From: Roseateles oligotrophus
GTDB taxonomy: Bacteria > Pseudomonadota > Gammaproteobacteria > Burkholderiales > Burkholderiaceae_C
Length of the DNA: 64,000 nt
Assembly: GCF_014204525.1 (NCBI RefSeq)
Contig: NZ_JACHLP010000007.1
Location: 248,001-312,000, forward strand
Reading direction: 5' to 3'
Positions 1-64,000 of the stretch are shown piece by piece; the first letter of the stretch is position 1; every line of letters starts with the position of its first letter. A program made the position numbers and the translations under genes. The notes beneath the pieces are model-generated. The model was not told the DNA's origin. It did no database searches and worked only from the letters and a program-made list of their open reading frames with translations.

Positions 1-2462
1 AGATGCGTTGCCGGGTCGAGGATGTTGCGGGCCACGCCTTCGCCCACCGGGGAAGAGATGTAGAGTTCGGAGAAGGCGCCGGCCTCCGTGCGCAGGGAGT
101 TGAGCAGCCGCTTCTTGGGTTCGTCCATCGTGAGCCGGCCCTTGCGGTCCAGCATCTCGATCGATTCCGGCTTCTGCCGCAGCAGGAAGACCCAGTCCGA
201 GCAGTTGAAGGCGGCTTCCATTTGGGCGGAGCCGTAGTAGTCGTCGGCGCTCTGGGTCGCGGTGCCGAGCGCGCCACCATACTTGCGAGCGCGGCGGGCC
301 GCTTCCTCGACTACGGCAGCTTTCACGGGATCGTCGGCGCCGATGTCGCCCAACTGCTGCTTCAGTTCGTCGATGAAGAGTACCTTGCGCCGGTTGCGCG
401 TGAGGTACATCTCGCCCGTGATTTGGTGCAGCAGCAGGATGTTCACCACGGCGTGCAGATCGGGCCGCCGTTTCAGTTCCTCGTTCTCGATGACGATGAA
501 GTCGTTCGAGAAATCGACGTTGGCTCGGCCTTCGAAGAAGCGTTCGTACTGCCCACCCTTGGCGTAAGGGTTGAGCATGATCGCGAGATCCTTGATGCGC
601 TGATCATTGACTGCCCCCAGCTCTTCCAGGGAGCCAGTGCGGAAGGCATCTCGCAGACCGGTGATCGTGAGGTCCTGGCCGTACTCGCGCCACAGCTTCA
701 GGACCATGGCCGAGATGGCCTTGTACTGGACTTCCTCCAGGGCGTGCTGCATCGAGCACATCTTCGAGATGCCCGGCACCAGCATGTCGATGTCTTCGTT
801 GATGTCCTGGACGATGGAGAAGGGATTGAGGCAGAGGTCCACGTCGGGCCTGAACTCGATGTATGTGCCCCGCGCCTTGCGGCACAGCTTCTCGAAGGAG
901 CGGCCCAGATCCAGCATCCAGACCTTGGCGCCGATGGCGCGGTAGGACCAGGCCATCTCGTTCATCAGCACGGACTTCCCGGAACCGGGGGCGCCGATGA
1001 TGGCGAAGTTGTAGTTGCCCAGGTCGTTGTCGAAGAGATCCAGCGTCATGAGCTGACCACGCCGGCCGCCGAAGACCAGGGCCGGTGTGCGGGTGCCGCG
1101 CCATTCAGCGATCAGCGGGGCCATGTGGATGGCGTTGGACATCGTCTTGCGCGTGACGCGGCGCATCTTCACGAGGTCCTTGTGGAAGCGCTCGGTCAGC
1201 GTCATGGGCAGGCTCGCCAGCAGCGCCTGGCGGTGCATGTAGGCGTCGGCGTTGAGCTGAAAGCCCCGGCTGCGCCAGATCGCACTGGCCGCCTCATGGG
1301 CAGCCGCGGCCTTTTCCGGCGTCGAAAAGATGGCGAGCTGGTGGTACATGCTCACCAGATTCCCGCCGTTGTCTATGGCATCGGCGGCGGCTGTCCAGTC
1401 GTCGAGCTTCTTCCGGACGTCCGGCATCACGTCGGCCATCTTCGACTTGGCGTTCTGGGTGGCGCGGACGTGGTTGGCGGTGACCACCGACTTGGTGACG
1501 TTGGGGTCGAGGATCTGAACGCCCAGGGTGAGCAGGAAGGGGGCGCTGTACTGCAGCGCCGGCTGCATCAGGTCGCCGATGAGCGAACCCATCTGCCAGA
1601 GGGCGAAGCGCTCCGGAAAGCTCTTGATCGAGTAGAAGCGGGCCTCCAGGGCATCCGGGCCGGATTCTTTCCAGAAGGTGAGGCCGGTCGGGTGCGGGTC
1701 CTGGATGGTGTCGAAGTCGACGATCTGATCGCGCAGTTCCCGGCCGTCGTCGTAGTTGAGGTCTGGGGCGTCCGTGCCGGACATCCGGTCCGGGTTGGTG
1801 AAGATCGCGCACCAGTTGATGAGGTCGGAGGCGTCGCAGACGCGGTTCGGCAGCGACGCCGAGCGCAGCGTCGACGCCATCGAATCGCGCAGTGCCAGCA
1901 GTTCCTCGCGTTTGTTCAAGTTGTCCGGGTCGGCCGGGAAGGCGACCGACAGCATCAGGCGGAAGTCGCGGATGGTGTAGTGAAAGCCCGCCGTGAGGGA
2001 CTTCTGCGCCCCTTCGAGCAGGTGGCCCACGCGCTGGCGTGCCAGGGCACGGAACAGGTTCTCGTTGCGCGCGGGGCGGCCCCAGTGCTGGGCCTTCTCG
2101 AATTGATCCTCGTCCTCGACGCGCAGGTTGGCGTAGCGACGCAATTGGGATCGGATATGAGGCGAGGCGAATAGGTGGAACTGCAGGCCCGTGCCGGCGG
2201 GGCAGTTGGCATAGAGGGAGACCAGAACCTCCGTCATCCGATCGTCCGCGCCGGACTGGGGCATCAGCTCCAGCATGAAGCCCATGCCGTCGCGGTTCGC
2301 AAAGATGCGCTCGGTGTCCAGGTATCCCATGTAGGGGAGCCAGCTGGCGAACTGCTCGGCCGGGGTGTCCGGCGAGAAGCCCAGGCCGAACGGGAGGTGC
2401 AGCGGCCGCCAATCGCTGCGGCCCCGTTGCTCGGGCCGTGGGGTGTCGGTGGCGATGCTCAT
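1..2462 (-). CDS. traC: TraC-like conjugative transfer ATPase (VirB4 superfamily), C-terminus cut by window edge
   Basis: This is the motor ATPase of the type IV secretion system and works at the inner-membrane base of the mating pore. Translation gives about 820 residues from the ATG at 2462. A Walker A motif (GAPGSGKS, residues 490-497) follows a long TraC N-terminal domain, and a Walker B-like segment (VLFIDE) lies near residue 690. The frame is open to position 1, so only the end of the protein is missing; family members are usually 800-900 residues. The start overlaps the upstream lipoprotein stop by 4 bases, which argues for translational coupling. It is the last visible gene of the operon. 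Confidence 0.93.
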   Translation of the reverse strand, partial: MSIATDTPRPEQRGRSDWRPLHLPFGLGFSPDTPAEQFASWLPYMGYLDTERIFANRDGMGFMLELMPQSGADDRMTEVLVSLYANCPAGTGLQFHLFASPHIRSQLRRYANLRVEDEDQFEKAQHWGRPARNENLFRALARQRVGHLLEGAQKSLTAGFHYTIRDFRLMLSVAFPADPDNLNKREELLALRDSMASTLRSASLPNRVCDASDLINWCAIFTNPDRMSGTDAPDLNYDDGRELRDQIVDFDTIQDPHPTGLTFWKESGPDALEARFYSIKSFPERFALWQMGSLIGDLMQPALQYSAPFLLTLGVQILDPNVTKSVVTANHVRATQNAKSKMADVMPDVRKKLDDWTAAADAIDNGGNLVSMYHQLAIFSTPEKAAAAHEAASAIWRSRGFQLNADAYMHRQALLASLPMTLTERFHKDLVKMRRVTRKTMSNAIHMAPLIAEWRGTRTPALVFGGRRGQLMTLDLFDNDLGNYNFAIIGAPGSGKSVLMNEMAWSYRAIGAKVWMLDLGRSFEKLCRKARGTYIEFRPDVDLCLNPFSIVQDINEDIDMLVPGISKMCSMQHALEEVQYKAISAMVLKLWREYGQDLTITGLRDAFRTGSLEELGAVNDQRIKDLAIMLNPYAKGGQYERFFEGRANVDFSNDFIVIENEELKRRPDLHAVVNILLLHQITGEMYLTRNRRKVLFIDELKQQLGDIGADDPVKAAVVEEAARRARKYGGALGTATQSADDYYGSAQMEAAFNCSDWVFLLRQKPESIEMLDRKGRLTMDEPKKRLLNSLRTEAGAFSELYISSPVGEGVARNILDPATH

Positions 2463-3076
2463 TGCGACTCCTCGCTGGGGCTGTTCAAGAGGCGAGCCGG
2501 CGCCGGGAGAATGGGCCTTGTAGCGGGCTGTGCCGGGGAACTGGTGCCTTCGCTTGCGTTCGAGGGCGCGGAGGTCGATGGCGGCGGACGCAGGGGCGCG
2601 TTGGCATCGCGTATGCGCTGCTGCACATGGTCGATCAGCCAGCGGCCTTGGTCGATCTGGACGTAGACGTGGGCCTGGTCATAGAGGTCGCCGTCGATGT
2701 CCTCCCAGGGCTTGATCCACAGGCGCAGGTAGCGCGATTGCGCGCGCAGCGGCGCTCCATCCTCCTGCGGGGACGAACTGCCGGCAGCCGGCAGTCCCGT
2801 GCGCGTCGGGGCCGAGGTGCGAGGCGTAGAGGGCTCCGGCTTCCGGGGGGCGGCCGGAGACTCGCGCTTGCGCTGGCCCGGCAGGTTGTTCGCCACCGCG
2901 TTCGCATAGGTGCCCGAAACAGATTCGCACGCCACCCCTTCGGGGGCCTGGCATGCGTACTTGGAGTCGCCGCCCAGGCCGGACATGGAGACGCAGCCGC
3001 CCAAGGTGAGCGCGGACAGGAGCGGGAGGAGTCGGAGCGCGGGATGGATCAGGGGGAAACGAACGAAAGCGCTCAT
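2459..3076 (-). CDS. Conjugative transfer lipoprotein (TraV-like position)
   Basis: The protein has 205 residues. It begins with a hydrophobic signal and a lipobox (LTLGGC, Cys near residue 28), so it should be an envelope lipoprotein. A Pro/Ser-rich linker follows, then a conserved-looking block ([19 protein letters not shown]) and a second low-complexity tail. It sits between the DsbC-like gene and traC, where F/SXT-type systems place the outer-membrane core lipoprotein TraV. The TraV role is inferred from position and lipoprotein character, not from a clear TraV domain. The start at 3076 overlaps the dsbC-like stop as ATGA. Confidence 0.75.
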
Positions 3077-3891
3077 GGACGGCCTCCCATGGCGGTCGCC
3101 GCGAGTCGGGATTCGATGGCGGCCCGGTCGATGAAGCCTTCTGTGCGCTCCCCATCGGCCCAGATGAGGGTGGGCGTGCCCTGAATGCCGAAGCTGCGGG
3201 CCAGCGCGAGGTTGCGCGCGATGGGGTGGGTGCAGGGTGTGCCGGTGTGCTGCCGGCTCGCATCGCCCCTGCTCATCCAGTCGTGCCAAGCAGCCACCCG
3301 ATCCGCCGCGCACCAGATGGCGATTGGACGCGCTTCGCCCAGGAAGGGGACGAGGAAGGTGTAGACGGTGACGTTGTCGATGGCGGCAAGCTCCGCTTCC
3401 AGCTGCTTGCAGTACGGGCAGGCGGGGTCGCTGACCACGGCGAGCTTGCGGGCACCGTCACCACGGACAGCCTTGATGGCGTCCTGAAGCGGCAGTTGAT
3501 CGAAGGCGATCGGCTTGGCAGCGGCCATGCCCGGATCGGACGGGGCTCGCTGGGCGAGCCTGGGGCCGGTGAGATCCTTCATCGCCTGCGTGTCGAAGAG
3601 CCGCCCGAAGAGGAAGTAGCGGGGATCCTGGGCGAGCACGTAGGCCACGTTCCCGTCCATCCAGACTTCGTACAGACCCTTGACGGGGGCCGGGGCGATG
3701 TCGGTGAAGCGGGTACCCGGGTGGGCTTTCTCAAGCGCGGCGCGCAAGCGGCTGGCTTCGTCGGGCGCCGCGTGGGCGGTGGGCGCGATCCCCGATGCCA
3801 CCAGCAGGGCGAGCAGCGCCCCGCTGACGAGCGTGCGTTTGCGCATGGACACGTGCGGGGGTATGGGCCCGCCATCAGTAATTCGGGTCAT
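3073..3891 (-). CDS. dsbC: DsbC-like periplasmic thiol:disulfide interchange protein
   Basis: A 272-residue predicted periplasmic thioredoxin-fold protein that should help fold disulfide-containing pilus or pore subunits. A hydrophobic signal segment ends near residue 42 (THAAPDE). An N-terminal dimerisation-like region precedes the active site CPYC (158-161), and a cis-Pro loop (GTPTLI) lies near the C-terminus. The active site is CPYC where chromosomal DsbC normally has CGYC. The start at 3891 has a GGAGG site 6 bases upstream and overlaps the traB stop by 17 bases; an internal Met at 3846 is the alternative. SXT-like elements also carry dsbC beside traC. Confidence 0.88.
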
Positions 3892-5272
3892 CGGAAGCCT
3901 CCAGGTAACGGTTGGCGGGGGACAGGGCGCTGCGGCCGGTGGTCGCCGCAGCGGCCATCGGGATATCGATGCGCACGCCTTTGGTGATCACCACGTCGAT
4001 CTCGCGGCCGGCATCGACCTCGATGACCGGGAAGGTGTTCTCGGCCAACTTGATGTAGTACTGGGCAAGGCGGTCGAGGGCCTTGCCCACACCGGAGCCC
4101 AGGCCGGCGCGGTAGGCGTCCGAACCGTTGGCGGTGGCCACCGTCCCCAGCGCCGAGGTGCTGTACTCGGTGGATGAGGTGGCAAGGCCCTGGCCGATGC
4201 CGCTGACGACACCGGCAAGCAGCGCGTTGGCGAGCATCTGGCCCTGCTTCGTCACGAGCCGCCCGCGCAGACCGACCTTGCCGTCTTCCCCGTAGATCGA
4301 GCCCTGGATGCGCACTTCCAGCGTCGCGCCGTCAGGGCGCACGCAGGAGAGGGACTCGGTGCGCAGATAGGCCCGCTCGGAGCTGATGTCGCCGTAACCC
4401 GCGGCGATCACGAAGCACTCCCGGTACTCGCCACGCATGCGGTTGGGCAGGACGGAGGTGTCGGACAGCCGGATCAGGACCGGGTGCGGGTTGCTCTGGG
4501 ACTGGCCGCCGGTGGGTGCATCCAGGCCACCGAGCAAGGTGCCGCGGGTGAAGCTCACGGGCAGGAAGGTCGAGACGGTGCGGGTCTCTGCGGCCTTTGT
4601 GCCATCGGCGCGCACTGGTGTTTCGGTGTTGGCAGGCTGTGCGGGGTGGTTTGCGGCGTTGTCGCGCGGGGTGATCGTGATCCGCATGATGCGAGGTGTT
4701 TCCGGCAAAGCAGGGGCAATGGGCATCGCCGGCGTGCCGGGAGGCATGCCCAGTTGGGCGCTGTCATGGCCGGCGGGCCTTTGCGGGAGCGCCTCGGCCG
4801 GCGGCATTGCCGTCGTCGGCGCTGTGGGTGCGGGTGCGGCGGGCGGCTGCGCCGAAGCGGCAGCCTGGCTCGCCGAGGTCAGCTTCTGCTCCAATTCGGC
4901 AAAGCGCTGCATCGTGCGCTGCTCGAACGCCGAGCGCTCCTTGTTCAGCCGGTTTTGTTCGTCGCGTTCGGATTCGTACTGGGCGAGCTTGCGGCCGGCG
5001 GTGCCGACCCACTGGTCCACCGGATTGACCTGGGCGCCGGGCGGCAGGACGCCGATGTTGGTGACCCCACTGGCTCGGTCCGCGGGCTTGGGTGTGCCGC
5101 CGGGGTGCGGTGGCGACGCGGTGAGCGTGAGAATCATCCAGAGGAGTCCGACGCCGGCGACCAGGATCAGGCCCAGCAAGGCGTATTGGCGCTGGCGCGG
5201 CGACAAGCGTTCGGCGATGCCGCGCAGTGCGCTGCCCGCGCGCTCGCGCAGGGGAGGAATCTGCCCATTCAT
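3875..5272 (-). CDS. traB: TraB-like T4SS core protein (VirB10 family)
   Basis: TraB/VirB10 proteins span both membranes of the mating pore. This 465-residue protein has one N-terminal membrane helix (about 29-50), a charged coiled-coil stretch (about 100-135, rich in E, R and Q), a Pro/Ala-rich periplasmic linker (about 135-205), and a C-terminal beta-barrel-type domain (about 220-440) with the usual block of a short structural protein ligand, the domain ending in [11 protein letters not shown]. The gene order traK-traB and the 4-base overlap with traK support the assignment. The length is normal for the F/ICE TraB family. Confidence 0.9.
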
Positions 5273-6135
5273 GGCTGAACCTCCTTGCGGATCACGAAGA
5301 CCACGGTGCGCTCACCCGGACGCAGGTTGTGGTGTTCGATGGCGATGCCTGCCACGCTGCCGGACTCGCCGTCCTCCCGGTCGAACTCGGCTTCGGTCAG
5401 CACCATGGGGGCGTCGCTGACGTTCTGCATCACATAGCGCTCACCGAGCAGGCCCCGCCCGCGGTAGGTGCGTTCGAGCGTGAACCGGGCCTCGCGCCAC
5501 AAGGTCACCGGCTGGCCAACGGTCTCGACCTGGATGTCGGAGGGCACGCGCTCGGAGGCCATAGCTACCAGCAAGGCCTTCAGAGCCCGCACATGGCTGG
5601 CGGCGGCGCCTGGAGCAGGGCGGGCTGCCGCGGTTTCGGCACGGCGCTGCAGGGCAGCCTTGTCCCGGATGACGATGGTGTCGGCCGCCGTGTCGGCTCG
5701 GCGCAGCACGAGCGTGTAGGTTCCGCGTGCCGACGACACGAAGAGGTTGATGGGCTTCTTGCTCTCGCCCACGGGCCGGACGTAGATCTCGCCCTTGTCC
5801 CGATCGCACTCGAGCACGATCTCGCCGGCTGGGTTGATCGACGAAGCGGCCGGTGCGGCCGTGGGCATGCCCGTTGCGGGCGACGCGCCGATGGGGAGGG
5901 CCGATGGCGTCGGCAAGGCAACACACCCGCTGCTGTAGATGTTGCCGAAGACATCCGTGATGGCGCTGCCCTCGATGCGGATGCGGGTCGGCTCCTGGAT
6001 CGACACAATGGCTTCCACCGATGCGCCGTCGCTGGCATCGACGACCTGCAGCGCATGGGCGCTGCCCATGGCGAAGAGGAGTGCCAGGGCGCACGCCAGA
6101 CGGGTGGGCAGGGCGCGCGTTTCAGTGGCTTGCAT
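5269..6135 (-). CDS. traK: TraK-like T4SS outer-core protein (VirB9 family)
   Basis: A 288-residue secreted protein whose signal sequence ends near ALA-like GSAHA. TraK/VirB9 proteins form the periplasmic/outer-membrane ring with TraB and TraV. The N-terminal part (VVDASDGASVEAIVSIQEPTRI) resembles the beta-rich VirB9/TraK fold, and the C-terminal part reads as another beta domain ending in VVFVIRKE. It overlaps traE (14 bases) and traB (4 bases), so the genes are tightly coupled. Assignment rests on fold pattern and synteny. Confidence 0.87.
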   Translation of the reverse strand: MQATETRALPTRLACALALLFAMGSAHALQVVDASDGASVEAIVSIQEPTRIRIEGSAITDVFGNIYSSGCVALPTPSALPIGASPATGMPTAAPAASSINPAGEIVLECDRDKGEIYVRPVGESKKPINLFVSSARGTYTLVLRRADTAADTIVIRDKAALQRRAETAAARPAPGAAASHVRALKALLVAMASERVPSDIQVETVGQPVTLWREARFTLERTYRGRGLLGERYVMQNVSDAPMVLTEAEFDREDGESGSVAGIAIEHHNLRPGERTVVFVIRKEVQP

Positions 6136-6688
6136 AGGGCACCTCCTGGAATGTTTTCAGGTGCATGCGCGCGCCGGCGAAGCCGAACCCGACCAGATAG
6201 GCCTTGGGTTCGTTGGCGGTTTCGATCCCATTCACCAGGGTGCGCAGGCGGCCCCGGATCACGACGCTGCGGCCGTTTTCGCTGGGCACGAGTTGATCGA
6301 GGGCGAATGCCGTGGTGGCGTTGATGCGCTTTAGGCGCTCGGCCTCCACCTCCTGCCGGGACTTGAGCGCGCCGTGCTGAGCCGGCTCCACGTAGGTCAG
6401 CAGGACGTCTTTCTTCCAGTCGATCGTGGCGGGCGTGACGTCGAGGATCAGCCAGGCGATGAAGGTGCCCATCTGTTCCAGATAGGCGCCGCTGGCCTTC
6501 TCGTCGGTGACCCAGAAGGACTTGTTGAGGGTCGGCGGCACGACCACCGTGCGCTCCGACCCGAGTACGTTGAGGAGGGCTACCAGCGTGAGGATCTGGC
6601 CGATGGCGAGGGCGCCGACCGCAAGGCTCAGGCCGCGATTTCGGCGCTGGAGTTCCTTGCGGTCGACGTTGAGGCGTTCGAAGTCCAT
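6122..6688 (-). CDS. traE: TraE-like inner-membrane T4SS protein (VirB8-like)
   Basis: A 188-residue protein with a short cytoplasmic N-terminus, one membrane helix (about 22-43) and a periplasmic domain, the architecture of F-type TraE, which is a VirB8-like assembly factor. The motif RNRGLSLAVGALAIGQ at the helix and the later IRGRLRTLVNG segment fit the ICE TraE family. It lies in the canonical order traL-traE-traK. The start at 6688 lies 16 bases downstream of the traL stop. Confidence 0.88.
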   Translation of the reverse strand: MDFERLNVDRKELQRRNRGLSLAVGALAIGQILTLVALLNVLGSERTVVVPPTLNKSFWVTDEKASGAYLEQMGTFIAWLILDVTPATIDWKKDVLLTYVEPAQHGALKSRQEVEAERLKRINATTAFALDQLVPSENGRSVVIRGRLRTLVNGIETANEPKAYLVGFGFAGARMHLKTFQEVPYASH

Positions 6689-6704
6689 GAATGTCCTCCC
6701 CGCT

Positions 6705-7004
6705 TTAGCCGACCATGCGGCGGATGTGAGAGGGGGGCGTGGCCCGCAGCGCCGTCAGGGGCGTGGCGGGCAGGTTCCACCACAGCCAATGCACGGCGAA
6801 GGCCGGGTGCTTGTCCGCCTTGAGCTTCGAAACCCAGCGCGAGAGCGCAATGCCCACGGTCATGCAGACCGCGAAGGAGAGCTTCGTGCCGGACAGGTAG
6901 CCGATGAAGAAGGCGAACAAGGCGGGCGCCGCGACATCGACGTCCCAGAAGCCGATCTTCCAGCTGTCGTCGAGACGGCGCGGGATGTAGGTGTCGGTGC
7001 GCAT
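6705..7004 (-). CDS. traL: TraL-like small inner-membrane T4SS protein
   Basis: A 99-residue protein opening with YIPRRLDD and a tryptophan-rich segment, the signature style of F/SXT TraL (VirB3-like). Two adjacent hydrophobic stretches (about 24-55) form the membrane anchor. TraL acts at the inner-membrane platform with TraC. Position directly upstream of traE matches the F/SXT order and distinguishes this system from the P-type order. Confidence 0.87.
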   Translation of the reverse strand: MRTDTYIPRRLDDSWKIGFWDVDVAAPALFAFFIGYLSGTKLSFAVCMTVGIALSRWVSKLKADKHPAFAVHWLWWNLPATPLTALRATPPSHIRRMVG

Positions 7005-7031
7005 GCCGGACTCCCTGGACCAGAGGCCGGT

Positions 7032-7379
7032 TCAGATCACGGCGCCCATGATCGCCCCGGCGATCACGAGACCCACGGCGCCGAAGATGGCGAGGCCCAC
7101 GTAGAACAGCACCGGGCCGAAGTTGCGCAGCGCGGCCAGCGAGATCAGGGCGACGACGAAGCCCACAAAACCTACCAGGGCCTTGATGCCCGGACCGAGG
7201 GACGCGATCTGCGTCAGGGCCGACGTGAGCGGACCCGTAATGCCGGTGAAACCCACCAGATCGAGCGCGAAGCTCGGGAAAGCCGCGAACAGGCCGAGCA
7301 ATGCGATGGCCAGCAGCGTGAGAAAGGCGAGGGGACGGCGCGCGTCGATGGACGACGGCGCCAGCGTTGCAATGCTCAT
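7032..7379 (-). CDS. Probable pilin subunit (TraA-like small membrane protein)
   Basis: A 115-residue very hydrophobic protein. A leader of about 35-40 residues (hydrophobic segment LAFLTLLAIALLGLFAAFPSFA) is followed by two further membrane segments separated by a short polar loop, as in TraA-type conjugative prepilins. It is the first small gene before traL, where pilin genes sit. No sequence motif proves pilin identity; it could be another small membrane protein of the ICE family. Confidence 0.65.
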   Translation of the reverse strand: MSIATLAPSSIDARRPLAFLTLLAIALLGLFAAFPSFALDLVGFTGITGPLTSALTQIASLGPGIKALVGFVGFVVALISLAALRNFGPVLFYVGLAIFGAVGLVIAGAIMGAVI

Positions 7380-7439
7380 GAAGACCTCCGTTGAGATGAG
7401 CGTCGGAAGACGGGTCGCGGACGGGTCGGAGCGGGTGGC

Positions 7440-7480
7440 GGACGCAGGTGAAAGGCGGGTGGATGCGGGTGAAGGCGGGT
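7440..7480. repeat. Two-copy 20/21-bp tandem repeat ahead of the pilin-like gene
   Basis: 7440-7460 and 7461-7480 are near-identical head-to-tail copies (GGAYGCRGGTGAAGGCGGGT; the first copy has one extra A). They lie in the 135-bp gap between the OmpA-like gene and the pilin-like gene, upstream of the latter. Further GGGT-rich partial copies extend to about 7410. Function unknown; possibly a binding site or slippage product. Confidence 0.6.
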
Positions 7481-7514
7481 AGATTGATTCGGGGCGATGG
7501 GGAAACGGCTTGGC

Positions 7515-8213
7515 TCAGGGCGGTGCAGCCTGGTACCCCACCGCGATCTCGACCCGCCGATTGCGGGCTTGGCCGGCTGGTGTGTCGTTGGGCGCGGCGA
7601 AGCAGCACTTGCCGGCGGCCTCGACCGTGATCGCGCTTTCGAGTTCGGGGCGGGCACGCACCAGGTAGTCGCGGACAGTGGTGGCGCGTGCCTGCGCCAG
7701 CGCGTCGTTGATGGGCGCAGGGCCCGCGTCGTCCGTGCGACCCGCGACCGTGATCGGGCCTTGAGCTGGAAGCTCGGCGGTCACGTGCTTGAGGATGGCG
7801 AGTCCGGCAGCACCGAGCCGAGCGCTGCCGAATGCGAAGGGGATGCTCCAGGTTTCGTGTTCCGTGATGGAGGCTAACTCAGGATCGACCGAAGGGCTTG
7901 CTTCAGCGGACACCGCTTCCGTTGAACGGGGTGCAGGCAAAGGAGGGGCTTCCTCGGCCACTGCCTGGTTGGCTTCGATGGCCGGGGTTGCCCGCAGCGT
8001 CTTCCGGGTGCGCGTCGGGCATTGCGGCGGCATGCATTGAACGAAATCCGCCTGATTGCCATAGCCCACTTGGGCGAGCTGCGGTGCGGGCGAAAGCGTG
8101 GCCGACAAATGGTGTGTTTCGATCGCCTGATGCGCGCACGCCGCGAGCATGAGGGTCGTGGCGACGGCAGGGAGCGTTTCCAGAGCGGAAGTCGCGAGAG
8201 TGAGGACCTTCAT
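7515..8213 (-). CDS. OmpA-family peptidoglycan-binding lipoprotein
   Basis: A 232-residue protein with an N-terminal signal and lipobox (LAAC, Cys at about 26), a variable middle, and a C-terminal OmpA-like domain (about 125-232). Visible family marks are IPFAFGSARL, a VAGRTDD stretch in place of the usual GHTD, and a closing ARNRRVEIAV. It probably anchors the transfer apparatus to peptidoglycan next to the lytic transglycosylase, with which it overlaps by 4 bases. An unusual CC pair occurs near residue 206. Family assignment is strong; the T4SS role is inferred from context. Confidence 0.82.
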   Translation of the reverse strand: MKVLTLATSALETLPAVATTLMLAACAHQAIETHHLSATLSPAPQLAQVGYGNQADFVQCMPPQCPTRTRKTLRATPAIEANQAVAEEAPPLPAPRSTEAVSAEASPSVDPELASITEHETWSIPFAFGSARLGAAGLAILKHVTAELPAQGPITVAGRTDDAGPAPINDALAQARATTVRDYLVRARPELESAITVEAAGKCCFAAPNDTPAGQARNRRVEIAVGYQAAPP

Positions 8214-8755
8214 GGCGCCACCCGCACAGCCAGCAAGGGAATCGCGATCGCGGAGGACGCTGCGGCGGACGGACGACGTGGTGCTGGGGACGCTCGGGCG
8301 GATCGGCTGTTTGCCGGCAGTTGCCGGTACACCTTCCAGGCGTAGCGTGCCCGCGCCTTGGTACAGTCGTCGCCCTTAAGTTCGGTGCAGGCGGCGTTGT
8401 AGGCGCCAACGCTGTCCCAGTTCAGTCCGCGACGCGCGAAGAGCTCGGCCAACAGCCCGGCGCCGACATCGAGGTTGGCGCAGGGCTCGAACAGGCTGGA
8501 TTCCGAGATGCCGCGCTTGGCCAGTTTGGGCAGATGGCGGCTGTTGATCTGCATGAGGCCGATGTCGATCGAGCCTGTCCGCTGGATGTGGGAGCGATTG
8601 ACAGCCTTGGGGTTGAGGCCGGACTCCACCTTGGCCACCGCATAGAGCAGATCGGTGGAGACACCGTGGCGCTGCGCCACCTCATCCCAGCAGGCGAGCG
8701 CCCCAAGGGGCATGCCGCAGAGCATGGACAGCGCGACGAGCAGAGTTCGGGGCAT
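8210..8755 (-). CDS. Lytic transglycosylase (SLT domain), T4SS-associated
   Basis: A 181-residue secreted enzyme that should cut peptidoglycan to let the mating pore pass. A signal peptide ends at about residue 21 (GALA-CWD). The SLT fold follows, with the catalytic Glu in AKVESGLNP (about 43), then SIDIGLMQIN and the closing AYNAAC. The C-terminal 40 residues are low complexity and Pro/Ala/Arg rich. It is like F orf169 or VirB1. It leads the visible pore operon, 142 bp after the next upstream gene. Confidence 0.92.
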   Translation of the reverse strand: MPRTLLVALSMLCGMPLGALACWDEVAQRHGVSTDLLYAVAKVESGLNPKAVNRSHIQRTGSIDIGLMQINSRHLPKLAKRGISESSLFEPCANLDVGAGLLAELFARRGLNWDSVGAYNAACTELKGDDCTKARARYAWKVYRQLPANSRSARASPAPRRPSAAASSAIAIPLLAVRVAP

Positions 8756-8897
8756 GGATCACCTCTCGACAGCCAAACCGCCTCCCGCGGGCGCGGAAGG
8801 TTCCAGGGGTAGGGCCGGGAATCCGGTCGAGGTAGGCGGCGGGTGAGCCTGCGCTCAGCAGGCGAGGTGATCTGCACGGGTGAAATCAGTTTGGCGA

Positions 8898-9392
8898 TCA
8901 ATCCTGCGGAGCCACGGATCGAACGGTGGCGCGCTGAACCATGTTGAGACGCGCGTACTTCAGAACCAGCGTGCCCGACGGGTCGGCCTGGCGGCAGAGC
9001 GCGACCGCAGCCGTGGTCAACTGGTCCAACTGGAACTTGGGGTTGGGGTGCTGATTCGCAGGCGAGCGCTGCAGCGCCTGCAACTGCTCATACTGTCGGC
9101 GCCACATGGCCTCGCGACGGCGGGCCGTGGCGGGGTCGCGCAGCACAAGCTGGATGCCGAGGTAGTCGAACAGCGCGCGAGCCCCTTCGGACGAAGACAG
9201 CGTGGATGTCACGCACGCGCTGATGAGATCGGGGAAGCGAAAGGTGGGCGCCTGATTGGCCGGACTCTTGAGGATGCCGTAGAGCCAGTTGTGCTCGTCG
9301 ATCCAGAGCCGCGTCTCGACGATATCGGCGATGGGCGTGTTCCCTTCGCTATCGTGCGAAGGCTGGGACTGGGACATCTGGATCGAATGCAT
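8898..9392 (-). CDS. Unknown 164-residue cytoplasmic protein
   Basis: No family is recognised. The protein is soluble, without signal peptide or membrane segment, has a helical Arg-rich middle (about 105-125, ARRREAMWRRQYEQLQ) and two Cys. Codon use looks like its transfer neighbours. It lies between the transfer operon and the cargo, so it may mark the left boundary of the backbone. A hit-free soluble gene at this place is common in ICEs. Confidence 0.7.
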   Translation of the reverse strand: MHSIQMSQSQPSHDSEGNTPIADIVETRLWIDEHNWLYGILKSPANQAPTFRFPDLISACVTSTLSSSEGARALFDYLGIQLVLRDPATARRREAMWRRQYEQLQALQRSPANQHPNPKFQLDQLTTAAVALCRQADPSGTLVLKYARLNMVQRATVRSVAPQD

Positions 9393-9487
9393 GGTGGCGA
9401 GCTCTCGATACGGTATGGAAGCAAGCGTATCGATGGGGTTGCCTCACGTCTCCGTCGAAATCAGGCGGTTTTGGATCGAATTCGCGA

Positions 9488-9958
9488 TCAGTGCGATGCT
9501 GCCCGCCAAGTCCCCGAGTTCTGTGTTTCCAAAAGGGCTTGCAGGCAATACGCACACCACCCCAGCCCAAGGGAGAAAAGCGCGCAGAGGAGGGTCAGCT
9601 TCGCGCCATTCTGACTGTGAATGCTTGCCCATGCCAAGGCCGTAACGAGACCAAAACCGAGGAGCGCAGAAATGCCTCGATGCAGCCGGCGTACGATCCA
9701 GGGGCAGAAATTGGCGAAATCATTTCGAGCAAAGTGTGCGTATTTCCAAGATGTCCGACCGAGTAGAAAAACGCATGTCGCCACAATCATGCAGATGGCA
9801 ATGAGTGATGAGGATATGCCGAAAGCGAAGCTGAACGCATGTGCCGGCCATTCGGACGATCCCCAGATCCATGCGGCGATGGCAGATGCCGCGGAACAGA
9901 CAAACCAAATTGGATACAGGCGAAATACGGGAGGGATGTGAGCGTCGTTTTTTCTCAT
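9488..9958 (-). CDS. Unknown 156-residue membrane protein
   Basis: Four hydrophobic segments are visible (roughly residues 14-32, 40-68, 93-112 and 122-140), so it is a small polytopic inner-membrane protein. No family is recognised. Base composition is clearly lower in GC than both flanks, which suggests separate acquisition. The ATG at 9958 has AGGTG about 10 bases upstream and begins MRKNDAH; a longer frame reaches 10027 but has a poorer N-terminus. It sits at the junction between transfer backbone and iron cargo. Confidence 0.65.
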   Translation of the reverse strand: MRKNDAHIPPVFRLYPIWFVCSAASAIAAWIWGSSEWPAHAFSFAFGISSSLIAICMIVATCVFLLGRTSWKYAHFARNDFANFCPWIVRRLHRGISALLGFGLVTALAWASIHSQNGAKLTLLCALFSLGLGWCAYCLQALLETQNSGTWRAASH

Positions 9959-10020
9959 GGTGGATGCACCTGATGCCAAGTCTGGAGGTCTGAAATATGG
10001 ACGTGAGGTTAACGGAGTTT

Positions 10021-10053
10021 CGCGCAACTACTCCCTCAGTCCGTTGTTGCGCG
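10021..10053 (-). terminator. Hairpin downstream of receptor 1
   Basis: Perfect 8-bp arms CGCGCAAC (10021-10028) and GTTGCGCG (10046-10053) with a 17-base loop lie 17 bases past the receptor 1 stop. No T-run follows on the minus strand, so this may be a 3-prime-end stabiliser rather than an intrinsic terminator. Confidence 0.4.
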
Positions 10054-10069
10054 AGCCAGCGCGCCGGCG

Positions 10070-12505
10070 TCAGAAGCGGTACTTGGCGCTCAAGACTGCC
10101 GTGCGGCGCGAGCCGGGGTAGCCATACGACGCATTTGCCAGGTAGTCTTTGTCGAACAGGTTGTTCACGTTCAATGCCAAAGACCAGTTGCCGGCGTCGT
10201 AGGTCAAGGCCGCGTCAACCAGCGTGTAGGACGAAGACGTCAGCGAGTTCGCCGAGTCGTCATAGCGCTTGCCCACGTGTCGGACACCCAGACCGAAGCC
10301 GAGGCCACGCCAGTCGTTGCCCTGCACCTTGTAGTCCATCCAAGCAGACGCCAGGTGCCTCGGGACGTTGGGCAGTTGTTTGCCCAAGTCTGCATCGCCG
10401 CTCTTGGTCACCTCCGTGTCGGTCCAGGTGTACTGCGCAGACACGTTGAGTCCACGGAACAACTCCTGCTTGATCTCCAGTTCCAGGCCGCGCGAGCGGA
10501 CTTCACCCGTCTGCACGTTGTAGCCGACATGTTCCGGGTCGAGGGTCTGCACGTTCGTTTTGGTGAGGTCGAATACGGCGGCGGTAAACAGCGCCTTGCC
10601 TTCGCCCGGCTGGTACTTCACGCCAAGCTCGAGCTGCTTGCCACGCGTCGGATCGAAGCGCTTGCCGCTGAAATCGCTGCCTACCTGCGGCAGGAACGAT
10701 TCCGCGTAGCTGGCGTACGGCGCAAGCCCGGAAGCCATGACGTAGCTCACCCCCAGCCTGCCGGTGGTGGCCGAGTCGTCGCGACGGGGCGTCGTTGCGG
10801 CCAGTCTTTCGTTGTTGTCGGTGTGGGCACGGTCGTGGCGCAATCCAGCGGTGATTCGCCAGCTCGGGCCAAGCTTCATCTGATCCTGTGCGTAGAAGCC
10901 TAGTTGCCGCTGTTTGTCGACGTAGCTTTCGTACAGCGTCGAGGGATCGGCCACCGGCTGGCCGTAGACCGGGTTGTTGACGTTCAACGTCGGGCCGGCG
11001 CCGGTGTACGCCTTGTCGTCGAAGTTGACCCGCAACCAATCAACGCCGACCAAAGCAGTATGCTGCATGCCAAACCAGTCGAATCGCCCCTGCAACTGGT
11101 TGTCCAGCGCCGTGTAGCGCAGGCTTTCGTCGCGCTTGTAGGCATCCTGAGCGAAGTTGCCCAGAGCATCAGCGGAGCCATATCCATACACGAATTTCGC
11201 ATCGAGGTCGGCACGTGCCGTTCGAAGGTTCTGTCGAATCGTCCAGTTAGGGTTGAGGCGATGCTCGAACTGATATCCCAGGCTCCACTGGCGCTGGTCA
11301 TGCAGATCGTGCGAAGGCTCGCCGGTCAGGATGCGGGTGCGCTTGTGATCCTGGCCGACATACTCGTTGCTGTTGCTGGTCGTGCGAAAGGCGTGGTAGT
11401 CCGCCAGGACGACCAGGGTTGTGTCCGGGGACGGCTTCCAGGCAATCGACGGCGCGATGTAGGTGCGCTTACTGCGCTTCTCGTCCCAGCCTGGATAGTC
11501 ATTCTGAGGATCGGTACCGAGACCTGCCGCCACGACGCGGTAGATGAGTTTGCCGTCGTCATCCAGCACCCCGCCCAGGTCTGCGGCAAGCCGACGGCGG
11601 CCATAGTTGCCGAGTTGAACCTCCACTTCGCGCGGAGCATCGGCTCGCGGCCGCTTGCTGATGCGGCTGATGACGCCGCCCGCGTCGCCCTGGCCGTACA
11701 TCGTCGACGAGGGGCCGCGCAGTACCTCGATGCGCTCCAGTCCGTAAGGCTCGTTCTGGAGAACGGTGTATCCGCCGGAAGGCTGGCGCAGTCCGTCCAG
11801 GTAGTTGGCGTCATAGCTGCTCCCGAACCCGCGAATCGAAAACCACTCCCATGAACGGTCGTCCTGCCCATAGAACGACGTAACGACGCCCGGCACATAG
11901 CGGAGCGCTTCGATGGTGGCATTCACGCCGCGTGCGTCGAGTTCATCGCGCCCAATGACGGAAATTGACTGCGGCGTCTCGATGATCGCCGTATCCGTCT
12001 TAGTCGCCATCGCGCTGTGCGTGGCAACGTAGCCCTTCACTGGCCCCCAGGAGCTTTCCTGTTCAGCTCCGGCCCTTACCGTCACCACCGGCAACACCGC
12101 CTCCTTCGCACCGCCCGGTGCTGGCGGCGCCGCCTTGATGACGATTGACGCTCCTTCCGCGCCGGCTGCCAGTCCGCTGCCGGCCAGCAGTTGTGCCAGC
12201 GCCTCGCGCAGCGTCATCCGGCCCTTGAGCGCGGGTGCGGTCTTGCCTGCGGTCAGCGCGGCGTCCGCCGTCAGGGGTACGCCGGACTGTGCGGCGACGC
12301 GGGTCAGGGCGGTGGAGAGGGGTCCGGCCGGGATGTCGAAGTCATGCATCGCCTGCGCCGGTGCTTGCGCTGTTGCCTGGGCGTGGGCGGCGGACGGCGC
12401 GGCGCAGATCGCTACGCCGGTGGCCGTCATGGGTAGGGCCATCATGGCGGCGTGCACGGCCAGTGCCAGCCGCTGCGGGCGGGGGGAGAAGGTGGGTTTC
12501 GTCAT
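10070..12505 (-). CDS. TonB-dependent ferric-siderophore receptor 1, with STN signalling domain
   Basis: An 811-residue outer-membrane receptor of the FpvA/FecA type. Signal peptide to about residue 43; STN signalling domain about 53-125 (FDIPAGPLSTAL, then LLAGSGL); TonB-box-like EAVLPVVTV at 135-143; plug with ETPQSISVIGR and VLRGPSSTMYGQG; a 22-strand barrel ending in the aromatic YRF. The STN domain talks to FecR, encoded immediately upstream with FecI, so the receptor probably induces its own synthesis when loaded. The substrate cannot be read from sequence, but TonB-siderophor family features fit a ferric siderophore. The start at 12505 gives an intact signal peptide. Confidence 0.93.
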   Translation of the reverse strand: MTKPTFSPRPQRLALAVHAAMMALPMTATGVAICAAPSAAHAQATAQAPAQAMHDFDIPAGPLSTALTRVAAQSGVPLTADAALTAGKTAPALKGRMTLREALAQLLAGSGLAAGAEGASIVIKAAPPAPGGAKEAVLPVVTVRAGAEQESSWGPVKGYVATHSAMATKTDTAIIETPQSISVIGRDELDARGVNATIEALRYVPGVVTSFYGQDDRSWEWFSIRGFGSSYDANYLDGLRQPSGGYTVLQNEPYGLERIEVLRGPSSTMYGQGDAGGVISRISKRPRADAPREVEVQLGNYGRRRLAADLGGVLDDDGKLIYRVVAAGLGTDPQNDYPGWDEKRSKRTYIAPSIAWKPSPDTTLVVLADYHAFRTTSNSNEYVGQDHKRTRILTGEPSHDLHDQRQWSLGYQFEHRLNPNWTIRQNLRTARADLDAKFVYGYGSADALGNFAQDAYKRDESLRYTALDNQLQGRFDWFGMQHTALVGVDWLRVNFDDKAYTGAGPTLNVNNPVYGQPVADPSTLYESYVDKQRQLGFYAQDQMKLGPSWRITAGLRHDRAHTDNNERLAATTPRRDDSATTGRLGVSYVMASGLAPYASYAESFLPQVGSDFSGKRFDPTRGKQLELGVKYQPGEGKALFTAAVFDLTKTNVQTLDPEHVGYNVQTGEVRSRGLELEIKQELFRGLNVSAQYTWTDTEVTKSGDADLGKQLPNVPRHLASAWMDYKVQGNDWRGLGFGLGVRHVGKRYDDSANSLTSSSYTLVDAALTYDAGNWSLALNVNNLFDKDYLANASYGYPGSRRTAVLSAKYRF

Positions 12506-12559
12506 GGCATCGGGCTCCGGATGAGATTGAGTGTTTCATCCGGTATGCCCCGCAGCGGG

Positions 12560-12572
12560 CCAAAAGGGGAAC
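12560..12572 (-). promoter_or_regulatory. Shared upstream element of receptor 1 (candidate ECF promoter part)
   Basis: Plus-strand CCAAAAGGGGAAC lies in the gap between fecR1 and receptor 1. Related A-run/GG(G/T)-(A/T)C elements stand at the same place before the other four receptors, which points to a common sigma-dependent start. Function inferred only from recurrence. Confidence 0.4.
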
Positions 12573-12592
12573 TGCGGTGCGCGCCAATCCGC

Positions 12593-13624
12593 TCAGCGCG
12601 CGCGGATGTGCACGCCACCCGCCGGTGTGCGCTCGACGCGGACCGGCAAGGCGCTCTCCAGTGCGGCAAGGATGACGGGGATGTCGCGGGCGGGCTGGGC
12701 GATGGGGTAGGCACCCACGAGCCGCAAGGGTGCGGCCTGCGGGCTGACCGTGACGGAAACCGGGGTGTAGCGCGAGAGCTCGGCCACGAAAGCGGCCAGG
12801 GGAATGTCGTCGGCGACCAGTTGGCCGCGCGACCAGCTTTCTCGCGCCAGGTCGGCGCGGCCGTCGGGTTCGATGCCATCCGCGGTGAAGCGGGCCTGCC
12901 GGCCGGCGGGTACTTCCAGGTGCGCGCCGTTGGCGAGGCTGATGCGCACGGCGCCCTCGAACACGGCGACGTGGCCGCTGAATGCCTCGTTGCGGGCATC
13001 GCCGCGCACGGCAAAGCGGGTGCCCAGCGCGGTGAGGCGCGCGCAAGGGGTATCGACGACCAACGCGCGGGCGGGCGCCTGCGTGTCGGGGGCGGAATCG
13101 ACCAGGATTTCTCCGGCGTGCAGCACGATGCGCCGCAACGACCGCCCGAAGTACACATCCACCGCCGTGGCGGTGTTGAGGTCCAGGCGCGTGCCGTCCG
13201 GGAGCGTGAGGCTGCGCTGTTCGCCGATGCTGGTGCGGTGGTCGGCCCGGGCCAAGGCGTACTCGTGCAGCCAGCCCTGCCAGGGCAGCCAGGGCAAGGT
13301 GTGGCGGGCCAGCAGGCCGGCCCCGACCGTCACGCCGCCCAGGCCCAGCACCCGCAGCGCGCGGCGGCGCCCGGCAGACTGCGCCTTGGCGAGGGTTTCG
13401 CGCAGTGCCTGTGCCGGGGCGGCGTTGGCGGCCTGGGCGAAGGGCTGGCTGATGGCCTTGACCCGTTCCCAGACGCGGGCGTGGGCGGGGTCGGCATCGA
13501 TCCAGGCGCGCCAGCGCCTTCGCTGCTCCTCACTGGCCTGTTCGTCGTGCAGCACGGCGAACCATTCGGCCGCCTCGCGCTGGATGATGCGCTCGTCGGC
13601 GGCGGCGCCGCTTCTATCGACCAT
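12593..13624 (-). CDS. fecR: FecR-family anti-sigma factor 1
   Basis: A 343-residue regulator. The N-terminal cytoplasmic part (about 1-85, with AAEWFAVL and WRAWIDADPAHARVWER) binds FecI; a membrane helix follows (about 92-107, LGLGGVTVGAGLLA); the periplasmic FecR domain (about 125-345) carries GEQRSLTLPDGTRLDLN and TALGTRFAV and should contact the STN domain of receptor 1. It overlaps fecI1 by 11 bases. Usual length for the family. Confidence 0.93.
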   Translation of the reverse strand: MVDRSGAAADERIIQREAAEWFAVLHDEQASEEQRRRWRAWIDADPAHARVWERVKAISQPFAQAANAAPAQALRETLAKAQSAGRRRALRVLGLGGVTVGAGLLARHTLPWLPWQGWLHEYALARADHRTSIGEQRSLTLPDGTRLDLNTATAVDVYFGRSLRRIVLHAGEILVDSAPDTQAPARALVVDTPCARLTALGTRFAVRGDARNEAFSGHVAVFEGAVRISLANGAHLEVPAGRQARFTADGIEPDGRADLARESWSRGQLVADDIPLAAFVAELSRYTPVSVTVSPQAAPLRLVGAYPIAQPARDIPVILAALESALPVRVERTPAGGVHIRAR

Positions 13625-14174
13625 CGTCGGCCTGCAGGCAGCACAGCATGGCCTGCGCCATGTACTTCTTGACCATGCGCTCGCCCACGCCGAGCCGCTC
13701 GCCGATCTGTTTGTAGGTCAGCCCGTCGAGCTGCGAGAGCAGGAAAGCCTCGCGGACCTTGGGCTTGAGCGTGTCGAGCAGACGGTCGATCTCGACCAGG
13801 GTTTCGAGCAGGATGGCGCGCACCTCCGGCGCCGGTGCCAGCGGCTCGGGCAGGGCCGCCAGCGTCGCGACCCAGGCCTCTTCCAGTTGCTGGCGGCGCC
13901 AGTGGTTGGACACCAGGCCCTTGGCCACCGTGGTCAGGTAGGCGCGCGGCTCGCGCAGTTCATCCAGCGCCAGCGCCTCGCGCCGGGAGAGCAGCCGCAC
14001 GAAGGTGTCGTGCGCCAGATCGGCCGCCTGGTGCGCGTCCCCCAGCTTGCGGCGCAGCCAGCCGTACAGCCACCCGTGGTGGTGGCTGTAGAGGGCATGC
14101 ACTTGCTCCTGGATGGCGGATTCGGCGGCGGACACGAACACCCTTGCGCGGAAGTTGGCTGGGGTGCTCGGCAC
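13614..14174 (-). CDS. fecI: FecI-like ECF sigma factor 1
   Basis: A 186-residue extracytoplasmic-function sigma factor. Region 2 (about 22-90) has ADLAHDTFVRLL and PRAYLTTVAKGLVSNHWRR; region 4 (about 120-178) has LKPKVREAFLLSQLDGLTYKQIGERLGV. It should direct RNA polymerase to the receptor 1 promoter once FecR1 signals. A good Fur box lies at 14184-14204, just before the ATG. Its 5-prime part and upstream DNA are near repeats of fecI2 and fecI3. Confidence 0.94.
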   Translation of the reverse strand: MPSTPANFRARVFVSAAESAIQEQVHALYSHHHGWLYGWLRRKLGDAHQAADLAHDTFVRLLSRREALALDELREPRAYLTTVAKGLVSNHWRRQQLEEAWVATLAALPEPLAPAPEVRAILLETLVEIDRLLDTLKPKVREAFLLSQLDGLTYKQIGERLGVGERMVKKYMAQAMLCCLQADDGR

Positions 14175-14183
14175 CTTGGCTGT

Positions 14184-14204
14184 GAATAAGAATGGTTCGC
14201 ATTT
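14184..14204 (-). promoter_or_regulatory. Fur box upstream of fecI1
   Basis: On the minus strand the site reads AAATGCGAACCATTCTTATT followed by C. It matches the common AAATGAGAATCATTCTTATT form of the Fur box at 18 of 20 positions and lies 10-30 bases upstream of the fecI1 ATG, so iron-loaded Fur should silence this cascade. Confidence 0.75.
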
Positions 14205-14297
14205 TATCGTGTTGTGTCAGAGGGGCGCAATTTCGTGCTGACGGCCCTCACACATCCAACTCGCCCTGGGGCATGCCACCGCCCCGACCTTTTGTTG

Positions 14298-14810
14298 TCA
14301 GAGTGTCTGTTTCTGATGTCGCTTGACAGATCCTGGTGCGCTGGCATTGCAGGCCGAGCACACGCCGACAAGTGTCAATCTCTGGTTGAGATGGAAGCCG
14401 AGTCTGGCGGCGCCTTCGAAGAGCTGCGTAAGCAGCACATCGCTACCGAGTGCCTGGGCATGCCCGCATCGGCGGCAGACGAAGTGCGGTTGGGCGGCTT
14501 CGCCTTCCGGCACCATGCTGTAGAACGTGCGCGCGCCAAGTTGTGTCGCTTGCGCGACGCGCGCCTTGTCCAACTCGGCGAGGATCCGATACACCGAAGT
14601 GAGGTTCACGCGCCAGGTCGCGGCCTTCGTCCATCGGTGCACGGCCTCGGCATCCAGAAAGCGCCCGCGGTTGTCGTGCAGGGCCCTCAGCACTGCGCGC
14701 CGTGCCTGCGTGAGTCTGAGCCCCGACGTATGCAGGCGCTGTAGCGTCCCGGCCCCTGGCTGCCAGGAGAGCTGGCTTATGTCGCGAGGGGTGGGTGTCT
14801 CAACTGGCAT
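14298..14810 (-). CDS. Fur-family metalloregulator carried by the cargo
   Basis: A 170-residue Fur superfamily protein. Winged helix about 25-85 (LRLTQARRAVLRAL, recognition helix VNLTSVYRILAELD), then a dimerisation/metal domain with two structural-zinc pairs, C112/C115 and C151/C154. The classical HHDH regulatory-site motif is reduced to a single PHF, so metal choice may differ from housekeeping Fur (Zur-like or divergent Fur possible). Located between fecI1 and the exbD-exbB-tonB genes; 75 bp separate it from exbD. It may give the ICE its own iron control. Confidence 0.85.
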   Translation of the reverse strand: MPVETPTPRDISQLSWQPGAGTLQRLHTSGLRLTQARRAVLRALHDNRGRFLDAEAVHRWTKAATWRVNLTSVYRILAELDKARVAQATQLGARTFYSMVPEGEAAQPHFVCRRCGHAQALGSDVLLTQLFEGAARLGFHLNQRLTLVGVCSACNASAPGSVKRHQKQTL

Positions 14811-14885
14811 CGCGGTATCGGCCTCAAGCCGTGGCCGCCAAAGTAACGAGCCAAGTCGCTGCCGGAGTGGCCATGCTTGTCACGC

Positions 14886-15299
14886 TCAGTTCCCCGGCTC
14901 GGTCACGAAGCCGAGCTTGAGCGCGCCGGAGCGTTGCACGGTGGCCATGACCTGCGCCACGCGCTCGTACTCCACCTTGCGGTCACCGCGGATGAATACC
15001 TCGGGCTGCGGGTCTTTCCTGGCTGCCGCCTCCAGGCGCTGGCCGAGTTGTTCGTCGCTCACGCGCTCGTCGTTCCAGAACACGCTGCCGTCGGTCGTGA
15101 CCGACAGGTTCACCGTCTCGGGTTTGACCAGGTTGGGCGTGTTGTCCGCGCGGGGCAGGTCCAGCTTGACCGAGTGGGTGAGCACCGGCACGGTGATGAT
15201 GAAGATGATCAGCATCACCAGCATCACGTCGATCAGCGGCACCATGTTGATGTCGCTGACCACGTCGTCGTTGTCGTCGAGGTTGCCGCCGAAGGCCAT
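14886..15299 (-). CDS. exbD: ExbD, TonB energising complex
   Basis: A 137-residue protein with one N-terminal membrane helix (about 21-41). The membrane Asp needed for proton flow is present in INMVPLIDVMLVMLIIF (about residue 25), and a periplasmic domain follows. ExbD works with ExbB and TonB to power outer-membrane receptors. It starts one base after the exbB stop, so the two are co-translated. Length is normal. Confidence 0.95.
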   Translation of the reverse strand: MAFGGNLDDNDDVVSDINMVPLIDVMLVMLIIFIITVPVLTHSVKLDLPRADNTPNLVKPETVNLSVTTDGSVFWNDERVSDEQLGQRLEAAARKDPQPEVFIRGDRKVEYERVAQVMATVQRSGALKLGFVTEPGN

Positions 15300-15300
15300 G

Positions 15301-16044
15301 TCAGCCTCCTTGGGTGGCGAGCCTGGCCGGCGCCTTGCGGGCCGGGGCTGCCGGTGCGCTGGCCTTGGCCACCGGCGAGCCGGTCAGGAAGTAGGCGTGC
15401 AGTTGCCGTGCGAAGCGATTGAGCTTGTTCACCACGCCTTTGTTGTTGCGCGTGAGCGCGTTGTAGCCCAGCACTGCCGGGATCGCGACGGCCAGGCCGA
15501 AGGCGGTCATGATCAGCGCTTCACCCACCGGACCGGCCACCTTGTCGATGCTGGCCTGGCCCGAGGTGCCGATGCCCACCAGCGCGTGGTAGATGCCCCA
15601 GACGGTGCCGAACAGCCCGACAAAGGGCGCGGTGGAGCCCACCGAGGCCAAGACCGCCAAGCCCGACTGCATGCGCTCGGCGCTTTCGTCGATGGCGCCG
15701 CGCAGGCTTTCGGTCAGCCACTCGGCCAGGCTGATCTGCCCGTGCAGGTCGTCGCCGTTGCTGCGGTGGTGGTCCACTGCTGCCTGGGCTTCGACGGCCA
15801 CGTGGCGGAAGGGGTTGGCCTCGCCGTGTTCGTCCAGCAGCGCCATGCCTTCGGCAAAGCTGTGCGTGTGCCAGAAGCCAGCCATGGCGCGGCTGGCCCG
15901 GCGTAGCCTGGCCGCGCGCCATGTGCGGGTGACGATGATGGTCCACGACACGATGGACATCAGCAGCAGCGCGACGGCCACGCATTTGATGACGGCATCG
16001 CCCTGGTTCCAGAGTGCGGCAATGCCGTAGGGATTGGATGGCAT
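15301..16044 (-). CDS. exbB: ExbB, MotA/TolQ/ExbB proton channel
   Basis: A 247-residue inner-membrane channel subunit with three helices (about 18-38, 130-155 and 168-195). The family stretch VGSTAPFVGLFGTVWGIYHAL is complete and the third helix has GPVGEALIMTAFGLAVAIPA. It forms the pentameric channel around ExbD. The gene lies between tonB and exbD in the typical order tonB-exbB-exbD. The C-terminus has an Ala/Pro tail not essential for function. Confidence 0.95.
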   Translation of the reverse strand: MPSNPYGIAALWNQGDAVIKCVAVALLLMSIVSWTIIVTRTWRAARLRRASRAMAGFWHTHSFAEGMALLDEHGEANPFRHVAVEAQAAVDHHRSNGDDLHGQISLAEWLTESLRGAIDESAERMQSGLAVLASVGSTAPFVGLFGTVWGIYHALVGIGTSGQASIDKVAGPVGEALIMTAFGLAVAIPAVLGYNALTRNNKGVVNKLNRFARQLHAYFLTGSPVAKASAPAAPARKAPARLATQGG

Positions 16045-16097
16045 GGGTGGGATCTCCTAAAAAGGTTGGATTCGGAAGGGTTCGCGGAGCCCGTCGA

Positions 16098-16790
16098 TCA
16101 GGAGCTGTACTCGAAATCGATGGGCTGCACGTACCAGTAGGGAATGGGTTCGTCGCCGCGTTTGGCGGGCACGTAGCGCCAGCGGCGCACGGCCTCCAGT
16201 GCGGCTTCGTCCAGACGCGGGTAGCCGCTGCTGCGCTTGAGCCTGATCTCGCCCACGCTGCCGTTGGGCAGGATGTACACGTCGAACAGCACGCGCCCCT
16301 CTTCGCGCAAGCGGCGCGACTGCGCCGGGTACACCGGCGCCGGGTTGTTGAGGTGGGATGCGTCGGAGCGCGGCGGTGCCACCGGCTCCGGCTCGGCCTT
16401 GGGCGACGGGGCGGGTGTAGGTGCGGCGGCCGGCACGGGCTGCAGCGGTTCGGCGGGTACCGGAGCGTTATTCACCGGCGGCTCGGGTTCGGCTGGCGGG
16501 GCGGTCACGGCACGCTCCGAGGGCGGCGCCTTGGGCAAGGGCGGCGCGGGTGTCGGGCGCGGCTTGACCACCGGTTTGGGTCGGGGCGGTTCAGGCTGCA
16601 TGGGCAGCGGTTGAGGCTCGGTCACCGGCGCCTGCGAGACGAGCTGCCCCACCACGGAAGGCGGGATCACCGGCGTCGGACTGCGCGCCAGTGCGGTCGT
16701 GGCAAGCCACAGGAGGACGAGATGCGCTGCGCCGACCAGTGCGAACGGGGCGGCTTGGCGAAAGAGGTTGGGAGGGGCGGTCGCGGGCAT
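16098..16790 (-). CDS. tonB: TonB energy transducer
   Basis: A 230-residue TonB. N-terminal membrane anchor about 14-32 with the ExbB-contact helix (AAPFALVGAAHLVLLWLA), Pro-rich periplasmic spacer (about 60-150), and the C-terminal domain (about 160-230: YPAQSRRLREEGRVLFDVYI, then RRWRYVPAK) that grips receptor TonB boxes. A longer frame starts at 16826, but MPATAPPN at 16790 gives the usual short cytoplasmic tip. It lies in one run with five iron-uptake membrane genes, which suggests it serves the five local receptors. Confidence 0.94.
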   Translation of the reverse strand: MPATAPPNLFRQAAPFALVGAAHLVLLWLATTALARSPTPVIPPSVVGQLVSQAPVTEPQPLPMQPEPPRPKPVVKPRPTPAPPLPKAPPSERAVTAPPAEPEPPVNNAPVPAEPLQPVPAAAPTPAPSPKAEPEPVAPPRSDASHLNNPAPVYPAQSRRLREEGRVLFDVYILPNGSVGEIRLKRSSGYPRLDEAALEAVRRWRYVPAKRGDEPIPYWYVQPIDFEYSS

Positions 16791-16853
16791 GTCAGGAAGA
16801 GGGGGTAGAGACGGCAGTCCCCCCAAGGGGCGGCGCGTCAGGTTGTGGCGGTG

Positions 16854-17186
16854 TCACGAGGCGGACGTCGATGGCTCCGGCTTGGGCTGCGCCGTCACCA
16901 GCGCCAACCAGCGCGGCCGATAGGCGAGCACCAGCGCCACCGTCAAGGCGGCGACCGTCATCAACCCCAGCCAAATCACGGTTCCGGTGGCTCCGCCTGC
17001 GTGAGCCACGCAGGTGGTCAACGCCGCGCCCAAGCCAATGACGCCTACACACCGCAGCAGCAGGCACTGCTTGCGTGATGGTGCGCGATGCCAGACCTGC
17101 CGGTGATGCCGCTCCATGGCCAGGGCAAGCGCCACGAAGCCGGCCAAGCTCAACAGCAAGGCCATCAGGGGTGCCAGCGCCGCCAT
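16854..17186 (-). CDS. DUF3325-type small membrane protein
   Basis: A 110-residue protein with three membrane segments (about 5-21, 43-60 and 68-88). The pattern MERHHRQVW followed by helices matches DUF3325 proteins, which recur next to PepSY and DUF3649 genes in siderophore-uptake loci of beta- and gammaproteobacteria. Function is unknown. Its ATG shares bases with the PepSY stop (TGATG), so it is translationally coupled. Confidence 0.8.
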   Translation of the reverse strand: MAALAPLMALLLSLAGFVALALAMERHHRQVWHRAPSRKQCLLLRCVGVIGLGAALTTCVAHAGGATGTVIWLGLMTVAALTVALVLAYRPRWLALVTAQPKPEPSTSAS

Positions 17187-18808
17187 CACCGTGTGGCCCC
17201 CACCGTGGATGCTTCCACCGTCATCAAGGTCGCTGATGCGGACTGCCTCGCTGCGTTTCTCGCCTTGCGAACTAGATGCCGCGCCAGGCCCGCGAACACC
17301 GCCCCCAGGGCGAGCATGGCGAGGTCGAACCCCGCCATCACCCAGTCGCCCTGCGGCAGCGACGCACCCAGGTGGCGGTGGGTGGTCAGCGCATTGAGTA
17401 CCGGCAGCAGGCCAAATGCCAGCGCCGCCACTGTCGCTTGCTCGCTCCAGGCGCGCGCCACCGGGCGCAGCGCCGCGTGCAGCAGCAGCGCGGCCCAGAC
17501 GAAGAAGAGCACATGTGCTTCCCACGCCGCCCGATCAGACAGGGTCAGCGGCAGCAGCCGGTTGGCCCAGAAATACGCCGCAATACCCACGGGCAGGCCG
17601 ATGATGCCGCCCACATTGAGCCGCTCCACCAACCACAGCCCGCCATGCACGCGCCCCGCCTTGGCTGCGCGCTGCCGGCGCTTGACGGCCCACAGCACCA
17701 GGCCGGTGGCGATCATGGCGGCCCCCATCAGGCCCGAAAGCACGTACAGCCCGCGCAGCAACGGCCCTGCATACAGCCCCTCGTGCAAACCCAGCAGCAC
17801 GTCGCGCACCGCTTTCGGTGTCGAGCCCACGGCCGGCAGCACATGCAGCAGTGCGCCGTTCGTGCCGTCGAACACCAGGGTTTCGCCGCTGCTCAGCGGG
17901 GACAGGTCTTCTCTGGCGCGCAGCACAACCCGTGCGTTCGCGTCGCCGGGGTAACGGATGTCGATGCGGCTGAGTTTGCCCGCGCCCCAGCGTGCTTCAG
18001 CAAGCGCCAGCATGGGCTGCAAGGGCGCCAGCGGTGCGGGTCGGCCCGCGCGCTCCAGATGCAGGCCACCTTCGAACGTTTCGTTGAAGAACACCTCGCG
18101 CCCGCTCTTGCCGGTGGCGGCATCCGGTGCATAGTGGGCCGAGACCACCAGCGGCAGGTAGACGAACATCATGAACACCAGCCCGGACCAGGTGATCATG
18201 AGTTGGAAGGGCAGCGTCAGCACGCTCATCACGTTGTGTGCGTCCAGCCACGAGCGCTGCCCCTTGCCCGGCCGGAAGGTGAAGAAGTCGGCAAAGATCT
18301 TCTTGTGCACCACGATGCCGGTGATCAGCGCCACCAGCATGAACATCGCCGCCACACCTACCAGCCAGTCGCTCACGGCGCGCGGCAGGTAGTGCAGTTG
18401 CCAGTGCATTTGGTAGAGAAACTGCCCGCCGCCGGTGGCGCGTGCGCCGAGCGAGGCAAGCGGCGCCCCCGTGGCTGCGTCCAGTTCCAGATCGCCATCG
18501 GCCTGCGGGCCTTTGCCCGCCTGCCAGAAGATGGAGAGGTGCAAGGCTTCGCGCCCGGTTGGCAGGCCGATGAACCAGCGATCGGCCTGCGGTGCTCGCT
18601 GTGCGAGCGAGGCGAGCGCCTTTTCTGCGGCCGGTGCCGGTTCCTCCGCCTGGGCGACCAGGGGCAGTTCGGGCTGCATCCAGCGGTCGATCTCGGTGTC
18701 CAGATAGCCCGCCGTGCCGGTGACGAACATGAAATACAGCACCCAACCCAGCAGCAAGCCGGCCCAGGTGTGCAGCCAGGCCATCGAGGCGCGGAAGGTT
18801 TCCTTCAT
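17186..18808 (-). CDS. PepSY-associated membrane protein 1 (probable ferric-siderophore reductase type)
   Basis: A 540-residue inner-membrane protein. Helix 1 (about 9-30, MAWLHTWAGLLLGWVLYF) opens the fold, a periplasmic PepSY-like region follows, and several more helices lie at about 195-215, 240-270, 350-370 and 400-500. Repeated His in membrane context (LHTW, MHWQLHYLP, DAHNVMS) are typical. Some relatives (FoxB, FpvG type) reduce ferric siderophores in the periplasm; that role is inferred here. The start at 18808 gives the canonical N-terminus; a longer frame upstream lacks similarity. Confidence 0.88.
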   Translation of the reverse strand: MKETFRASMAWLHTWAGLLLGWVLYFMFVTGTAGYLDTEIDRWMQPELPLVAQAEEPAPAAEKALASLAQRAPQADRWFIGLPTGREALHLSIFWQAGKGPQADGDLELDAATGAPLASLGARATGGGQFLYQMHWQLHYLPRAVSDWLVGVAAMFMLVALITGIVVHKKIFADFFTFRPGKGQRSWLDAHNVMSVLTLPFQLMITWSGLVFMMFVYLPLVVSAHYAPDAATGKSGREVFFNETFEGGLHLERAGRPAPLAPLQPMLALAEARWGAGKLSRIDIRYPGDANARVVLRAREDLSPLSSGETLVFDGTNGALLHVLPAVGSTPKAVRDVLLGLHEGLYAGPLLRGLYVLSGLMGAAMIATGLVLWAVKRRQRAAKAGRVHGGLWLVERLNVGGIIGLPVGIAAYFWANRLLPLTLSDRAAWEAHVLFFVWAALLLHAALRPVARAWSEQATVAALAFGLLPVLNALTTHRHLGASLPQGDWVMAGFDLAMLALGAVFAGLARHLVRKARNAARQSASATLMTVEASTVGATR

Positions 18809-18857
18809 GGTGCTGCCCTCAAAAGTCGTTCGCCGGGCCGCCCCAAGAACGACGGTA

Positions 18858-18885
18858 CCCCCTCGGGGGGCCTGGCAAAGCCAGG
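18858..18885. repeat. Paired GC-rich hairpins between DUF3649 and PepSY genes
   Basis: CCCCC-TC-GGGGG (18858-18869) is followed at once by the perfect hairpin CCTGGC-AAA-GCCAGG (18871-18885). Such C-run/G-run pairs are frequent in intergenic DNA of Comamonadaceae and relatives. No T-run follows, so it may stabilise or attenuate the transcript rather than end it. Confidence 0.6.
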
Positions 18886-18896
18886 GTTGGGGGCGC

Positions 18897-19181
18897 TCAT
18901 GTCGCCACCCAGGCCGCTGCCCCGGCCAGCACCAACGCACCCAGCATGCCAAGGCAGGCGAGGCGGGCACTCTTCGCCGCGAAGGCCCACATCACCGCCG
19001 CCGCGTAGAGCGGAAACGCCGCCAGCATACCCGTGAGCACGCCATCGGCGCGCGACAGCGGCAGGGCTCCGGCCAGGTCGATGGCGGTGAGCACGGTCAG
19101 CGCGTAGCCGCCCAGGACGGCGCAGGCCACTCGGGCGAGGACGGGCAGGGCAGAGGCGAGTGAAAGCGGCGGATGACGCAT
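18897..19181 (-). CDS. DUF3649-type small membrane protein
   Basis: A 94-residue protein with three hydrophobic segments (about 10-34, 49-65 and 70-92). The stretch LPLSRADGVLTGMLAAFPLYAA is characteristic of DUF3649 proteins, which precede PepSY and DUF3325 genes in iron loci. It is the first gene of the probable run DUF3649-PepSY-DUF3325-tonB-exbB-exbD. Biochemical role unknown. Confidence 0.82.
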   Translation of the reverse strand: MRHPPLSLASALPVLARVACAVLGGYALTVLTAIDLAGALPLSRADGVLTGMLAAFPLYAAAVMWAFAAKSARLACLGMLGALVLAGAAAWVAT

Positions 19182-19213
19182 CGATTGTTGTTCTTCGAGA
19201 ATCAGGTAATTGC

Positions 19214-19232
19214 AAATGAGTCTTACTCTTTC
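19214..19232 (-). promoter_or_regulatory. Weak candidate Fur box upstream of the DUF3649-tonB operon
   Basis: Plus-strand AAATGAGTCTTACTCTTTC stands about 33 bp before the DUF3649 ATG at the head of the tonB operon. It keeps the AAATGAG half of the Fur consensus, but the second half is poor. Position is right, match is modest. The rest of the 454-bp gap up to receptor 2 holds only the vapC tail relic listed next. Confidence 0.35.
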
Positions 19233-19563
19233 TATAGACGCACGACGGCCGAAAATGTGCAGTCCTTTGGTGGGTTTTCTCTACCCGTTCAACCCCGCCA
19301 TTGGCCGCGCTTCGACCATGACCATCCCCTGCCAGCGAGAGACGAACGCGGCGGCTGGGCAGATGCGGGGCCGAAGTCAACGCCCGGTGCTGGCGGCGGG
19401 TGAAGGGGATCGAAGTAAGGGAAACCTGTACGCGGCGCGGCCGCGCACAGGGCTCTCACTTGCTATGACACGCGAGATCGGAAAAAGGACACCGCGCGCG
19501 CGTGTGAAAGCGTAGAAGTGCCCTGTGCTGTGTGCCATCGCCCGTACACCAGCGGCTCACCGC

Positions 19564-19630
19564 AGCGTTCCTTTCGCTACCCCGAGGCCGTGCCGGCCTG
19601 GGTTGGGAGGACTGGGTGGCTCGTGCAACG
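19564..19630 (+). pseudogene. Possible vapC 3-prime relic
   Basis: In one plus-strand frame the DNA reads AGLGWEDWVARA, close to the end of the intact VapC at 35283-35711 (PGLHWEDWMATG). A neighbouring frame upstream reads RSVPFA, like the VapC stretch NVRHF, which implies a frameshift. Nothing else of vapBC is left. It lies just beyond the receptor 2 stop, the same kind of place (between receptor cassettes) as the intact pair. Confidence 0.45.
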
Positions 19631-19635
19631 CCTCG

Positions 19636-22170
19636 TCAGAATCGGTACTTGGCGCTGAGTACTGCCGTCCGCTTCTGGCCGTACAAGCACTGATTGCCGC
19701 CGCCGACCGATTCGAAGCAGGCGGCCACTTGCTCCTTGTTCGTCAGGTTGCTTATGTTGAGCGCCAGGCGCCATGGGCCCGTGTCGTAGTGCAGGGCAGC
19801 ATCAAGCAACGCAAACGACGGATTGCGAGAACTGTTCGCGGCATCGTTGTACGTGGCGCCGACATGCCGCACACCAATGCCGATGCCAAGACCACGCCAA
19901 TCACTGGTCTGAACCTTGTAGTTCAGCCAGGCCGACGCCGTTTGCTTGGGTGTCGATGTCGGAACCTTCCCGAGATCAACGTCGTTGCTCTTGATGACTT
20001 TAACATCGTTGTACGTGTAGTTCGCGATCAGGTCTAAACCCCTGGTGATGGCTGTTTTCGCCTCCAGTTCAAGTCCCCGCGATCGCACTGCCCCCTTCTG
20101 AATCTGGTAGTCTGGATTCGCGGTGTCGATGGTCAGCACGTTGTCCTTGCGCAAATCGAACAACGCGGCGGTGTAAAGGCTGCGACCGTTGTCGGGCGTG
20201 AACTTGACGCCCACCTCATATAGTTTCCCCTGGGTCGGCTTGAAGGCATTGCTGTTGGCATCGCGACCAATGGTCGGCAGGAAGGATTCGGCGTAGCTGA
20301 AGTACGGGGTCCAACCGGATTCGGTCAGGTAGTTGATACCGACACGACCGGTGAATTTTTTGTCCTTCTGCTCAATCGAGGTTCCAGCCATGTGGTCGAG
20401 GGTTTTTACAGTGGTCCAATCCATGCGCCCACCCAGCGTGACCAACCAGTTTCGGGTCAAGCGCATCTGATCCTGCGCATACAGGCCCAGTTGGCTCAGG
20501 CGTTGCCCTGAATCGTCGAAATCGGCTGTTGGGGACACCGATACGGTCTGGCCGTAGATCGGATTGAGGACGTCCAGCGTTCCCACTTCGCCAGTGAAGG
20601 TGAGGTTGCTCGTCTTCTGGCGTTCGGCGTCCAGGCCGAACAGGAGCTTGTGTTCGATATCCCCAGTCTTGATCGCACCTTCGACTTGCGTATCGATGGC
20701 GACCTGCTTGTTGTTCTCCTTGAAGACACGAACTCGGCGCTCCAGCGTACGGCCATCGTCGGCCAAACTGCGCGATGTGATGCGGCGATAGGTGACGTCT
20801 ACATCCGACAGGCGCGTGTTCTGGCGCACGGTCCAGGCGTCATTCAATCTGTGCTCGAACAGGTAGCCAATGGCCGCCTGATCATGGTCAAAGCCAGTGA
20901 ACTTTGGCTCTCCCACCAGAATGGACGAGGACATACGAGTGGATGCGCCTGGTGGGGTGTAAGCAAACGCAAACCCGTCGTTTCGATCGCGCAAGAACTC
21001 GGACATGATGGTCAGCGATGTATCTTTGGACAGGGTCCAGGTCAGCGAAGGTGCCAGGTACAGACGGGTGTCAGACACCTGGTCACCGTTGATGTACCTG
21101 TCCTGTGTGTCTGCCGTCAATCCAAGGCCAACCACCCGATACAGAACCTTGCCCTGCTCGTCCAAGGAGCCACCGATGTCTGCGGCGACCTGCTGTCGGT
21201 TTCGGCTGCCGAGTTGTATTTCCACCTCGCGTGGCGCATCGGCCCGGGGCCGTTTGCTGACACGATTCACGATACCCCCTGCATCCCCCTTTCCGTACAG
21301 CACGGATGCGGGGCCACGCAGCACTTCAATGCGCTCCAGGCCGTAGGGTTCGCTGCGCTGGTTCGCGAACGCGTTGGCATCGGTGTTCATCCGCAGACCA
21401 TCCTGATAGAGCGATGTGCCGAAGCCTGAGAATCCGCGTAGGTTGAGCCAGTCATCCTGTCCACGTGTGTCTGCTCCGTAAACCTGGCTCACAACTCCCG
21501 GGACATAGCGCAGTGCCTCCATGACGGAAAGAGCGCCTCGGTCTTCCATCTCCTGTCTGCCAAGGACGGAAATCGACTGCGGCGTCTCGACGATCGGCGT
21601 ATCGGTCTTGGTGCCTGTAGCGCTGCGCTTGGCGACATACCCCGCCACCGGCGCGGTCGCCGTCTCCAATTCTGCCCCTGCCTTCACCGTCACCACCGGC
21701 AACACCGCCTCAACCGCGGGGCGCGGAGGGCTTGCTGGTGCCGGCTCCGCAGCTTGCCGCAACGCATAACTGCCATTTGCCTGCCGCACAGCCTCCAGCC
21801 CGGTGCCGGCAAGCAGGGCCTTGATGGCTGCCTCGGCGGTGTAGGTGCCGTTCAAGCCCGGGCTGTTGCGGCCTTGCACCAGGTCCGAGGCGCCAGCCAG
21901 CAGCACCCCCGAGGCGCCTGCAAACCTGGACAACACCGTGCCCAGCGGTCCGGCGGGAATGTCGTAGCGCTTCGGCGCTGCTTCGGCCGAAGATGACGCC
22001 GTGCCGGTGCCTTGCGCATAGGCCACGGTGCTCCAGCCGGACGCCATCAGCGTGCCGCCCATGAGCGCAAGGTGCACGGCCAGTACCAGGGGTGTGGGCC
22101 GGTGGTGGGTCGAATGTGTGGCTTTGGGTGTGGCGGCCCTGCGGCGGGCGTGGATGGCGCGTTTCGTCAT
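19636..22170 (-). CDS. TonB-dependent ferric-siderophore receptor 2, with STN domain and no adjacent fecIR
   Basis: An 844-residue outer-membrane receptor. Signal peptide to about 52; STN domain about 66-140 (YDIPAGPLGTVLSRFAG, then LLAGTGLEAV); TonB-box-like EAVLPVVTV at 154-162; plug with ETPQSISVLGR and VLRGPASVLYGKGDAGG; barrel ending AKYRF. Two Cys near the C-terminus (VAACFESVGGGNQCLYG) could pair in a surface loop, unlike receptors 1, 3 and 5. Although it has a signalling domain, a RES/Xre toxin-antitoxin pair takes the place where fecR and fecI stand in the other cassettes. Confidence 0.93.
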   Translation of the reverse strand: MTKRAIHARRRAATPKATHSTHHRPTPLVLAVHLALMGGTLMASGWSTVAYAQGTGTASSSAEAAPKRYDIPAGPLGTVLSRFAGASGVLLAGASDLVQGRNSPGLNGTYTAEAAIKALLAGTGLEAVRQANGSYALRQAAEPAPASPPRPAVEAVLPVVTVKAGAELETATAPVAGYVAKRSATGTKTDTPIVETPQSISVLGRQEMEDRGALSVMEALRYVPGVVSQVYGADTRGQDDWLNLRGFSGFGTSLYQDGLRMNTDANAFANQRSEPYGLERIEVLRGPASVLYGKGDAGGIVNRVSKRPRADAPREVEIQLGSRNRQQVAADIGGSLDEQGKVLYRVVGLGLTADTQDRYINGDQVSDTRLYLAPSLTWTLSKDTSLTIMSEFLRDRNDGFAFAYTPPGASTRMSSSILVGEPKFTGFDHDQAAIGYLFEHRLNDAWTVRQNTRLSDVDVTYRRITSRSLADDGRTLERRVRVFKENNKQVAIDTQVEGAIKTGDIEHKLLFGLDAERQKTSNLTFTGEVGTLDVLNPIYGQTVSVSPTADFDDSGQRLSQLGLYAQDQMRLTRNWLVTLGGRMDWTTVKTLDHMAGTSIEQKDKKFTGRVGINYLTESGWTPYFSYAESFLPTIGRDANSNAFKPTQGKLYEVGVKFTPDNGRSLYTAALFDLRKDNVLTIDTANPDYQIQKGAVRSRGLELEAKTAITRGLDLIANYTYNDVKVIKSNDVDLGKVPTSTPKQTASAWLNYKVQTSDWRGLGIGIGVRHVGATYNDAANSSRNPSFALLDAALHYDTGPWRLALNISNLTNKEQVAACFESVGGGNQCLYGQKRTAVLSAKYRF

Positions 22171-22255
22171 GCTTCGTCTTCCTGGACAAGGGGTTGATCA
22201 GCGAAATCAAGCTGCCCCTTCGCGCCAACCCAGCGGAGGACTGGACGATTGGGAA

Positions 22256-22299
22256 GCCTCTCATCCGGTTAATCGAATGAGAGGCCCAAAAGCGGAACC
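22256..22299 (-). promoter_or_regulatory. Hairpin plus shared receptor-start element before receptor 2
   Basis: Perfect 9-bp arms GCCTCTCAT (22256-22264) and ATGAGAGGC (22277-22285) are followed directly by CCAAAAGCGGAACC (22286-22299), the same A-run element as before receptors 1, 3, 4 and 5. The hairpin may end the RES/Xre transcript, though no T-run is seen; the element may be the start of receptor 2 transcription. Confidence 0.4.
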
Positions 22300-22390
22300 G
22301 GTTGTGGTTTGGTGCCCAAAAGACACCGAAGTGACCAGCCGGCTGACGATCGTCAACAGCTCTGCGCCTTGCCAGCCAGTGCGTTCCAGC

Positions 22391-22921
22391 CTATCGCGGC
22401 GGCGCGATCTTCGGCAACGCACCGTCCGGGTCGTAGACGCGCAACTGGTCGGCAGGCCGGTCCGAACTCCGGTAGACCGCCAGACTGATGCCGCCGGGAT
22501 GTGCCTGCGATGGAAAAAGGATCCCGTCCAGGCCCTCGGCGACCGCATCGTCGGCCATGTACCAAGTGGGAGGCTCGACCGACTTGCCGAAGCACTCGGC
22601 CCGCCAGTCCACCGCGAAATCTGCCCACAACGCCGGCCACCGCTTCGGGTCGAAGCCGTTGCGCAGGTCGGCCACCCTCAACCCACGGACGAAAAAGGTG
22701 CAGATCGTTCCCGGCCGCAGCCAGGGGATGTCCTGCTTGTATTCGGCCAAGGCGGTGGCTTCATTCAGCGCCAGATAGAGCGCCTCCTGCCCCGGCCGGT
22801 TGAAGCGGCCGCCCTGACGCGCCGCTCCCATTCCGGACAGCGGAGTGCCCGCGTAAGCGGGCGAGATGACGCGGTAGCAGACTTCGTCTTTGCTCTCGCC
22901 AAGGGTGATGCTCGGGATCAT
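22391..22921 (-). CDS. RES-domain toxin
   Basis: A 176-residue RES-family toxin. RES toxins deplete NAD+ in the cell. The RES fold is complete: YRVISPAYAGTPLSG with the conserved Arg, GGRFNRPGQEALYLA, the Glu in ATALAEYKQ, and a late YRSSDRP. It overlaps the antitoxin gene by 4 bases, antitoxin first, as in Xre-RES (MbcTA-like) pairs. It occupies the gap between receptor 2 and receptor 3 and may stabilise this part of the ICE. Confidence 0.92.
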   Translation of the reverse strand: MIPSITLGESKDEVCYRVISPAYAGTPLSGMGAARQGGRFNRPGQEALYLALNEATALAEYKQDIPWLRPGTICTFFVRGLRVADLRNGFDPKRWPALWADFAVDWRAECFGKSVEPPTWYMADDAVAEGLDGILFPSQAHPGGISLAVYRSSDRPADQLRVYDPDGALPKIAPPR

Positions 22922-23289
22922 CCCGCCGCGCCGCCCGCCAGCGACTCCAGATAGGCGATGACCGCATCGGCCCGTCCGTCCTGGATCAGCGCATCGGCCG
23001 TTTTGTAGCCGAAGACGCGCAGCGGCTCGTTGCGCAACAGGAAAGCCGCGCGGTTTTCATCGCCGGTCATCTCGGTGGCCACGGCCAGCGCCCGTACCAT
23101 GTCCTGCAGGTACTTTTGCAACTGCGGCGCATGCGGCCTGGCGGTCGGCGTGTTGCGATGCACGTGGGCGCGCTCGGCCAGTTCCTGGACCTTGAAGCCA
23201 AAGCAATCCCCGATCCGGGCCGGCGACAGGTAGGGCGTGTCCGGCTCGCGGAACTGCTCGGCAAAGGGCTGTTGCAGTACGGTGCTCAT
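22918..23289 (-). CDS. Xre/MbcA/ParS-type antitoxin
   Basis: A 123-residue partner of the RES toxin. The N-terminal part resembles a helix-turn-helix (CFGFKVQELAERAHVHRNT) and the C-terminal toxin-binding part (about 75-120) has AFLLRNEPLRVFGYKTADALI. It should neutralise the toxin and repress its own promoter. The ATG at 23289 (MSTVLQQ) is chosen because a longer frame up to 23391 has no similarity. The 237-bp gap up to receptor 3 holds no further gene. Confidence 0.9.
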   Translation of the reverse strand: MSTVLQQPFAEQFREPDTPYLSPARIGDCFGFKVQELAERAHVHRNTPTARPHAPQLQKYLQDMVRALAVATEMTGDENRAAFLLRNEPLRVFGYKTADALIQDGRADAVIAYLESLAGGAAG

Positions 23290-23526
23290 GGCGCAACTCC
23301 ATGCAGTGAAGATGCACTTATTTTGCACTGCATGTGCTCTGTTAGCAACCATGGGCTTGCGCTGGACAAGGAGGCCGCCCCGCTCACCCACAACTCCTGC
23401 GGGTCCGCCTGCGCGGCGGGCTTGCGGGTAGAAGAGTGGGCGAGGGTGGCGGACATCTGAGCTGAACGTGCCCCGGGGCGCGCCGGAGAAATGGACCAGA
23501 GGCGCGCGCGAGCCGGGGAGTTGAGG

Positions 23527-26103
23527 TCAGAAGCGATAGCTGGTCGTGGCGATAACCGTTCGCCGAGCCCCCGGATAGTAGGCGTAGTTCGAATAGACCG
23601 TCCCGTAGTCCTTGTCGAACAGGTTACTCACGTTGAGTGCCAGTCGCCATGGCCCCGTGGTGTAGTGAAGCGACGCATCGACCAGGGTGTAGGCCGGGCT
23701 CTTGATGGTATTGGCCTGGTCGGCATAGCGGCTACCAACGTGGCGCACGCCCAGGCCCACGCCCAATCCACGCAAGTCACCGCCCTGCTGCGTGTAGTCG
23801 ATCCAGGCGGATGCCATGTGCCTCGGTACGATCACCGGATGCTTGCCGGCGAATCCATCATTGTCGCGGGTGATCTTGACGTCATTGAAGGTGTACTGCG
23901 CCGTCAGATCGAGGCCGCGCGTCAGGCTGAGCTTGGCTTCCAGTTCGACGCCGCGTGAGCGCACTTCGCCGATTGCAAGCTGCTCGTCGGGATTGTCAGG
24001 GTCTGTCGTCGGTACGTTGGTCTTGGTGAGGTCGAAGAGCGCCAGTGTCCACAGTTGTCGCGTACCGGGGGGTTGGTACTTGATGCCAAGCTCATACTGC
24101 TTGCCCCGTGTGGGTTCAAACGGACGGCCATCGGCACTCTGGCCGAGTTGGGGAAGAAACGACTCCGTGTAGCTCAGATAGGGCGCCACGCCGCTCGCAA
24201 AGAGGTAGTTCACTCCGGCCCGCATGGAAAGCGCTTCGTCGTCGGCCTTGGACGTCTCGCTGAATCGTCGATCAAGGCTGTCCGTCTTGGCCTTGTCCCA
24301 CCGGCCGCCGAGCGAGAGGACCCAGTTGTCGAACTTGACCTGATCCTGGACGTAGATGCCGAGCTGGCGCTGCTTGTCGTCGAAGCTGCGGAACAGCGTG
24401 GTCGGGGTCGTGACGGCCTGCCCGTACTGGCCTGCTGGAGGCAGGTTGATATTGAGAACCGGCGCATTCCAGCTGCGGTAGCGCACCAGATCGAAATCGA
24501 TGTCCATGTAATCGATGCCGCTCAGCAGTGTGTGCTGCCAGGGGCCGGTTGCAAAGTGCCCCGTCAACTGCGTATCGACGGCCGTGTAGCGGATGTTCTG
24601 GTGCAGCACGTTGGCTGCGCGGGCAATTTCACCGGTATCCGCGTCCCTGCTGTAACCCCAGACTCCCTTCACATCCAATCGATTTTCGGCCGTGCGCAGG
24701 TTCTGTCGGACGCTCCAGGTGGAGTTGAAGCGATGTGAAAACTGATAACCAACGTTCCACTGGCGCTGATCGTGCCTGTCGAAGCTGGGTTCGCTGGAAA
24801 GCAGGCCGGTCCTGCGCCAATTGGAGTCGAGAAACTCGACATTGCCGACCGGACTCTTCAGCTCCTGGAATTCGCTCAGCAAGACGAATGTCGTATCTAC
24901 CGAGGGGGTCCAGGAAAAGGACGGTGCGATGTAGTTGCGCTTGGTCTCGCGGCGATCAAGCCCGGGGTACTTGGCCAGTTCCCCAGCTTCGCTGCCGACG
25001 GCGACAATGCGATATCCAAGGCGTTGATCGTCGTCGATCGATCCGCCGACATCTGCCGCCAACTGCTTGCGGGAAAAGTTACCGAACCGGACTTGAATCT
25101 CCCGAGGGGCATCAGCCTGTGGTGTCTTTCTCACACTGTTGACGATACCGCCCGCCTCGGCCTGCCCATACATGAGCGATGCGGGACCGCGCAACACCTC
25201 GATGCGCTCCAGGCCGAACGGTTCGAATTTGTGCGTCAGGAAGCTGTAGCCCGGCGTTCTCAGCCCGTCGAGATACTGGTAGGCGTAGGGATCGTCGAAA
25301 CCTCTCAGGGTGAGCCATCCGAACTCTGTGTTGTCATGACCATACGCTTCCGCCTGCACGCCGGCGACGTAGCGCATGGCCTCGGCCGCGGTGGATGTTC
25401 CCCTTGCGTCGAGTTCGTCGCGGCCGAGGATGGACAGGGATTGTGGTGTTTCGATTAGCGGCGTATCGGTCTTGGTCGCCGTCGCGCTGCGCTTGGCCAC
25501 ATAGCCCGCCACCGGCCCGGTAACCGTTTCCTGCTCCGCTCCCGCCCTCACCGTTACCACCGGCAACACCGCCTCCTTGAGCGGTGCAGCGGCCTCAGGT
25601 TTGGGCGGCGGCGGGGGGCGTTTCACCAGCAGCCAGCCGCCGTTGTGCTGCCGCACGGCCTCCAGCCCGGTGTCGGCCAGCAGCGCGCGCAGGGCGGTGG
25701 TGGGGGTGTGGCGCCCGCTCACGCCCGGGGTTTGCAGGCCGTTGGTCTGCTCGGTGGAGAAGGACAGCAAGATGCCCGCTTCCAGCCCCAGGCGCTTGAG
25801 CGCCGTGGTGAGCGGGCCGGGCGGGATGTCGTAGGTGCGGGCCGCCTCTTGCGCCGAAATTTCTTGCGGTTGGGTGGGCTGCGGGCTGGTTTGCTGGGCC
25901 AGGGTGGGCTGTGCGGCCAGGGCCATGCCCATGCCCCACACGGCGTGCGCTACGGCGCGGGCCAAAGCGGTGGGAACTGGGGCGGTATGTTTGGGGCTGT
26001 TTGCCGAAGCCGGCGCGTGGCGGGCGGCGGATAGGGTGTGTCGGTCGGTGCGACCCATGGTGTGGTTCTCCGGGATGGTTGAAGACAGCGTGCTTGTCTT
26101 CAT
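23527..26103 (-). CDS. TonB-dependent ferric-siderophore receptor 3, with STN domain
   Basis: An 858-residue receptor with a long N-terminal signal region (cleavage near 70, LAQ). STN domain about 88-162 (YDIPPGPLTTALKRLG); TonB-box-like EAVLPVVTV at 177-185; plug with ETPQSLSILGR and VLRGPASLMYGQAEAGG; barrel ending in TTSYRF. A Pro-rich joint (RPPPPPKPE) separates the STN domain from the TonB box. An internal start MGRTDRHT at 26058 is equally plausible and gives a more normal signal peptide. fecR2 and fecI2 lie just upstream and should control it. Confidence 0.92.
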   Translation of the reverse strand: MKTSTLSSTIPENHTMGRTDRHTLSAARHAPASANSPKHTAPVPTALARAVAHAVWGMGMALAAQPTLAQQTSPQPTQPQEISAQEAARTYDIPPGPLTTALKRLGLEAGILLSFSTEQTNGLQTPGVSGRHTPTTALRALLADTGLEAVRQHNGGWLLVKRPPPPPKPEAAAPLKEAVLPVVTVRAGAEQETVTGPVAGYVAKRSATATKTDTPLIETPQSLSILGRDELDARGTSTAAEAMRYVAGVQAEAYGHDNTEFGWLTLRGFDDPYAYQYLDGLRTPGYSFLTHKFEPFGLERIEVLRGPASLMYGQAEAGGIVNSVRKTPQADAPREIQVRFGNFSRKQLAADVGGSIDDDQRLGYRIVAVGSEAGELAKYPGLDRRETKRNYIAPSFSWTPSVDTTFVLLSEFQELKSPVGNVEFLDSNWRRTGLLSSEPSFDRHDQRQWNVGYQFSHRFNSTWSVRQNLRTAENRLDVKGVWGYSRDADTGEIARAANVLHQNIRYTAVDTQLTGHFATGPWQHTLLSGIDYMDIDFDLVRYRSWNAPVLNINLPPAGQYGQAVTTPTTLFRSFDDKQRQLGIYVQDQVKFDNWVLSLGGRWDKAKTDSLDRRFSETSKADDEALSMRAGVNYLFASGVAPYLSYTESFLPQLGQSADGRPFEPTRGKQYELGIKYQPPGTRQLWTLALFDLTKTNVPTTDPDNPDEQLAIGEVRSRGVELEAKLSLTRGLDLTAQYTFNDVKITRDNDGFAGKHPVIVPRHMASAWIDYTQQGGDLRGLGVGLGVRHVGSRYADQANTIKSPAYTLVDASLHYTTGPWRLALNVSNLFDKDYGTVYSNYAYYPGARRTVIATTSYRF

Positions 26104-26116
26104 TGCCCCGCGAGAT

Positions 26117-26132
26117 GCGCAAAGGGATCACC
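26117..26132 (-). promoter_or_regulatory. Shared upstream element of receptor 3
   Basis: Plus-strand GCGCAAAGGGATCACC overlaps the fecR2 stop and lies about 14 bases from the receptor 3 ATG at 26103, or about 60 from the one at 26058. The latter distance fits the other cassettes better and slightly favours the internal start. Weakest of the five copies. Confidence 0.3.
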
Positions 26133-27210
26133 GCGCCGCCAACACCACCTCGGCACCACCCCACCAGCGGCGCTGCCGCTCAGCGCGGATAGGCAGGGCG
26201 GTTTGCAGCATGTCGAGCACCTTGGCCGGCTCGGCCAGCGGGTAGGTGCCCGACACCTTGAGCCGGGCCACGGCTGGATCAACCGCCCAGCGGCCGGCGC
26301 CGGTCTCGGTGTCGCGCCGGGTCTGGCGGTTCAGTTCGGCCACAAAGTCGGCCAGCGGCATGTCCTGCGCAACGATCATGCCCTGGGCCCAGGCCACCGT
26401 GGCGGGGTCGGCCGCCTGGGCGGGGGTGACGGCCTGGCGGGTGAAGCGCGCCGCTTCGCCTGCGCGCAATACCGGGTCAGCACCTTCGGCGGGAAGCCCC
26501 TGGCCATTCACGTCGCGTGGGCGGATGGCGACTGCGCCTTCGTACACGTTGACCAGGCTGGCATCGGCAGCACCCGTGTTTGCGTCAACCTCCAGCCGGC
26601 GCACGGCAAAGCGCGTACCCAGGGCGCGGATGCGGCCGTGGGCGGTCTCTACGAGGAAGGGGCGCCCGACTGTGTTGCGTTCGTTGCCCGGCGCATCGTC
26701 GTGCGCGGTGGTGATGAGGATCTCGCCCCGCAGCAGGCGCAGCAGGCGTTCTTCGCCGCTGTAGCGGATGTCCAGAGCGGTATCGGCATTGAGTTCCACA
26801 CGGGTGCCGTCGCTCAGGGTGAGGCTGCGGCGTTCGCCGGGGCCGGTGCGCGCATCGGCGACCAACTCGGGCCAAGGGGTGTGCTCGCGCAGCGTCCAGG
26901 CGGTGCCGCCGGCAAACAGCAGCACGGCCAGCGTCTTGATGGCTTGGCGGCGCGGCGTGCGAACCACGTCGGACGATGATTTGGCGGTGGCCGCGAGTGT
27001 ATTGCGGGCCAGCGCGGCGGGCATGCCCTGCAGGCGTTCGCTGAAGGCTGCCATGCGCTGCCAGGCGCGTTCGTGGTCGGGGTGGGCGTCACGCCACTGG
27101 CGCCAGCGTTGACGGGTGGCGTCGTCCGCCGTGTCAGCCTGCAGCTCCACCAGCCATTCGGCGGCCCGCTGCCGCACTTGGGGCGGGATCGGTGGCGGCT
27201 CAGCCCTCAT
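26128..27210 (-). CDS. fecR: FecR-family anti-sigma factor 2
   Basis: A 360-residue regulator starting at MRAEPPP (27210), chosen because it overlaps the fecI2 end by 11 bases as in cassette 1. N-terminal FecI-binding part (AAEWLVELQADTADD, WRDAHPDHERAWQRM), a membrane helix at about 90-103 (TLAVLLFAGGTAW) and a periplasmic FecR domain with GERRSLTLSDGTRVELN and RALGTRFAV. It should transmit the loaded state of receptor 3 to FecI2. Confidence 0.92.
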   Translation of the reverse strand: MRAEPPPIPPQVRQRAAEWLVELQADTADDATRQRWRQWRDAHPDHERAWQRMAAFSERLQGMPAALARNTLAATAKSSSDVVRTPRRQAIKTLAVLLFAGGTAWTLREHTPWPELVADARTGPGERRSLTLSDGTRVELNADTALDIRYSGEERLLRLLRGEILITTAHDDAPGNERNTVGRPFLVETAHGRIRALGTRFAVRRLEVDANTGAADASLVNVYEGAVAIRPRDVNGQGLPAEGADPVLRAGEAARFTRQAVTPAQAADPATVAWAQGMIVAQDMPLADFVAELNRQTRRDTETGAGRWAVDPAVARLKVSGTYPLAEPAKVLDMLQTALPIRAERQRRWWGGAEVVLAAR

Positions 27211-27757
27211 CGGCAAAGCAGCACAGCGCCAGGGCGCGGGCAACGTAGCGCTTGACCGAAGGCACCGAAACGCCCAGCCGTGCCGCGATCTCGGCCTGCG
27301 GCAGGCCGTCGAGCTGCGAGAGCAGGAACGCCTCGCGCACCGGGCCGGGCAAGGTGCCCAGCAAGCGGTCGATCTCGATCAGGGTTTCGAGCAACATGGC
27401 GCGCACCTCGGGCGCCGGGGCCAGCGGCTCGGGCATGGACGCCAGCGCTTCTGCCCAAGCCAGCTCCAGCTTCTGGCGCCGATAGTGGTTGGACACCAGG
27501 CCCTTGGCCACCGTGGTCAGGTAGGCGCGCGGCTCACGCAGTTCGTCCAGCGCCAGCGCGTCGCGCCGCGTCAGCAGGCGCAAAAAGGTGTCGTGCGCCA
27601 GATCGGCCGCCTGGTGACTGCAACCCAGCTTGCGGCGCAGCCAGCCGTACAGCCAACCGTGGTGGTGGCTGTACAGCGCATGCACTTGCTGCTGGATGGC
27701 GGACTGGCCTACGGACACGAATACCCTCGCGTAAGAGCTGGCTGGGGTGCTCGGCAC
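27200..27757 (-). CDS. fecI: FecI-like ECF sigma factor 2
   Basis: A 185-residue ECF sigma factor very similar to FecI1 in region 2 (ADLAHDTFLRLL, TTVAKGLVSNHYRR) and diverged in region 4 (LSQLDGLPQAEIAARLGVSVPSVKRYVA), which would allow different promoter choice. A Fur box at 27767-27787 precedes it. The first 70 codons and upstream DNA repeat those of fecI1 and fecI3. Confidence 0.94.
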   Translation of the reverse strand: MPSTPASSYARVFVSVGQSAIQQQVHALYSHHHGWLYGWLRRKLGCSHQAADLAHDTFLRLLTRRDALALDELREPRAYLTTVAKGLVSNHYRRQKLELAWAEALASMPEPLAPAPEVRAMLLETLIEIDRLLGTLPGPVREAFLLSQLDGLPQAEIAARLGVSVPSVKRYVARALALCCFADEG

Positions 27758-27766
27758 CTTGGCTAA

Positions 27767-27787
27767 TAATAGGAATCGTTCGCATTT
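27767..27787 (-). promoter_or_regulatory. Fur box upstream of fecI2
   Basis: Minus-strand AAATGCGAACGATTCCTATT plus A; it matches the Fur consensus form AAATGAGAATCATTCTTATT at 16 of 20 positions. It lies in the same place as the box before fecI1 and also faces the plus-strand relic and gene pair that begin at 27837. Confidence 0.65.
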
Positions 27788-27823
27788 TATCGTGTTGCGT
27801 CAGGGTGCTGCAATGCAAGCGCA

Positions 27824-27909
27824 CCGAGGCCACACCATGCATACCACCCTCAAACCTTTGGTCGCCGGCATACCTGATCTGTCCTGGAAGAACTGGATGG
27901 CGACCGCAG
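27824..27909 (+). pseudogene. vapBC deletion scar (vapB start fused in frame to vapC end)
   Basis: 27824-27855 matches the intact vapB start at 35001-35032 (CCGAGGCCA-N-ACCATGCA, then CCACC and CAAAC), and 27867-27909 matches the vapC end (GGATGGCGACCG and the preceding TGG codons). Translated from the ATG at 27837 it reads MHTTLKPL then GIPDLSWKNWMATA, against VapB MHATAKLF and VapC GTPGLHWEDWMATG. About 650 bp of vapBC is missing between the two parts. No longer functional. Confidence 0.75.
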
Positions 27910-27915
27910 CTCAAC

Positions 27916-28902
27916 ATGCAACGTTCTTGGTTGTCTTCCAAGTGGCTGTGGCTGCTTCCAGTGGCACTTGCCGTGGGCGCAGCCTCTATGTACTTCGTGC
28001 AACGCCCCTTTTCGGCCCCCGCCACTGTCAACGCGAATGCCGACGGTGCGAACCGGACTGCACCCAACAGTGCTCAGGCGACGGCGGCAGATGGCCAGAT
28101 ACTTGCTCATCCCGCCGCCGCGCCGAGAGCACATGACACCCCCCAAAATGCTGCCCAGTACTCAGCACACGCCCTGCTCGCCCAGCGCGACCTCAGAGCC
28201 GCTGCGGAAGGGGCGCTTTGCCACCCCGAACTTGGGGGCGTGTTTCACGCCCAGGCGCTGCGCCGACTGTGTTTTGACATTGTCGTGTCCATGCCGAACG
28301 TCGAAGCGATGCCACCCAACGCGCCGCACGATCTGGCGCGTCGGCATCAAACCGCACTGGATGACCTGCGGCAGCGATGTGCCGGTTTCTCGTCCGAAGA
28401 GCTCAATGGCAAGGTCATCCACGAGTTGGCCTTTGATCCGCGCGCGAAGGGTGATCCGCTGATGCAACTGCAAGCCAGTTGGACCGGCCGAACTTCGCTG
28501 GGCCCGACGGAACTGGACACTCTGCGCGCGCAGATACTGTCCCCACGCGATCCCCTCCTCTTGTGGGAGTTGGGTCCGGAACTGTCACTTGACAGCGCTG
28601 GAGGTACGCAGCGCTACCATCTTGACGGGCAGGCCTACACCGATGCGCAGGCAGAGGTCTTCAACCTGGCCTGGCGGTCAGCGGTGTGCGGGGTTGGGGC
28701 CGGTTGCGGGGCTGCGGATGTGAACTTGACGGCTCTGTGTGCCGAGAACGGGCTGTGCGGAGAAACGCTTCAGCAGGCCATTCTGGACGGCGTGCATCGA
28801 GCCTACGGTGCAGCGGACGTGGCGCTGTTTCAGCGGCTTGTTGTGCGGATCGAGCAGGTCATTGCCACGGCGGATGCCAACGCACTGCGCGTTCCTGGGT
28901 GA
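27916..28902 (+). CDS. Unknown membrane-anchored periplasmic protein
   Basis: A 328-residue protein with an N-terminal membrane anchor (about 10-27, KWLWLLPVALAVGAASMY) and a long periplasmic part with six Cys, four of them clustered near the C-terminus (CGVGAGCGAADVNLTALC, then CGET). No family is recognised. The ATG at 27916 is used because upstream in-frame sequence is a reading-frame artefact of fecI2. It lies in a plus-strand pair between cassettes 3 and 4, right behind the vapBC scar. Its stop overlaps the next start (TGATG). Confidence 0.72.
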   Translation: MQRSWLSSKWLWLLPVALAVGAASMYFVQRPFSAPATVNANADGANRTAPNSAQATAADGQILAHPAAAPRAHDTPQNAAQYSAHALLAQRDLRAAAEGALCHPELGGVFHAQALRRLCFDIVVSMPNVEAMPPNAPHDLARRHQTALDDLRQRCAGFSSEELNGKVIHELAFDPRAKGDPLMQLQASWTGRTSLGPTELDTLRAQILSPRDPLLLWELGPELSLDSAGGTQRYHLDGQAYTDAQAEVFNLAWRSAVCGVGAGCGAADVNLTALCAENGLCGETLQQAILDGVHRAYGAADVALFQRLVVRIEQVIATADANALRVPG

Positions 28903-29324
28903 TGAACATGGAACGGAATCCGATCGACCTTCAAGCCGCCAACCACACCAACCGCGAACTCGAACTGATGCTGGCCGGGCGCAAGCCCTTGGCAGTGTTC
29001 TACGACGAGATCAGCGTGCTGCCGGACGAGCGCATCATCCCTGAGGCGCGTTTTGCGCCACACGTCGCCAGCGGGCGATTTGTGCGAGCCGAGGCCGTGC
29101 TGTCCGGCCCCTTCTCTCCCAGGCTGCGGCGCGACTTCCGGGCCAAGTACGTGCTATTCGCCCTGGCTGCCGAGGCCTGGCGGATTCCGGCCTTTCTGCT
29201 GGTGCAGCGTGTGGCCGAGCGGACGGGCCACAACGAGATGCGGGAGCGCCTGGTCAGCAGTCTGCTGGGCTACACCGACGCCGAAATTGACGCGTGGTGC
29301 GCGCGCAGCTTCCCGAAGGCGTGA
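28902..29324 (+). CDS. Unknown soluble protein coupled to the upstream membrane-anchored gene
   Basis: A 140-residue soluble protein without signal or membrane segment. Conserved-looking blocks are ELELMLAGRKPLAVFYDE and RDFRAKYVLFALAAEAWRIPAFLLV. No family recognised. It is translationally coupled to the gene before it, so the two probably act together. A second Met two codons downstream is an alternative start. Confidence 0.7.
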   Translation: MNMERNPIDLQAANHTNRELELMLAGRKPLAVFYDEISVLPDERIIPEARFAPHVASGRFVRAEAVLSGPFSPRLRRDFRAKYVLFALAAEAWRIPAFLLVQRVAERTGHNEMRERLVSSLLGYTDAEIDAWCARSFPKA

Positions 29325-29381
29325 GGACCTGGCGCTGTGACTGGGAACACCTGTCCGCACCAACCCGGATGGTCTTGTGGC

Positions 29382-30695
29382 TCAGCGCCCCTGTCGCCCG
29401 CGCCGCTTGCGCCACCAAATCACCACCCCGGTGACCGACAGCATGGCCACCACCAGCCCCAAAGCCGAGACCAGGATCCGGCCGGGCAGCCCCAGAATGC
29501 GTCCTGAGTGGACAGGGAACTGGGCCTGCACAAAGAGGTCTGCCGCTGTGCCTTGCCAGGGTTCGCGTGCCCCGAGAACCCGCCCATCCTGTCCGTCCAG
29601 GTAGAGCGCACGCGGCCCCACGCCCCCGGCGCCATGCTCGTCCTCCGGCTCAAAGAACTGAACCGTGTACAGGCCCACGCTGCGGTCATAGCCGATCGCA
29701 CCGGCGGGTTCGGGCCAACCGCGCCGCCCCGCCTCTTGCACGGCCATGGGCAGGATCGCCTCGAACGACACCCCTGGGGCAATGGGCCGATCCAGCGGTG
29801 CCGGCGTGCGCGTGTCCGACGGTGAGGGCGTGACGTCGGACACCCACGACATCGCCGGGAAGAACACCTCCCGGTACAGGTTCAGCGAAAACGCGGTGAA
29901 GGCCAGCACCAGCAGCAGGCCCCAGGCCCACAGGCTGCCCGCACGATGCAGGTCGAAATTGACCTTGTAGGCATTGGCACGCCAGCGCACCTTCCAGGCA
30001 GGAAGCCAGCGCTGCCACCATGCACGGGCACGCGAGACGGCAGCCGACGGCCCCATCGGCTTGCGTGCCTGTCTGAGCGGGGCTGCAGGCAGGGTCAAGT
30101 ACAGGCCGGTGAAGCAGTCCAGCGTCCACAGCAAGGCCACGATGCCCATCAGCCACACGCCCCAACGGTCGATGCCGCCCCAGGTGGGTAGGTGCAGGCT
30201 GTAGTGCAACACGTAGAGGAAGGAGACGAAGTTCTCCTGGCTGATCGGCCACACGGCGCCCCATTCGCGCCGCCCCAACTCTTCGCCGGTTGCCGGGTCC
30301 ATGAACACCTGGTTGAAACCCGGTGTGAAGAGCTTGCCGGCTTCCGGATCCACCCGAGGTTCGACGAACAGCGCCAGCGAATGGCCGGGCTCGACCGCCA
30401 GTGGCACGTAGGTCACCTCTACCTGCGGATGGCGTGCCTCTGCCTGCCGCGCCAAGGCCAATGGTGCCAGTGGCGCCGGTGCCGGGCCGGCCACCGTAGC
30501 CTGCGCAGCGGGGGCCTCGACGAGGTGCGGGTTGAGCCACTCGTCCAGTTCGTGGTCCCAGGAGATCACGGCGCCGGTCACCCCTGCGACGAAGAGGAAG
30601 GCGGCCATGCCCAGGCCCACCCACCGGTGCAGCCAAACCATGGCTGACCGGACGCGCCAGCGTCGGGGCGCCGCGCCGTGTTCCGGGCTCACCAT
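29382..30695 (-). CDS. PepSY-domain membrane protein 2 (PiuB-like)
   Basis: A 437-residue inner-membrane protein with about four helices: 21-43 (VWLHRWVGLGMAAFLFVAG), about 160-185, 265-285 and a last one ending in VVIWWRKRRGR. PepSY blocks with PATGEELGRREW and a late LDGQDGRVLG are seen. Relatives are thought to assist siderophore-iron release or reduction. Its ATG at 30695 lies inside the last codons of receptor 4 (7-base overlap), so both are made from one message and this protein probably handles the receptor 4 ligand. Confidence 0.88.
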   Translation of the reverse strand: MVSPEHGAAPRRWRVRSAMVWLHRWVGLGMAAFLFVAGVTGAVISWDHELDEWLNPHLVEAPAAQATVAGPAPAPLAPLALARQAEARHPQVEVTYVPLAVEPGHSLALFVEPRVDPEAGKLFTPGFNQVFMDPATGEELGRREWGAVWPISQENFVSFLYVLHYSLHLPTWGGIDRWGVWLMGIVALLWTLDCFTGLYLTLPAAPLRQARKPMGPSAAVSRARAWWQRWLPAWKVRWRANAYKVNFDLHRAGSLWAWGLLLVLAFTAFSLNLYREVFFPAMSWVSDVTPSPSDTRTPAPLDRPIAPGVSFEAILPMAVQEAGRRGWPEPAGAIGYDRSVGLYTVQFFEPEDEHGAGGVGPRALYLDGQDGRVLGAREPWQGTAADLFVQAQFPVHSGRILGLPGRILVSALGLVVAMLSVTGVVIWWRKRRGRQGR

Positions 30696-33124
30696 TGGTA
30701 GTTGAAGCTGGCCACCACAGTACGCCCGCGACCCCGGTAGCAGTAGCCGTCCTGGCACGACAGGTAGCGCTTGTCGGTCAGGTTGGTGGCGTTCAGGCCC
30801 AGTTTGGCGCCCGGCAGCACCTCGCGGAGGTCGTAGCCGATGCGCGCATCGACGATGGTGTAGCCGGCATTGCGCGCGGCGTTCGCTGCGTCCGCGAAGG
30901 TCTCGCCCGTCCAGCGCGCGCCCAGGCCCACATCAACGCCCTGCAAGAATCCGCCACCAAAGCGCTTGTGCACCCAAGCTGCGGCCATGTGCTTGGGGGT
31001 GGTGATCGGCCGCTTGCCTTCGTTGCCGTCGTTGCTGCGGGTGATCCTGACGTCGCTGTAGGTGTAGCTGGCGGTCAGGTCCAGGCCCGCGGCCAGACTG
31101 AGGTTGGACTCCAGTTCCAACCCGCGCGAACGGACCTCACCGGTCTGGACGTAATTGACCTCGTTGGCCGGATCGCGGGTCTTGACGTTTTGCTGCACCA
31201 GGTTGAACACACTGATGGTGTGGCTGACGCGGCCGCCGTCCGGCTGGTACTTCAGCCCCAACTCCACCTGCTTCCCCTTGGTGGGCTTGAAGGCATCGCC
31301 CGCCAGGTTGCTGCCGAACTGCGGGATGAAGGAGGTGGCCACGCTGGCGTAAGGCGACCAGGTGTTGTCGATGCGGTAGAGCACGCCCAGGCTGCCGGTG
31401 GTGGCGTGGTCGGTCTGAGGTGTGCGCTCGCCCGTGCTCAGATCGGTCTGGGTCTGGCGCACCGTATCGCGCCGCACGCCGGCCGACAGCCGCCAGTTGT
31501 CCACCGTGATCTGGTCGTTGAGGTAGAGGCCGGTTTGCGTGCCCTTCACGCCTTGCTCAACCAGCACGGTATCGGGGCGGGTGACGGCCTGATGGTAGTC
31601 AGGGCTCGTCATGCTGATCGACGGCGCACTGCCATACAGGTAGCTCACGTCCGCCGTCAGGCGGGAATGATCCAGGCCCAGGGTGAGTGCGTGGCGCAGC
31701 TCGCCGGTGGACAGGCGGCCTTCCAGCGCGGTATCCACGGCCAGGGTCCGCATCTTCTCGTAGACGCCGTAGCTGTCGCGCAGGATGGTGGTGCCGTCGG
31801 CATCCAGCGTGCCTTCCAAGTACTGGTTGTCGGTGCGCACCCGGGCGTAGCGCAGGTTCTGGCGCGCGGTCCAGTCGTCGGAAAACTGGTGGCGGGCCTC
31901 GTAGCCCAGCGCCCACTGCGTCTGCTTCAGGCCGTCGAAGTCGACGTCGCCGTTCCAGAATTCGGTGAGTGTGCCGTCCGGCGCCTGAAAGGGCTTGGGC
32001 GATCCCGCTGTTTCGAAACGATTCCAATGCGACAGGAAGGTGACCTGGGTGCGCGCCGAGGGTGCCCAGGTGAGCGCGGGCGCGATGTAGGTGCCATCGT
32101 CGTTGACCCCCACCGTGCCGGTGTTGGCCTTGCGCGTCAGGCCCACCAGGCGGTACATCCAGTCGCTCTGCGGTGCCAGTTCCCCGCCGAGGTCGAACTG
32201 CGCCTGGCGGTGGTCGTTCGTACCCAGTTGCACCTCCACCTCACGCACCGCATCTCGGCTGGGCCGCTTGCTGACCCGGTTGACGAGGCCACCGGGGCTG
32301 ATCTGGCCATAGGTCACCGAATCCGGGCCCTTCACCACCTCCAGCCGCTCCAGGGCATAGGGCTCGGTGTGGGAGTACGACAACCATTCCGAGTTGGGCT
32401 GGCGCAGGCCGTCGCGGTAGTCTGCGTCAGTGGTGACGTCGAAACCACGCACATAGATCTCGTCAAAGCGTGGATCGTTGCCCGACATGCCCACCTGCAC
32501 GCCGGCCGTGTAGGCAACGGCATCTTCCACCGTCAGCACCTTGCGGTCGCGCATCTGGTCCTCGGTGATCACCGACACAGCGCGCGGCGTTTCCGCCAGC
32601 GGAAGATCGGACTTGGTGGCGCCCAGGCTGCGCCTGGCCACGTAGCCGGTAACCGGCCCGTTGGCTGTCTCGCGCTCGGCGCCAGCCCTTACCGTCACCA
32701 CCGGCAGCACCGCCTCTTTCGCGCTCACGGGCGCTGGCGGCGCGGTTTTGATGACGATGGACGCCCCATCGGCGCTGGCCATCAGTCCGCTGCCTGCCAG
32801 GGCCTGCTCCAGCGCTTGTTGGGCGGTCAGGCGGCCCTTGATGGTTGGGGCCGTTTTGCCCTTGACCAGGGCTGGGTCGAAGCTCAACAGCAGGCCGGCG
32901 GATTCGCCGATGCGGTTGAGTGTGGTCGCCAGCGGGCCGGCGGGAATGTCGAACTCGCGAGCCGTGCTCTGCGCTTGCGCCATGGCCGGCGTGGGCAGCG
33001 CCACGGCTGTCAGGCAGGTGCCGCCAAAGATGAGGTGCAGTGCCAGTGCAAGGGGGTGGATGACGGGCCGGGTGGATGGGGGGAACGGGCGGCGGACGGG
33101 TGTCCGGGTGTGCTGGCTGTGCAT
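30689..33124 (-). CDS. TonB-dependent ferric-siderophore receptor 4, with STN domain
   Basis: An 811-residue receptor. Signal peptide to about 50 (AMAQ); STN domain about 55-128 (FDIPAGPLATTLNRIGESAG); TonB-box-like EAVLPVVTV at 137-145; plug with ETPRAVSVITEDQM and VVKGPDSVTYGQISPGG; barrel ending in the aromatic NYQW. Its plug departs most from the others and a Cys pair (CQDGYC) sits near the C-terminus, so it probably recognises a different ligand class. fecR3/fecI3 upstream and a PepSY gene downstream complete the cassette. Confidence 0.93.
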   Translation of the reverse strand: MHSQHTRTPVRRPFPPSTRPVIHPLALALHLIFGGTCLTAVALPTPAMAQAQSTAREFDIPAGPLATTLNRIGESAGLLLSFDPALVKGKTAPTIKGRLTAQQALEQALAGSGLMASADGASIVIKTAPPAPVSAKEAVLPVVTVRAGAERETANGPVTGYVARRSLGATKSDLPLAETPRAVSVITEDQMRDRKVLTVEDAVAYTAGVQVGMSGNDPRFDEIYVRGFDVTTDADYRDGLRQPNSEWLSYSHTEPYALERLEVVKGPDSVTYGQISPGGLVNRVSKRPSRDAVREVEVQLGTNDHRQAQFDLGGELAPQSDWMYRLVGLTRKANTGTVGVNDDGTYIAPALTWAPSARTQVTFLSHWNRFETAGSPKPFQAPDGTLTEFWNGDVDFDGLKQTQWALGYEARHQFSDDWTARQNLRYARVRTDNQYLEGTLDADGTTILRDSYGVYEKMRTLAVDTALEGRLSTGELRHALTLGLDHSRLTADVSYLYGSAPSISMTSPDYHQAVTRPDTVLVEQGVKGTQTGLYLNDQITVDNWRLSAGVRRDTVRQTQTDLSTGERTPQTDHATTGSLGVLYRIDNTWSPYASVATSFIPQFGSNLAGDAFKPTKGKQVELGLKYQPDGGRVSHTISVFNLVQQNVKTRDPANEVNYVQTGEVRSRGLELESNLSLAAGLDLTASYTYSDVRITRSNDGNEGKRPITTPKHMAAAWVHKRFGGGFLQGVDVGLGARWTGETFADAANAARNAGYTIVDARIGYDLREVLPGAKLGLNATNLTDKRYLSCQDGYCYRGRGRTVVASFNYQW

Positions 33125-33181
33125 GGGAAAGCTTCCTCGGGTTCGGTTGGATGAAGGTTTTCACCCTGCACGCCAATCGAA

Positions 33182-33196
33182 CGCGAAAAAGGTACA
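33182..33196 (-). promoter_or_regulatory. Shared upstream element of receptor 4
   Basis: Plus-strand CGCGAAAAAGGTACA in the 115-bp gap between fecR3 and receptor 4, 58-72 bp before the ATG. It is nearly identical to the element before receptor 5 (CGCGAAAAAAGTTCA). Candidate FecI-dependent promoter part. Confidence 0.45.
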
Positions 33197-33239
33197 GCGC
33201 GGATTGCATTCGGCCAGCGGCCGTCATGACAAAGCCGCT

Positions 33240-34319
33240 CTATAGCGGGCGGATCGCAAGCCCTCCCGCCGGATCGTTCCCTCTCGCCGGCACCACGCGC
33301 ACCGGTAGCGCGCGGGCCAGCGCGGCCAGCGCCTTGTCGGTGTCGGTCAAAGGATAGGTGCCGGAGATGCGCAACGCCCGCACGGCCGGGTCGCACAGCA
33401 GCGGCGAAGTACGGTAGCGCGCCAGTTCGGCCACGAAGTCGGCCAGGGGCAGGTCGTCCGCCACCAGCATGCCGCGCGCCCAGGCGCTGTCGGCGCTGCG
33501 GGCCGCGCTGCGGCCAAGCAGGCCCAGGCGGTTGAAGTGTGCGGCTTCGCCCGCAGCGAGGATGGGGGCATCGTCCGTTGCCACCGCCTCAGCCGTGGGC
33601 GCGAACCCGAAATGACCGAGCGCCCCGGCGTGGATGGCCACACGCGCCTCCATCACGGCCACGTGCGTGCTGCCTGCGTCCTGTCGAACCGCGAAGCGCG
33701 TGCCCAGCGCCCGCACGCGGCCTTCGGCGGTTTCGACCCAGAACGGTGGCGGGGGTTGGTCGCCATCACCCTCGCCCTTTGGCTTGGCGGTGGTGATGAG
33801 CACGCGGCCGCGCCGCAGGTGGATCAGGCGCTCGCTGGCCGAGAACGCCACGTCGATGGCAGTGTCGGTGTCCAGGCGCAGTTGGCTGCCGTCGGCAAGC
33901 AGCAGGTCGCGCTGTTCGCCCACGGCGGTCAGCGCGTCGGCGGAGGCGTCGCTGCTGCGCCAGCCTTGCCAGCCGAACCAACCAGCGCAGAACAAGCCGG
34001 CCAGCCCGCCCAGGCTTTTGAGCGCCTGGCGGCGAGCGGCGCGCCGGCCTTGCTGCTTTTCGAGCGCGGCCACCGAGACGCCGGTCTGGGCTGGGGGGAT
34101 ATGGGCAAAGGGCGCGGTCACGGCCTGGGCTCTTTGCCAGGCGGCCTCGTGCCGGGGATCGGCGGCGCGCCAGGCCTGCCAGCGCTGGCGGTCTGCATCG
34201 GTGGCCTCGCCCGAGGCCAGCTGCACGAACCAGCGGGCGGCGGTTTGCAGGAGTTCGGCCGACGGGGCTGCGTCGGGGCCAGACGTGGATGCCCCAGGGG
34301 ATGGCGGGGCCGTAGTCAC
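33240..34319 (-). CDS. fecR: FecR-family anti-sigma factor 3
   Basis: A 359-residue regulator: N-terminal FecI-binding region (TAARWFVQLASGEATDADRQRW, WRAADPRHEAAWQRA), a membrane helix at about 101-117 (LGGLAGLFCAGWFGW), and a periplasmic domain with GEQRDLLLADGSQLRLD and RALGTRFAV. It overlaps fecI3 by 4 bases. An insertion rich in Pro and charged residues (KPKGEGDGDQPPPP) in the periplasmic domain is not seen in FecR1 or FecR2. Confidence 0.92.
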   Translation of the reverse strand: MTTAPPSPGASTSGPDAAPSAELLQTAARWFVQLASGEATDADRQRWQAWRAADPRHEAAWQRAQAVTAPFAHIPPAQTGVSVAALEKQQGRRAARRQALKSLGGLAGLFCAGWFGWQGWRSSDASADALTAVGEQRDLLLADGSQLRLDTDTAIDVAFSASERLIHLRRGRVLITTAKPKGEGDGDQPPPPFWVETAEGRVRALGTRFAVRQDAGSTHVAVMEARVAIHAGALGHFGFAPTAEAVATDDAPILAAGEAAHFNRLGLLGRSAARSADSAWARGMLVADDLPLADFVAELARYRTSPLLCDPAVRALRISGTYPLTDTDKALAALARALPVRVVPARGNDPAGGLAIRPL

Positions 34320-34864
34320 GGCGCTGCGACGCCCATGCAGTGCGTCATGGCCTGGAGCATGTACTTCTTGACCATGCTGACCGACACGCCCAGCCGCGTG
34401 GCGATGTCGGCGTACTTCAAGCCTTCGAGTTGCGAGAGCAGGAAGGCGCTGCGCGCCTTGGGCGGCAGGCCGTCGAGCAGGGCATCGATCTCATGCAGGG
34501 TTTCGAGAACCATCGCCCGCTCCTCGGGGCTGGGCGCATGAGGCACCGGCTGGGCAGCCAGTGCTTCGAGGTAGGCGCGCTCCAGGTCTTGCCGGCGCAG
34601 GTGGTTCACCATCAGGCCGTGGGCCACGGTGGTGAGCCAGGCGCGCGGCTCGCGCAACTCGTCCAGCCGCGGGGCCAGCAAGGCGCGCACGAAGGTGTCC
34701 TGCGCCAGATCGGCGGCCTGGTGCGTGCAGCCCAGCTTTCGGCGCAGCCAGCCGTGCAGCCAACCGTGGTGGTCGCTGTACAGCGCATGCACTTGCTGCT
34801 GAATGGCGGACTGAGCGGCGGACACGAACACCCTCGCGTGAAAGCTGGCTGGGGTGCTCGGCAC
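34316..34864 (-). CDS. fecI: FecI-like ECF sigma factor 3
   Basis: A 182-residue ECF sigma factor. Region 2 has ADLAQDTFVRALL and TTVAHGLMVNHLRR; region 4 has LSQLEGLKYADIATRLGVSVSMVKKYM. The N-terminus (MPSTPASFHARVFVSAAQSAIQQQVHALYS) nearly repeats FecI1 and FecI2, whereas the DNA-binding region 4 differs. It should drive receptor 4. Confidence 0.94.
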   Translation of the reverse strand: MPSTPASFHARVFVSAAQSAIQQQVHALYSDHHGWLHGWLRRKLGCTHQAADLAQDTFVRALLAPRLDELREPRAWLTTVAHGLMVNHLRRQDLERAYLEALAAQPVPHAPSPEERAMVLETLHEIDALLDGLPPKARSAFLLSQLEGLKYADIATRLGVSVSMVKKYMLQAMTHCMGVAAP

Positions 34865-34882
34865 CTTGGCTGGTGAGTTTGT

Positions 34883-34903
34883 AATTGGGAATTGTTCGCA
34901 TTT
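34883..34903 (-). promoter_or_regulatory. Degenerate Fur box upstream of fecI3, shared with vapB
   Basis: Minus-strand AAATGCGAACAATTCCCAAT plus T: the left half matches the boxes of fecI1 and fecI2, the right half is weaker. The gap is a divergent promoter region with vapB (start 35014) on the other side, so Fur could touch both. Confidence 0.45.
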
Positions 34904-35013
34904 TATCGTGTTGCGTCAGGGAGGTGCAACGCGAGTGGTCGAGGCGCTTCACGCTTGTCGATTTGCCATCCCGTAGCTATGATTTCGTATATACATCTCG
35001 CCGAGGCCAGACC

Positions 35014-35286
35014 ATGCACGCCACCGCCAAACTGTTCACGACAGGCAACAGCCAGGCTGTGCGCCTGCCCAAGGCCTTCCGGATGGATGCCACCGAGGTC
35101 TGGGTCACGCGCAACGAAGCTACCGGCGAAATAACGCTCCAGCCCAAACCTGGGGCTGATGAACTGCAGGCCTTTTTCAGCCTGCTGGAAGCCGCGCCGC
35201 GCCACAGTCCTGAGTTCATCCCGCCACGCGACGACGCTCCGGCCGACGACCCCTTCGCGGACTGGACTGCCGAGGCCGCGAAGTGA
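35014..35286 (+). CDS. vapB: VapB antitoxin (AbrB/SpoVT type)
   Basis: A 90-residue antitoxin. The swapped-hairpin DNA-binding domain is clear (KLFTTGNSQAVRLPKAFRM), and the acidic Pro-rich C-terminus (about 60-90) is the part that covers VapC. The ATG at 35014 follows a CCGAGGCCAGACC leader; upstream in-frame codons are not conserved. It overlaps vapC by 4 bases and should autorepress the pair. Confidence 0.93.
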   Translation: MHATAKLFTTGNSQAVRLPKAFRMDATEVWVTRNEATGEITLQPKPGADELQAFFSLLEAAPRHSPEFIPPRDDAPADDPFADWTAEAAK

Positions 35287-35711
35287 GCGAGCTTCGCTAC
35301 CTGCTGGACACTAACATCGTCAGCTACTATTTGCGCCGCGTCTCGCCAGTGCTCGAGCAGCGGGTAGGCGACGCGCTGCGCGCCCACGCCTGCGCCGTTT
35401 CGGTGCTGACCCGCGCCGAGTTGCGCTACGGCCAAGCGCTGATGGCCGCCGACGATCCGCGCCGCGTCCTGGTGGACGCCTTTCTGCAGCGGCTGCCGCA
35501 CCTGCCCTGGACGGGTGATGCCGCCGATTGCTTTGGCGCCATCAAGGCCCACAGCAAGCGCAACGGCACACCGCGAGGCGACATCGACACCCAGATCGCT
35601 GCCCAAGCCGTCGCCGACAAGCTGACACTGGTGACGCACAACGTGCGTCACTTCGAGGGTACGCCCGGGCTGCATTGGGAGGACTGGATGGCGACCGGAG
35701 TGCAGGCGTAG
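35283..35711 (+). CDS. vapC: VapC PIN-domain ribonuclease toxin
   Basis: A 142-residue PIN-domain toxin that cleaves RNA (often tRNA) when VapB is lost. The acidic active-site set is complete: D9 in YLLDTNIVSYYL, E46 in LTRAELRYG, D100 and D102 in RGDIDTQIAA. The start is GTG at 35283, inside the last vapB codons. The pair sits between cassettes 4 and 5. Relics of the same kind of pair occur at 27.8 kb and probably at 19.6 kb. Confidence 0.94.
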   Translation: MSELRYLLDTNIVSYYLRRVSPVLEQRVGDALRAHACAVSVLTRAELRYGQALMAADDPRRVLVDAFLQRLPHLPWTGDAADCFGAIKAHSKRNGTPRGDIDTQIAAQAVADKLTLVTHNVRHFEGTPGLHWEDWMATGVQA

Positions 35712-35854
35712 TCCCGCCACTACTTGCTGCGGGACTACGTGCGGAACGACTGGCACCCCATGCAACCATTACTTCTTCGCCTTGCAACAGATGTCAGCGC
35801 TGCGCCAATCAGATCGCGGTCATCTCTCACAATTCCGTGCCCATTTACGACCTG

Positions 35855-38323
35855 CTACCACCGATAAGTCGCTGTTGCGGTGACGGTGCGTTCCTCGCCA
35901 CGATACCAGCCATCGAAGGCATTGCTCGTGTAATAGCGCTTGTTGAACAGGTTGGTTGCGTTCAGCGCAAGACGCCAATGGCTGTCCAGGTCGTAACGCA
36001 GGCTTGCATCGAACAGAGTGAAGCCAGGTTGCGATTTGGTGTTGGCTGCATCGTCCCATCGCTTACCAACGTACCGTGCGCCTGCACCAATGTTCAGACC
36101 GTGCAGGCCGCTATCGCGAAACGTGTAGTCAAGCCACAGCGATGCCATCTGTTTGGGGGCCTGAATCGGCGTCTTCCCTTGCTCCACATACCAGGTGTCG
36201 CCTTTGCGGCCTTTGATGTCGTTGTAGGTGAAAGAGGCTGTAGCGAAGAGGTCGGGCATCAGCTTGCCCTTGGCTTCCAATTCAAGGCCGCGCGAGCGCA
36301 CGGCACCCACTTGCTCGCTGATGCCGCTGAGCGGGTTGGTCACCGTGATGTTCGTTTTCTCCAGGTCGAATACCGCAGCGGTCAACAACAGGTCACCGCT
36401 CTTGGGCTGATACTTGACACCCGCTTCCCACTGTTTGCCTTCGGTGGGCTTCGCATCCAGCGCATCAAATGCTCCGAACGCCGGCTGGAACGAGGTGCCG
36501 TAGCTGACATAAGGCGCCCAGCCGCCCGGGGCAAGCCAAGTCAACGCTGCACGACCAGTCCAGGCTTTGTGCGTGCTACTTTGAGTGCCGCCCCGAGAGG
36601 ACGAACTGTCCTCCCCCTTCGCCGTGTCGTGCCTGCCCGATAGTGTGAGCAGCCATCGGTCCGCGAACTTGGCCTGATCCTGTACGTACAAGCCCACGCT
36701 ACGGAGCTTGTTTGGGCCGTAGACGCCGCCGGGGGTGTTGGGGGCGGGAATTGGCAGGTATACCGGGTTTAGCAGGTCCAGATCCGGGGCGCTTCCCGTC
36801 AGGTATTGTTCTTTGGCGCGTACACGGGTCCAGTCCACGCCGGCAATCAGCCTGTGCGCTACATCGCCGGTCTGGAGCCGGCCCTCAAGAAAACTGTCAA
36901 GCGAAGTTTGCTTGAGATCGCCAAATCCGTGAACCGCAGTCCGCGTGAACGTCCGCCCGTCGGCCTGCAGCGACGACCTTATGTGGTGCTTGTCTGTCTC
37001 GCGGTCCGCGTAGCGGAATTTCTGCCGGAAGCCCAAGTTGTCGCTGAAGTCGTGGCGGAACTCGTACCCGAGGGTCCATGCCTTGTGGACGATGCGGCTG
37101 TAGCGCGGATCACCTTCGCGAACGTTGGTTGGTTGCCTGTTCGCGTCAGCCACATAACCGACATCGTCGCCAGCCTCATGTTGAAGCGTGGATGCGAGCA
37201 AGGTCAGCGACGTGGCTGCTGAGGGTTGCCACAACAGAGAGGGGGCGAAGTACTGGCGCTTGGTTTCGGCCCTCTCACCTCCCGGATACTTCGCCTGATC
37301 GTCGTTGCTTCTCGTCAACCCAACCAGGCGGAACGCGAGATCGTCTCCAATCCGGTCACCATAGTCTATGGCCAATTGCCGGTGCTTGAAGTTGCCAAGC
37401 TGCACCTGGGCCTCCCGGATTGGTTCGTTCAATGATGGCCGCTTGCTGACGCGGTTGACGATACCGCCGACATCACCCTGCCCAAAGGTGGCCGAGGACG
37501 GACCACGCAACACTTCGATGCGCTCCATGCCGTAGACCTCGGTCATCTGGCCGATATCGACAAAACCCAATTGCGCCAACCCATCCAGGTAGTCGTGGGT
37601 CGAACTGTCAAAGCCTCTCAGGGTCAGGAATTCGTAGCCACGGTCATCACGTCCATAGGTCCGGGTGAAGACTCCTGGCGTGTAGTTGAGGGTGTCGAGG
37701 ACCTCTCGCATGCCCTTGGCATCGATCTCCTCGCGCCCGATCACGGAAACGGACTGCGGGACTTCGGTGATGGGCGTATCGGTCTTTGTCGCGGTGGCGC
37801 TGCGCTTGGCGGCGTAGCCCTGCACCGGCCCCGTCGCCGTCTCAAGTTCGGCTCCCGCCCTCACCGTCACCACCGGCAGCACCGATTCCTTGCGCGGCGC
37901 CGCCGCCTCGGGCTTGGTCGGCGCTGGCGGTGCCTTCTTCAGCGTGTAGCCGCCATCGCCGCCGGGCGCGATCTCTAGCCCGCTGCCGGCCAGGGCCTGG
38001 GCGAAGGCTTGCTCCAGTGTCAGGTTGCCGCGCACCGGGCCCGCCGTGCGCCCGCTGACCAGTGCGGGGTCGATGACGATGATGCGGCCGGCGCGGCGGG
38101 CGATGCCGGTGAGCGTGGCGTCGAGCGGGCCGGCCGGCAGGTCGTAGGCGGTGGTCTGCGCGCTGGCGGCGGATTGCGCGCGGGCCGGTGTGTGGGCCAG
38201 GGTGCCGCCCAGGGCGAGCAGTACGGCCAACGCCAGCGGGTGCAGCGCGGCGGGTCGGGCGTGTTGACGGTGCATGCGGTTTCTCCGAAAGAACGGTGGG
38301 ATGGCTGGAAGCGATGTCTTCAT
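35855..38323 (-). CDS. TonB-dependent ferric-siderophore receptor 5, with STN domain
   Basis: An 822-residue receptor. Signal peptide to about 49; STN domain about 58-130 (YDLPAGPLDATLTGIARRAG); TonB-box-like ESVLPVVTV at 146-154; plug with EVPQSVSVIGREEID and VLRGPSSATFGQGDVGG; barrel ending ATYRW. An internal start MHRQHARP at 38275 gives a cleaner signal peptide. It is preceded by two complete FecR-FecI pairs in one run, the only receptor here with that arrangement. Confidence 0.92.
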   Translation of the reverse strand: MKTSLPAIPPFFRRNRMHRQHARPAALHPLALAVLLALGGTLAHTPARAQSAASAQTTAYDLPAGPLDATLTGIARRAGRIIVIDPALVSGRTAGPVRGNLTLEQAFAQALAGSGLEIAPGGDGGYTLKKAPPAPTKPEAAAPRKESVLPVVTVRAGAELETATGPVQGYAAKRSATATKTDTPITEVPQSVSVIGREEIDAKGMREVLDTLNYTPGVFTRTYGRDDRGYEFLTLRGFDSSTHDYLDGLAQLGFVDIGQMTEVYGMERIEVLRGPSSATFGQGDVGGIVNRVSKRPSLNEPIREAQVQLGNFKHRQLAIDYGDRIGDDLAFRLVGLTRSNDDQAKYPGGERAETKRQYFAPSLLWQPSAATSLTLLASTLQHEAGDDVGYVADANRQPTNVREGDPRYSRIVHKAWTLGYEFRHDFSDNLGFRQKFRYADRETDKHHIRSSLQADGRTFTRTAVHGFGDLKQTSLDSFLEGRLQTGDVAHRLIAGVDWTRVRAKEQYLTGSAPDLDLLNPVYLPIPAPNTPGGVYGPNKLRSVGLYVQDQAKFADRWLLTLSGRHDTAKGEDSSSSRGGTQSSTHKAWTGRAALTWLAPGGWAPYVSYGTSFQPAFGAFDALDAKPTEGKQWEAGVKYQPKSGDLLLTAAVFDLEKTNITVTNPLSGISEQVGAVRSRGLELEAKGKLMPDLFATASFTYNDIKGRKGDTWYVEQGKTPIQAPKQMASLWLDYTFRDSGLHGLNIGAGARYVGKRWDDAANTKSQPGFTLFDASLRYDLDSHWRLALNATNLFNKRYYTSNAFDGWYRGEERTVTATATYRW

Positions 38324-38362
38324 CAGCCTTGAACCGCGAGCGGAGAAAAGTGACAGGGGGCT

Positions 38363-38382
38363 GCGCGAAAAAAGTTCAGCGC
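38363..38382 (-). promoter_or_regulatory. Shared upstream element of receptor 5
   Basis: Plus-strand GCGCGAAAAAAGTTCAGCGC spans the fecR4 stop and lies 40-60 bp before the receptor 5 ATG. Its GCGC ends form a short inverted repeat around the A-run. Close match to the receptor 4 element. Confidence 0.45.
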
Positions 38383-39455
38383 AGGTCGATACTCACCCAC
38401 CAGCCGGTGCGCCGATGCACTGTGATCGGGAGCGCCCGGGCGAGCGCGGCCAGGGTGCGCTCGCTGTCGTCCAGCGGAAAGCTGCCCGTCACGCGCAGGC
38501 GGGCGGCCTGGGGCGAGACGCGCAGCACACCGGGGTGGTAGGGGCGCAGCGCATCCACCACGTCTTGCAGCGGGCGGTCGTGAACCTCGACGAAGCCGTC
38601 TTCCCAAGCGCTGGCGGCTTGGGGAGCCAAGGCCTCTTGCGCCACGCCCTGCGCGGTCAGGCGGGCGCTGTGGCCCTGGGCCAGCGTCAGCGCTTGGCCC
38701 TGCAAGGGCTCGATGCGTACCGCCGAGTGCAGCACGGCCACCAGGCTGCTGCCGTCGTCCTGCCGCACCAGGAAGCGCGTGCCCAGGGCCTGGATGTGGC
38801 CTTGCGCGGTGTGCACGATGAAGGGGCGTCCACCGCCAGCCTCTTGGGACTCTTTGGCCACTTCGACGATCAGTTCCCCGCTGCGCAGGTGCAGGCGGCG
38901 GGCGGTGCCGTCGAAGGACTGGTCCACCACGCTGCGGGCGTTGAGCCACAGGCGGCTGCCGTCGGCCAGGGCGAAGACGCGGCGTTCGCCTGTGCCGGTA
39001 GAAAAATCGGCGGCCAGCGCGGACAGGGGCCGCTGCCCGTGGGACCACAGCAGGCCGCCACCCACGCCGGCCAGTACCAGCCCCAGTGTGTTGCGCAGGG
39101 CGCTGCGCCGCCCGGCTTGTGCCAGCAGGCTGCGGCGCATGGCTTGGCGGGGTGGCAGCCCTTGTGGCAGTTCGTTCAGGCGGCCGAGTGCACGCTCCAT
39201 GCGCGCGGCGGCGGCTTCGTGCCGTGGATCGGCTCGGCGCCAGGCGTCAAAGGCAGCGTGGTCGGCCGCGCTGGCTTCGCCGGAGCGCAGTTGGACCGCC
39301 CAGGCGATGGCGCGGGCGGCGATGGGGTCTGTAGGGTTGGAGGGAGCGTCTTGCTCGGGAAGTGGGTCGGGCGCATTCGGCACGGAGCGGTCGGCGGTTG
39401 GTATTGCGCCCGGATCGGCGCCAAGGTCGCCCACCCGAACCTCAGAGCGCGGCAT
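38376..39455 (-). CDS. fecR: FecR-family anti-sigma factor 4
   Basis: A 359-residue regulator with an N-terminal FecI-binding part (AIAWAVQLRSGEASAADHAAFDAW, WRRADPRHEAAAARM), a membrane helix near 118-136 (TLGLVLAGVGGGLLW) and a periplasmic FecR domain (GERRVFALADGSRLWLN, QALGTRFLV). The N-terminus is about 45 residues longer than in FecR1 and poorly conserved; MPRSEVR at 39455 overlaps fecI4 by 14 bases. It is the FecR nearest to receptor 5 and its likely direct partner. Confidence 0.91.
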   Translation of the reverse strand: MPRSEVRVGDLGADPGAIPTADRSVPNAPDPLPEQDAPSNPTDPIAARAIAWAVQLRSGEASAADHAAFDAWRRADPRHEAAAARMERALGRLNELPQGLPPRQAMRRSLLAQAGRRSALRNTLGLVLAGVGGGLLWSHGQRPLSALAADFSTGTGERRVFALADGSRLWLNARSVVDQSFDGTARRLHLRSGELIVEVAKESQEAGGGRPFIVHTAQGHIQALGTRFLVRQDDGSSLVAVLHSAVRIEPLQGQALTLAQGHSARLTAQGVAQEALAPQAASAWEDGFVEVHDRPLQDVVDALRPYHPGVLRVSPQAARLRVTGSFPLDDSERTLAALARALPITVHRRTGWWVSIDLR

Positions 39456-39963
39456 AGCAGCGCGTGAGTGCTTCGGCCATGTACTGCCGCACGCGACTGA
39501 CGGAGACGCCGATCTCGGCGGCGATCTCGGCGTAGGTCAGACCGTCGAGCTGGCTGAGCAGAAAGGCCCGTCGCGCCTTGGCCGACAGGCCGTCGAGCAA
39601 GGCATCGATGGCCAGCAGGGTTTCCAGCGCCATGGCCCGCTCTTCCGCAGAGGGCGCAAACTCCTGCGGCACCTGGGCCAGTTCGGCTGCCCAGGCCAGC
39701 TCAAGCCGCTGGCGTCGCTGGTGGTTAAGCAGCACATGCCGGGCCACGGTGGTCAGGTAGGCCCGGGGCTCGTCCAGCCGGGCCGGAATTCGGGAGGTGA
39801 GCAGCCGCACGAAGGTGTCGTGCGCCAGATCGGCAGCGCGGTGGGTGCAGCCCAGTTTCTTGCGCAGCCAGCCGTGCAGCCAACCGTGGTGGTCGCAGTA
39901 GAGGCCGGCTATTTGCTGCTGGAGCGCGGCGGCCTCGGGTGATCCTGTGGTGCTGAAGCTCAT
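39442..39963 (-). CDS. fecI: FecI-like ECF sigma factor 4
   Basis: A 173-residue ECF sigma factor: region 2 with ADLAHDTFVRLLTSR and TTVARHVLLNHQRR, region 4 with LSQLDGLTYAEIAAEIGVSVSRVRQYMAEAL. Unlike FecI1-3 it lacks the MPSTPA N-terminus and has no free promoter: its ATG is inside the end of fecR5 (4-base overlap). It is thus made only together with the upstream pair. Confidence 0.92.
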   Translation of the reverse strand: MSFSTTGSPEAAALQQQIAGLYCDHHGWLHGWLRKKLGCTHRAADLAHDTFVRLLTSRIPARLDEPRAYLTTVARHVLLNHQRRQRLELAWAAELAQVPQEFAPSAEERAMALETLLAIDALLDGLSAKARRAFLLSQLDGLTYAEIAAEIGVSVSRVRQYMAEALTRCYAAL

Positions 39964-41006
39964 GGTGATGGAGCCGCTCCCTTGCCCTTGGGCTCAATGC
40001 TGCTCCACCAGGGCAGTGTGTGCCGCACCTGGACGGGGAGCACCGTGGCGAGCATGACCAGCGCCCGGTCTGTGTCGTTCAGCGGAAAGCTGCCGAACAC
40101 GCGCAGGTCGGCGACCTCGGGGGCGACGGCCAGGTGGCCGCGGCGGTAGCGCGCCAGTTCGGCCGCGACCTGGGCCAGGGGCATGTCCTGGGCGATCAGC
40201 AGGCCTTGGGTCCATGATTCGCGGGCGGGGTCGGCCAGTGCGGGGGGCTCGACACCGCTGCCGCTGAAGCGGGTCTGCTCGCTGGCCCGGAGGACTCGGG
40301 TGGTGCCGCTGGTGGCGGTGCGCACCTCGACTGCGCCTTCATAGACCGCGACAAAGGTCTGCCCGTCGTCTTCCAGCCGCACATTGAAGCGCGTGCCCAG
40401 GGCGCGCAGGCGTCCGTTAGGGGTGTCGACCACGAAGCCCCGGCGGGCATCGGCTGCCGTCTCGATGAAGATGTCACCCGTCACCAAGCGCAGGCGGCGC
40501 AGGCTGGGCTGGTAGTCCTCGTTGAATGCGCTGGCAGAGCCCAGCCACACGCGGGTGCCGTCGGGGAGGGAGACTTCGCGCACGTCGCCCACGCCGGTGT
40601 GGTGGTCGGCCGCCCAGGCCATGGCCATGGCGGGCAGCGGCGTATGGCGCCATACAGCCCAGCTCAGCAGCCCGGTGCCACCACAAGTGGCCAAGCCCAG
40701 CAGGACGCGGCGCCGGAGCGCATGGTGCCGCGCGGTTTGCAGCACTTCGACGGTGGAACGCGGGTCGACGCTGCTCTGGATGGGCTCGAAGCGGCGGCCG
40801 ACCTGTTCGACACAGGCCCAGGCCGCGCGGTGGGCTTCGCTGGCTGCCAGCCAGGATTCCCAGGCCGTGCGATCAGTGTGGCCGGCTTCTCCAGAGCGCA
40901 GCAGCGCGAACCATTCGGCCGCTTCCTGCATGGCCCGGTGCGTGGCGTCACTCGAGGCTGCCTTGGGCGCTGGAGGGAGGGGCAGTTCAGCTGCGGACAT
41001 TGTCAT
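39960..41006 (-). CDS. fecR: FecR-family anti-sigma factor 5
   Basis: A 348-residue regulator beginning MTMSAAE (41006, or 41000); this start overlaps the fecI5 stop by about 20 bases, and the longer frame to 41090 lies wholly inside fecI5. FecI-binding part with AAEWFALLRSGEAGHTDRTAWESW, membrane helix about 105-122 (VLLGLATCGGTGLLSWAV), FecR domain with GDVREVSLPDGTRVWLG and RALGTRFNV. It is separated from any receptor by the fecI4-fecR4 pair. Confidence 0.91.
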   Translation of the reverse strand: MTMSAAELPLPPAPKAASSDATHRAMQEAAEWFALLRSGEAGHTDRTAWESWLAASEAHRAAWACVEQVGRRFEPIQSSVDPRSTVEVLQTARHHALRRRVLLGLATCGGTGLLSWAVWRHTPLPAMAMAWAADHHTGVGDVREVSLPDGTRVWLGSASAFNEDYQPSLRRLRLVTGDIFIETAADARRGFVVDTPNGRLRALGTRFNVRLEDDGQTFVAVYEGAVEVRTATSGTTRVLRASEQTRFSGSGVEPPALADPARESWTQGLLIAQDMPLAQVAAELARYRRGHLAVAPEVADLRVFGSFPLNDTDRALVMLATVLPVQVRHTLPWWSSIEPKGKGAAPSP

Positions 41007-41520
41007 GCGCCTCCATCTGCATGCACAGCAGCATCGCCTGTGCCACATACTTGCGCACCATGCGGGTGGAAACATCCAACTCTGCCGCAACCTCCTTGTC
41101 GGTCATCTCGCAACCCACCGCCAGCACGAAGGCCCGAGCGGCCTTGGATGAGAGGCTTTGCAGCATGGCGTCGATGTCCTGCAGGGTTTGCAGGACGATG
41201 GCCTGCTGCTCGGACGAAGGAGCGAACGATTCGGGCTGGGCGGCCAGCGCTTCAAGCCAGGCCGCTTCGACCTGACGGCGACGCCAGAGATCGACGCACA
41301 GACCATTGGCCATGGTGCGCAGGTAGAGGCGCGCCTCGGGCGGACCGTCAAAGCGCCGGGGCGTCACCAACAAGCGCAGGAAGGCGTCGTGCGCGAGGTC
41401 GGCGGCATCCGCGGCATTGCCCAGGCGGCGGCGCAACCACCCCTGCAACCAGTCATGGTGGTCGCAGTAGAGGGTCTCCACGGAGGGAGAAAGCGTTGGG
41501 TCCAGGGCGCTCACAGGCAA
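40987..41520 (-). CDS. fecI: FecI-like ECF sigma factor 5, head of the double cascade
   Basis: A 177-residue ECF sigma factor. Region 2 has ADLAHDAFLRLLVTPRRF and RTMANGLCVDLWRR; region 4 has AVGCEMTDKEVAAELDVSTRMVRKYVAQAM, quite unlike the LSQLDGL block of FecI1-4. A near-perfect Fur box at 41579-41597 stands upstream. As first gene of fecI5-fecR5-fecI4-fecR4-receptor 5 it probably sets expression of the whole run. Confidence 0.92.
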   Translation of the reverse strand: MPVSALDPTLSPSVETLYCDHHDWLQGWLRRRLGNAADAADLAHDAFLRLLVTPRRFDGPPEARLYLRTMANGLCVDLWRRRQVEAAWLEALAAQPESFAPSSEQQAIVLQTLQDIDAMLQSLSSKAARAFVLAVGCEMTDKEVAAELDVSTRMVRKYVAQAMLLCMQMEAHDNVRS

Positions 41521-41578
41521 GTCATCACGCCGCGCGATGGTTTGCCCGCACAGCTTTCGGGATCAGGGAAGTGTATTG

Positions 41579-41597
41579 AATAAGAATTATTCTTATT
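41579..41597 (-). promoter_or_regulatory. Near-perfect palindromic Fur box upstream of fecI5
   Basis: AATAAGAAT-T-ATTCTTATT is a perfect 9-1-9 inverted repeat and the best Fur box in the window. It lies about 60 bp before the fecI5 ATG and is the only promoter-like site seen for the five-gene run down to receptor 5. Confidence 0.85.
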
Positions 41598-41658
41598 GTA
41601 ACGGGCTCGACGCCTCAGGGGCAAGTTCATGCCCTCCGTTCATGCGGGGTCGAGCCGA

Positions 41659-42282
41659 TCAGCCATGGCGATGGAAATTAGCCACCACCCTGCTCAGGAA
41701 GAAGGCGCAGGAAACCGGCAGCATGGCCAGCAGCGCAGGGGCAATGGTGATCGGGGTTACGGCCGCGACGATGCTTGCACACGCCATCAGAACGAAGGCG
41801 CTGGCGTGGAGGGCGAACCACTCCGGATCGTGCGGCTTGAACTGCTTGGCACGCAGAATGCGGACGACGAAGCCGTCGATCGCGGTGGCAATGATGACGA
41901 ATGCCTGCAACGGCAGCCACTCGATCAGCGCAGCGAGCCGGTAGGTCGCAAGTAGCAGCTGGGCATCGATCGAGCGGAAGTAGGTGTTGCCAAAGAAGCG
42001 CTGATTGACCCGAGCCATTTCCTGAGCGACGGCTTCGGCCATGCGGTCCGTGCCGGGCGCTTGTGCCGAGGTTGGTACCGGGCTGGCGGCGCTCAGGGCC
42101 TGGTTCATCGAGAGCGCGCGCTCAAGGATGAGCACTGCGCGCGCCTCGCTCCACGTTGCCGCGTTGAGCTCGTGTTCGCTGTGGATCTGGTTCAGGAAGC
42201 GCTCGGGAGGATTCGCGGCCGGCAGATACAGCACGAAGACCAGCAGCAGGGTCAGGGCCGCGACAGCGATGATGCGGATCAT
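41659..42282 (-). CDS. DUF4400-type ICE membrane protein (TraJ position of SXT)
   Basis: A 207-residue inner-membrane protein with helices at about 3-21, 118-145, 168-186 and 188-200. The pattern MIRIIAVAALTLLLVFVLYLPA, then FFGNTYFRSIDAQLLLATYRL, fits DUF4400 proteins, which follow traD in SXT-like elements. Its role in transfer is unknown. The start at 42282 overlaps the traD stop by 4 bases. The 137-bp gap after it holds the Fur box of fecI5, so this marks the right end of the cargo. Confidence 0.85.
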   Translation of the reverse strand: MIRIIAVAALTLLLVFVLYLPAANPPERFLNQIHSEHELNAATWSEARAVLILERALSMNQALSAASPVPTSAQAPGTDRMAEAVAQEMARVNQRFFGNTYFRSIDAQLLLATYRLAALIEWLPLQAFVIIATAIDGFVVRILRAKQFKPHDPEWFALHASAFVLMACASIVAAVTPITIAPALLAMLPVSCAFFLSRVVANFHRHG

Positions 42283-44186
42283 GCTGCAACCCGATGGCGC
42301 GGCTTCGGGAACGGTGTTTCGGTGTCGAGGATCGGGAAGCGTCCCTTGATGATGCGCCCGCCCGATACCGATGCGAAGTACTGCAGATTCGGCAGCTTGC
42401 CCAGGACATCGGCAGGGATCATTTCCTCGAAGCTCTCCGTGAGCTGTGTGGAGTGACTGGCGGAGAAATCGCCCAGATGAGCGTCCGCACCATGGCTCAG
42501 GCCCACCCGCAGCGTATGGATCGCGGTTTTGCCGAAGGTTTCGACCACGAAGTCCTGTGTCGGCCGATCCTTGGAACGGAGCGCGATCAGGTTGTTGAGG
42601 TTGCCCAGGGCCATGCGGGCGGCGTCCTCGCTGCCCAGACGCTTGGCCAGGTCGGCCAGCGTCTGCATGGCGCAGGTGGTGTAGATGCCGCCCTCGGCCC
42701 CCTTGTTGAGGATCTCGATCAAGGGCTGGTTGATGACGTTGCTGACCTCGTCGACGAACAGCGAGATCCGCCGGTACCCGCCCAGGTTGTAGCGCATGCC
42801 GGCGCGGGCGGCGAGGTCGGCGAGGGCCAGAGCGCCAATGGCGGAGGCGACCGAGGGGTCGGGCAGGGAGTCCAGGCACATGTACAAGACATGCCCGGCG
42901 CGCTCGATCTTCTCGAAGTTCATGATGGCCCGCTTGTCCGCCGGGTCGAACGGATCGGGGCTCAGGCTGCGGCCCAGATCGCCGGAGGTCAGCATCGAGA
43001 GGATGGGCAGCAGGTTGGCCGTGATCTTCTGGTAGTGCTCCCGGTTGTGCCGGAAGACCCGGACCTGGGAATCGATGACCTTGCTGCGCTGGCTCTGGGG
43101 AACGTGATGCTCGTAGAAGGCGACGAAGGCCATGAGGTCGGCGCTGGCCGCTTCCGAAGGGCGCTTCAGGTTGCCGCGGTGCGCCTCGTGGAGCAGGCGC
43201 TTCATCTCGGGGTGCTCGCGCCAACCGTCGCGGAACTCCGCGCCGTAGAAGCGCCGCAGGGACTGTTCGAGGACCGGCTCGATGCCGCCTTCGATATAGC
43301 GGGTCAGCTTGGCCAGGCTCGGACGTTCTTCGAGGTCCACGAGACCCTGCACCACGACGTTGACCGCGTCCCACGAGAAGGCACCGAAGGCCCCGGCTGT
43401 ATCCGGCGGAAGGATGGACTGGATTCGCGAGGCGAGTTCAGTCGGCTTCTGCCAGTTGAAGGCGAAGTCGAGTCTCACCCCAGTCTCGGGAAAGGCGGGG
43501 TGGAATTCCAGGAAGGTGTCGGCCTCCCGATAGCGCTCACAGGCGCGAATGGCGGCACGCTTGAGCCGACGGCTGTTCTTCGGGTCGATGACGATGACGA
43601 CGTCGCCGCGACGGACGGCTTGGGTGACAAGATTGGATAATGCGACGCCCTTGCCCGCCTGTGTGGTGCCCACCAGGAGCGTTCCCCCCTCGAAGTTCTG
43701 CAGCGGCCGGTAGAGCGGGCGCTCGCGGGGCTCGACGCCGTGGATGTAGGGCAGGCCGATCTCGGAGTCCGGCTGGGGAGTGACTTGGTATCCCAATAGG
43801 TTGAGGAGCGCGGGGGATGCCGTATAGCTGCGGTAGTCGATCTTGGCGAGTTCGTACAGGCGCTGCGAGTGCAGGGGTTGCCAGTCGAAGCCGAAGCCCA
43901 GGAACACTTGGTCCGGGTTCCGAGTCAGGCGTTCCTGCTCGGCCGGGCCGATGACCTGCATGGCACGGCCGCTCAAGGCGGCGCGCAGCACCATGATGTG
44001 GGCGGCCTGGGCCGCTCGCCATACGGCCATGAGCAGGCATGCGGCGGCCAGCGGCATCGCGATCCTGATGGGCGCTTGGGCTCGCACGGCCATCGTGACC
44101 GTGGCGAATACGGCCAGCAGCCACATGGCACTGGCGTAGGCCTCGTAGGCCCGGCGCCAAGGCATCTCGTATGCGCGCGCCAGCAT
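42279..44186 (-). CDS. traD: TraD-type coupling ATPase (T4CP, SXT/TOL subfamily)
   Basis: A 635-residue hexameric pump that links the relaxosome to the mating pore. Two N-terminal membrane helices (about 20-36 and 41-57); Walker A GTTQAGKG at 173-180; Walker B near 450 (RISLFVDEVSNVIN); a late motor block with YTTCAMQTLADLAKRLG. Length and order traI-traD-DUF4400 match SXT-like ICEs. One base separates it from the TraI-like stop. Confidence 0.94.
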   Translation of the reverse strand: MLARAYEMPWRRAYEAYASAMWLLAVFATVTMAVRAQAPIRIAMPLAAACLLMAVWRAAQAAHIMVLRAALSGRAMQVIGPAEQERLTRNPDQVFLGFGFDWQPLHSQRLYELAKIDYRSYTASPALLNLLGYQVTPQPDSEIGLPYIHGVEPRERPLYRPLQNFEGGTLLVGTTQAGKGVALSNLVTQAVRRGDVVIVIDPKNSRRLKRAAIRACERYREADTFLEFHPAFPETGVRLDFAFNWQKPTELASRIQSILPPDTAGAFGAFSWDAVNVVVQGLVDLEERPSLAKLTRYIEGGIEPVLEQSLRRFYGAEFRDGWREHPEMKRLLHEAHRGNLKRPSEAASADLMAFVAFYEHHVPQSQRSKVIDSQVRVFRHNREHYQKITANLLPILSMLTSGDLGRSLSPDPFDPADKRAIMNFEKIERAGHVLYMCLDSLPDPSVASAIGALALADLAARAGMRYNLGGYRRISLFVDEVSNVINQPLIEILNKGAEGGIYTTCAMQTLADLAKRLGSEDAARMALGNLNNLIALRSKDRPTQDFVVETFGKTAIHTLRVGLSHGADAHLGDFSASHSTQLTESFEEMIPADVLGKLPNLQYFASVSGGRIIKGRFPILDTETPFPKPRHRVAA

Positions 44187-44187
44187 G

Positions 44188-45960
44188 TCAGACAGCTTCC
44201 TTCTGCTGACTCGGCAGGCCGATCACGTGCCGTTTGTCGATCAGGACGCCGACAACCTCCTGTCCCTGGAAATGCCGGGAGATCGGCGACGGCTCCGCGA
44301 GCATACCGACCTCGCTCAGGGAGCGCGTCGCGGCAGGCGGGGCTACTTTGCGTGCAGTCAGCGCAGCCAGAGGAACGAACAGTCCGTCGTCGGTAGGCTT
44401 TGCCGCCCACTCGGCTTCGGGTTCCGACAGCGTTGCAACGATTGCCGCCAGCGCATCGCGGACTGTGACAGGGAGGCGAAGGGGCGCGAGCAGCCTGGCT
44501 TGCTGTGGCTCGTCTGGGCGAGGGGTGATCGGCGTGGGCGTGGGTGCTTCGTCCGCTGGTGCGGCAGGCGGCGGGTCGAGCAGGGCCAGTTGCTGGGGAT
44601 GTTGCGGGGAGGGCGCTTCGGGAACTTGAGAGATCGATGGCGGGCTGGCACGCCGGCGCTTCCTGCTGCTTCCTTTGGCGCTGTCATCGGCGCTTGGTGT
44701 GGTCAGAAGCGCTGGCTTGGTCGAGACGGCCGGCGCAACGGCTGCCGCATCCGCCGTCGGTGGCGTCAGCAGCGGATTGGTGAAGGCTTCCGGCAGTTTG
44801 TCCGACTCCGTGAAGAGCATCGCCGGGGCGCTGAGCTTGACGGCCTCCAGCGCGGGCTTGTTGCCTGGCGGATGGATGAGCCAGGTTGCCTTCCCATCTT
44901 CCTGTGCGGTCAGCACACCGGCCGTGAGCAGAACTTCGAGGATGGTTTCGGGCGCCTTGGGAATGCCGGGAAGCTGGTCGGCTTCGAGCAGCTTGCGAAT
45001 ATCGTCGGCACTGCCGGGCCACACCATGAACATCCCGTCCGGGCCATGCCAGACACGAGACTTCTCCGCGTTCGGGGTCCAGCCGGGATTGGAAGCCGCC
45101 AGGCGCCGCAGCGCATCGACGAGATAGCGTTCCAGGTGCGACCCCAGTTGGGGCTTGCCATAGCGTTCGGCGCTGGCCAGAAGGAAACGATCGATCACCA
45201 GCGCCAGGGCGCGGCGGACCAGGGATTCCAGCACGTTGTGGTCGCGGTAGATCGGGGTGCCGGCAACCGCCGCGAGCAGGTGCGGGACGATCTGGGTGTT
45301 TCCCGTGGCGAGATCCTGCAGGGTTTCCGCGGATACCACGTGCGGCAAGGCGAAGAGGCCCAGCGAGCGGCTTTCTACGGCGTTGGGGCGCCACTTCAGG
45401 AAATAGCGCTTGATCTGGTGGTGACGGAGCCAGCCGGTCAAGGGCCGAAGGTAGGGAGCCCATTCGTTGCCGGCTTCGTCGGTGACGATGACATGGCTCA
45501 GTGGGCGGTGCAACTCGCAACACAATCCGCCGACAAAGGTGGCCAGGCGCCAGCGCGGTTCGAGGTTGCGACGCTCGGTGATCGTCGCCCGCCCGGAAAA
45601 GATGTGGGCATCGGTGCCTTGCAGCGCGAAGAAGGCGGTTTCGAGGCCGATGCGCAGAAGGCCGCCAGGCTCATTGAAGTAGTTGTCCGCCGTGCAGGGG
45701 AGCAGATGCACGTAGGCGGCATACCGGCGCAGCAGGGGGAGGATCGTCTGGTCGAAGCTGGCGCGATCCATGCCGAAGCACAGCTTGATCCGGTCGATGA
45801 GTTCCTGGTGCGCCGCGAGCAGGGCGTCCACGTCGAGGTCAGGAATGCCCGGGTCGACCGAGGGATAGCGAAACTCGGTCGAAAGCGCCTGTGCCCCAGG
45901 CGGCGAACTGTTTGTGGCGACACCCATCTCGCGGTACCTGATCCGGATCGATGGGCGCAT
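44188..45960 (-). CDS. traI: TraI (MobH relaxase)-like protein with lost HD metal motifs
   Basis: A 590-residue protein of the TraI_2/MobH type by position and by the N-terminal block (YVHLLP 83-88, GGLLRIGLE 99-107, ERRNLEPRWRLA 129-140, then RYFLKWR). In the MobH proteins I know, this block has HHH after LLP, a His in RHGLE and an HD pair in LLHDIGK. Here the matching places read NYF, RIGLE and CCELHR, so the usual metal ligands are absent. A disordered Pro/Ala region (about 385-500) and a C-terminal MobH-like DNA-binding domain follow. Start 45960; a second Met at 45927 is possible. Confidence 0.8.
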   Translation of the reverse strand: MRPSIRIRYREMGVATNSSPPGAQALSTEFRYPSVDPGIPDLDVDALLAAHQELIDRIKLCFGMDRASFDQTILPLLRRYAAYVHLLPCTADNYFNEPGGLLRIGLETAFFALQGTDAHIFSGRATITERRNLEPRWRLATFVGGLCCELHRPLSHVIVTDEAGNEWAPYLRPLTGWLRHHQIKRYFLKWRPNAVESRSLGLFALPHVVSAETLQDLATGNTQIVPHLLAAVAGTPIYRDHNVLESLVRRALALVIDRFLLASAERYGKPQLGSHLERYLVDALRRLAASNPGWTPNAEKSRVWHGPDGMFMVWPGSADDIRKLLEADQLPGIPKAPETILEVLLTAGVLTAQEDGKATWLIHPPGNKPALEAVKLSAPAMLFTESDKLPEAFTNPLLTPPTADAAAVAPAVSTKPALLTTPSADDSAKGSSRKRRRASPPSISQVPEAPSPQHPQQLALLDPPPAAPADEAPTPTPITPRPDEPQQARLLAPLRLPVTVRDALAAIVATLSEPEAEWAAKPTDDGLFVPLAALTARKVAPPAATRSLSEVGMLAEPSPISRHFQGQEVVGVLIDKRHVIGLPSQQKEAV

Positions 45961-46005
45961 CGTGCGTGTCGGCGCCCGACCCGTCCAGCTGGAATTGGCC
46001 CCGGA

Positions 46006-46653
46006 TCAAGGCGAATTCGACGGCGGGTGCGGAGCGAGTCTTTCGCTCCAGCATGCGCTGATCCAGAACATCTGGATGTCGCGTTGAAGCGTTTGCCTGG
46101 GATAGGCAGCCTGGATGCGTGGATCCTTGGTGTGGCGATTGAGCAGCTTGCAGAACGGGCATTCGTGGTTGGTGAGTGGCGCTAGGCTCAGGCTGGTCAG
46201 GTACTCGCTCTTGCAGGTCGGGCAGGTGAAGATCGAGAAGCTCCTTGCGGTCACGAACCAGCGCCCGGTGGTGTGGGCCACGAGGTCGAAGGCGCGATCG
46301 AAGCTGATCCGGGGCTGCTTCTTGCAGAAATTGAGGTAGTGCCGATAGGCGCCGAGCAGGGCGAGCGGCGGGTCGATGCCGCGGGAAGCCAGCCGGCGGA
46401 AGAGGACGACGATGATTGAGGCCTCGGTTCGGCACAGCAGGTTCGCGTTGTGGTACCACTCGCGGGAATCGGGATGGCGGCCGCGGCGCGGTCCGCCGAG
46501 GGGATGGCGGAATAACTGGTGCAGTTGGCCTGCCGAAAGGCCCGTGAGCAGCTGGATGGTCCGGATCCGTGCGCCGAGCTCGGCGCATTCGGTGGCCACG
46601 GCAAGGGCATGGATGTGTCGTTGCGCATGGAGAAGATTGCGTTCGCTCTTCAT
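46006..46653 (-). CDS. flhC: FlhC-like transcription activator (SetC/AcaC type)
   Basis: A 215-residue homologue of the flagellar master regulator FlhC. The blocks AELGARIRTIQLLTGLSAGQL and ALLGAYRHYLNFC align well with FlhC, and the zinc set is complete: C144, C147, C165, C168. In SXT and IncC elements, FlhC/FlhD relatives (SetCD, AcaCD) switch on the transfer genes; that is the likely role here, given traI 45 bp downstream. The ATG at 46653 overlaps the flhD stop by 4 bases. Confidence 0.9.
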   Translation of the reverse strand: MKSERNLLHAQRHIHALAVATECAELGARIRTIQLLTGLSAGQLHQLFRHPLGGPRRGRHPDSREWYHNANLLCRTEASIIVVLFRRLASRGIDPPLALLGAYRHYLNFCKKQPRISFDRAFDLVAHTTGRWFVTARSFSIFTCPTCKSEYLTSLSLAPLTNHECPFCKLLNRHTKDPRIQAAYPRQTLQRDIQMFWISACWSERLAPHPPSNSP

Positions 46654-46982
46654 GGCAATGCACTCCCATCTACTGGGCAAGCGGGACGAACCGGACGGGC
46701 GGCCTGGGCAGGATGAACCATCAACAGCGCGCCAGCGAGTTGAGGCGGCCAGGCCAGAACCTGGACGAGGTCGGCACGCGGGGGGAAGAGACACTCGTCA
46801 CCGAGGTGCGTGACGAGGCTCAGAATGTCCTGAAGGTCGAGCGAGGCGAGAAACTCGGCCTGGTCGGCATCGAGTCCGAAGCGGCTGCATGCGATTGCGT
46901 TATCGTGCTTGGCACATTCCGCAATCAAGATGAGCATGTTCAGATTCGCGATCTGGACCTGCGAAAGCTCGAGTTTGCCCAT
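46650..46982 (-). CDS. flhD: FlhD-like transcription activator (SetD/AcaD type)
   Basis: A 110-residue partner of the FlhC-like protein. The first 80 residues follow the FlhD pattern: IANLNMLILIAECAKHDN, CSRFGLDADQAEFLASLDLQDILSL. The last 25 residues are Pro/Ala rich and not FlhD-like. FlhD and FlhC would form a heteromeric DNA-binding complex. It is the promoter-proximal gene of flhD-flhC-traI-traD-DUF4400. Confidence 0.86.
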   Translation of the reverse strand: MGKLELSQVQIANLNMLILIAECAKHDNAIACSRFGLDADQAEFLASLDLQDILSLVTHLGDECLFPPRADLVQVLAWPPQLAGALLMVHPAQAARPVRPACPVDGSALP

Positions 46983-47113
46983 TGCTTTCTCCGCGCAGAC
47001 TTTGACGAGACACGCGGCCGAAAGTGAGCTTCGTCATTGGCATGCTCCGGCGAACGGCAGCGTCGTTGGGATCGAGACTATTTGCACGGGAATGGCTCCG
47101 TCAATATCGTCAA

Positions 47114-47169
47114 ACTCGCAAAATGCGAGGGCCACTCGCAAAGGTCGGCGCGGGGAAGGCAATGCGAGT
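47114..47169. promoter_or_regulatory. Cluster of ACTCGCA / TGCGAG motifs upstream of flhDC
   Basis: ACTCGCA at 47114-47120 and 47134-47140; TGCGAG(T) at 47124-47129 and 47163-47169. The first two form the hairpin CTCGCA-AAA-TGCGAG. The cluster lies 130-190 bp upstream of flhD, between it and the IS relic, and looks like an operator with four half-sites. The protein that binds is unknown. Confidence 0.45.
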
Positions 47170-47199
47170 TGACTTGATCGCCTTGTCATGTATCTGAAG

Positions 47200-47634
47200 C
47201 GGCTTTGTTGCACAAATCGATTTCCCGGCGCCATAGCCCCAGCCCCGGACGGACTCATGGCGCTCAAAGGTGCGCGCTATCACCCGCTCGCCCAGGCGCT
47301 TGAAGCAATGCATCTTGGCCTCCACGAGGCTGCGCCGGTGGTAGGTAGCCGCTCCAGGTCTTCCAGACGCCTCGTCCCTGCCTCTTGCAAGCCGCCGCGG
47401 CATCGTTGTGTGCCCTCGCGCCCGTCCTGCTGTCTTTCCATGCCCACCCATTCTTGCAAGGCACTTGATGCTCAGGCAGAACCGTATCGCCGCGTCCGAG
47501 AAGGTCTGGCTGCGCCCGCGTTTGCCGCTGGGTTTGGCCTGCCAGGCCACCCGACCATAGACCTCTTGCGATTGCACCGATACCACATCGAATTGCAGCG
47601 GCCGCTGTGGAGTCGACGGCGTTTTCTCGATCAT
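47200..47634 (-). mobile_element. IS5-family element relic with internally deleted transposase
   Basis: A minus-strand frame opens with VYGRVAWQAKPSGKRGRSQTFSDAAIRFC-type sequence, the N-terminus of IS5-group transposases, and after a frame change continues with WKDSRTGARA and YHRRSLVEAKMHCFKRLGERV, the C-terminus. The DDE core between them is missing. The motif GGCTTTGTTGCACAAATCG (47201-47219) resembles an IS5-type terminal repeat and marks one end. The frame start touches the amidotransferase stop (ATGA). No second terminal repeat found. Not active. Confidence 0.75.
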
Positions 47635-48350
47635 GGCTGCTCCCCTCGTGGTTCCGGTTCGATGCCATCGAGCCAGCGGGTGAACACCGCCTGCGTAGCC
47701 AGCGGCAAACGTGTTTGCAGGGCATATGCCTGGGTTCGCAGCGCACGCGGGTCAATGCCTGCCTGGGCCAGCTCGCAGGCATGGCCGACCAGCCAGCGTT
47801 CGATCTGGAGCGGGTCCGCCTCCAGATGGCATTGAAGCCCCAGCACGTGGCGTCCGATTGCGAAGGCCTGGTTGGGGCACACGTCCGTCCCTGCCAGCCG
47901 CAGTGCGCCGGGCGGGATATCGAACTGGTCGCCATGCCAGTGCATGACCGGCACGTCGCCCAGCGCCACCAGCGGCGATGCCTCGCCTTCCTGTGTCAGC
48001 GTCAATGGCGCGAAGCCGATTTCCTTGACGCCCATGGCATCGACCCTGGCGCCAAGCGCGCGGGCGATCAGTTGTGCGCCCAGGCAAATGCCCAGCAGCG
48101 GCCGTTGGTTCTCCAGTCGCTCGCGCACCAATGCCAATTCACGGGCGATGAGGGGATAGGTCTCATCATCGAAGGCGCCAATGGGGCCGCCCAGCACTAC
48201 CAGTAGATCGGCGGACGACACATCCAGCGTGTGCAGGCCATCGGCAGTGGCATCCACATAGCGTACGGCATAGCCACGGGCTTCGAGCAGCGGCTCCAGC
48301 GTGCCGAGGTCTTCAAAATGCAGGTGGCGGATGGCGATGGCGGTTTTCAT
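47631..48350 (-). CDS. Class I glutamine amidotransferase (GMP-synthase-like domain)
   Basis: A 239-residue stand-alone amidotransferase. The triad is complete: nucleophile C89 in LLGICLGAQ, and H175/E177 in LQCHLEAD. VVLGGPIGAFDD precedes it as in GuaA-like and PA-type amidotransferases. No acceptor domain is fused, so the product is unknown. It is translationally coupled (ATGA) to the yggS-like gene and faces a MocR regulator, so it may act in a PLP-linked amine or gamma-glutamyl pathway. Confidence 0.88.
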   Translation of the reverse strand: MKTAIAIRHLHFEDLGTLEPLLEARGYAVRYVDATADGLHTLDVSSADLLVVLGGPIGAFDDETYPLIARELALVRERLENQRPLLGICLGAQLIARALGARVDAMGVKEIGFAPLTLTQEGEASPLVALGDVPVMHWHGDQFDIPPGALRLAGTDVCPNQAFAIGRHVLGLQCHLEADPLQIERWLVGHACELAQAGIDPRALRTQAYALQTRLPLATQAVFTRWLDGIEPEPRGEQP

Positions 48351-49156
48351 GGGTGTGGTTCCTGAGTAATGGATTCGTTTGGCCAGTAGTGGCTGTCCGG
48401 CAAGGCGCGTGCGCCAAAAATGGCCTGCCCGACGCGCACCACGGTGGCGCCTTCCTCGATGGCGATCTCGAAGTCGCCGGACATGCCCATGGAAAGTTCG
48501 TTCAGGCCGATGCCGGCGGGCGCGCTCTGGCGCAGCCTGTTGCGCAGGGTCCGCAGCAGGACGAAGCACTGCCGCACTCGTTCGGCCTCGCTGGAGAACA
48601 GCGCCAACGTCATCAACCCACGCACGCGCAGCGCCGAGAACGCGGGCAGCGCCTGTATGAAGGCCGGCACGTCCTCGGGAGCGAGGCCGTACTTGCTGGC
48701 CTCGCCCGAGGTGTTGACCTGCACGAACACATCCAGCGACCGGCCCTCGGCCTGCAGACGGCGATCCAGCGCCTCGGCAACGCGCAGGCTGTCGAGCGCC
48801 TGGAACTCGGCCGCAAAACGCGCCACCAGCTTGGCCTTGTTGGTTTGCAGGTGGCCGATGACCGACCAGCGCAGATCGCGCAAGTCGGCCATGGCCTCCC
48901 ATTTGCGGTGCGCCTCCTGCACCTTGTTCTCGCCCAGCTGGCGGCAGCCGGCTGCGTAGGCCAAGCGGATGCGTGCGTCGTCGATGGTCTTGCTGACCGG
49001 CAGCAGGCGCACGCTGGCCGGGTCACGCCCGGCGCGGCGGCAGGCGATGTCGATGCGTGCCTGCACGGCAACCAGATTGCGCCGAAAGTCCTCGACCGTG
49101 ACAGCCTGGGGGTAGCGGCCGTGACCAACGGACGAGGGAGAGGTGGAAGACGACAT
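48347..49156 (-). CDS. YggS/PROSC-type pyridoxal-phosphate homeostasis protein (paralogue)
   Basis: A 269-residue alanine-racemase-fold protein. The PLP lysine block is LLPVSKTIDDARIRLAYAAG, and the late family motif is ELSMGMSGDFEIAIEEGATVVRVG. It has about 35 more N-terminal residues than typical YggS (MSSSTSPSSVGHGRYPQ), a Ser-rich lead. YggS proteins carry or buffer PLP. The start at 49156 is 110 bp from the divergent MocR gene, which probably controls it. Confidence 0.9.
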   Translation of the reverse strand: MSSSTSPSSVGHGRYPQAVTVEDFRRNLVAVQARIDIACRRAGRDPASVRLLPVSKTIDDARIRLAYAAGCRQLGENKVQEAHRKWEAMADLRDLRWSVIGHLQTNKAKLVARFAAEFQALDSLRVAEALDRRLQAEGRSLDVFVQVNTSGEASKYGLAPEDVPAFIQALPAFSALRVRGLMTLALFSSEAERVRQCFVLLRTLRNRLRQSAPAGIGLNELSMGMSGDFEIAIEEGATVVRVGQAIFGARALPDSHYWPNESITQEPHP

Positions 49157-49219
49157 GGCCTGTTCGTGACTCCTGAGAGGTTGGTTCTTGACCCGGTTGA
49201 AAACCGCTTTATAGTTCCA

Positions 49220-49268
49220 AAATGGTCCGCTGTGCCCTGCCATTTATTTGAAGAGATACCAACCATTT
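49220..49268. promoter_or_regulatory. Divergent promoter region with AAATGGT/ACCATTT repeats
   Basis: AAATGGT (49220-49226) and ACCATTT (49262-49268) form a widely spaced inverted repeat, with a third CCATTT at 49240-49245. MocR/PdxR regulators bind repeats between divergent genes, so these are candidate operator half-sites; one overlaps the TTG start of the MocR gene. Confidence 0.35.
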
Positions 49269-50754
49269 GTTCAAACACGCCCAACTCGAATCCGTAAAAG
49301 CCTGGATAGGTGACCCGGCACATGGCTCTTTGCCGCTGCATGCGCGCATCCAGCGCGCCATCCGGCAACTGATCGTCGACAGCGCGCTCGACGTCGGCAA
49401 GCCGCTGCCCGCCTCGCGCGCACTGGCGAAGTCGCTGGGCGTCTCACGCGACACCGTTGAGTCGGCGTACAGTCAGTTGCATGCGGAAGGGTTCATCGAG
49501 CGGCGCGTGGGGAGCGGGAGCTTCGTGTCGGAGCGGGCACAGGGCTCGCTAAGACGCGGCACCGCACAGCGCCACAGACCCCAGCGTGAATCAATGCGCC
49601 TCAGCCAGCGCGGCGCCGCGATGTATCAAGGAGGCGGTGTGCGCGACTTTCTGGCGCCACGTCCTTTTGCCCCGGGTGTGCCGGAAACGCGCAGCTTTCC
49701 GCTACAGACCTGGGAACGCCTGGAGAGACAGGTGTTGAAGGAGTATGGAACTCTGGCCTTGGCGCACAGCCCGCCGCAGGGGATGGAGCCGTTGCGGCGT
49801 GCCATTGCGGATTACGTCAATCTCGAACGTGGGGCGCACGCCACGCCCGATCGCGTACTGGTGCTGACCAGTTCGCAGCAGGCCATGACCCTGTGCGCCA
49901 CCGTGCTACTCGACGCCGGTGATCGGATCTTCATCGAAGACCCCGTGTACCACGGGGCGCGCAGAGCGTTCGACGCCGCTGGCCTGGAGTGCGTGCCCGT
50001 CCCGCTGGACGCCCACGGCATGCGTGTGGAACACCTGCTCAATGCCGCGCAGCCAGCCAAAGCGGTCTTCCTGACCCCTTCGCACCAATTCCCGACGGGG
50101 GCGACGCTGGCGCTGGACCGGCGGTTCGCGGTCATCGAATGGGCAAGGCGGCACCAGGCCTGGATCATCGAAGACGACTACGACAGCGAGTTCCACTATG
50201 CCGGCAAGCCCACGGCCTGCGTGCAGGGACTTGATGCGCACGACCGGACGATCTATATCGGCACCTTCACCAAATCATTGTTTCCGGGGCTGCGCATCGG
50301 CTACATGGTGTTGCCACCGCAACTCGTCGAACCCATGACTGTGGCGCGAACTCTGCTGGACGGGCACAGCGCGCCGATTCCACAACTGACGCTGGCGCGC
50401 TTCATGGAGGGCGGGCATTTCGGCGCCCATGTGCGGACCATGCGCGGCGTCTACGCCGAGCGACTCGACGTACTGGTGCGGCTTGTGCGCAAGCACCTGG
50501 CCGACGTCGTTGAACCGAGGGTGCCCCTCGGCGGCATGCAAATGCCCTGTGTCTTCATCCGCGACATTCCCGAGCGCGAGGCCATTGATGCTGCGCGCTG
50601 GGCCGGCATTGATCTCCTGGGTCTGACGGCGCTGCATGCGTCGAGCAAACACAAGGCCGGTTTCCTCATGGGGTTTGCGGCCTATACCCGAGATGAGTTG
50701 GAAGTGGCGGTCAAGAAGCTCGCCAGTGTGCTCCTGGCGTTGGGGCGCCGATAA
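49267..50754 (+). CDS. MocR-family regulator (GntR helix-turn-helix plus aminotransferase fold)
   Basis: A 495-residue fusion. Winged helix about 20-88 (LPLHARIQRAIRQLI, ASRALAKSLGVSRDTVESAYSQL), then a fold-type I aminotransferase domain (about 125-490) with EDDYDSEFHYAGKP and the PLP lysine in GTFTKSLFPGLRIGY. MocR proteins sense PLP and amino compounds; PdxR and GabR are examples. The start is TTG at 49267, since no ATG precedes the winged helix. It is divergent to yggS-like and amidotransferase genes, its likely targets. Confidence 0.9.
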   Translation: MFKHAQLESVKAWIGDPAHGSLPLHARIQRAIRQLIVDSALDVGKPLPASRALAKSLGVSRDTVESAYSQLHAEGFIERRVGSGSFVSERAQGSLRRGTAQRHRPQRESMRLSQRGAAMYQGGGVRDFLAPRPFAPGVPETRSFPLQTWERLERQVLKEYGTLALAHSPPQGMEPLRRAIADYVNLERGAHATPDRVLVLTSSQQAMTLCATVLLDAGDRIFIEDPVYHGARRAFDAAGLECVPVPLDAHGMRVEHLLNAAQPAKAVFLTPSHQFPTGATLALDRRFAVIEWARRHQAWIIEDDYDSEFHYAGKPTACVQGLDAHDRTIYIGTFTKSLFPGLRIGYMVLPPQLVEPMTVARTLLDGHSAPIPQLTLARFMEGGHFGAHVRTMRGVYAERLDVLVRLVRKHLADVVEPRVPLGGMQMPCVFIRDIPEREAIDAARWAGIDLLGLTALHASSKHKAGFLMGFAAYTRDELEVAVKKLASVLLALGRR

Positions 50755-50824
50755 CGGCATGCGGGTGGACGCATGTCGATTGTCGGACGTAAAGTGTGAA
50801 TCGACGAATCGACAAGAGTAAGAC

Positions 50825-50843
50825 GAGCCCCACGCGGGGGCTC
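50825..50843. repeat. GC-rich hairpin downstream of the maintenance-like cluster
   Basis: GAGCCCC-ACGCG-GGGGCTC, a perfect 7-bp stem, in the 98-bp gap between the converging MocR gene and the 50853-51569 gene. CCCCACG and CGTGGGG form an overlapping alternative pairing, so two folds compete. No T-run follows on either strand. First of the series seen up to 57.5 kb. Confidence 0.7.
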
Positions 50844-50852
50844 ACGTGGGGG

Positions 50853-51569
50853 TCATTCATCACCGTACAGCGTCAACCCTTCCAGTATCGGGGCATCGGC
50901 ATCGAACACCAGCATGCGCGCGTCGGCGACCGCAGCCAGGTGCAGCACCTCGACCAGGGATTCCGGCATGCCTTTGTTGCGATGCTCCTGTCGCAACTGC
51001 TCTGCTGTGATACCTTCGATTGGTTGCAGGTTCGCATCCGTCCAGGGGGTGGCGATCAGCTTCACGCCGATCGCGGGGCTGTACGGGATGCGGAAGGCGA
51101 CGAACAGAAAGCCGCTCGGTGTGGCGATGTCCGCCAGTTCGGCGAGGAAACGACCCGCCTCGGCGGTGAGATGGACGCTGCTGATCTCCCAGCACCGGCT
51201 GTAGAAGCCCGTCTCGAAGCTCAGTCGCCGCACCACTTCCCGCGCGGCCTCCTCCGAGTAGGTGTCGCCGACGTGCACGGGCTGACCGGAGTCGTCGCCG
51301 CTGACGGCATAGACCACGGTGCGCACCACGCCCTCGGTCTGGCATTGGGCGTCCAGGTCTTCTGGAATGTCCTGGCCTTCGGTGATCAGGGCGAAGTCGT
51401 TGTTGAAGACGCAGGGAAAGAGCGCAATCTGGTCATTGGGCAGATGCGCCTGGCTGGGATGCAGCGGGCGCCAGACCGGAGGGCAGTCGTCCTCGTAGGT
51501 GATGCACAAGGTGCGGTCGATGCGCAGGTTCTGGTAGCCGCGGAGGAAAGGGTTGGAATCAGGGTGCAT
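50853..51569 (-). CDS. Unknown 238-residue ICE protein
   Basis: A soluble acidic protein of unknown function. Visible blocks are FETGFYSRCWEISSVHLTAEAGRFLAEL-like helix pairs and GFLFVAFRIPYSPAIGVKL. No signal, membrane segment or nucleotide motif. It is the last gene of the minus-strand cluster that runs with DUF932, primase and GHKL ATPase genes, so a part in ICE maintenance is plausible by context only. Confidence 0.7.
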   Translation of the reverse strand: MHPDSNPFLRGYQNLRIDRTLCITYEDDCPPVWRPLHPSQAHLPNDQIALFPCVFNNDFALITEGQDIPEDLDAQCQTEGVVRTVVYAVSGDDSGQPVHVGDTYSEEAAREVVRRLSFETGFYSRCWEISSVHLTAEAGRFLAELADIATPSGFLFVAFRIPYSPAIGVKLIATPWTDANLQPIEGITAEQLRQEHRNKGMPESLVEVLHLAAVADARMLVFDADAPILEGLTLYGDE

Positions 51570-51602
51570 GGGGTTTCTCCATCAGAGGAAGTGGAGCCAG
51601 TT

Positions 51603-51748
51603 CCCCGGCTGGGGAGCAAGCTCCGTGGTTGAAGAGATGTTGAGAACGGCGAGGGACACGGCCTCGAATGGAGGCGCATGTGTCCCTCGTGGGTGGAAAT
51701 AGGAACGGGTGGCGAACAAGCGGGCCGGCGTCTCCTGGTGCGCCGGCC
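51603..51748. repeat. Hairpin array 1 (between DUF932 and the 238-residue gene)
   Basis: The 189-bp gap holds CCCC-GGCT-GGGG (51603-51614), GGAGC-AA-GCTCC (51613-51624), a nested pair with outer arms GAGGGACAC (51651-51659) / GTGTCCCTC (51680-51688) and inner arms GCCTC/GAGGC (51661-51675), and GGCCGGCG (51723-51730) / CGCCGGCC (51741-51748). All arms are perfect. No gene is seen. Confidence 0.8.
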
Positions 51749-51758
51749 ATTCACCGGA

Positions 51759-52817
51759 TCAAACCGCTTCGGCCAACCCCTTCCACTCGCGGCTGGACAG
51801 TTCGACGAGCTTGCCGCCCAGCGCCTCGAATTCGGTGGCGCGGTCGTAGTCGCCCACCTCCTGGCTGTAGTGCGTCACGGCGTTGACGAGCCCGTATCCG
51901 GAGAGGTCGCCACCCGTGATCAGGTGACGCAGCACGCCATCCCCTTCCGCTTCGGTCAGCGTGTAGCGCTGGCGCAGCACCTCGACCGTTTTCACGGGGC
52001 TACCCGTAAGCTCAATGCCCATCGTCGTCTGCATCTTCGCTGCAACCTGCAGGAAGGTGGCTTCGGACAGGGCGGACTGAACCACATCGCGGACCTGCAG
52101 GAAGAAGGCACGGTCATCTGCCTGGAGCGTGTCGTCCTGGAAGATCGTCACCGAGTCATCGCTGCCGAGCGCACGGCCCAGGTGAGTCTTGCGCAGCGAC
52201 TGGTCGACGGCGATCAGCCCGTTGCTGCATACCAGCCGGAAGACCAGCGGCTGGACCGTGAGGGTGCCGTGGCCGACTTCGGAGTTCGAGATGACGATGC
52301 CGGCCTGGACCACATCGCCGACACGCATCTCGTACTGCAGGCGCGGCAGGATGTACTTGAGGTACATCTTCGTCTCGGTGAGCTCGGCCGACTCGACACG
52401 GCCGTCCAGATGACCGAGGATCGGCAGCACGTGCTCGGCGAGATCGTAGTTGTCGAGCCGCCGATAGCGATCCGAGAGCACTGCGCGCACCCGTCCATCG
52501 AGGGTGCGCAGCATGTGGCGATCGCCTTCCTGCTCCAGCCACGTGTTGACGTTGCGATCAAGCAGCGTTGGTTGCTCGGTGCGCATGCGCTCGAAATACG
52601 CCAGCGGGATCCGCAGCTTGTCCGCGAGCTGTCGGCGGGCGAGCGGTGTCACGTCATACCGACGCGGCGATTCGGGCTCTTCGACGACCAGTTCGGTCTC
52701 GCCGTCTTCCCGCGTCGTGTGATGGATGAGGGAAGAGGGCAGGACCAGGTCGCGCTTGCTGAGGCGCTGGCGATCGAGTTCCTGGGCCAGGCTTTGGAGA
52801 GAACGTCCGCTTTTCAT
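51759..52817 (-). CDS. DUF932-family protein
   Basis: A 352-residue protein of the phage/plasmid DUF932 family. Typical marks: YDVTPLARRQLADKLRIPLAYFERM, VRAVLSDRYRRLDNYDLAEHVLPIL, and GHGTLTVQPLVFRLVCSNGLI. The biochemical role of the family is not settled; it travels with ICEs, plasmids and phages. The ATG at 52817 has GGAG 7 bases upstream. Hairpin arrays flank it on both sides. Confidence 0.9.
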   Translation of the reverse strand: MKSGRSLQSLAQELDRQRLSKRDLVLPSSLIHHTTREDGETELVVEEPESPRRYDVTPLARRQLADKLRIPLAYFERMRTEQPTLLDRNVNTWLEQEGDRHMLRTLDGRVRAVLSDRYRRLDNYDLAEHVLPILGHLDGRVESAELTETKMYLKYILPRLQYEMRVGDVVQAGIVISNSEVGHGTLTVQPLVFRLVCSNGLIAVDQSLRKTHLGRALGSDDSVTIFQDDTLQADDRAFFLQVRDVVQSALSEATFLQVAAKMQTTMGIELTGSPVKTVEVLRQRYTLTEAEGDGVLRHLITGGDLSGYGLVNAVTHYSQEVGDYDRATEFEALGGKLVELSSREWKGLAEAV

Positions 52818-52826
52818 GTGAATCTC

Positions 52827-53084
52827 CTTTTCGGAAATGAAAAGCGGGGACGGCATGACCCTTACGGGGATGCGCATCCCCGCCAGGGTTGATGAAGGCC
52901 GGCCAATTGGCCGACCCGGATTCGGCGCGAACGTGTCGCGCGTGGGCTTCGAGGCTGCCTTGGCGACGCCCAGGGGCGTGGCAGGTATGGCAGCTACCAG
53001 GGGAGCGAGGCTCCCGGAGAAAACCTTTTCGCTGGCACCGTGTGCAGGTGCCACTGAAAAGGCGGTGCAGCCTGTGGCTGCACC
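52827..53084. repeat. Hairpin array 2 (between primase and DUF932), the densest in the window
   Basis: Nine perfect inverted repeats fill a 289-bp gap: CTTTTC/GAAAAG (52827-52844), CGGGGATGCGCATCCCCG (52865-52882), GGCCAATTGGCC (52901-52912), ACGCCC/GGGCGT (52966-52979), GGTA/TACC (52984-52998), GGGAGC/GCTCCC (53001-53015), GAAAA/TTTTC (53019-53030), GGCACC/GGTGCC (53034-53052) and GGTGCAGC/GCTGCACC (53064-53084). No gene is seen here. Confidence 0.85.
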
Positions 53085-53106
53085 TCTCTCAATGCGATCA
53101 ATCTCT

Positions 53107-54120
53107 CTATGCGGCTTGCCGCATCTGGGCCTGCCAACGCCGGAACCAGATGTCCGACCAGTCGACCCCGGGCCACTTCGGTACGAAGACCTGGACCTGT
53201 CGCCGGATACCTCCTTTTTCCTCTCTCTTGAGGCGGCGCGCGAGGGCGAAAGCGAAGGCTTGTCCCGCGAAATCGCCATCAGCATCGTTGTCGGCATAGA
53301 TCGAGACCTTGGTCACCGTGTCGGGAATCCAGATCTTCTCGAGGTTCCCGGCGCTGAGCGCAGCCCAGGCCGGCTTGCCGGTGCGCAGGTGCACCGCGAG
53401 GCTTTTCTCGATGCCCTCCGTGAGCGCCAGTTCGTCCGTCGCCCCGAAAAGCCGCACGGCCGCACCGATGATGCCCGAGGTGAGCACTTTCTTGGCATCG
53501 TTGGCCGCGAGCTTGCGCCCTTCGGGCAGATAGGTCCGATGCAGCGACACGATGTTGCCCTCCGGCCCCTGGATGCTGGCGAGCATCGCGGGGTACTCGG
53601 CAATCTTGCGCGACTTGCCACCCTCGTCCTTCTCGTAGTACCCGAGCTTCGGGTGAAAACGCAGTACCGACGGGTAGCGATCGAGGACCAGGCCCCGAGA
53701 CCTCAGGTAGCGGTCCACGACGTCGCCATGGATGATGGGCTGGGCTTCGTTCCAGATGCGCTGGACAAGCTTCTTCATGCGATCCGGCGATGGTTCGTTG
53801 CCGGCAGCCTGCAGGGGCCGCGGGTACGAACCAAAGTACTGCTCGGCCGCCTCCAGGACGCGGTTGAAGTCCATCCCGGTCACCTGCTGCGCGAGCTGGA
53901 AGCCGCCACCAGGGCCACAGTTGCGGCAGTGGTAGTTGCCCTCGCCGTACTTGTCGGTGAACTGGAAGCGGTCCGTGCCGCCGCAGAAGGGGCAGGGCAG
54001 GTTCAGGCGCTTCCTGATCATTCGGGGATCCAGGCCCAGGTGCAGCAGGAACTCAGGCCAGCGTCCGTGGGCGCGGGCCTTCATGTCGTCGATGCGACGT
54101 TGATACTCTTCCTTGGTCAT
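53107..54120 (-). CDS. Zinc-ribbon/Toprim DNA primase of mobile-element type
   Basis: A 337-residue primase-like protein. The N-terminal zinc ribbon is complete (C43, C46, C65, C68 in LPCPFCGGTDRF and YHCRNCG). A DnaG/P4-type middle (about 110-190) is followed by a Toprim domain (about 195-285) with ELALTEGIEKSLAVH and VSIYADNDADGDFAG, the acidic metal-binding motif. No helicase domain is fused. It could prime the transferred strand in the recipient. The ATG at 54120 has GGAGG at 6 bases. Confidence 0.9.
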   Translation of the reverse strand: MTKEEYQRRIDDMKARAHGRWPEFLLHLGLDPRMIRKRLNLPCPFCGGTDRFQFTDKYGEGNYHCRNCGPGGGFQLAQQVTGMDFNRVLEAAEQYFGSYPRPLQAAGNEPSPDRMKKLVQRIWNEAQPIIHGDVVDRYLRSRGLVLDRYPSVLRFHPKLGYYEKDEGGKSRKIAEYPAMLASIQGPEGNIVSLHRTYLPEGRKLAANDAKKVLTSGIIGAAVRLFGATDELALTEGIEKSLAVHLRTGKPAWAALSAGNLEKIWIPDTVTKVSIYADNDADGDFAGQAFAFALARRLKREEKGGIRRQVQVFVPKWPGVDWSDIWFRRWQAQMRQAA

Positions 54121-54134
54121 GATGACCTCCAAGA

Positions 54135-54282
54135 CGAGCCCCCTGGGCAAGGCCTGCCGATTTGGGCGAGGCTCGGATGCGATACAGGGGACGGGGCGCG
54201 TCCGGTGGAAGCCGGACGCACGGGTTGAAATGGAGCCGGGTGTGGCTCGGGTGAATACCGCGGCTGACGAAGCCAGCCGCGG
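54135..54282. repeat. Hairpin array 3 (between GHKL ATPase and primase)
   Basis: Perfect arms: CGAGCC (54135-54140) / GGCTCG (54170-54175), GCGTCCGG (54198-54205) / CCGGACGC (54212-54219), GAGCC/GGCTC (54233-54248), CCGCGGCT (54258-54265) / AGCCGCGG (54275-54282). They fill most of the 168-bp gap, in which no gene is seen. Confidence 0.82.
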
Positions 54283-54288
54283 CGGACA

Positions 54289-55890
54289 TCACTCGATCAG
54301 GCTGATCTCGTGGCTACCGGCGTCGATGCCGATCTGCACGCGGAAGCTGAGGCCGCGCAGCAGCGGGTACCGCTCGGATCGCGCGTCGCTGATCAGCGAG
54401 CGCATGGCCTCCTCCGGGTCGGCCATGCGCAAGCGGCGGATGAGATCCGCGAGCGCGCCGACATCGGCGTTCATGTCGGATTCGTGGAAGCGATCATGGC
54501 CGTCGTAGTAGGACGCGCACTGGCGTACCGCACGACCGCTGCGCTCCCCGGCAGGGATGTACAGCGTGCCGTCGTGGTAGAGGCCGTCCTCGGAGAACGT
54601 TGCCTCCACGTCGCCCATGCAGACGGTGACTTCCTCGCACAGAATCACGTGTGCCGAGATCCAGCTGCCATCGAGGTAGGAGCGCTGATGCTCATGGGTG
54701 ACCCGGATCGACACGTCTTCCTTGTTCAGGTCGCGGACGGTCGGATGGATCCAATGGCCCGCATCGAGATCATCCGAGGCCATGACGACATAGCCCTTGG
54801 CCCGGGCCAGCATCCATTTTGCGGCGTTTTGCCCATCCGGCCAGTCGAGCCTGACCAGTTGAAACCGTCCGCTCTCGATATCCTGTCGGGGCAGGGCGTG
54901 CACCGGGTGCTCCAGAAAGTCCAGATGCGGCGTCAGGGTCCGCTGCGGGTACCCCTTGATGCGCTCGCAGACCTGCCTCGGGATCAGCTCGATGTCATTG
55001 AGCAGTTCCAGATGCCGGTGGTGGCGCATCACGTTGAAGAAGTCCTCGATGAGCTCTGCTGCGGCCATCTGCGCCTTGCGAACGAGCAGCGTGTCGCGCC
55101 AGGTCTGGCGGATTTGCTGCCGGATCTTCGTTTCCTGCACGTCGGCGTCGATCAGGGTGTCCCGGTCGGGCAGACGCGCGAAAAAGACCTTCGAATCGAG
55201 ATGCACGACGTTCGGCGTCTCGTTGATCGACAGGTAGTTCGGCAGGAACATCACGCGAAAGCCCTGCAGATACACATCGACGGACAGCGAATGCTGCCCG
55301 CTGTGCGTCCCGACGAGGTGGACCGAACCAAGCGGCGTCTCGACGCTGCTCAAGCGATAGGGAGCGCGGGGCCGGTCGATGGGCCGGCCGTTGAATTCCA
55401 CCTGCACGGGGAACCCCATGCACAGGGTAGCCAGCCGCGAATCGAGATCAGGGAGTTCCACGCCTTCGAGTTCGATGATGGTTCCCATCTCCGGTCCGTA
55501 GTCGGTTTCCTCGACCGGGATTTCAGACCGCGCCAGGGCCGCCGCCGTGTCGAAGGCGATCTGCCTGCCCCGCGAGATGACGGTGCAGCGGCTCGCGGCA
55601 TAGAGGCAGCGGGAGAACCCGGCGCCGAAAGGATGCTCCTCGGCGCGCAGCGCTTCGCCCCAACCGGACTCATTGAAGGCCAGCAGCTTGCCGAAGTCGT
55701 CGATGCCGTGCCCGTTGTCGCGCACCCGCAGGGTACGGGAGACGGGGTCGTGGCTGACTTCGATCAAGGTCGCGCCGGCGCGGCGCGCGTTCTGCAGCAG
55801 TTCCGTGACCAGCGTGAACCGGTCGCTGAAGGCGAAGCGCTGGTTGCGCAACGTGCCTTCTTCATTGATGCGGACTTGGACGGTGTCCAT
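54289..55890 (-). CDS. GHKL (HSP90/MutL-like) ATPase of unknown role
   Basis: A 533-residue protein with an N-terminal GHKL ATPase domain: N-box ELLQNARRAGA (30-40), D58NGHG, and GAGF (89-92), then IIELEGVELP. The rest (about 230-533) has no recognised family but is rich in His/Asp and has FHESDMNADVGALADLI near the end. GHKL proteins act in chromosome structure, repair or signalling; in this setting DNA handling of the ICE is a guess. Hairpin arrays lie on both sides. Confidence 0.82.
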   Translation of the reverse strand: MDTVQVRINEEGTLRNQRFAFSDRFTLVTELLQNARRAGATLIEVSHDPVSRTLRVRDNGHGIDDFGKLLAFNESGWGEALRAEEHPFGAGFSRCLYAASRCTVISRGRQIAFDTAAALARSEIPVEETDYGPEMGTIIELEGVELPDLDSRLATLCMGFPVQVEFNGRPIDRPRAPYRLSSVETPLGSVHLVGTHSGQHSLSVDVYLQGFRVMFLPNYLSINETPNVVHLDSKVFFARLPDRDTLIDADVQETKIRQQIRQTWRDTLLVRKAQMAAAELIEDFFNVMRHHRHLELLNDIELIPRQVCERIKGYPQRTLTPHLDFLEHPVHALPRQDIESGRFQLVRLDWPDGQNAAKWMLARAKGYVVMASDDLDAGHWIHPTVRDLNKEDVSIRVTHEHQRSYLDGSWISAHVILCEEVTVCMGDVEATFSEDGLYHDGTLYIPAGERSGRAVRQCASYYDGHDRFHESDMNADVGALADLIRRLRMADPEEAMRSLISDARSERYPLLRGLSFRVQIGIDAGSHEISLIE

Positions 55891-55911
55891 GACATGCTCC
55901 TGTGAAGTGCA

Positions 55912-55949
55912 TGCGGGCCCGCACCCATCGCGGGAGGGCCCGCGATGGG
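55912..55949. repeat. Hairpin array 4 (upstream of the GHKL gene's downstream neighbour)
   Basis: TGCGGGCCCGCA (55912-55923) is a 12-base palindrome, followed directly by CCCATCGCGGG (55924-55934) / CCCGCGATGGG (55939-55949), a perfect 11-bp stem with a 4-base loop, the strongest in the cluster. It lies in the 73-bp gap between the 107-residue gene and the GHKL gene. Confidence 0.85.
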
Positions 55950-55963
55950 GAAACGAAGAAGCG

Positions 55964-56287
55964 TCAGTGCCTGGTCTGCACTGGCGCGGTGTAGAGCTGG
56001 CCCGCCATCAGGGCCTCGACGACGCTGTGCGTCGCGAAGTCATGAGGGGGCAGGTGCTGCGTGTCGATGACGGCGCCGGTGCTGTCCAGGCGCTCGACCT
56101 CGATGACCATGGGGTGCCAGCGCACCCGGTAGGTCAGTTTGTCGGCGCCGGAGATCACGAAGATGCGGCCGGCCTGGCCGGTGAGCACTTCGCTTTCCTT
56201 GATGAGGAACTCGATCTCCGCAAGCCCGCGCACGCGCATCAGGTGTGCCGCACGGGGTTCCGAGCGCTTCTGTGAGTCCATGTACAT
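55964..56287 (-). CDS. Unknown 107-residue soluble protein
   Basis: A short protein with an alternating hydrophobic pattern (about 20-90: VRGLAEIEFLIKESEVL, RIFVISGADKLTYRVRW) that suggests a small beta-rich fold. No family recognised. It is 9 bases from the small membrane protein upstream and has no hairpin on that side, so these two form one unit inside the cluster. Confidence 0.62.
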   Translation of the reverse strand: MYMDSQKRSEPRAAHLMRVRGLAEIEFLIKESEVLTGQAGRIFVISGADKLTYRVRWHPMVIEVERLDSTGAVIDTQHLPPHDFATHSVVEALMAGQLYTAPVQTRH

Positions 56288-56296
56288 GAGAGCCTC

Positions 56297-56539
56297 CTAT
56301 AGGCGGGATGTCGGGCAGTCACGGGCGATCACGGCTTGCACCAACGGGTCGTGGGTTGCCGCAGCCGCTGTATCTGCGCGTTTCGGAGTCGTGGCCGACG
56401 CACATGAAGCCTCTTGTTCGAGGCGCCTCGTGCGCATGAACTCTTCGTGCCGCACGGCATCGTCGTAGTCCATGCGGCCGACGATCCCGTAGGCGGCCAG
56501 GACCGTCAGCAGGATCAGGATGTCTTTGAGCGTCACCAT
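56297..56539 (-). CDS. Unknown small membrane protein (80 residues)
   Basis: One N-terminal membrane helix (about 5-21, DILILLTVLAAYGIVG) and a charged tail with EEFMRTRRLEQEA. No family recognised. The ATG at 56539 has a GGAGA site 6 bases upstream, which decides the start against the longer frame to 56695. Confidence 0.62.
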   Translation of the reverse strand: MVTLKDILILLTVLAAYGIVGRMDYDDAVRHEEFMRTRRLEQEASCASATTPKRADTAAAATHDPLVQAVIARDCPTSRL

Positions 56540-56562
56540 GACGTCTCCTTGGAAACGGAAGA

Positions 56563-56580
56563 GGGAGCGTGCGTGCTCCC
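56563..56580. repeat. Hairpin 5 (GGGAGC/GCTCCC)
   Basis: GGGAGC (56563-56568) - GTGCGT - GCTCCC (56575-56580), in the 68-bp gap upstream of the small membrane gene. The same arms occur at 53001-53015 and within 57341-57359. Confidence 0.75.
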
Positions 56581-56607
56581 CGGTGAATGGATGCATGGAT
56601 ACGTATG

Positions 56608-57168
56608 TCATGCGAACAGGTCGCCCAGCACGTTCTGGCGCCTGAGCTGCTCGTTGATCCATTGCGGGTTCTTGCTCAGGCGGTCCGATGCCCACTGCGG
56701 GTTGTGCGAGATCGCCTCGCGAACCCAGGCGGGATAGCGGTCGAGCGTTTCGCGCAACCAGCGCCGGACGTAGCCCCGCAGCAGGTCACGGACGTCGTTC
56801 ACGTCCAGGCGGCCGAAGTAGGGGTAGGTCGACATCGGGCTGCACCCCGCCACCTGCAGGCAGCTCGCGAAAGAGAAGGGCTGTCCGTCCTTGTCCGGAT
56901 CCGTGAAGACCCAGCGCAAGGTGTCGAACTTCTCCTCGAGCGGCGTGCCGGGGTCGGCCAGGGCAGCGAGGTCGTCCAGCAGCAGGCAGTGCAGCCGGAC
57001 CACGTCCTCTTCGCTCCATTCGATGGGCGGCGCTTCGTCGCTTTCGTCGAGTTGGCGCTGAACCGATTGCGGGTCGGGTGCGGTATCCGCGACACGGGGA
57101 AATCGCCGCGGCGGAAATCCCATGTGGCCCGCACGGAGAGAAACAGGCTGAAGGTTGGAATCGGGCAT
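56608..57168 (-). CDS. Unknown 186-residue protein with NPQW repeats
   Basis: A soluble protein of unknown family. A short repeat occurs near the C-terminus: ISHNPQWASDRLSKNPQW (about 152-170). An acidic middle (WSEEDVVRLHCLLLDDLAAL) is helical. The start at 57168 (MPDSNLQ) has GGAGG about 5 bases upstream; the longer frame to 57414 runs through the hairpin-rich leader and is not coding. First gene of the minus-strand cluster. Confidence 0.68.
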   Translation of the reverse strand: MPDSNLQPVSLRAGHMGFPPRRFPRVADTAPDPQSVQRQLDESDEAPPIEWSEEDVVRLHCLLLDDLAALADPGTPLEEKFDTLRWVFTDPDKDGQPFSFASCLQVAGCSPMSTYPYFGRLDVNDVRDLLRGYVRRWLRETLDRYPAWVREAISHNPQWASDRLSKNPQWINEQLRRQNVLGDLFA

Positions 57169-57208
57169 CGTGGCCTCCGGAAGGAAACGCGGGGCACGAC
57201 GCGTCCGA

Positions 57209-57435
57209 GCGGGGCGTGTGCCCCGCAGGGTGAGAATGGGCCGTTGCGTGTGGGCGTTGGCCGGTGATGACGAGACTGGCTTGTGGCGGACGATCCGCCG
57301 GACGGTATGCCAGCTACCGCAGGGAAGATTGCTTTCGGCACGGGAGCGAAAGGCTCCCGCCTCGAAAGCAGGGTCCAAAGCGGAGCTCAGCCACCACGCG
57401 GAGAAGGGTGGCACGTGGAATCGCGGACGCGATTC
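57209..57435. repeat. Hairpin array 6 in the divergent leader region
   Basis: The 474-bp gap 57169-57642 has no gene but carries GCGGGGC-GTGT-GCCCCGC (57209-57226), CGGTA/TACCG (57303-57319), CGGGAGC-GAAAG-GCTCCCG (57341-57359) and GAATCGC-GGAC-GCGATTC (57418-57435), all perfect. GGTATGCCAGCTACC here repeats GGTATGGCAGCTACC of array 2, each followed by the GGGAGC hairpin. From 57490 the DNA should hold the promoters of the divergent genes. Confidence 0.8.
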
Positions 57436-57642
57436 GCTCGGAACGCGGGGCTTGCCGACGAGATGCGCAGGGCCAGCTACTGCATGCGGTAACGATAGTG
57501 ACCGGCGCCAGGGCGGTCAATCCCACCTGATGCGAAGTCCACCTCGTGATGGCAAATTCGGGCGGTTTGGGCGGGATATTCGGATGGAGTTCCGGTCGCC
57601 ATGCGAGGAACATCGGCCTCGGTTCGATAGTGGAGAGCTCCG

Positions 57643-58449
57643 ATGGCGGCAAGCAAATCCGAAATGCAGATCGTCAAGATCGACGAGGGCGCAGTCAATG
57701 CGCGCATCCTGGCGCGCGAGTCCAAGGCGGACTTCCGGCGAGTCGAGGCAGCCAGCATCAAGGTGCTGGCCCGTTTCACGAGCGCCGAGGGCAAGCGCCT
57801 GTTCGTGCGCTTCTTCAGCACCCTGCAGCTCAATGCGCACTTCATTTCCGTGATCGCCCGTACCCGATTGGAGTCGGCCGACGTGGCGAAGGTGGAGGAG
57901 GCCATCAAGTCCAGGATCGATGGTGTCGCCACGAACCTCAATCAGGCCATCGACGGCGCTGAGGCTCTGTTCAAGGCGAACGGCATCACCAGCGCCGCCA
58001 CCTACGACACCAGGCCGCTGGAGATCGAGGTGGGGATCATTTCGTCGACCGGAAGGCGGTATCTCGAGCTGATCGCCAAGCTCGACCAACTGATGCCGCT
58101 CCTGCAGACACTGGAGATCCACGAGGTCATCAACACCCAGGTCCTGGACCAGCAGCGGGCATCCTTGAAGCGCCAGGTTCGGGATGTCGCCAACTCGGCG
58201 CGTAGCCTGGCGTCGGGTCTGCGGCGGCGGATGAATGCCCTGGCTGCGGCAGCAGGTTCTGCCGCGAGGGGCCAAGACGCCACCGGTGATGCCCGCGAGG
58301 GATCCGAGGAGCCTCACAACAATGGCTTGGTCGAGGTATCGCTCGTAGGCGCAGAGGCTGTTGCCAGCCCCGCAGCGGAGTACCTCGGAGAGGCTCGCGA
58401 CGAACCCTCCACGGATGGGCCGGCGACGAATGCCGGAGATCCGGACTGA
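57643..58449 (+). CDS. Conserved ICE protein, possibly DUF1845/AcaB-like
   Basis: A 268-residue soluble helical protein. The core (about 85-200), with ATNLNQAIDGAEALFKANGIT, RPLEIEVGIISSTGRRYLEL and QLMPLLQTLEIHEVI, recalls ICE-family DUF1845 proteins; AcaB of IncC plasmids, a transfer activator, is a member of that group. I recall this family only roughly, so the name is tentative. The C-terminal 60 residues are disordered and acidic. Single plus-strand gene divergent from the maintenance-like cluster. Confidence 0.55.
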   Translation: MAASKSEMQIVKIDEGAVNARILARESKADFRRVEAASIKVLARFTSAEGKRLFVRFFSTLQLNAHFISVIARTRLESADVAKVEEAIKSRIDGVATNLNQAIDGAEALFKANGITSAATYDTRPLEIEVGIISSTGRRYLELIAKLDQLMPLLQTLEIHEVINTQVLDQQRASLKRQVRDVANSARSLASGLRRRMNALAAAAGSAARGQDATGDAREGSEEPHNNGLVEVSLVGAEAVASPAAEYLGEARDEPSTDGPATNAGDPD

Positions 58450-58478
58450 CACACAACCAGATCATCGCCAAGCACCAT

Positions 58479-58928
58479 TCAACGAAGCGCGTCTGCGAAG
58501 CGACAGAGCATCGCGACAACCGTCTTCGGGTCGAGGGGCGCTGCAGCATCCCGCAGGCGCTTTTCCACCTCGAACACGATGCCAGAGGCCGCCTTCAGGG
58601 CAGCGCGCCCATTCGCTGTTAGTTCGGTCGTTTGGATCCGCCCGTGCTCGGGGTGTGGTGTCCTCTTGATGAACCCGGCCCGTTCGAGGGAGACCAGAAT
58701 TCCTTGCATGGTTTGCGGCGTGACAAAGGCGCGCCGCGCAAGCTCGGCGTTCGATGCACCCGGCTCGACTTCAAGAAACGTCAGCACCGCGTATTGCGGG
58801 GTCGTCAACCCGATCTGCTGAAGCGCGGTATCCATGTGCGTGCGCAGCGCCTGTTGCGCCAGCTTCAACGAGAAGCCGATCGTCGCGTATGCATCGCCCA
58901 GCTCGTTGCTGGATACCTTGCTTGCCAT
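58479..58928 (-). CDS. MarR-family transcription regulator
   Basis: A 149-residue regulator with a MarR winged helix (about 40-115): LTTPQYAVLTFLEVEPGASNAELARRAFVTPQTMQGIL as recognition region and HPEHGRIQTTELTANGRA as wing. It should bind the palindromes in the 67-bp divergent gap and control the VOC and NmrA genes. Ligand unknown; quinones or aldehydes are typical for such neighbourhoods. Confidence 0.92.
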   Translation of the reverse strand: MASKVSSNELGDAYATIGFSLKLAQQALRTHMDTALQQIGLTTPQYAVLTFLEVEPGASNAELARRAFVTPQTMQGILVSLERAGFIKRTPHPEHGRIQTTELTANGRAALKAASGIVFEVEKRLRDAAAPLDPKTVVAMLCRFADALR

Positions 58929-58941
58929 TATCAGTGTCCTT

Positions 58942-58961
58942 ATATTAATATCAGGGCCCTG
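58942..58961. promoter_or_regulatory. Two abutting palindromes, candidate MarR operator
   Basis: ATATTAATAT (58942-58951) and CAGGGCCCTG (58952-58961) are each perfect 10-bp palindromes and touch each other. They lie midway between the MarR start and the VOC start, where autorepression sites usually are. Confidence 0.6.
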
Positions 58962-58995
58962 TCATTTTAACTTTGGTCACTCAAGGAGTCCAGTC

Positions 58996-59367
58996 ATGCC
59001 TCATCTCATCGGCCCCGATTTCATTGGCATTCAGATCGAAGACCTCGATTCCGCCCGAGCCTTCTACACGGAGGTCGTCGGCCTGAAGCCCTCTGCCATG
59101 AGCCCGCCCGGCGCCGTCGTATTCGATACGAAGCCAATCCCGTTCGCCGTCCGCAAGCCGATCGACGAACTCAAGAACCTGGATGGGCTGGGCGAGGGCA
59201 TCGCGCTTTGGTTCGGCTGCGACGACGCCGATGCACTGCACGCCCTTCTCGTCGAGCGCGGCATCCAGATCGTCTTCGCGCCGAAGGATGGGCCGTTCGG
59301 CCGCTACTTCGCGTTTCGTGATCCTTTCGGCTACACGATCACGCCCCACACCGTTGGGCGGTCCTGA
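58996..59367 (+). CDS. VOC-superfamily (glyoxalase/dioxygenase fold) protein
   Basis: A 123-residue VOC protein. The repeat pattern is clear: IGIQIEDLDSARAFYTEVVGLKP at the start and GRYFAFRDPFGYTITPH at the end. Only some of the usual metal ligands (H/E) are present, so catalysis is uncertain. The ATG at 58996 has AGGAG 6 bases upstream. Two bases separate it from the NmrA gene, so they form an operon under the MarR regulator. Confidence 0.9.
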   Translation: MPHLIGPDFIGIQIEDLDSARAFYTEVVGLKPSAMSPPGAVVFDTKPIPFAVRKPIDELKNLDGLGEGIALWFGCDDADALHALLVERGIQIVFAPKDGPFGRYFAFRDPFGYTITPHTVGRS

Positions 59368-59369
59368 AC

Positions 59370-60284
59370 ATGGCGGCCAAGGAGATTGAGGTGACAGGGT
59401 CCGGCCAGTCGCGGCTGTTCGTTACGGGCTCGACGGGCGAGCTTGGGCGCCTGGTGATAGGGGAATTGCTCAAGCGGATCCCGCCGGGTCGGATCGTGGC
59501 GGGCGTCCGATCCCCCGATCATGAGGTCGCCAAGCAGTTTGTCGCCCAGGGTATCGAAATCCGCGTCGCCGACTATGCGCAGCCCGAGACGCTGGTCAAG
59601 GCTTTTCAGGGGATCGACCGGCTGCTGCTGATCTCGTCCAGTGCGGACGATGGACGCCTTGCCCAGCACGAAAATGTCATCAACGCGGCCAAAGCCGCGA
59701 AAGTGGGGCTGCTGGCCTATACGAGCCTGCTTCATGCCGACACATCGGCTCTTGGCATCAGTGAGGACCATCGCCGGACCGAAGCGATCCTTGCGGCCTC
59801 AGGTGTTCCTCATGTATTGCTTCGACACGGGTGGTACATGGAGAACCACGTGCACCTCATTCCAACCGCGCTTCAGCATGAAGTGGTGCTCGGCTGCGCA
59901 GGCGAAGGGCGTTTCTCGACTGCTTCACGCGGTGACTTCGCCGAGGCCGCCGCCGTTGTGTTGACGACCGAAGGCCAGGCCGGCCGCATCTATGAGCTGG
60001 CCGGTGACGAGAGCTATACCCTGGCCGACTTCGCCGCCGCGATCTCAGCCGCCGCTGGCAGGCCCGTCGCCTACAGGGACATGCCCGAGGCAGACTACAA
60101 GCGCATGCTCATCGACATGAAGCTACCCGAGGTCGTCGCCGAACTCATCGCGGACGCGGATACGGGTGCGTCGAGGGGCGAACTGGAGGATGGAGCCCAG
60201 CAGTTGAGTGCGCTGATCGGCCGCCCTACCGCTGCGTGGCGTCAGGCCGTTGAGCGGGCATCAACTGCAGGTGACGGGCAATGA
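59370..60284 (+). CDS. NmrA-like NAD(P)-binding reductase (QorB type)
   Basis: A 304-residue Rossmann-fold protein. The dinucleotide motif is VTGSTGELGRLVIGEL (about 18-33), later LLLISSSADDGRLAQHENVI and LLRHGWYMENH as in QOR2-type quinone reductases. Atypical SDR without the YxxxK pair. With MarR and VOC genes it suggests a small quinone or electrophile response cluster. Its stop overlaps the EVE gene start (ATGA). Confidence 0.9.
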   Translation: MAAKEIEVTGSGQSRLFVTGSTGELGRLVIGELLKRIPPGRIVAGVRSPDHEVAKQFVAQGIEIRVADYAQPETLVKAFQGIDRLLLISSSADDGRLAQHENVINAAKAAKVGLLAYTSLLHADTSALGISEDHRRTEAILAASGVPHVLLRHGWYMENHVHLIPTALQHEVVLGCAGEGRFSTASRGDFAEAAAVVLTTEGQAGRIYELAGDESYTLADFAAAISAAAGRPVAYRDMPEADYKRMLIDMKLPEVVAELIADADTGASRGELEDGAQQLSALIGRPTAAWRQAVERASTAGDGQ

Positions 60285-60717
60285 CCTGCTGGGTCGGTGT
60301 CGCGAGCCGCGACCATGTGAAGGCCGCCATTGAAGGAGGCTTCGCCCAAGCCGGTCACGGCAAGATGGCGCCAGTAAAACGCCTAAAGCGCGGCGACGAC
60401 ATCCTCTACTACTCGCAGCGGGAGGGTTGAACGCGGGCGAACAGGTGCGGGCGTTCACCGCGATTGGCCGAGTGGAGGATGACGAACCGCATCGGGCGAT
60501 ACAGAGCGAGTGTTTCGAGCCCTTCCGTCGCAGGGTCTTCAACTTTCAAGCGCACGACGCGGCGATCAAACCACTACTGGAGGCTCTCAACCTGACGCGC
60601 GGTCGTTCGGCCTGGGGTATGTTGTTCCGTCGAGGCCTGTTCAAGATCGACGAGGGGGATTTTCGCATCATCGCGCGCGCCATGAGCGCATCGCCGCCGC
60701 CAGATTTGGCCGCTTGA
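60281..60717 (+). pseudogene. EVE-domain (PUA-like) protein gene, broken by a one-base frameshift
   Basis: The first frame (60281-60430) reads MTCWVGVASRDHVKAAIEGG and KMAPVKRLKRGDDILYYSQREG, then stops. From 60427 the next frame continues NAGEQVRAFTAIGRV, SECFEPFRRRVFNF and WGMLFRRGLFKIDEGDF. Together they make a full-length EVE protein of about 145 residues, a fold that binds modified bases in DNA or RNA. One base is missing in the G-run at 60424-60426. Real pseudogene or assembly error cannot be told apart here. Confidence 0.85.
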
Positions 60718-61169
60718 TGCCGGCCACGGCGGCGGCACCCCCTTCATGGAGACCGTTGTATTGAGGCGTTGTCTGGACCAGCTCAGTCGATCTCGTTTTC
60801 GGCCTCTTGGGGGTGGAATCTTGCTGCGTTGGATCGGAGTGCCTTGATCGTCGTTCAGAACGTGCGATACCGTATCGCTCACGTCAAGCCGTGAAGCAGC
60901 AGTGGTACTGCAGATGCTGTTTGGCTCGATGAACCTGGTGCCTATGGTGCGCTGGGCGTTGCGGACGTGACCCGCCTTTTGTTCTGCTGGCAGACCGCAG
61001 CCACTGCGGTTGTTTGCCGGATCTTCCGTTCGTCGGGGTGGCCGCCTGGTCCGCCGAGAACCCGTCTCTTCGAATGTGCCGTCGCCTGGGAAGCCGATGG
61101 CAAGCCTCGCGTGTGCGCTTCCCTAGCGATCGTTCGAAACTGACCTAGCACGATCGTGACGAGGGGGTC
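60718..61169. other. 452-bp stretch without a recognised gene
   Basis: No credible coding frame is seen on either strand; longer frames overlap the alpA-like gene out of frame. The only structured element is the palindrome at 60864-60878. A short plus-strand stretch near 60897 reads EAAVVLQMLFGSMNLVPMV, which might be a decayed gene end, but I cannot assign it. Confidence 0.4.
60864..60878. promoter_or_regulatory. Perfect palindrome GCGATAC-C-GTATCGC
   Basis: A 7-1-7 perfect inverted repeat about 290 bp upstream of the AlpA-like gene, in a region without genes. It looks like a dimeric repressor site; the binding protein is unknown. Confidence 0.45.
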
Positions 61170-61466
61170 ATGAACTTCGGCCCGCATGAGGAACCGAACA
61201 TGCCCACCGCAACCACCATTCTTCAACTCGTTCCGCCCTCGCGTGCGGCGAGTACTCCCCCGCCAACCTTGCCCGAGACGGGGTTCGTGCGCGAAGCCCG
61301 ACTGCTCGTCTTCCTGCCGTTTTCCCACTCGACACTGTGGCGACGTGTCTCCGCGGGAACGTTCCCCGCGCCCATCAAGCTGTCCGAGCGTGTCACCGCT
61401 TGGCGGGCGGAAGACGTTCGTGCCTGGATCAAGGCTCAGGGAGATGGCGGCCCACCCTCCGGGTGA
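61170..61466 (+). CDS. AlpA-family helix-turn-helix regulator (excisionase-like)
   Basis: A 98-residue protein whose last 60 residues form the AlpA/MerR-like DNA-binding domain: LLVFLPFSHSTLWRRVSAGTFPAPIKL and TAWRAEDVRAWIKAQ. AlpA proteins control integrase or excision genes of ICEs and prophages. Two starts are possible: ATG 61170 (GAGG 6 bases upstream) and ATG 61200 (GAGGA upstream). The partner integrase is not in the window. Confidence 0.88.
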   Translation: MNFGPHEEPNMPTATTILQLVPPSRAASTPPPTLPETGFVREARLLVFLPFSHSTLWRRVSAGTFPAPIKLSERVTAWRAEDVRAWIKAQGDGGPPSG

Positions 61467-61548
61467 GCCGTCGTCGAGGCCTCCGGCCCCTGCTTCCCGC
61501 CGACTCCTGGAAGGGGCAGTCAGAAAACCGGGGTCGGGCCTCTCGTTG

Positions 61549-61953
61549 TCATGGTGAATTGCGCGGAGCGGTCTTCGACTGGGCTCTCGCGTCGAGGTGG
61601 CGGTTCCACGCGTGGTAAGTCGCCCACGCTGCGACAAGCCCTACTGTCCCCGACACGATCTGATCCCAGTCCGGTGTGTAAATCGGGCGACCGAGTTGGT
61701 CTTCCCAGAACTCGTATCCGAAGTGCCACGTGGCGGTGAGCGCCATGCCTGTCCAGAAGGTCAGGCGCATGCCGCCCATGCTGTAGAACAGAAAGGGAAG
61801 GAACAGCCCCAGCAGGAAGTGGGCGACGAAGTAATGGCGCGTGAAGTAGAGGCCGATCGTGGCCTGAAAGATCACCACGAGAACGCAGCCCGCGGCGAAG
61901 AACAGTCCTGCAAAGCGTGAAGTGGTTCGCTCGCGTGGAGTGAGTTTGCTCAT
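61549..61953 (-). CDS. Unknown 134-residue membrane protein
   Basis: Four hydrophobic segments (about 14-35, 40-60, 64-80, 98-115) make a small polytopic membrane protein. Aromatic-rich loops (YFTRHYFVAHF, TWHFGYEFWED) stand out. No family recognised. The ATG at 61953 (MSKLTPRERT) is the best start; the longer frame to 62187 runs into hipA in a wrong frame. Confidence 0.68.
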   Translation of the reverse strand: MSKLTPRERTTSRFAGLFFAAGCVLVVIFQATIGLYFTRHYFVAHFLLGLFLPFLFYSMGGMRLTFWTGMALTATWHFGYEFWEDQLGRPIYTPDWDQIVSGTVGLVAAWATYHAWNRHLDARAQSKTAPRNSP

Positions 61954-61996
61954 GTCCGGCACTGAGTCGCCCACGGTGGCGTTCTGCAACAGGACA

Positions 61997-63280
61997 TTAC
62001 TGGCCCGCGAGCACCACGGCAGGATCAAGCTCAAACCCTGGGTAGTTGAATGCGCCGGCCAGTTTGTCGCAGTCGGCGAGCGTCGCGCCTTGCTGTCGCA
62101 GGGTCGCATGCCAGCGTGAGGCCACCACTTGCTGAAGCTGGTCGACGATGGCCGTTGCGTGTTCGAGGGAGAGCTTGAACTGCCCATGCTGCGAGACCAG
62201 GTTGGCGCGGTTCGCGTAGCGGTTGAAGGTCCCGCAGGTCATGGCGAGATCCCGCTTTTCGGCGCTGGTCAGCGGGTTGGGCGTCAGGTCGTACGCAGGC
62301 GACAGTTCCCACTTGTCCGTTGTGGCGATCAAGGCATGGTTGCGCGGATGGTCGTCGGTGTTCGAGATGAGGGCGTTGAACACCATGCGCCGAAACAGCT
62401 CTTCGAGGTCTTGTGCCGATCGCGCACTTCGCCGCCGCAGTTCGTCGGCCAGCAGCAGGTACGACCACTTGGCCCGGTCTCCATGCGAGTCCTCGGCACC
62501 CAGCGCGGTCAGGCCGCTGACCATGCGGTGGCGCAGGTATCCGTCGGCGGTCAGCGTGCGGTCGAAGCGCTGCACAAGCAGCACGTCCTTGCCGGCGACG
62601 GTCTCGATGCGGTGTCTTGCCGCGCGCAGACCGCATTCCTGTGCCAGAGCGAGCATCGCGCCTTCGACACGGGCGTTGTTCCATTTATCGCCCCGGTCCG
62701 GGAACTTGGCGAGCCAGAGGCCCTCGCCATCTTCGACCACGTTCTTGGGGCGGGCGCCGCCCATCGAGGTGCCGGGTTGCAGGAGCTCGAGCATCTGCTC
62801 GGGCACGCCAGCCTTGCCCGCAGCCTCATCCTCCAGGAACTGTTCGGCCGCCGCAAGCAGGGCCGGCAGTTGGATGACCGGGTTGAACTTGCGGACTGGC
62901 GCGGGGGGCACCTTGTCGCGGCCGAAGGACAGGGCGCCCGCGCGGTCCTCAGGCGAGTGCAGGAGATAGTCGACCTCGGTGAGGTCGGTGCGTCCGGTGT
63001 GCTTTTCGATGATGCGGCGCCCCCAGGCATCGGGCGAGGCGTCGCGCAGAGGGCCGAAGATGCCCTTGAGCTTGACCGTCTGAGCGCGGCGCGGCGTCAG
63101 CGGCAGCTCGTACGGATCCAGCGGGACGGCGTCGGCGCGCTGCAGATAGGCCGGGTTGTAGACGAACGAGCCGGTCGGCACCCCCTGCGGGAAATCCAGC
63201 TCGTAGAACCCCGCCGTCACGACCTCCAATGACTGGGGCAACTGGAGGTAGACGTAGGCACGCCGGTCAGAACTCGTCAT
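61997..63280 (-). CDS. hipA: HipA-family serine/threonine kinase toxin
   Basis: A 427-residue HipA-type kinase. N-terminal subdomain with GSFVYNPAYL; then GTSMGGARPKNVV, the kinase loop FNALISNTDDHPRNHALI with catalytic Asp/Asn, and the metal loop SPAYDLTPNP. HipA phosphorylates a tRNA synthetase and causes dormancy. It overlaps hipB by 14 bases, in the order hipB then hipA. Full length for the family. Confidence 0.93.
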   Translation of the reverse strand: MTSSDRRAYVYLQLPQSLEVVTAGFYELDFPQGVPTGSFVYNPAYLQRADAVPLDPYELPLTPRRAQTVKLKGIFGPLRDASPDAWGRRIIEKHTGRTDLTEVDYLLHSPEDRAGALSFGRDKVPPAPVRKFNPVIQLPALLAAAEQFLEDEAAGKAGVPEQMLELLQPGTSMGGARPKNVVEDGEGLWLAKFPDRGDKWNNARVEGAMLALAQECGLRAARHRIETVAGKDVLLVQRFDRTLTADGYLRHRMVSGLTALGAEDSHGDRAKWSYLLLADELRRRSARSAQDLEELFRRMVFNALISNTDDHPRNHALIATTDKWELSPAYDLTPNPLTSAEKRDLAMTCGTFNRYANRANLVSQHGQFKLSLEHATAIVDQLQQVVASRWHATLRQQGATLADCDKLAGAFNYPGFELDPAVVLAGQ

Positions 63281-63611
63281 CGAGTCGCTCCTTGCGGTGG
63301 CGAACCCGCTGCGGCAGGCGCGTGAGTTCCAGTTGCTTGCCTTCCTCGTCGCGCTCAGGGTCGGCAAACGCCTGGATCTCGGATTCCAGGCCCATGGCCC
63401 AGAGCATGGCCAGGTAGGCCCCCAGGCCGGTTTGCAGGTTGCCGGCTTCCACGGCACGCGCAGTGTCGTAGCTGATGCCCGCCTTGGCCGCCAGCTCGCG
63501 CAGGGTCAGCCGACGGCGCTTGCGGGCCATCGTCAGCCGTTCGCCGATGCGCAGGGCACCATCCCTCACGGCAAACGGCGCGGTCTGATTCAGCTGAAGG
63601 GGGCGGGGCAT
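63267..63611 (-). CDS. hipB: HipB-type antitoxin/repressor
   Basis: A 114-residue Xre-type helix-turn-helix protein (about 20-80: IGERLTMARKRRRLTLRELAAKAGIS, TARAVEAGNL). It should bind HipA and repress the operon through CTGAAA-type sites upstream. The ATG at 63611 (MPRPLQL) is used; upstream in-frame DNA holds the operators. Confidence 0.9.
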   Translation of the reverse strand: MPRPLQLNQTAPFAVRDGALRIGERLTMARKRRRLTLRELAAKAGISYDTARAVEAGNLQTGLGAYLAMLWAMGLESEIQAFADPERDEEGKQLELTRLPQRVRHRKERLDDEF

Positions 63612-63622
63612 GTTGAATTCGT

Positions 63623-63726
63623 CTGAAATCGATATAGAGTTGGTTTCAGCATACTTTTCATGGGCTCGTGAGTCAAGCCTGTGTAGACTGAAACAGCTCC
63701 GATCCTGTTTAGAGACGGTTTCAGTC
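63623..63726. promoter_or_regulatory. hipBA operators: two CTGAAA/TTTCAG inverted repeats
   Basis: Repeat 1: CTGAAA (63623-63628) / TTTCAG (63644-63649). Repeat 2: GACTGAAAC (63686-63694) / GTTTCAGTC (63718-63726), perfect 9-bp arms with 23 bases between. Four half-sites upstream of hipB fit a multi-dimer HipB operator. Confidence 0.65.
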
Positions 63727-63782
63727 GTTCTGTTTGTGTAGGTTGTCGTCTTCCAAATATGCCGCCGAAGTTCCAACCTCAA

Positions 63783-64000
63783 TCAGTGGGTTGGAGGCTG
63801 CACTTCCGTCCCGCTTTCCAGAATCTTCAGGAACGCCGTATAGGCAAAGACACGACCGCGTTGCTTGCCGGTGATTTCGCCCACGATCTCGAAACTCTCC
63901 AATGCCTCGAATGCCTTGTTGACGGTGGGAGCGCTGAGGCCGGTTTTTTTCTGGGCCTGCGCCGCGTTGAGAAACGGGTGTGTCTGGAGCAACTCATGCA
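63783..64000 (-). CDS. C-terminal winged-helix end of a Fic-family protein (partial)
   Basis: About 72 residues, open to the right edge. The sequence HPFLNAAQAQKKTGLSAPTVNKAFEAL and then VGEITGKQRGRVFAYTAFL is the winged-helix tail that closes many Fic (AMP-transferase) proteins. The Fic catalytic domain would lie beyond 64000. It is followed on the minus strand by hipB. Confidence 0.8.
   Translation of the reverse strand, partial: HELLQTHPFLNAAQAQKKTGLSAPTVNKAFEALESFEIVGEITGKQRGRVFAYTAFLKILESGTEVQPPTH

Follow-up and report, generated by a model that had tools for sequence, protein, structure and literature searches.

Upstream of genes A and F, the intergenic gaps of a gene cluster at 50.8-57.5 kb of the window (the whole stretch of 64,000 nucleotides of Roseateles oligotrophus DNA analysed here) hold a conserved pseudoknot RNA, predicted from the comparison of related loci to lie in the 5' leaders of both genes. 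The two leaders are probably members of a single family that diverged from the DUF3085 RNA (RF02959) as a branch of it and acts in cis on translation by way of the possible switch described below.

The initial annotation had described the gaps of this cluster as packed with perfect GC-rich inverted repeats, and such repeats are present in the letters of the window. In the seven gaps taken together, a fraction of 0.221 of the bases lies in perfect arms of at least 6 bp with a loop of 3-25 nt, compared with 0.067 in first-order Markov shuffles (n = 50; sd 0.023, maximum 0.111) and with an average of 0.116 across 141 gaps of the host (Mann-Whitney p = 7.6e-4; p = 3.7e-4 against the 89 same-strand host gaps). 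The host gaps were 60-600 bp long and were sampled in 20 stretches of this genome, with genes called by a codon-usage script. In this comparison, which the initial annotation had put forward as a possible refutation, the cluster gaps as a set exceed those of the host, but taken singly they are unexceptional, each lying at the 75th to 94th host percentile. Such arrays are not confined to the cluster either: three gaps elsewhere in the window are equally dense (12506-12592, 0.322; 18809-18896, 0.295; 45832-46005, 0.241). Folding of the sense RNA gives z-scores of -8.1 for the E-F gap and -3.2 for the A leader. The D-E, F-G, C-D and A-B gaps contain hairpins, yet a search with model R1 returned no copy of the pseudoknot RNA in them. 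The earlier idea of a structured RNA family thus holds upstream of A and F, where position and pseudoknot are conserved in relatives and stems covary, and fails as a description of every gap; the hairpins may act as cistron stabilisers or protein-binding beacons. A module proposed to consist of two hairpins does recur at 52984 and 57304 (GGTATG-G-CAGCTACC / GGTATG-C-CAGCTACC), but what had been taken for its first hairpin is P1 of the pseudoknot, whose partner had been overlooked. Its supposed second half, GGGAGC/GCTCCC, lies outside the conserved unit: it is kept in the close relative L037 and was not seen in the E-F gaps of L038, L042 and L046. The noted absence of T-runs after the hairpins is incomplete, since on the sense strand TTTT follows the hairpin at 53064-53084 and the arm at 52844-52850.

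On the minus strand, the core folds as an H-type pseudoknot in which the P1 loop, GCUGnC, pairs with GnCAGC located 3' of hairpin P2. In the F leader, the core consists of P1 GGTA/TACC (52984-52998) with loop GCTGCC, P2 ACGCC/GGCGT and the partner GGCAGC (52954-52959); in the A leader, it consists of the P1 core CGGT/ACCG with loop GCTGGC, P2 GGCGGA/TCCGCC and the partner GCCAGT. Although model R1 contains no pseudoknot pairs, the pseudoknot helix is complete in 115 of its 122 distinct matches (99.0% of cells paired), a count that is less biased but still somewhat so, since the training rows came from a scanner requiring pairing, and paired-cell counts are inflated by related sequences. The variable pair shows all four Watson-Crick types (GC 46, UA 40, CG 31, AU 1, besides UG 2 and unpaired 2), a UA pair that is invariant in all other matches is replaced by AU in one (L105) and by CG in another, and the P1 stem likewise covaries. 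Sliding the pseudoknot partners by 1-3 columns lowers the paired cells from 94.3% to 13-50%. G.U cells number 32 as opposed to 2 A.C cells, and the sense strand is therefore the folding strand. When leaders were found by anchors, 119 of 120 were fully paired, compared with a mean of 51.1 and a maximum of 69 in 5000 permutations; two pairs carry this test because the anchors fix four of the six, and the anchors failed in 13 of the 87 F leaders and in 25 of the 71 A leaders. In the anchor set, the loop reads GCUGGC in 43 of 46 A leaders and GCUGCC, GCUGUC or GUUGUC in 72 of 74 F leaders, while both leaders read upstream of a ribonucleotide reductase (L051, L193) carry GCUGAC. Few unpaired bases outside the helices are invariant. 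For alignment A2, 139 scanner matches were reduced to 110 by removal of identical sequences, sequences cut at locus ends and one loop type, and then to 105, the exclusions judged to be chance being window 2592 and 13557, L054 251, L074 18766 and L123 20945; alignment A5 took in 150 of 164 matches.

R1 matches mark orthologous leaders before F in 90 of 98 loci, two of the remaining eight ending at a contig edge (L061, L098). Before A they do so in 65 of 85; the 20 loci that lack a match come in large part from one lineage (for example L039, with a weaker match of 23.0 bits). These locus counts keep six duplicates (L039/L088, L040/L074, L041/L085, L044/L093, L047/L120 and L053/L134), whereas counts of distinct sequences or unique rows drop identical ones. 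In the genome of origin two copies stand out (54.7 and 34.5 bits), the next match reaching 17.7 bits. The copies found belong to plasmids or conjugative elements from many different hosts, and several genes of one element can each carry a pseudoknot leader: gene E is preceded by one in L047 (= L120), L048, L124 and L127, though not in the window, and related leaders precede an adenosylcobalamin-dependent ribonucleotide reductase in two plasmids, with a small ORF preceding the reductase in the Azonexus plasmid. Among 321 genomes of the class, R1 matched in four including the genome of origin; the matches in the other three (26-33 bits) lie in what look by eye like chromosomal housekeeping surroundings and were treated as false positives, and R1 E-values are therefore held to be too optimistic.

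The F leader and the adjoining genes comprise the following features:

54289-55890, minus strand: gene D, ATPase-like (HATPase_c_3 at 22.6 bits, short of the 25 required by Pfam), 533 aa
53107-54123, minus strand: gene E, primase-like (Zn_Ribbon_Prim, DUF7146, Toprim_3)
53064-53084, minus strand: hairpin HP1 after the primase stop codon, then CGCCTTTTC; weakly terminator-like
53024-53062, minus strand: hairpin HP2, CCTTTTCAG...CGAAAAGG, just upstream of the pseudoknot
52954-53000, minus strand: pseudoknot core (R1, 54.7 bits)
52877-52883, minus strand: strand X, GCGGGGA
52865-52870, minus strand: near partner of X, TCCCCG, inside an ACCC/GGGT hairpin
52844-52850, minus strand: far partner of X, TCCCCGC, then TTTTC
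52824-52827, minus strand: Shine-Dalgarno GGAG of F
52803-52808, minus strand: F codons 4-5, GGA CGT, synonymous sites nearly fixed
51759-52817, minus strand: gene F, DUF932 protein (Pfam PF06067), 352 aa

A stem resembling HP2 was seen by eye in the gaps of several relatives. Downstream of the core, strand X can pair with either of two partners: in 67 F leaders, 96.7% of X:far cells and 84.8% of X:near cells are paired. Changes in X:far are mainly one-sided and lead to G.U, with double changes in 3 cells and a covariation score of 0.172 compared with 0.161 in shuffles. These values derive from alignment A3, which holds 67 of 71 prepared sequences (L039, L040, L041 and L127 were left out, and L049, an F leader devoid of the core, had been removed before preparation). 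Codon 4 of F is GGA in 84 of 85 genes, as opposed to 101 of 1813 glycine codons in the rest of the gene, and codon 5 is CGT in 75 of 84 arginines. The resulting GGACG complements a CGTCC at the far strand, but this pairing is broken in L106, L115 and L118 and is therefore only a lead. The two codons could also reflect ordinary codon bias in the start region; in the first 12 codons of A-E and acaB, GGA makes up 17 of 119 glycine codons, 14 of these among the 30 of acaB. A terminator was considered as well: many F leaders have a T-run behind the far arm, but as some lack it (L047, L050, L053) we make no such claim for them.

The A leader, its putative promoter and gene A comprise the following features:

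57515-57520, minus strand: -35 box TTGACC of the putative promoter, by consensus
57492-57497, minus strand: -10 box TATCGT of the putative promoter, by consensus, after a 17-nt spacer
57450-57483, minus strand: PK0, pseudoknot-like, near the putative 5' end of the A transcript
57275-57320, minus strand: pseudoknot core (R1, 34.5 bits)
57218-57226, minus strand: strand X, GCGGGGCAC
57209-57215, minus strand: near partner of X, GCCCCGC
57189-57197, minus strand: far strand, GTGCCCCGC, pairing with X or, via CGTGCC, with the Shine-Dalgarno arm
57169-57178, minus strand: Shine-Dalgarno arm, GGAGGCCACG, preceding the ATG (57166-57168)
56608-57168, minus strand: gene A, first gene after the leader, 186 aa, unmatched in Pfam and NCBIfam at E <= 0.001

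PK0 of the window has a GCAG/CTGC stem, a loop with GCTGGCC and a downstream GGCAAGC, forming six pairs and one G.A. It occurs upstream of 40 of the 41 A leaders tried (it was not found for L052). TTGA lies upstream of PK0 in all 40, and TTGAnn-(16-18)-TAnnnT is found in 39 of them, the exception being L059, which is consistent with a promoter at this position. All 41 leaders had been chosen by the pairing scanner, and the Shine-Dalgarno analyses used 35 and 34 of them after removal of duplicates in the last 45 or 40 nt. In A leaders both the X:far and the X:near pairing are conserved. The Shine-Dalgarno hairpin scores 7.36 on average with a leader's own far strand, 6.37 across loci and 4.77 when shuffled (35 leaders), and its helix shows double changes at 4 pairs (9 cells, compared with 2.8 in shuffles). 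Of the helix cells, 18.8% are broken; slid by -1, the helix gives a covariation score of 0.118 compared with 0.101 in register, with equal double changes but far fewer paired cells. In the A leader of the window itself the Shine-Dalgarno arm pairs weakly (4.8).

From these alternative pairings, which are conserved and in part covary, we infer a possible on/off switch at the ribosome binding site. In the A leader, strand X is an upstream look-alike of the Shine-Dalgarno arm, so that the far strand could pair with either, and X could alternatively pair with near. With near bound to X, the far strand would be free to close the ribosome binding site (off); with X capturing far, the site would be open (on). 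In F leaders, X:far is kept even better than X:near. The upstream pseudoknot would sense a trigger (a metabolite, an element protein or an RNA) and tip the balance between X, near and far, and several copies per element would allow a joint setting of A, DUF932 and sometimes the primase or the B12-dependent ribonucleotide reductase.

The sole relevant Rfam match of the leaders is the DUF3085 RNA, which is said to stem, in all likelihood, from the work of Weinberg in 2017, and which Rfam lists as cis-regulatory. The match to the A leader of the window (57222-57319, minus strand) scores 20.6 bits, those to further A leaders 27.0 (L183) and 24.2 (L186) and that to an A-type leader of genome G475 32.7 bits; no match seen reaches the gathering score of 40.6, the best near relative scoring 40.1 (G479). 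On a single G479 contig near-cut-off members recur (40.1, 36.6, 34.9 and 30.0 bits, and 24.1 at E 0.14), a multiplicity reminiscent of our leaders. The test set comprised 20 leaders drawn from ten loci among L037-L053, namely nine of A, nine of F and one each of the reductase and the primase. Full-length, in-register matches (1-76) were obtained for the window A leader and two of nine further A leaders, while at E <= 1 the other seven and all nine F leaders remained unmatched; by eye, the F leaders retain the order of the RF02959 core. The DUF3085 RNA shares this order and many of its letters with the A leaders: P1 loop AGCUGG, P2, AA-CCAGC (complementary to GCUGG), UUCA(A), a hairpin and CAACCC-nn-CGGG. 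It differs in that the pseudoknot of the leaders has six pairs and in the downstream gene: going by the name of the family, its members would precede a DUF3085 gene, whereas the window copies precede A and DUF932, and DUF3085 (PF11284) had no match in the genome of origin. RF02959 had no match in 274 genomes of the class; in genomes of the family, its match L197 is a plain A-type leader, and L196, L198 and L199 look by eye like chance. A literature search returned no paper on the DUF3085 RNA, which seems to be an orphan, or on the leader pseudoknot of this cluster; in the parts of PMC12826799 considered, DUF3085 denotes a protein.

Another Rfam family, the radC RNA (RF01754), is likewise a structured leader that occurs several times within a comparable gene cluster: L152 carries three copies (131.7, 118.1 and 92.8 bits) adjoining a DUF3085 gene and, by eye, a homologue of G (DUF5983). 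Its structure is unlike that of the A and F leaders, however, and at the gathering score neither the window nor seven relatives matched it, nor did any of the 20 test leaders.

What the pseudoknot responds to can be weighed in part. It is quite conceivable, if somewhat short of probable, that one of the element's own proteins, be it a regulator, DUF932 or the primase itself, binds it and represses its own messages with no small-molecule ligand, much as ribosomal proteins repress theirs by binding leaders. The distribution over mobile elements of many hosts, the placement before several genes of one element and the scarcity of invariant unpaired bases fit this reading, but no partner protein was found: of 98 loci, 66 contain D and 47 contain B, and the presence of DUF932 is uninformative because it served as the search query. 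A search of viral contigs with the D protein returned no relative. Rather doubtful is a metabolite riboswitch proper, with the pseudoknot as ligand-binding aptamer. A small pseudoknot combined with alternative pairing of the ribosome binding site is a trait of known riboswitch classes; preQ1-II and SAM-II are H-type pseudoknots in which a hairpin loop pairs downstream and control occurs at the ribosome binding site, preQ1-II having an additional hairpin in the last loop. The leaders resemble them in loop pairing and proposed control, and those before the adenosylcobalamin-dependent reductase would suit a metabolite, but the downstream genes have no obvious pathway in common, conserved unpaired bases are few, and neither class had an Rfam match in the window or the test leaders.

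Two further readings are less likely still. Intergenic palindromes of the ordinary kind, acting without any switch as terminators or as hairpins for processing or stabilisation, are an improbable explanation of the whole, even though the hairpins at 50825-50843 after G and 53064-53084 after the primase gene look like such elements and T-rich sequence follows the F far arm; they leave unexplained the F-leader pseudoknot in 90 of 98 loci, its covariation and the nearly fixed GGA CGT codons. Very unlikely is a single-stranded DNA signal acting at element entry or replication, in the manner of Frpo or STAXI, which is close to the signal for the local primase suggested in the initial annotation. 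The Frpo promoter of the F plasmid is a single-stranded DNA signal whose template strand folds. The location among DNA-processing genes favours such a role, as does the likeness to STAXI (RF01728), a repeated pseudoknot near DNA-manipulating genes for which, in the part of PMC2864571 considered, the discoverers weighed a single-stranded DNA role and then favoured RNA. STAXI copies are, however, tandem and listed for Enterobacteriales, whereas PK0 and the main A-leader pseudoknot lie about 160 nt apart, and RF01728 had no match in the window or the test leaders. The reading is disfavoured because the sense strand folds, promoter-like sequence precedes the A leader and the leaders end at the ribosome binding site, with conserved pairing there; the Shine-Dalgarno pairing and the conservation of synonymous sites point to RNA and translation.

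What had been vaguely described as GC-rich hairpins thereby becomes a defined RNA family with covariation between paired bases: it is placed in the leaders of genes of conjugative elements, a mechanism is likely and its relatives can be named. Tentatively, betaproteobacterial conjugative elements and large plasmids might possess a multi-gene RNA regulon of their own, in which one pseudoknot switch has been copied before unrelated DNA-processing genes, with loops diverged per gene and one signal tied to the life cycle. If so, Rfam's DUF3085 RNA would represent a single corner of a larger family rather than an element specific to DUF3085. If the switch is real, it would give access to the timing with which these elements express their DNA-processing genes, and there would be a ligand or protein to seek.

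The gene cluster at 50.8-57.5 kb is read on the minus strand, and the genes considered here, together with the transfer genes of the same window, are the following:

56608-57168, minus strand: gene A, 186 aa, without family, first in transcription order
56297-56539, minus strand: gene B, second in transcription order
55964-56287, minus strand: gene C, third in transcription order
54289-55890, minus strand: gene D, ATPase-like
53107-54123, minus strand: gene E, primase-like, with zinc ribbon, DUF7146 and Toprim
51759-52817, minus strand: gene F, DUF932
50853-51569, minus strand: gene G, DUF5983
57643-58449, divergent from the cluster: AcaB-like gene, match below the Pfam cut-off
44188-45960: MobH relaxase, over the family cut-off
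42279-44186: SXT-type TraD, over the family cut-off
3875-5272: TraB-like protein, below the family cut-off

Judged from the relaxase, TraD and the sub-cut-off TraB-like match, the element looks conjugative; the window belongs to a genome of 5.34 Mb. Near the transfer genes lie four TonB-dependent siderophore receptors (10070-12505, 19636-22170, 23527-26103 and 30689-33124, minus strand; NCBIfam TIGR01783 over cut-off), and at 61997-63457 and 63267-63782 (minus strand) a HipA-like gene (Pfam HipA_C) is overlapped by an HTH-like gene (below cut-off), resembling a toxin-antitoxin pair. Just outside the window, L055 1248-6404 (minus strand) encodes a protein of 1718 aa that resembles anti-phage proteins (phospholipase-D type, DISARM DrmD) weakly and below the cut-offs, possibly a defence gene.

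The initial annotation had described GC-rich hairpins in nearly every gap of 50825-57435. This holds for the gaps as a set, in which perfect arms make up 0.221 of bases against 0.067 (sd 0.023) in shuffles, but single gaps reach only the 75th-94th host percentile. Compared with host gaps (mean 0.116 in 141 gaps) the enrichment persists (p = 7.6e-4) but is more modest, and a few other gaps of the window are equally dense. The inverted repeats of the set thus exceed chance, while density on its own would be a weak finding. As for the recurring two-hairpin module, the same unit does stand before gene A and in the E-F gap; what had been read as two hairpins, however, is the opposite-strand view of a unit in which a loop GCTGnC faces a downstream GnCAGC. 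Within the window, the F-G, D-E, C-D and A-B gaps and the region after G hold no copy of this leader, and their hairpins are left as ordinary or unassigned.

Among 299 genomes of the family, 34 contain relatives of the primase, often weak ones. In 17 extracted loci E and F are always present, A in 16 and G in just one. The unit CTGGTnGCTGnCAnACCAGG - hairpin - AAGnCAGCC is recognisable in 17 of 18 E-F gaps (window counted), which are otherwise unalike, the sole exception being L049; its loop and its downstream segment, GCTGnC and GnCAGC, are complementary to each other in the gaps that keep it. In the matching unit before gene A the variable place is G rather than C or T, and its partner C rather than G or A. 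A scan of genome contigs with a DUF932 alignment, from which the best 80 of 178 relatives were taken, extended the comparison to 98 loci (window included, six loci present twice). F is present in all 98 of them, E in 92, A in 85 and G in 4. R1, a covariance model of the leader core that includes the stem P1 and omits the pseudoknot pairs, matches upstream of F in 90 loci out of 98 and upstream of A in 65 out of 85, finding no A leader in the other 20; further copies precede E in five loci, two of which are one and the same locus, and a reductase-like ORF in L051.

Pair scores of 105 hand-collected cores lie far over shuffles and slid controls, in a set biased by a scanner that had demanded pairing. 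Sequence anchors, which give a less biased count, located both halves in 74 of the 87 distinct leaders of F and in 46 of the 71 of A; pairing is full in 119 of these 120 (permuted mean 51.1, maximum 69), a test carried by two pairs, as the anchors fix four. At E <= 1e-5, R1 gave 164 matches in 100 sources, of which 150 were aligned and 122 are distinct. Full pseudoknot pairing is present in 115 of the 122, in agreement with the anchor count; this second count too is less biased, though R1 had been built from the 105 cores. Each of the seven exceptions is short of one pair. The variable pair occurs as GC, UA, CG and AU, and the third pair is fixed except in two rows, where it is AU (L105) or CG. 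There are 32 G.U cells against 2 A.C cells; as the G.U pairs would be mismatches on the opposite strand, it is the sense strand that folds. Of the 32, 20 fall at one pair and may reflect one inherited change. In classical H-type pseudoknots one base separates stem and loop helix. The predicted leader geometry, with one base between P1 and a 6-bp loop helix, fits this rule.

Neither the window nor any of seven relatives has an Rfam match that reaches the family cut-off. At a low threshold the window's A leader gives a full-length match to the DUF3085 RNA (RF02959; 20.6 bits), as do two of nine further A leaders (27.0 and 24.2 bits); the other seven and all nine F leaders tried have none. RF02959 matches at E <= 0.01 occur in 5 of 250 family genomes, none over cut-off; some look like chance, and one is a plain A-type leader. 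Genome G479 has five matches on one contig of 295 kb, on which a distant relative of the primase is encoded as well. By eye each match precedes a different ORF; all keep CAACCC, followed in three by ACCGGGG. An Azonexus plasmid has a stretch like the RF02959 consensus before a small gene and an adenosylcobalamin-dependent ribonucleotide reductase. On a Piscinibacter plasmid R1 copies precede such a reductase and DUF932, and RF02959 (25.3 bits) matches ~60 bases before an annotated gene, the A homologue (54% identity); a Janthinobacterium plasmid has an R1 copy before its A homologue. Some elements thus have such a reductase in their cluster or on their plasmid, with a related leader upstream, at L193 3303-5765, L203 2267-4753 and L051 downstream of 12832 (minus strand), identified by annotation in two plasmids and by reading of the ORF in L051. 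We conclude that the cluster leaders and the DUF3085-RNA-like leaders form one superfamily, the former a branch beyond the reach of the Rfam model.

The related L152 cluster contains a DUF3085 gene and what look by eye like a DUF5983 gene and a DUF3577-like one; its leaders are radC RNAs (RF01754) instead, in three copies over cut-off:

L152 8078-8226, minus strand: radC RNA
L152 9586-9738, minus strand: radC RNA
L152 11331-11476, minus strand: radC RNA

By eye these end in a CACCC-GGGG..CCCC unit before the start codon, similar to the pseudoknot leaders. Both elements also have a hairpin upstream of the DUF5983 gene (window 51650-51689, L152 about 10718-10760, both minus strand) built as GAGGGACA..ATGCG-[inner hairpin]-CC.TGTCCCTC; judged by eye, its outer stem is conserved and its inner one differs.

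A smaller pseudoknot-like unit, PK0 (GCAGnAGCTGGCCCTGC ... GGCAAGCCCTGGAG), lies some 140-225 nt 5' of the pseudoknot in 40 of 41 A leaders. Since TTGA stands just upstream in these 40, with the full promoter-like TTGAnn-(16-18)-TAnnnT in 39, PK0 is probably near the transcript 5' end. At the other end, the Shine-Dalgarno sequence lies inside a hairpin CGTTGCCTTC/GGAGGCAACG, with variants including GTTGGCTCC/GGAGCCAAC, CGTGACC/GGTCACG and CATTGCC/GGCAATG. Its 5' arm, the far strand, is also complementary to an upstream strand, X (GCGGGGCAC:GTGCCCCGC in the window, TGGGGGCTAAC:GTTGGCTCCTG in L046, CGGGGCAAT:ATTGCCTCG in L051); the far strand has two look-alike partners because X resembles the Shine-Dalgarno arm. 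X can pair with a nearer strand too (mean X:far own 6.59, cross-locus 5.90; X:near 7.01). Over 67 F leaders the share of paired cells is 96.7% for X:far and 84.8% for the X:near helix. Codons 4-5 of F, GGA CGT, are nearly fixed beyond protein need (GGA 84/85, CGT 75/84 Arg), and their GGACG complements a CGTCC at the far strand; this pairing is a lead only, because three loci break it and early GGA codons are frequent in the neighbouring acaB as well.

At the level of sequence, the comparison shows a conserved place, a pseudoknot, folding of the sense strand, a promoter-like start and conserved alternative pairings at ribosome-binding sites. We propose that these pairings would exchange at the ribosome-binding site, with the pseudoknot acting as a sensor; the trigger would be somewhat likelier to be an element-encoded protein than a metabolite, and all copies of one element may answer one signal.
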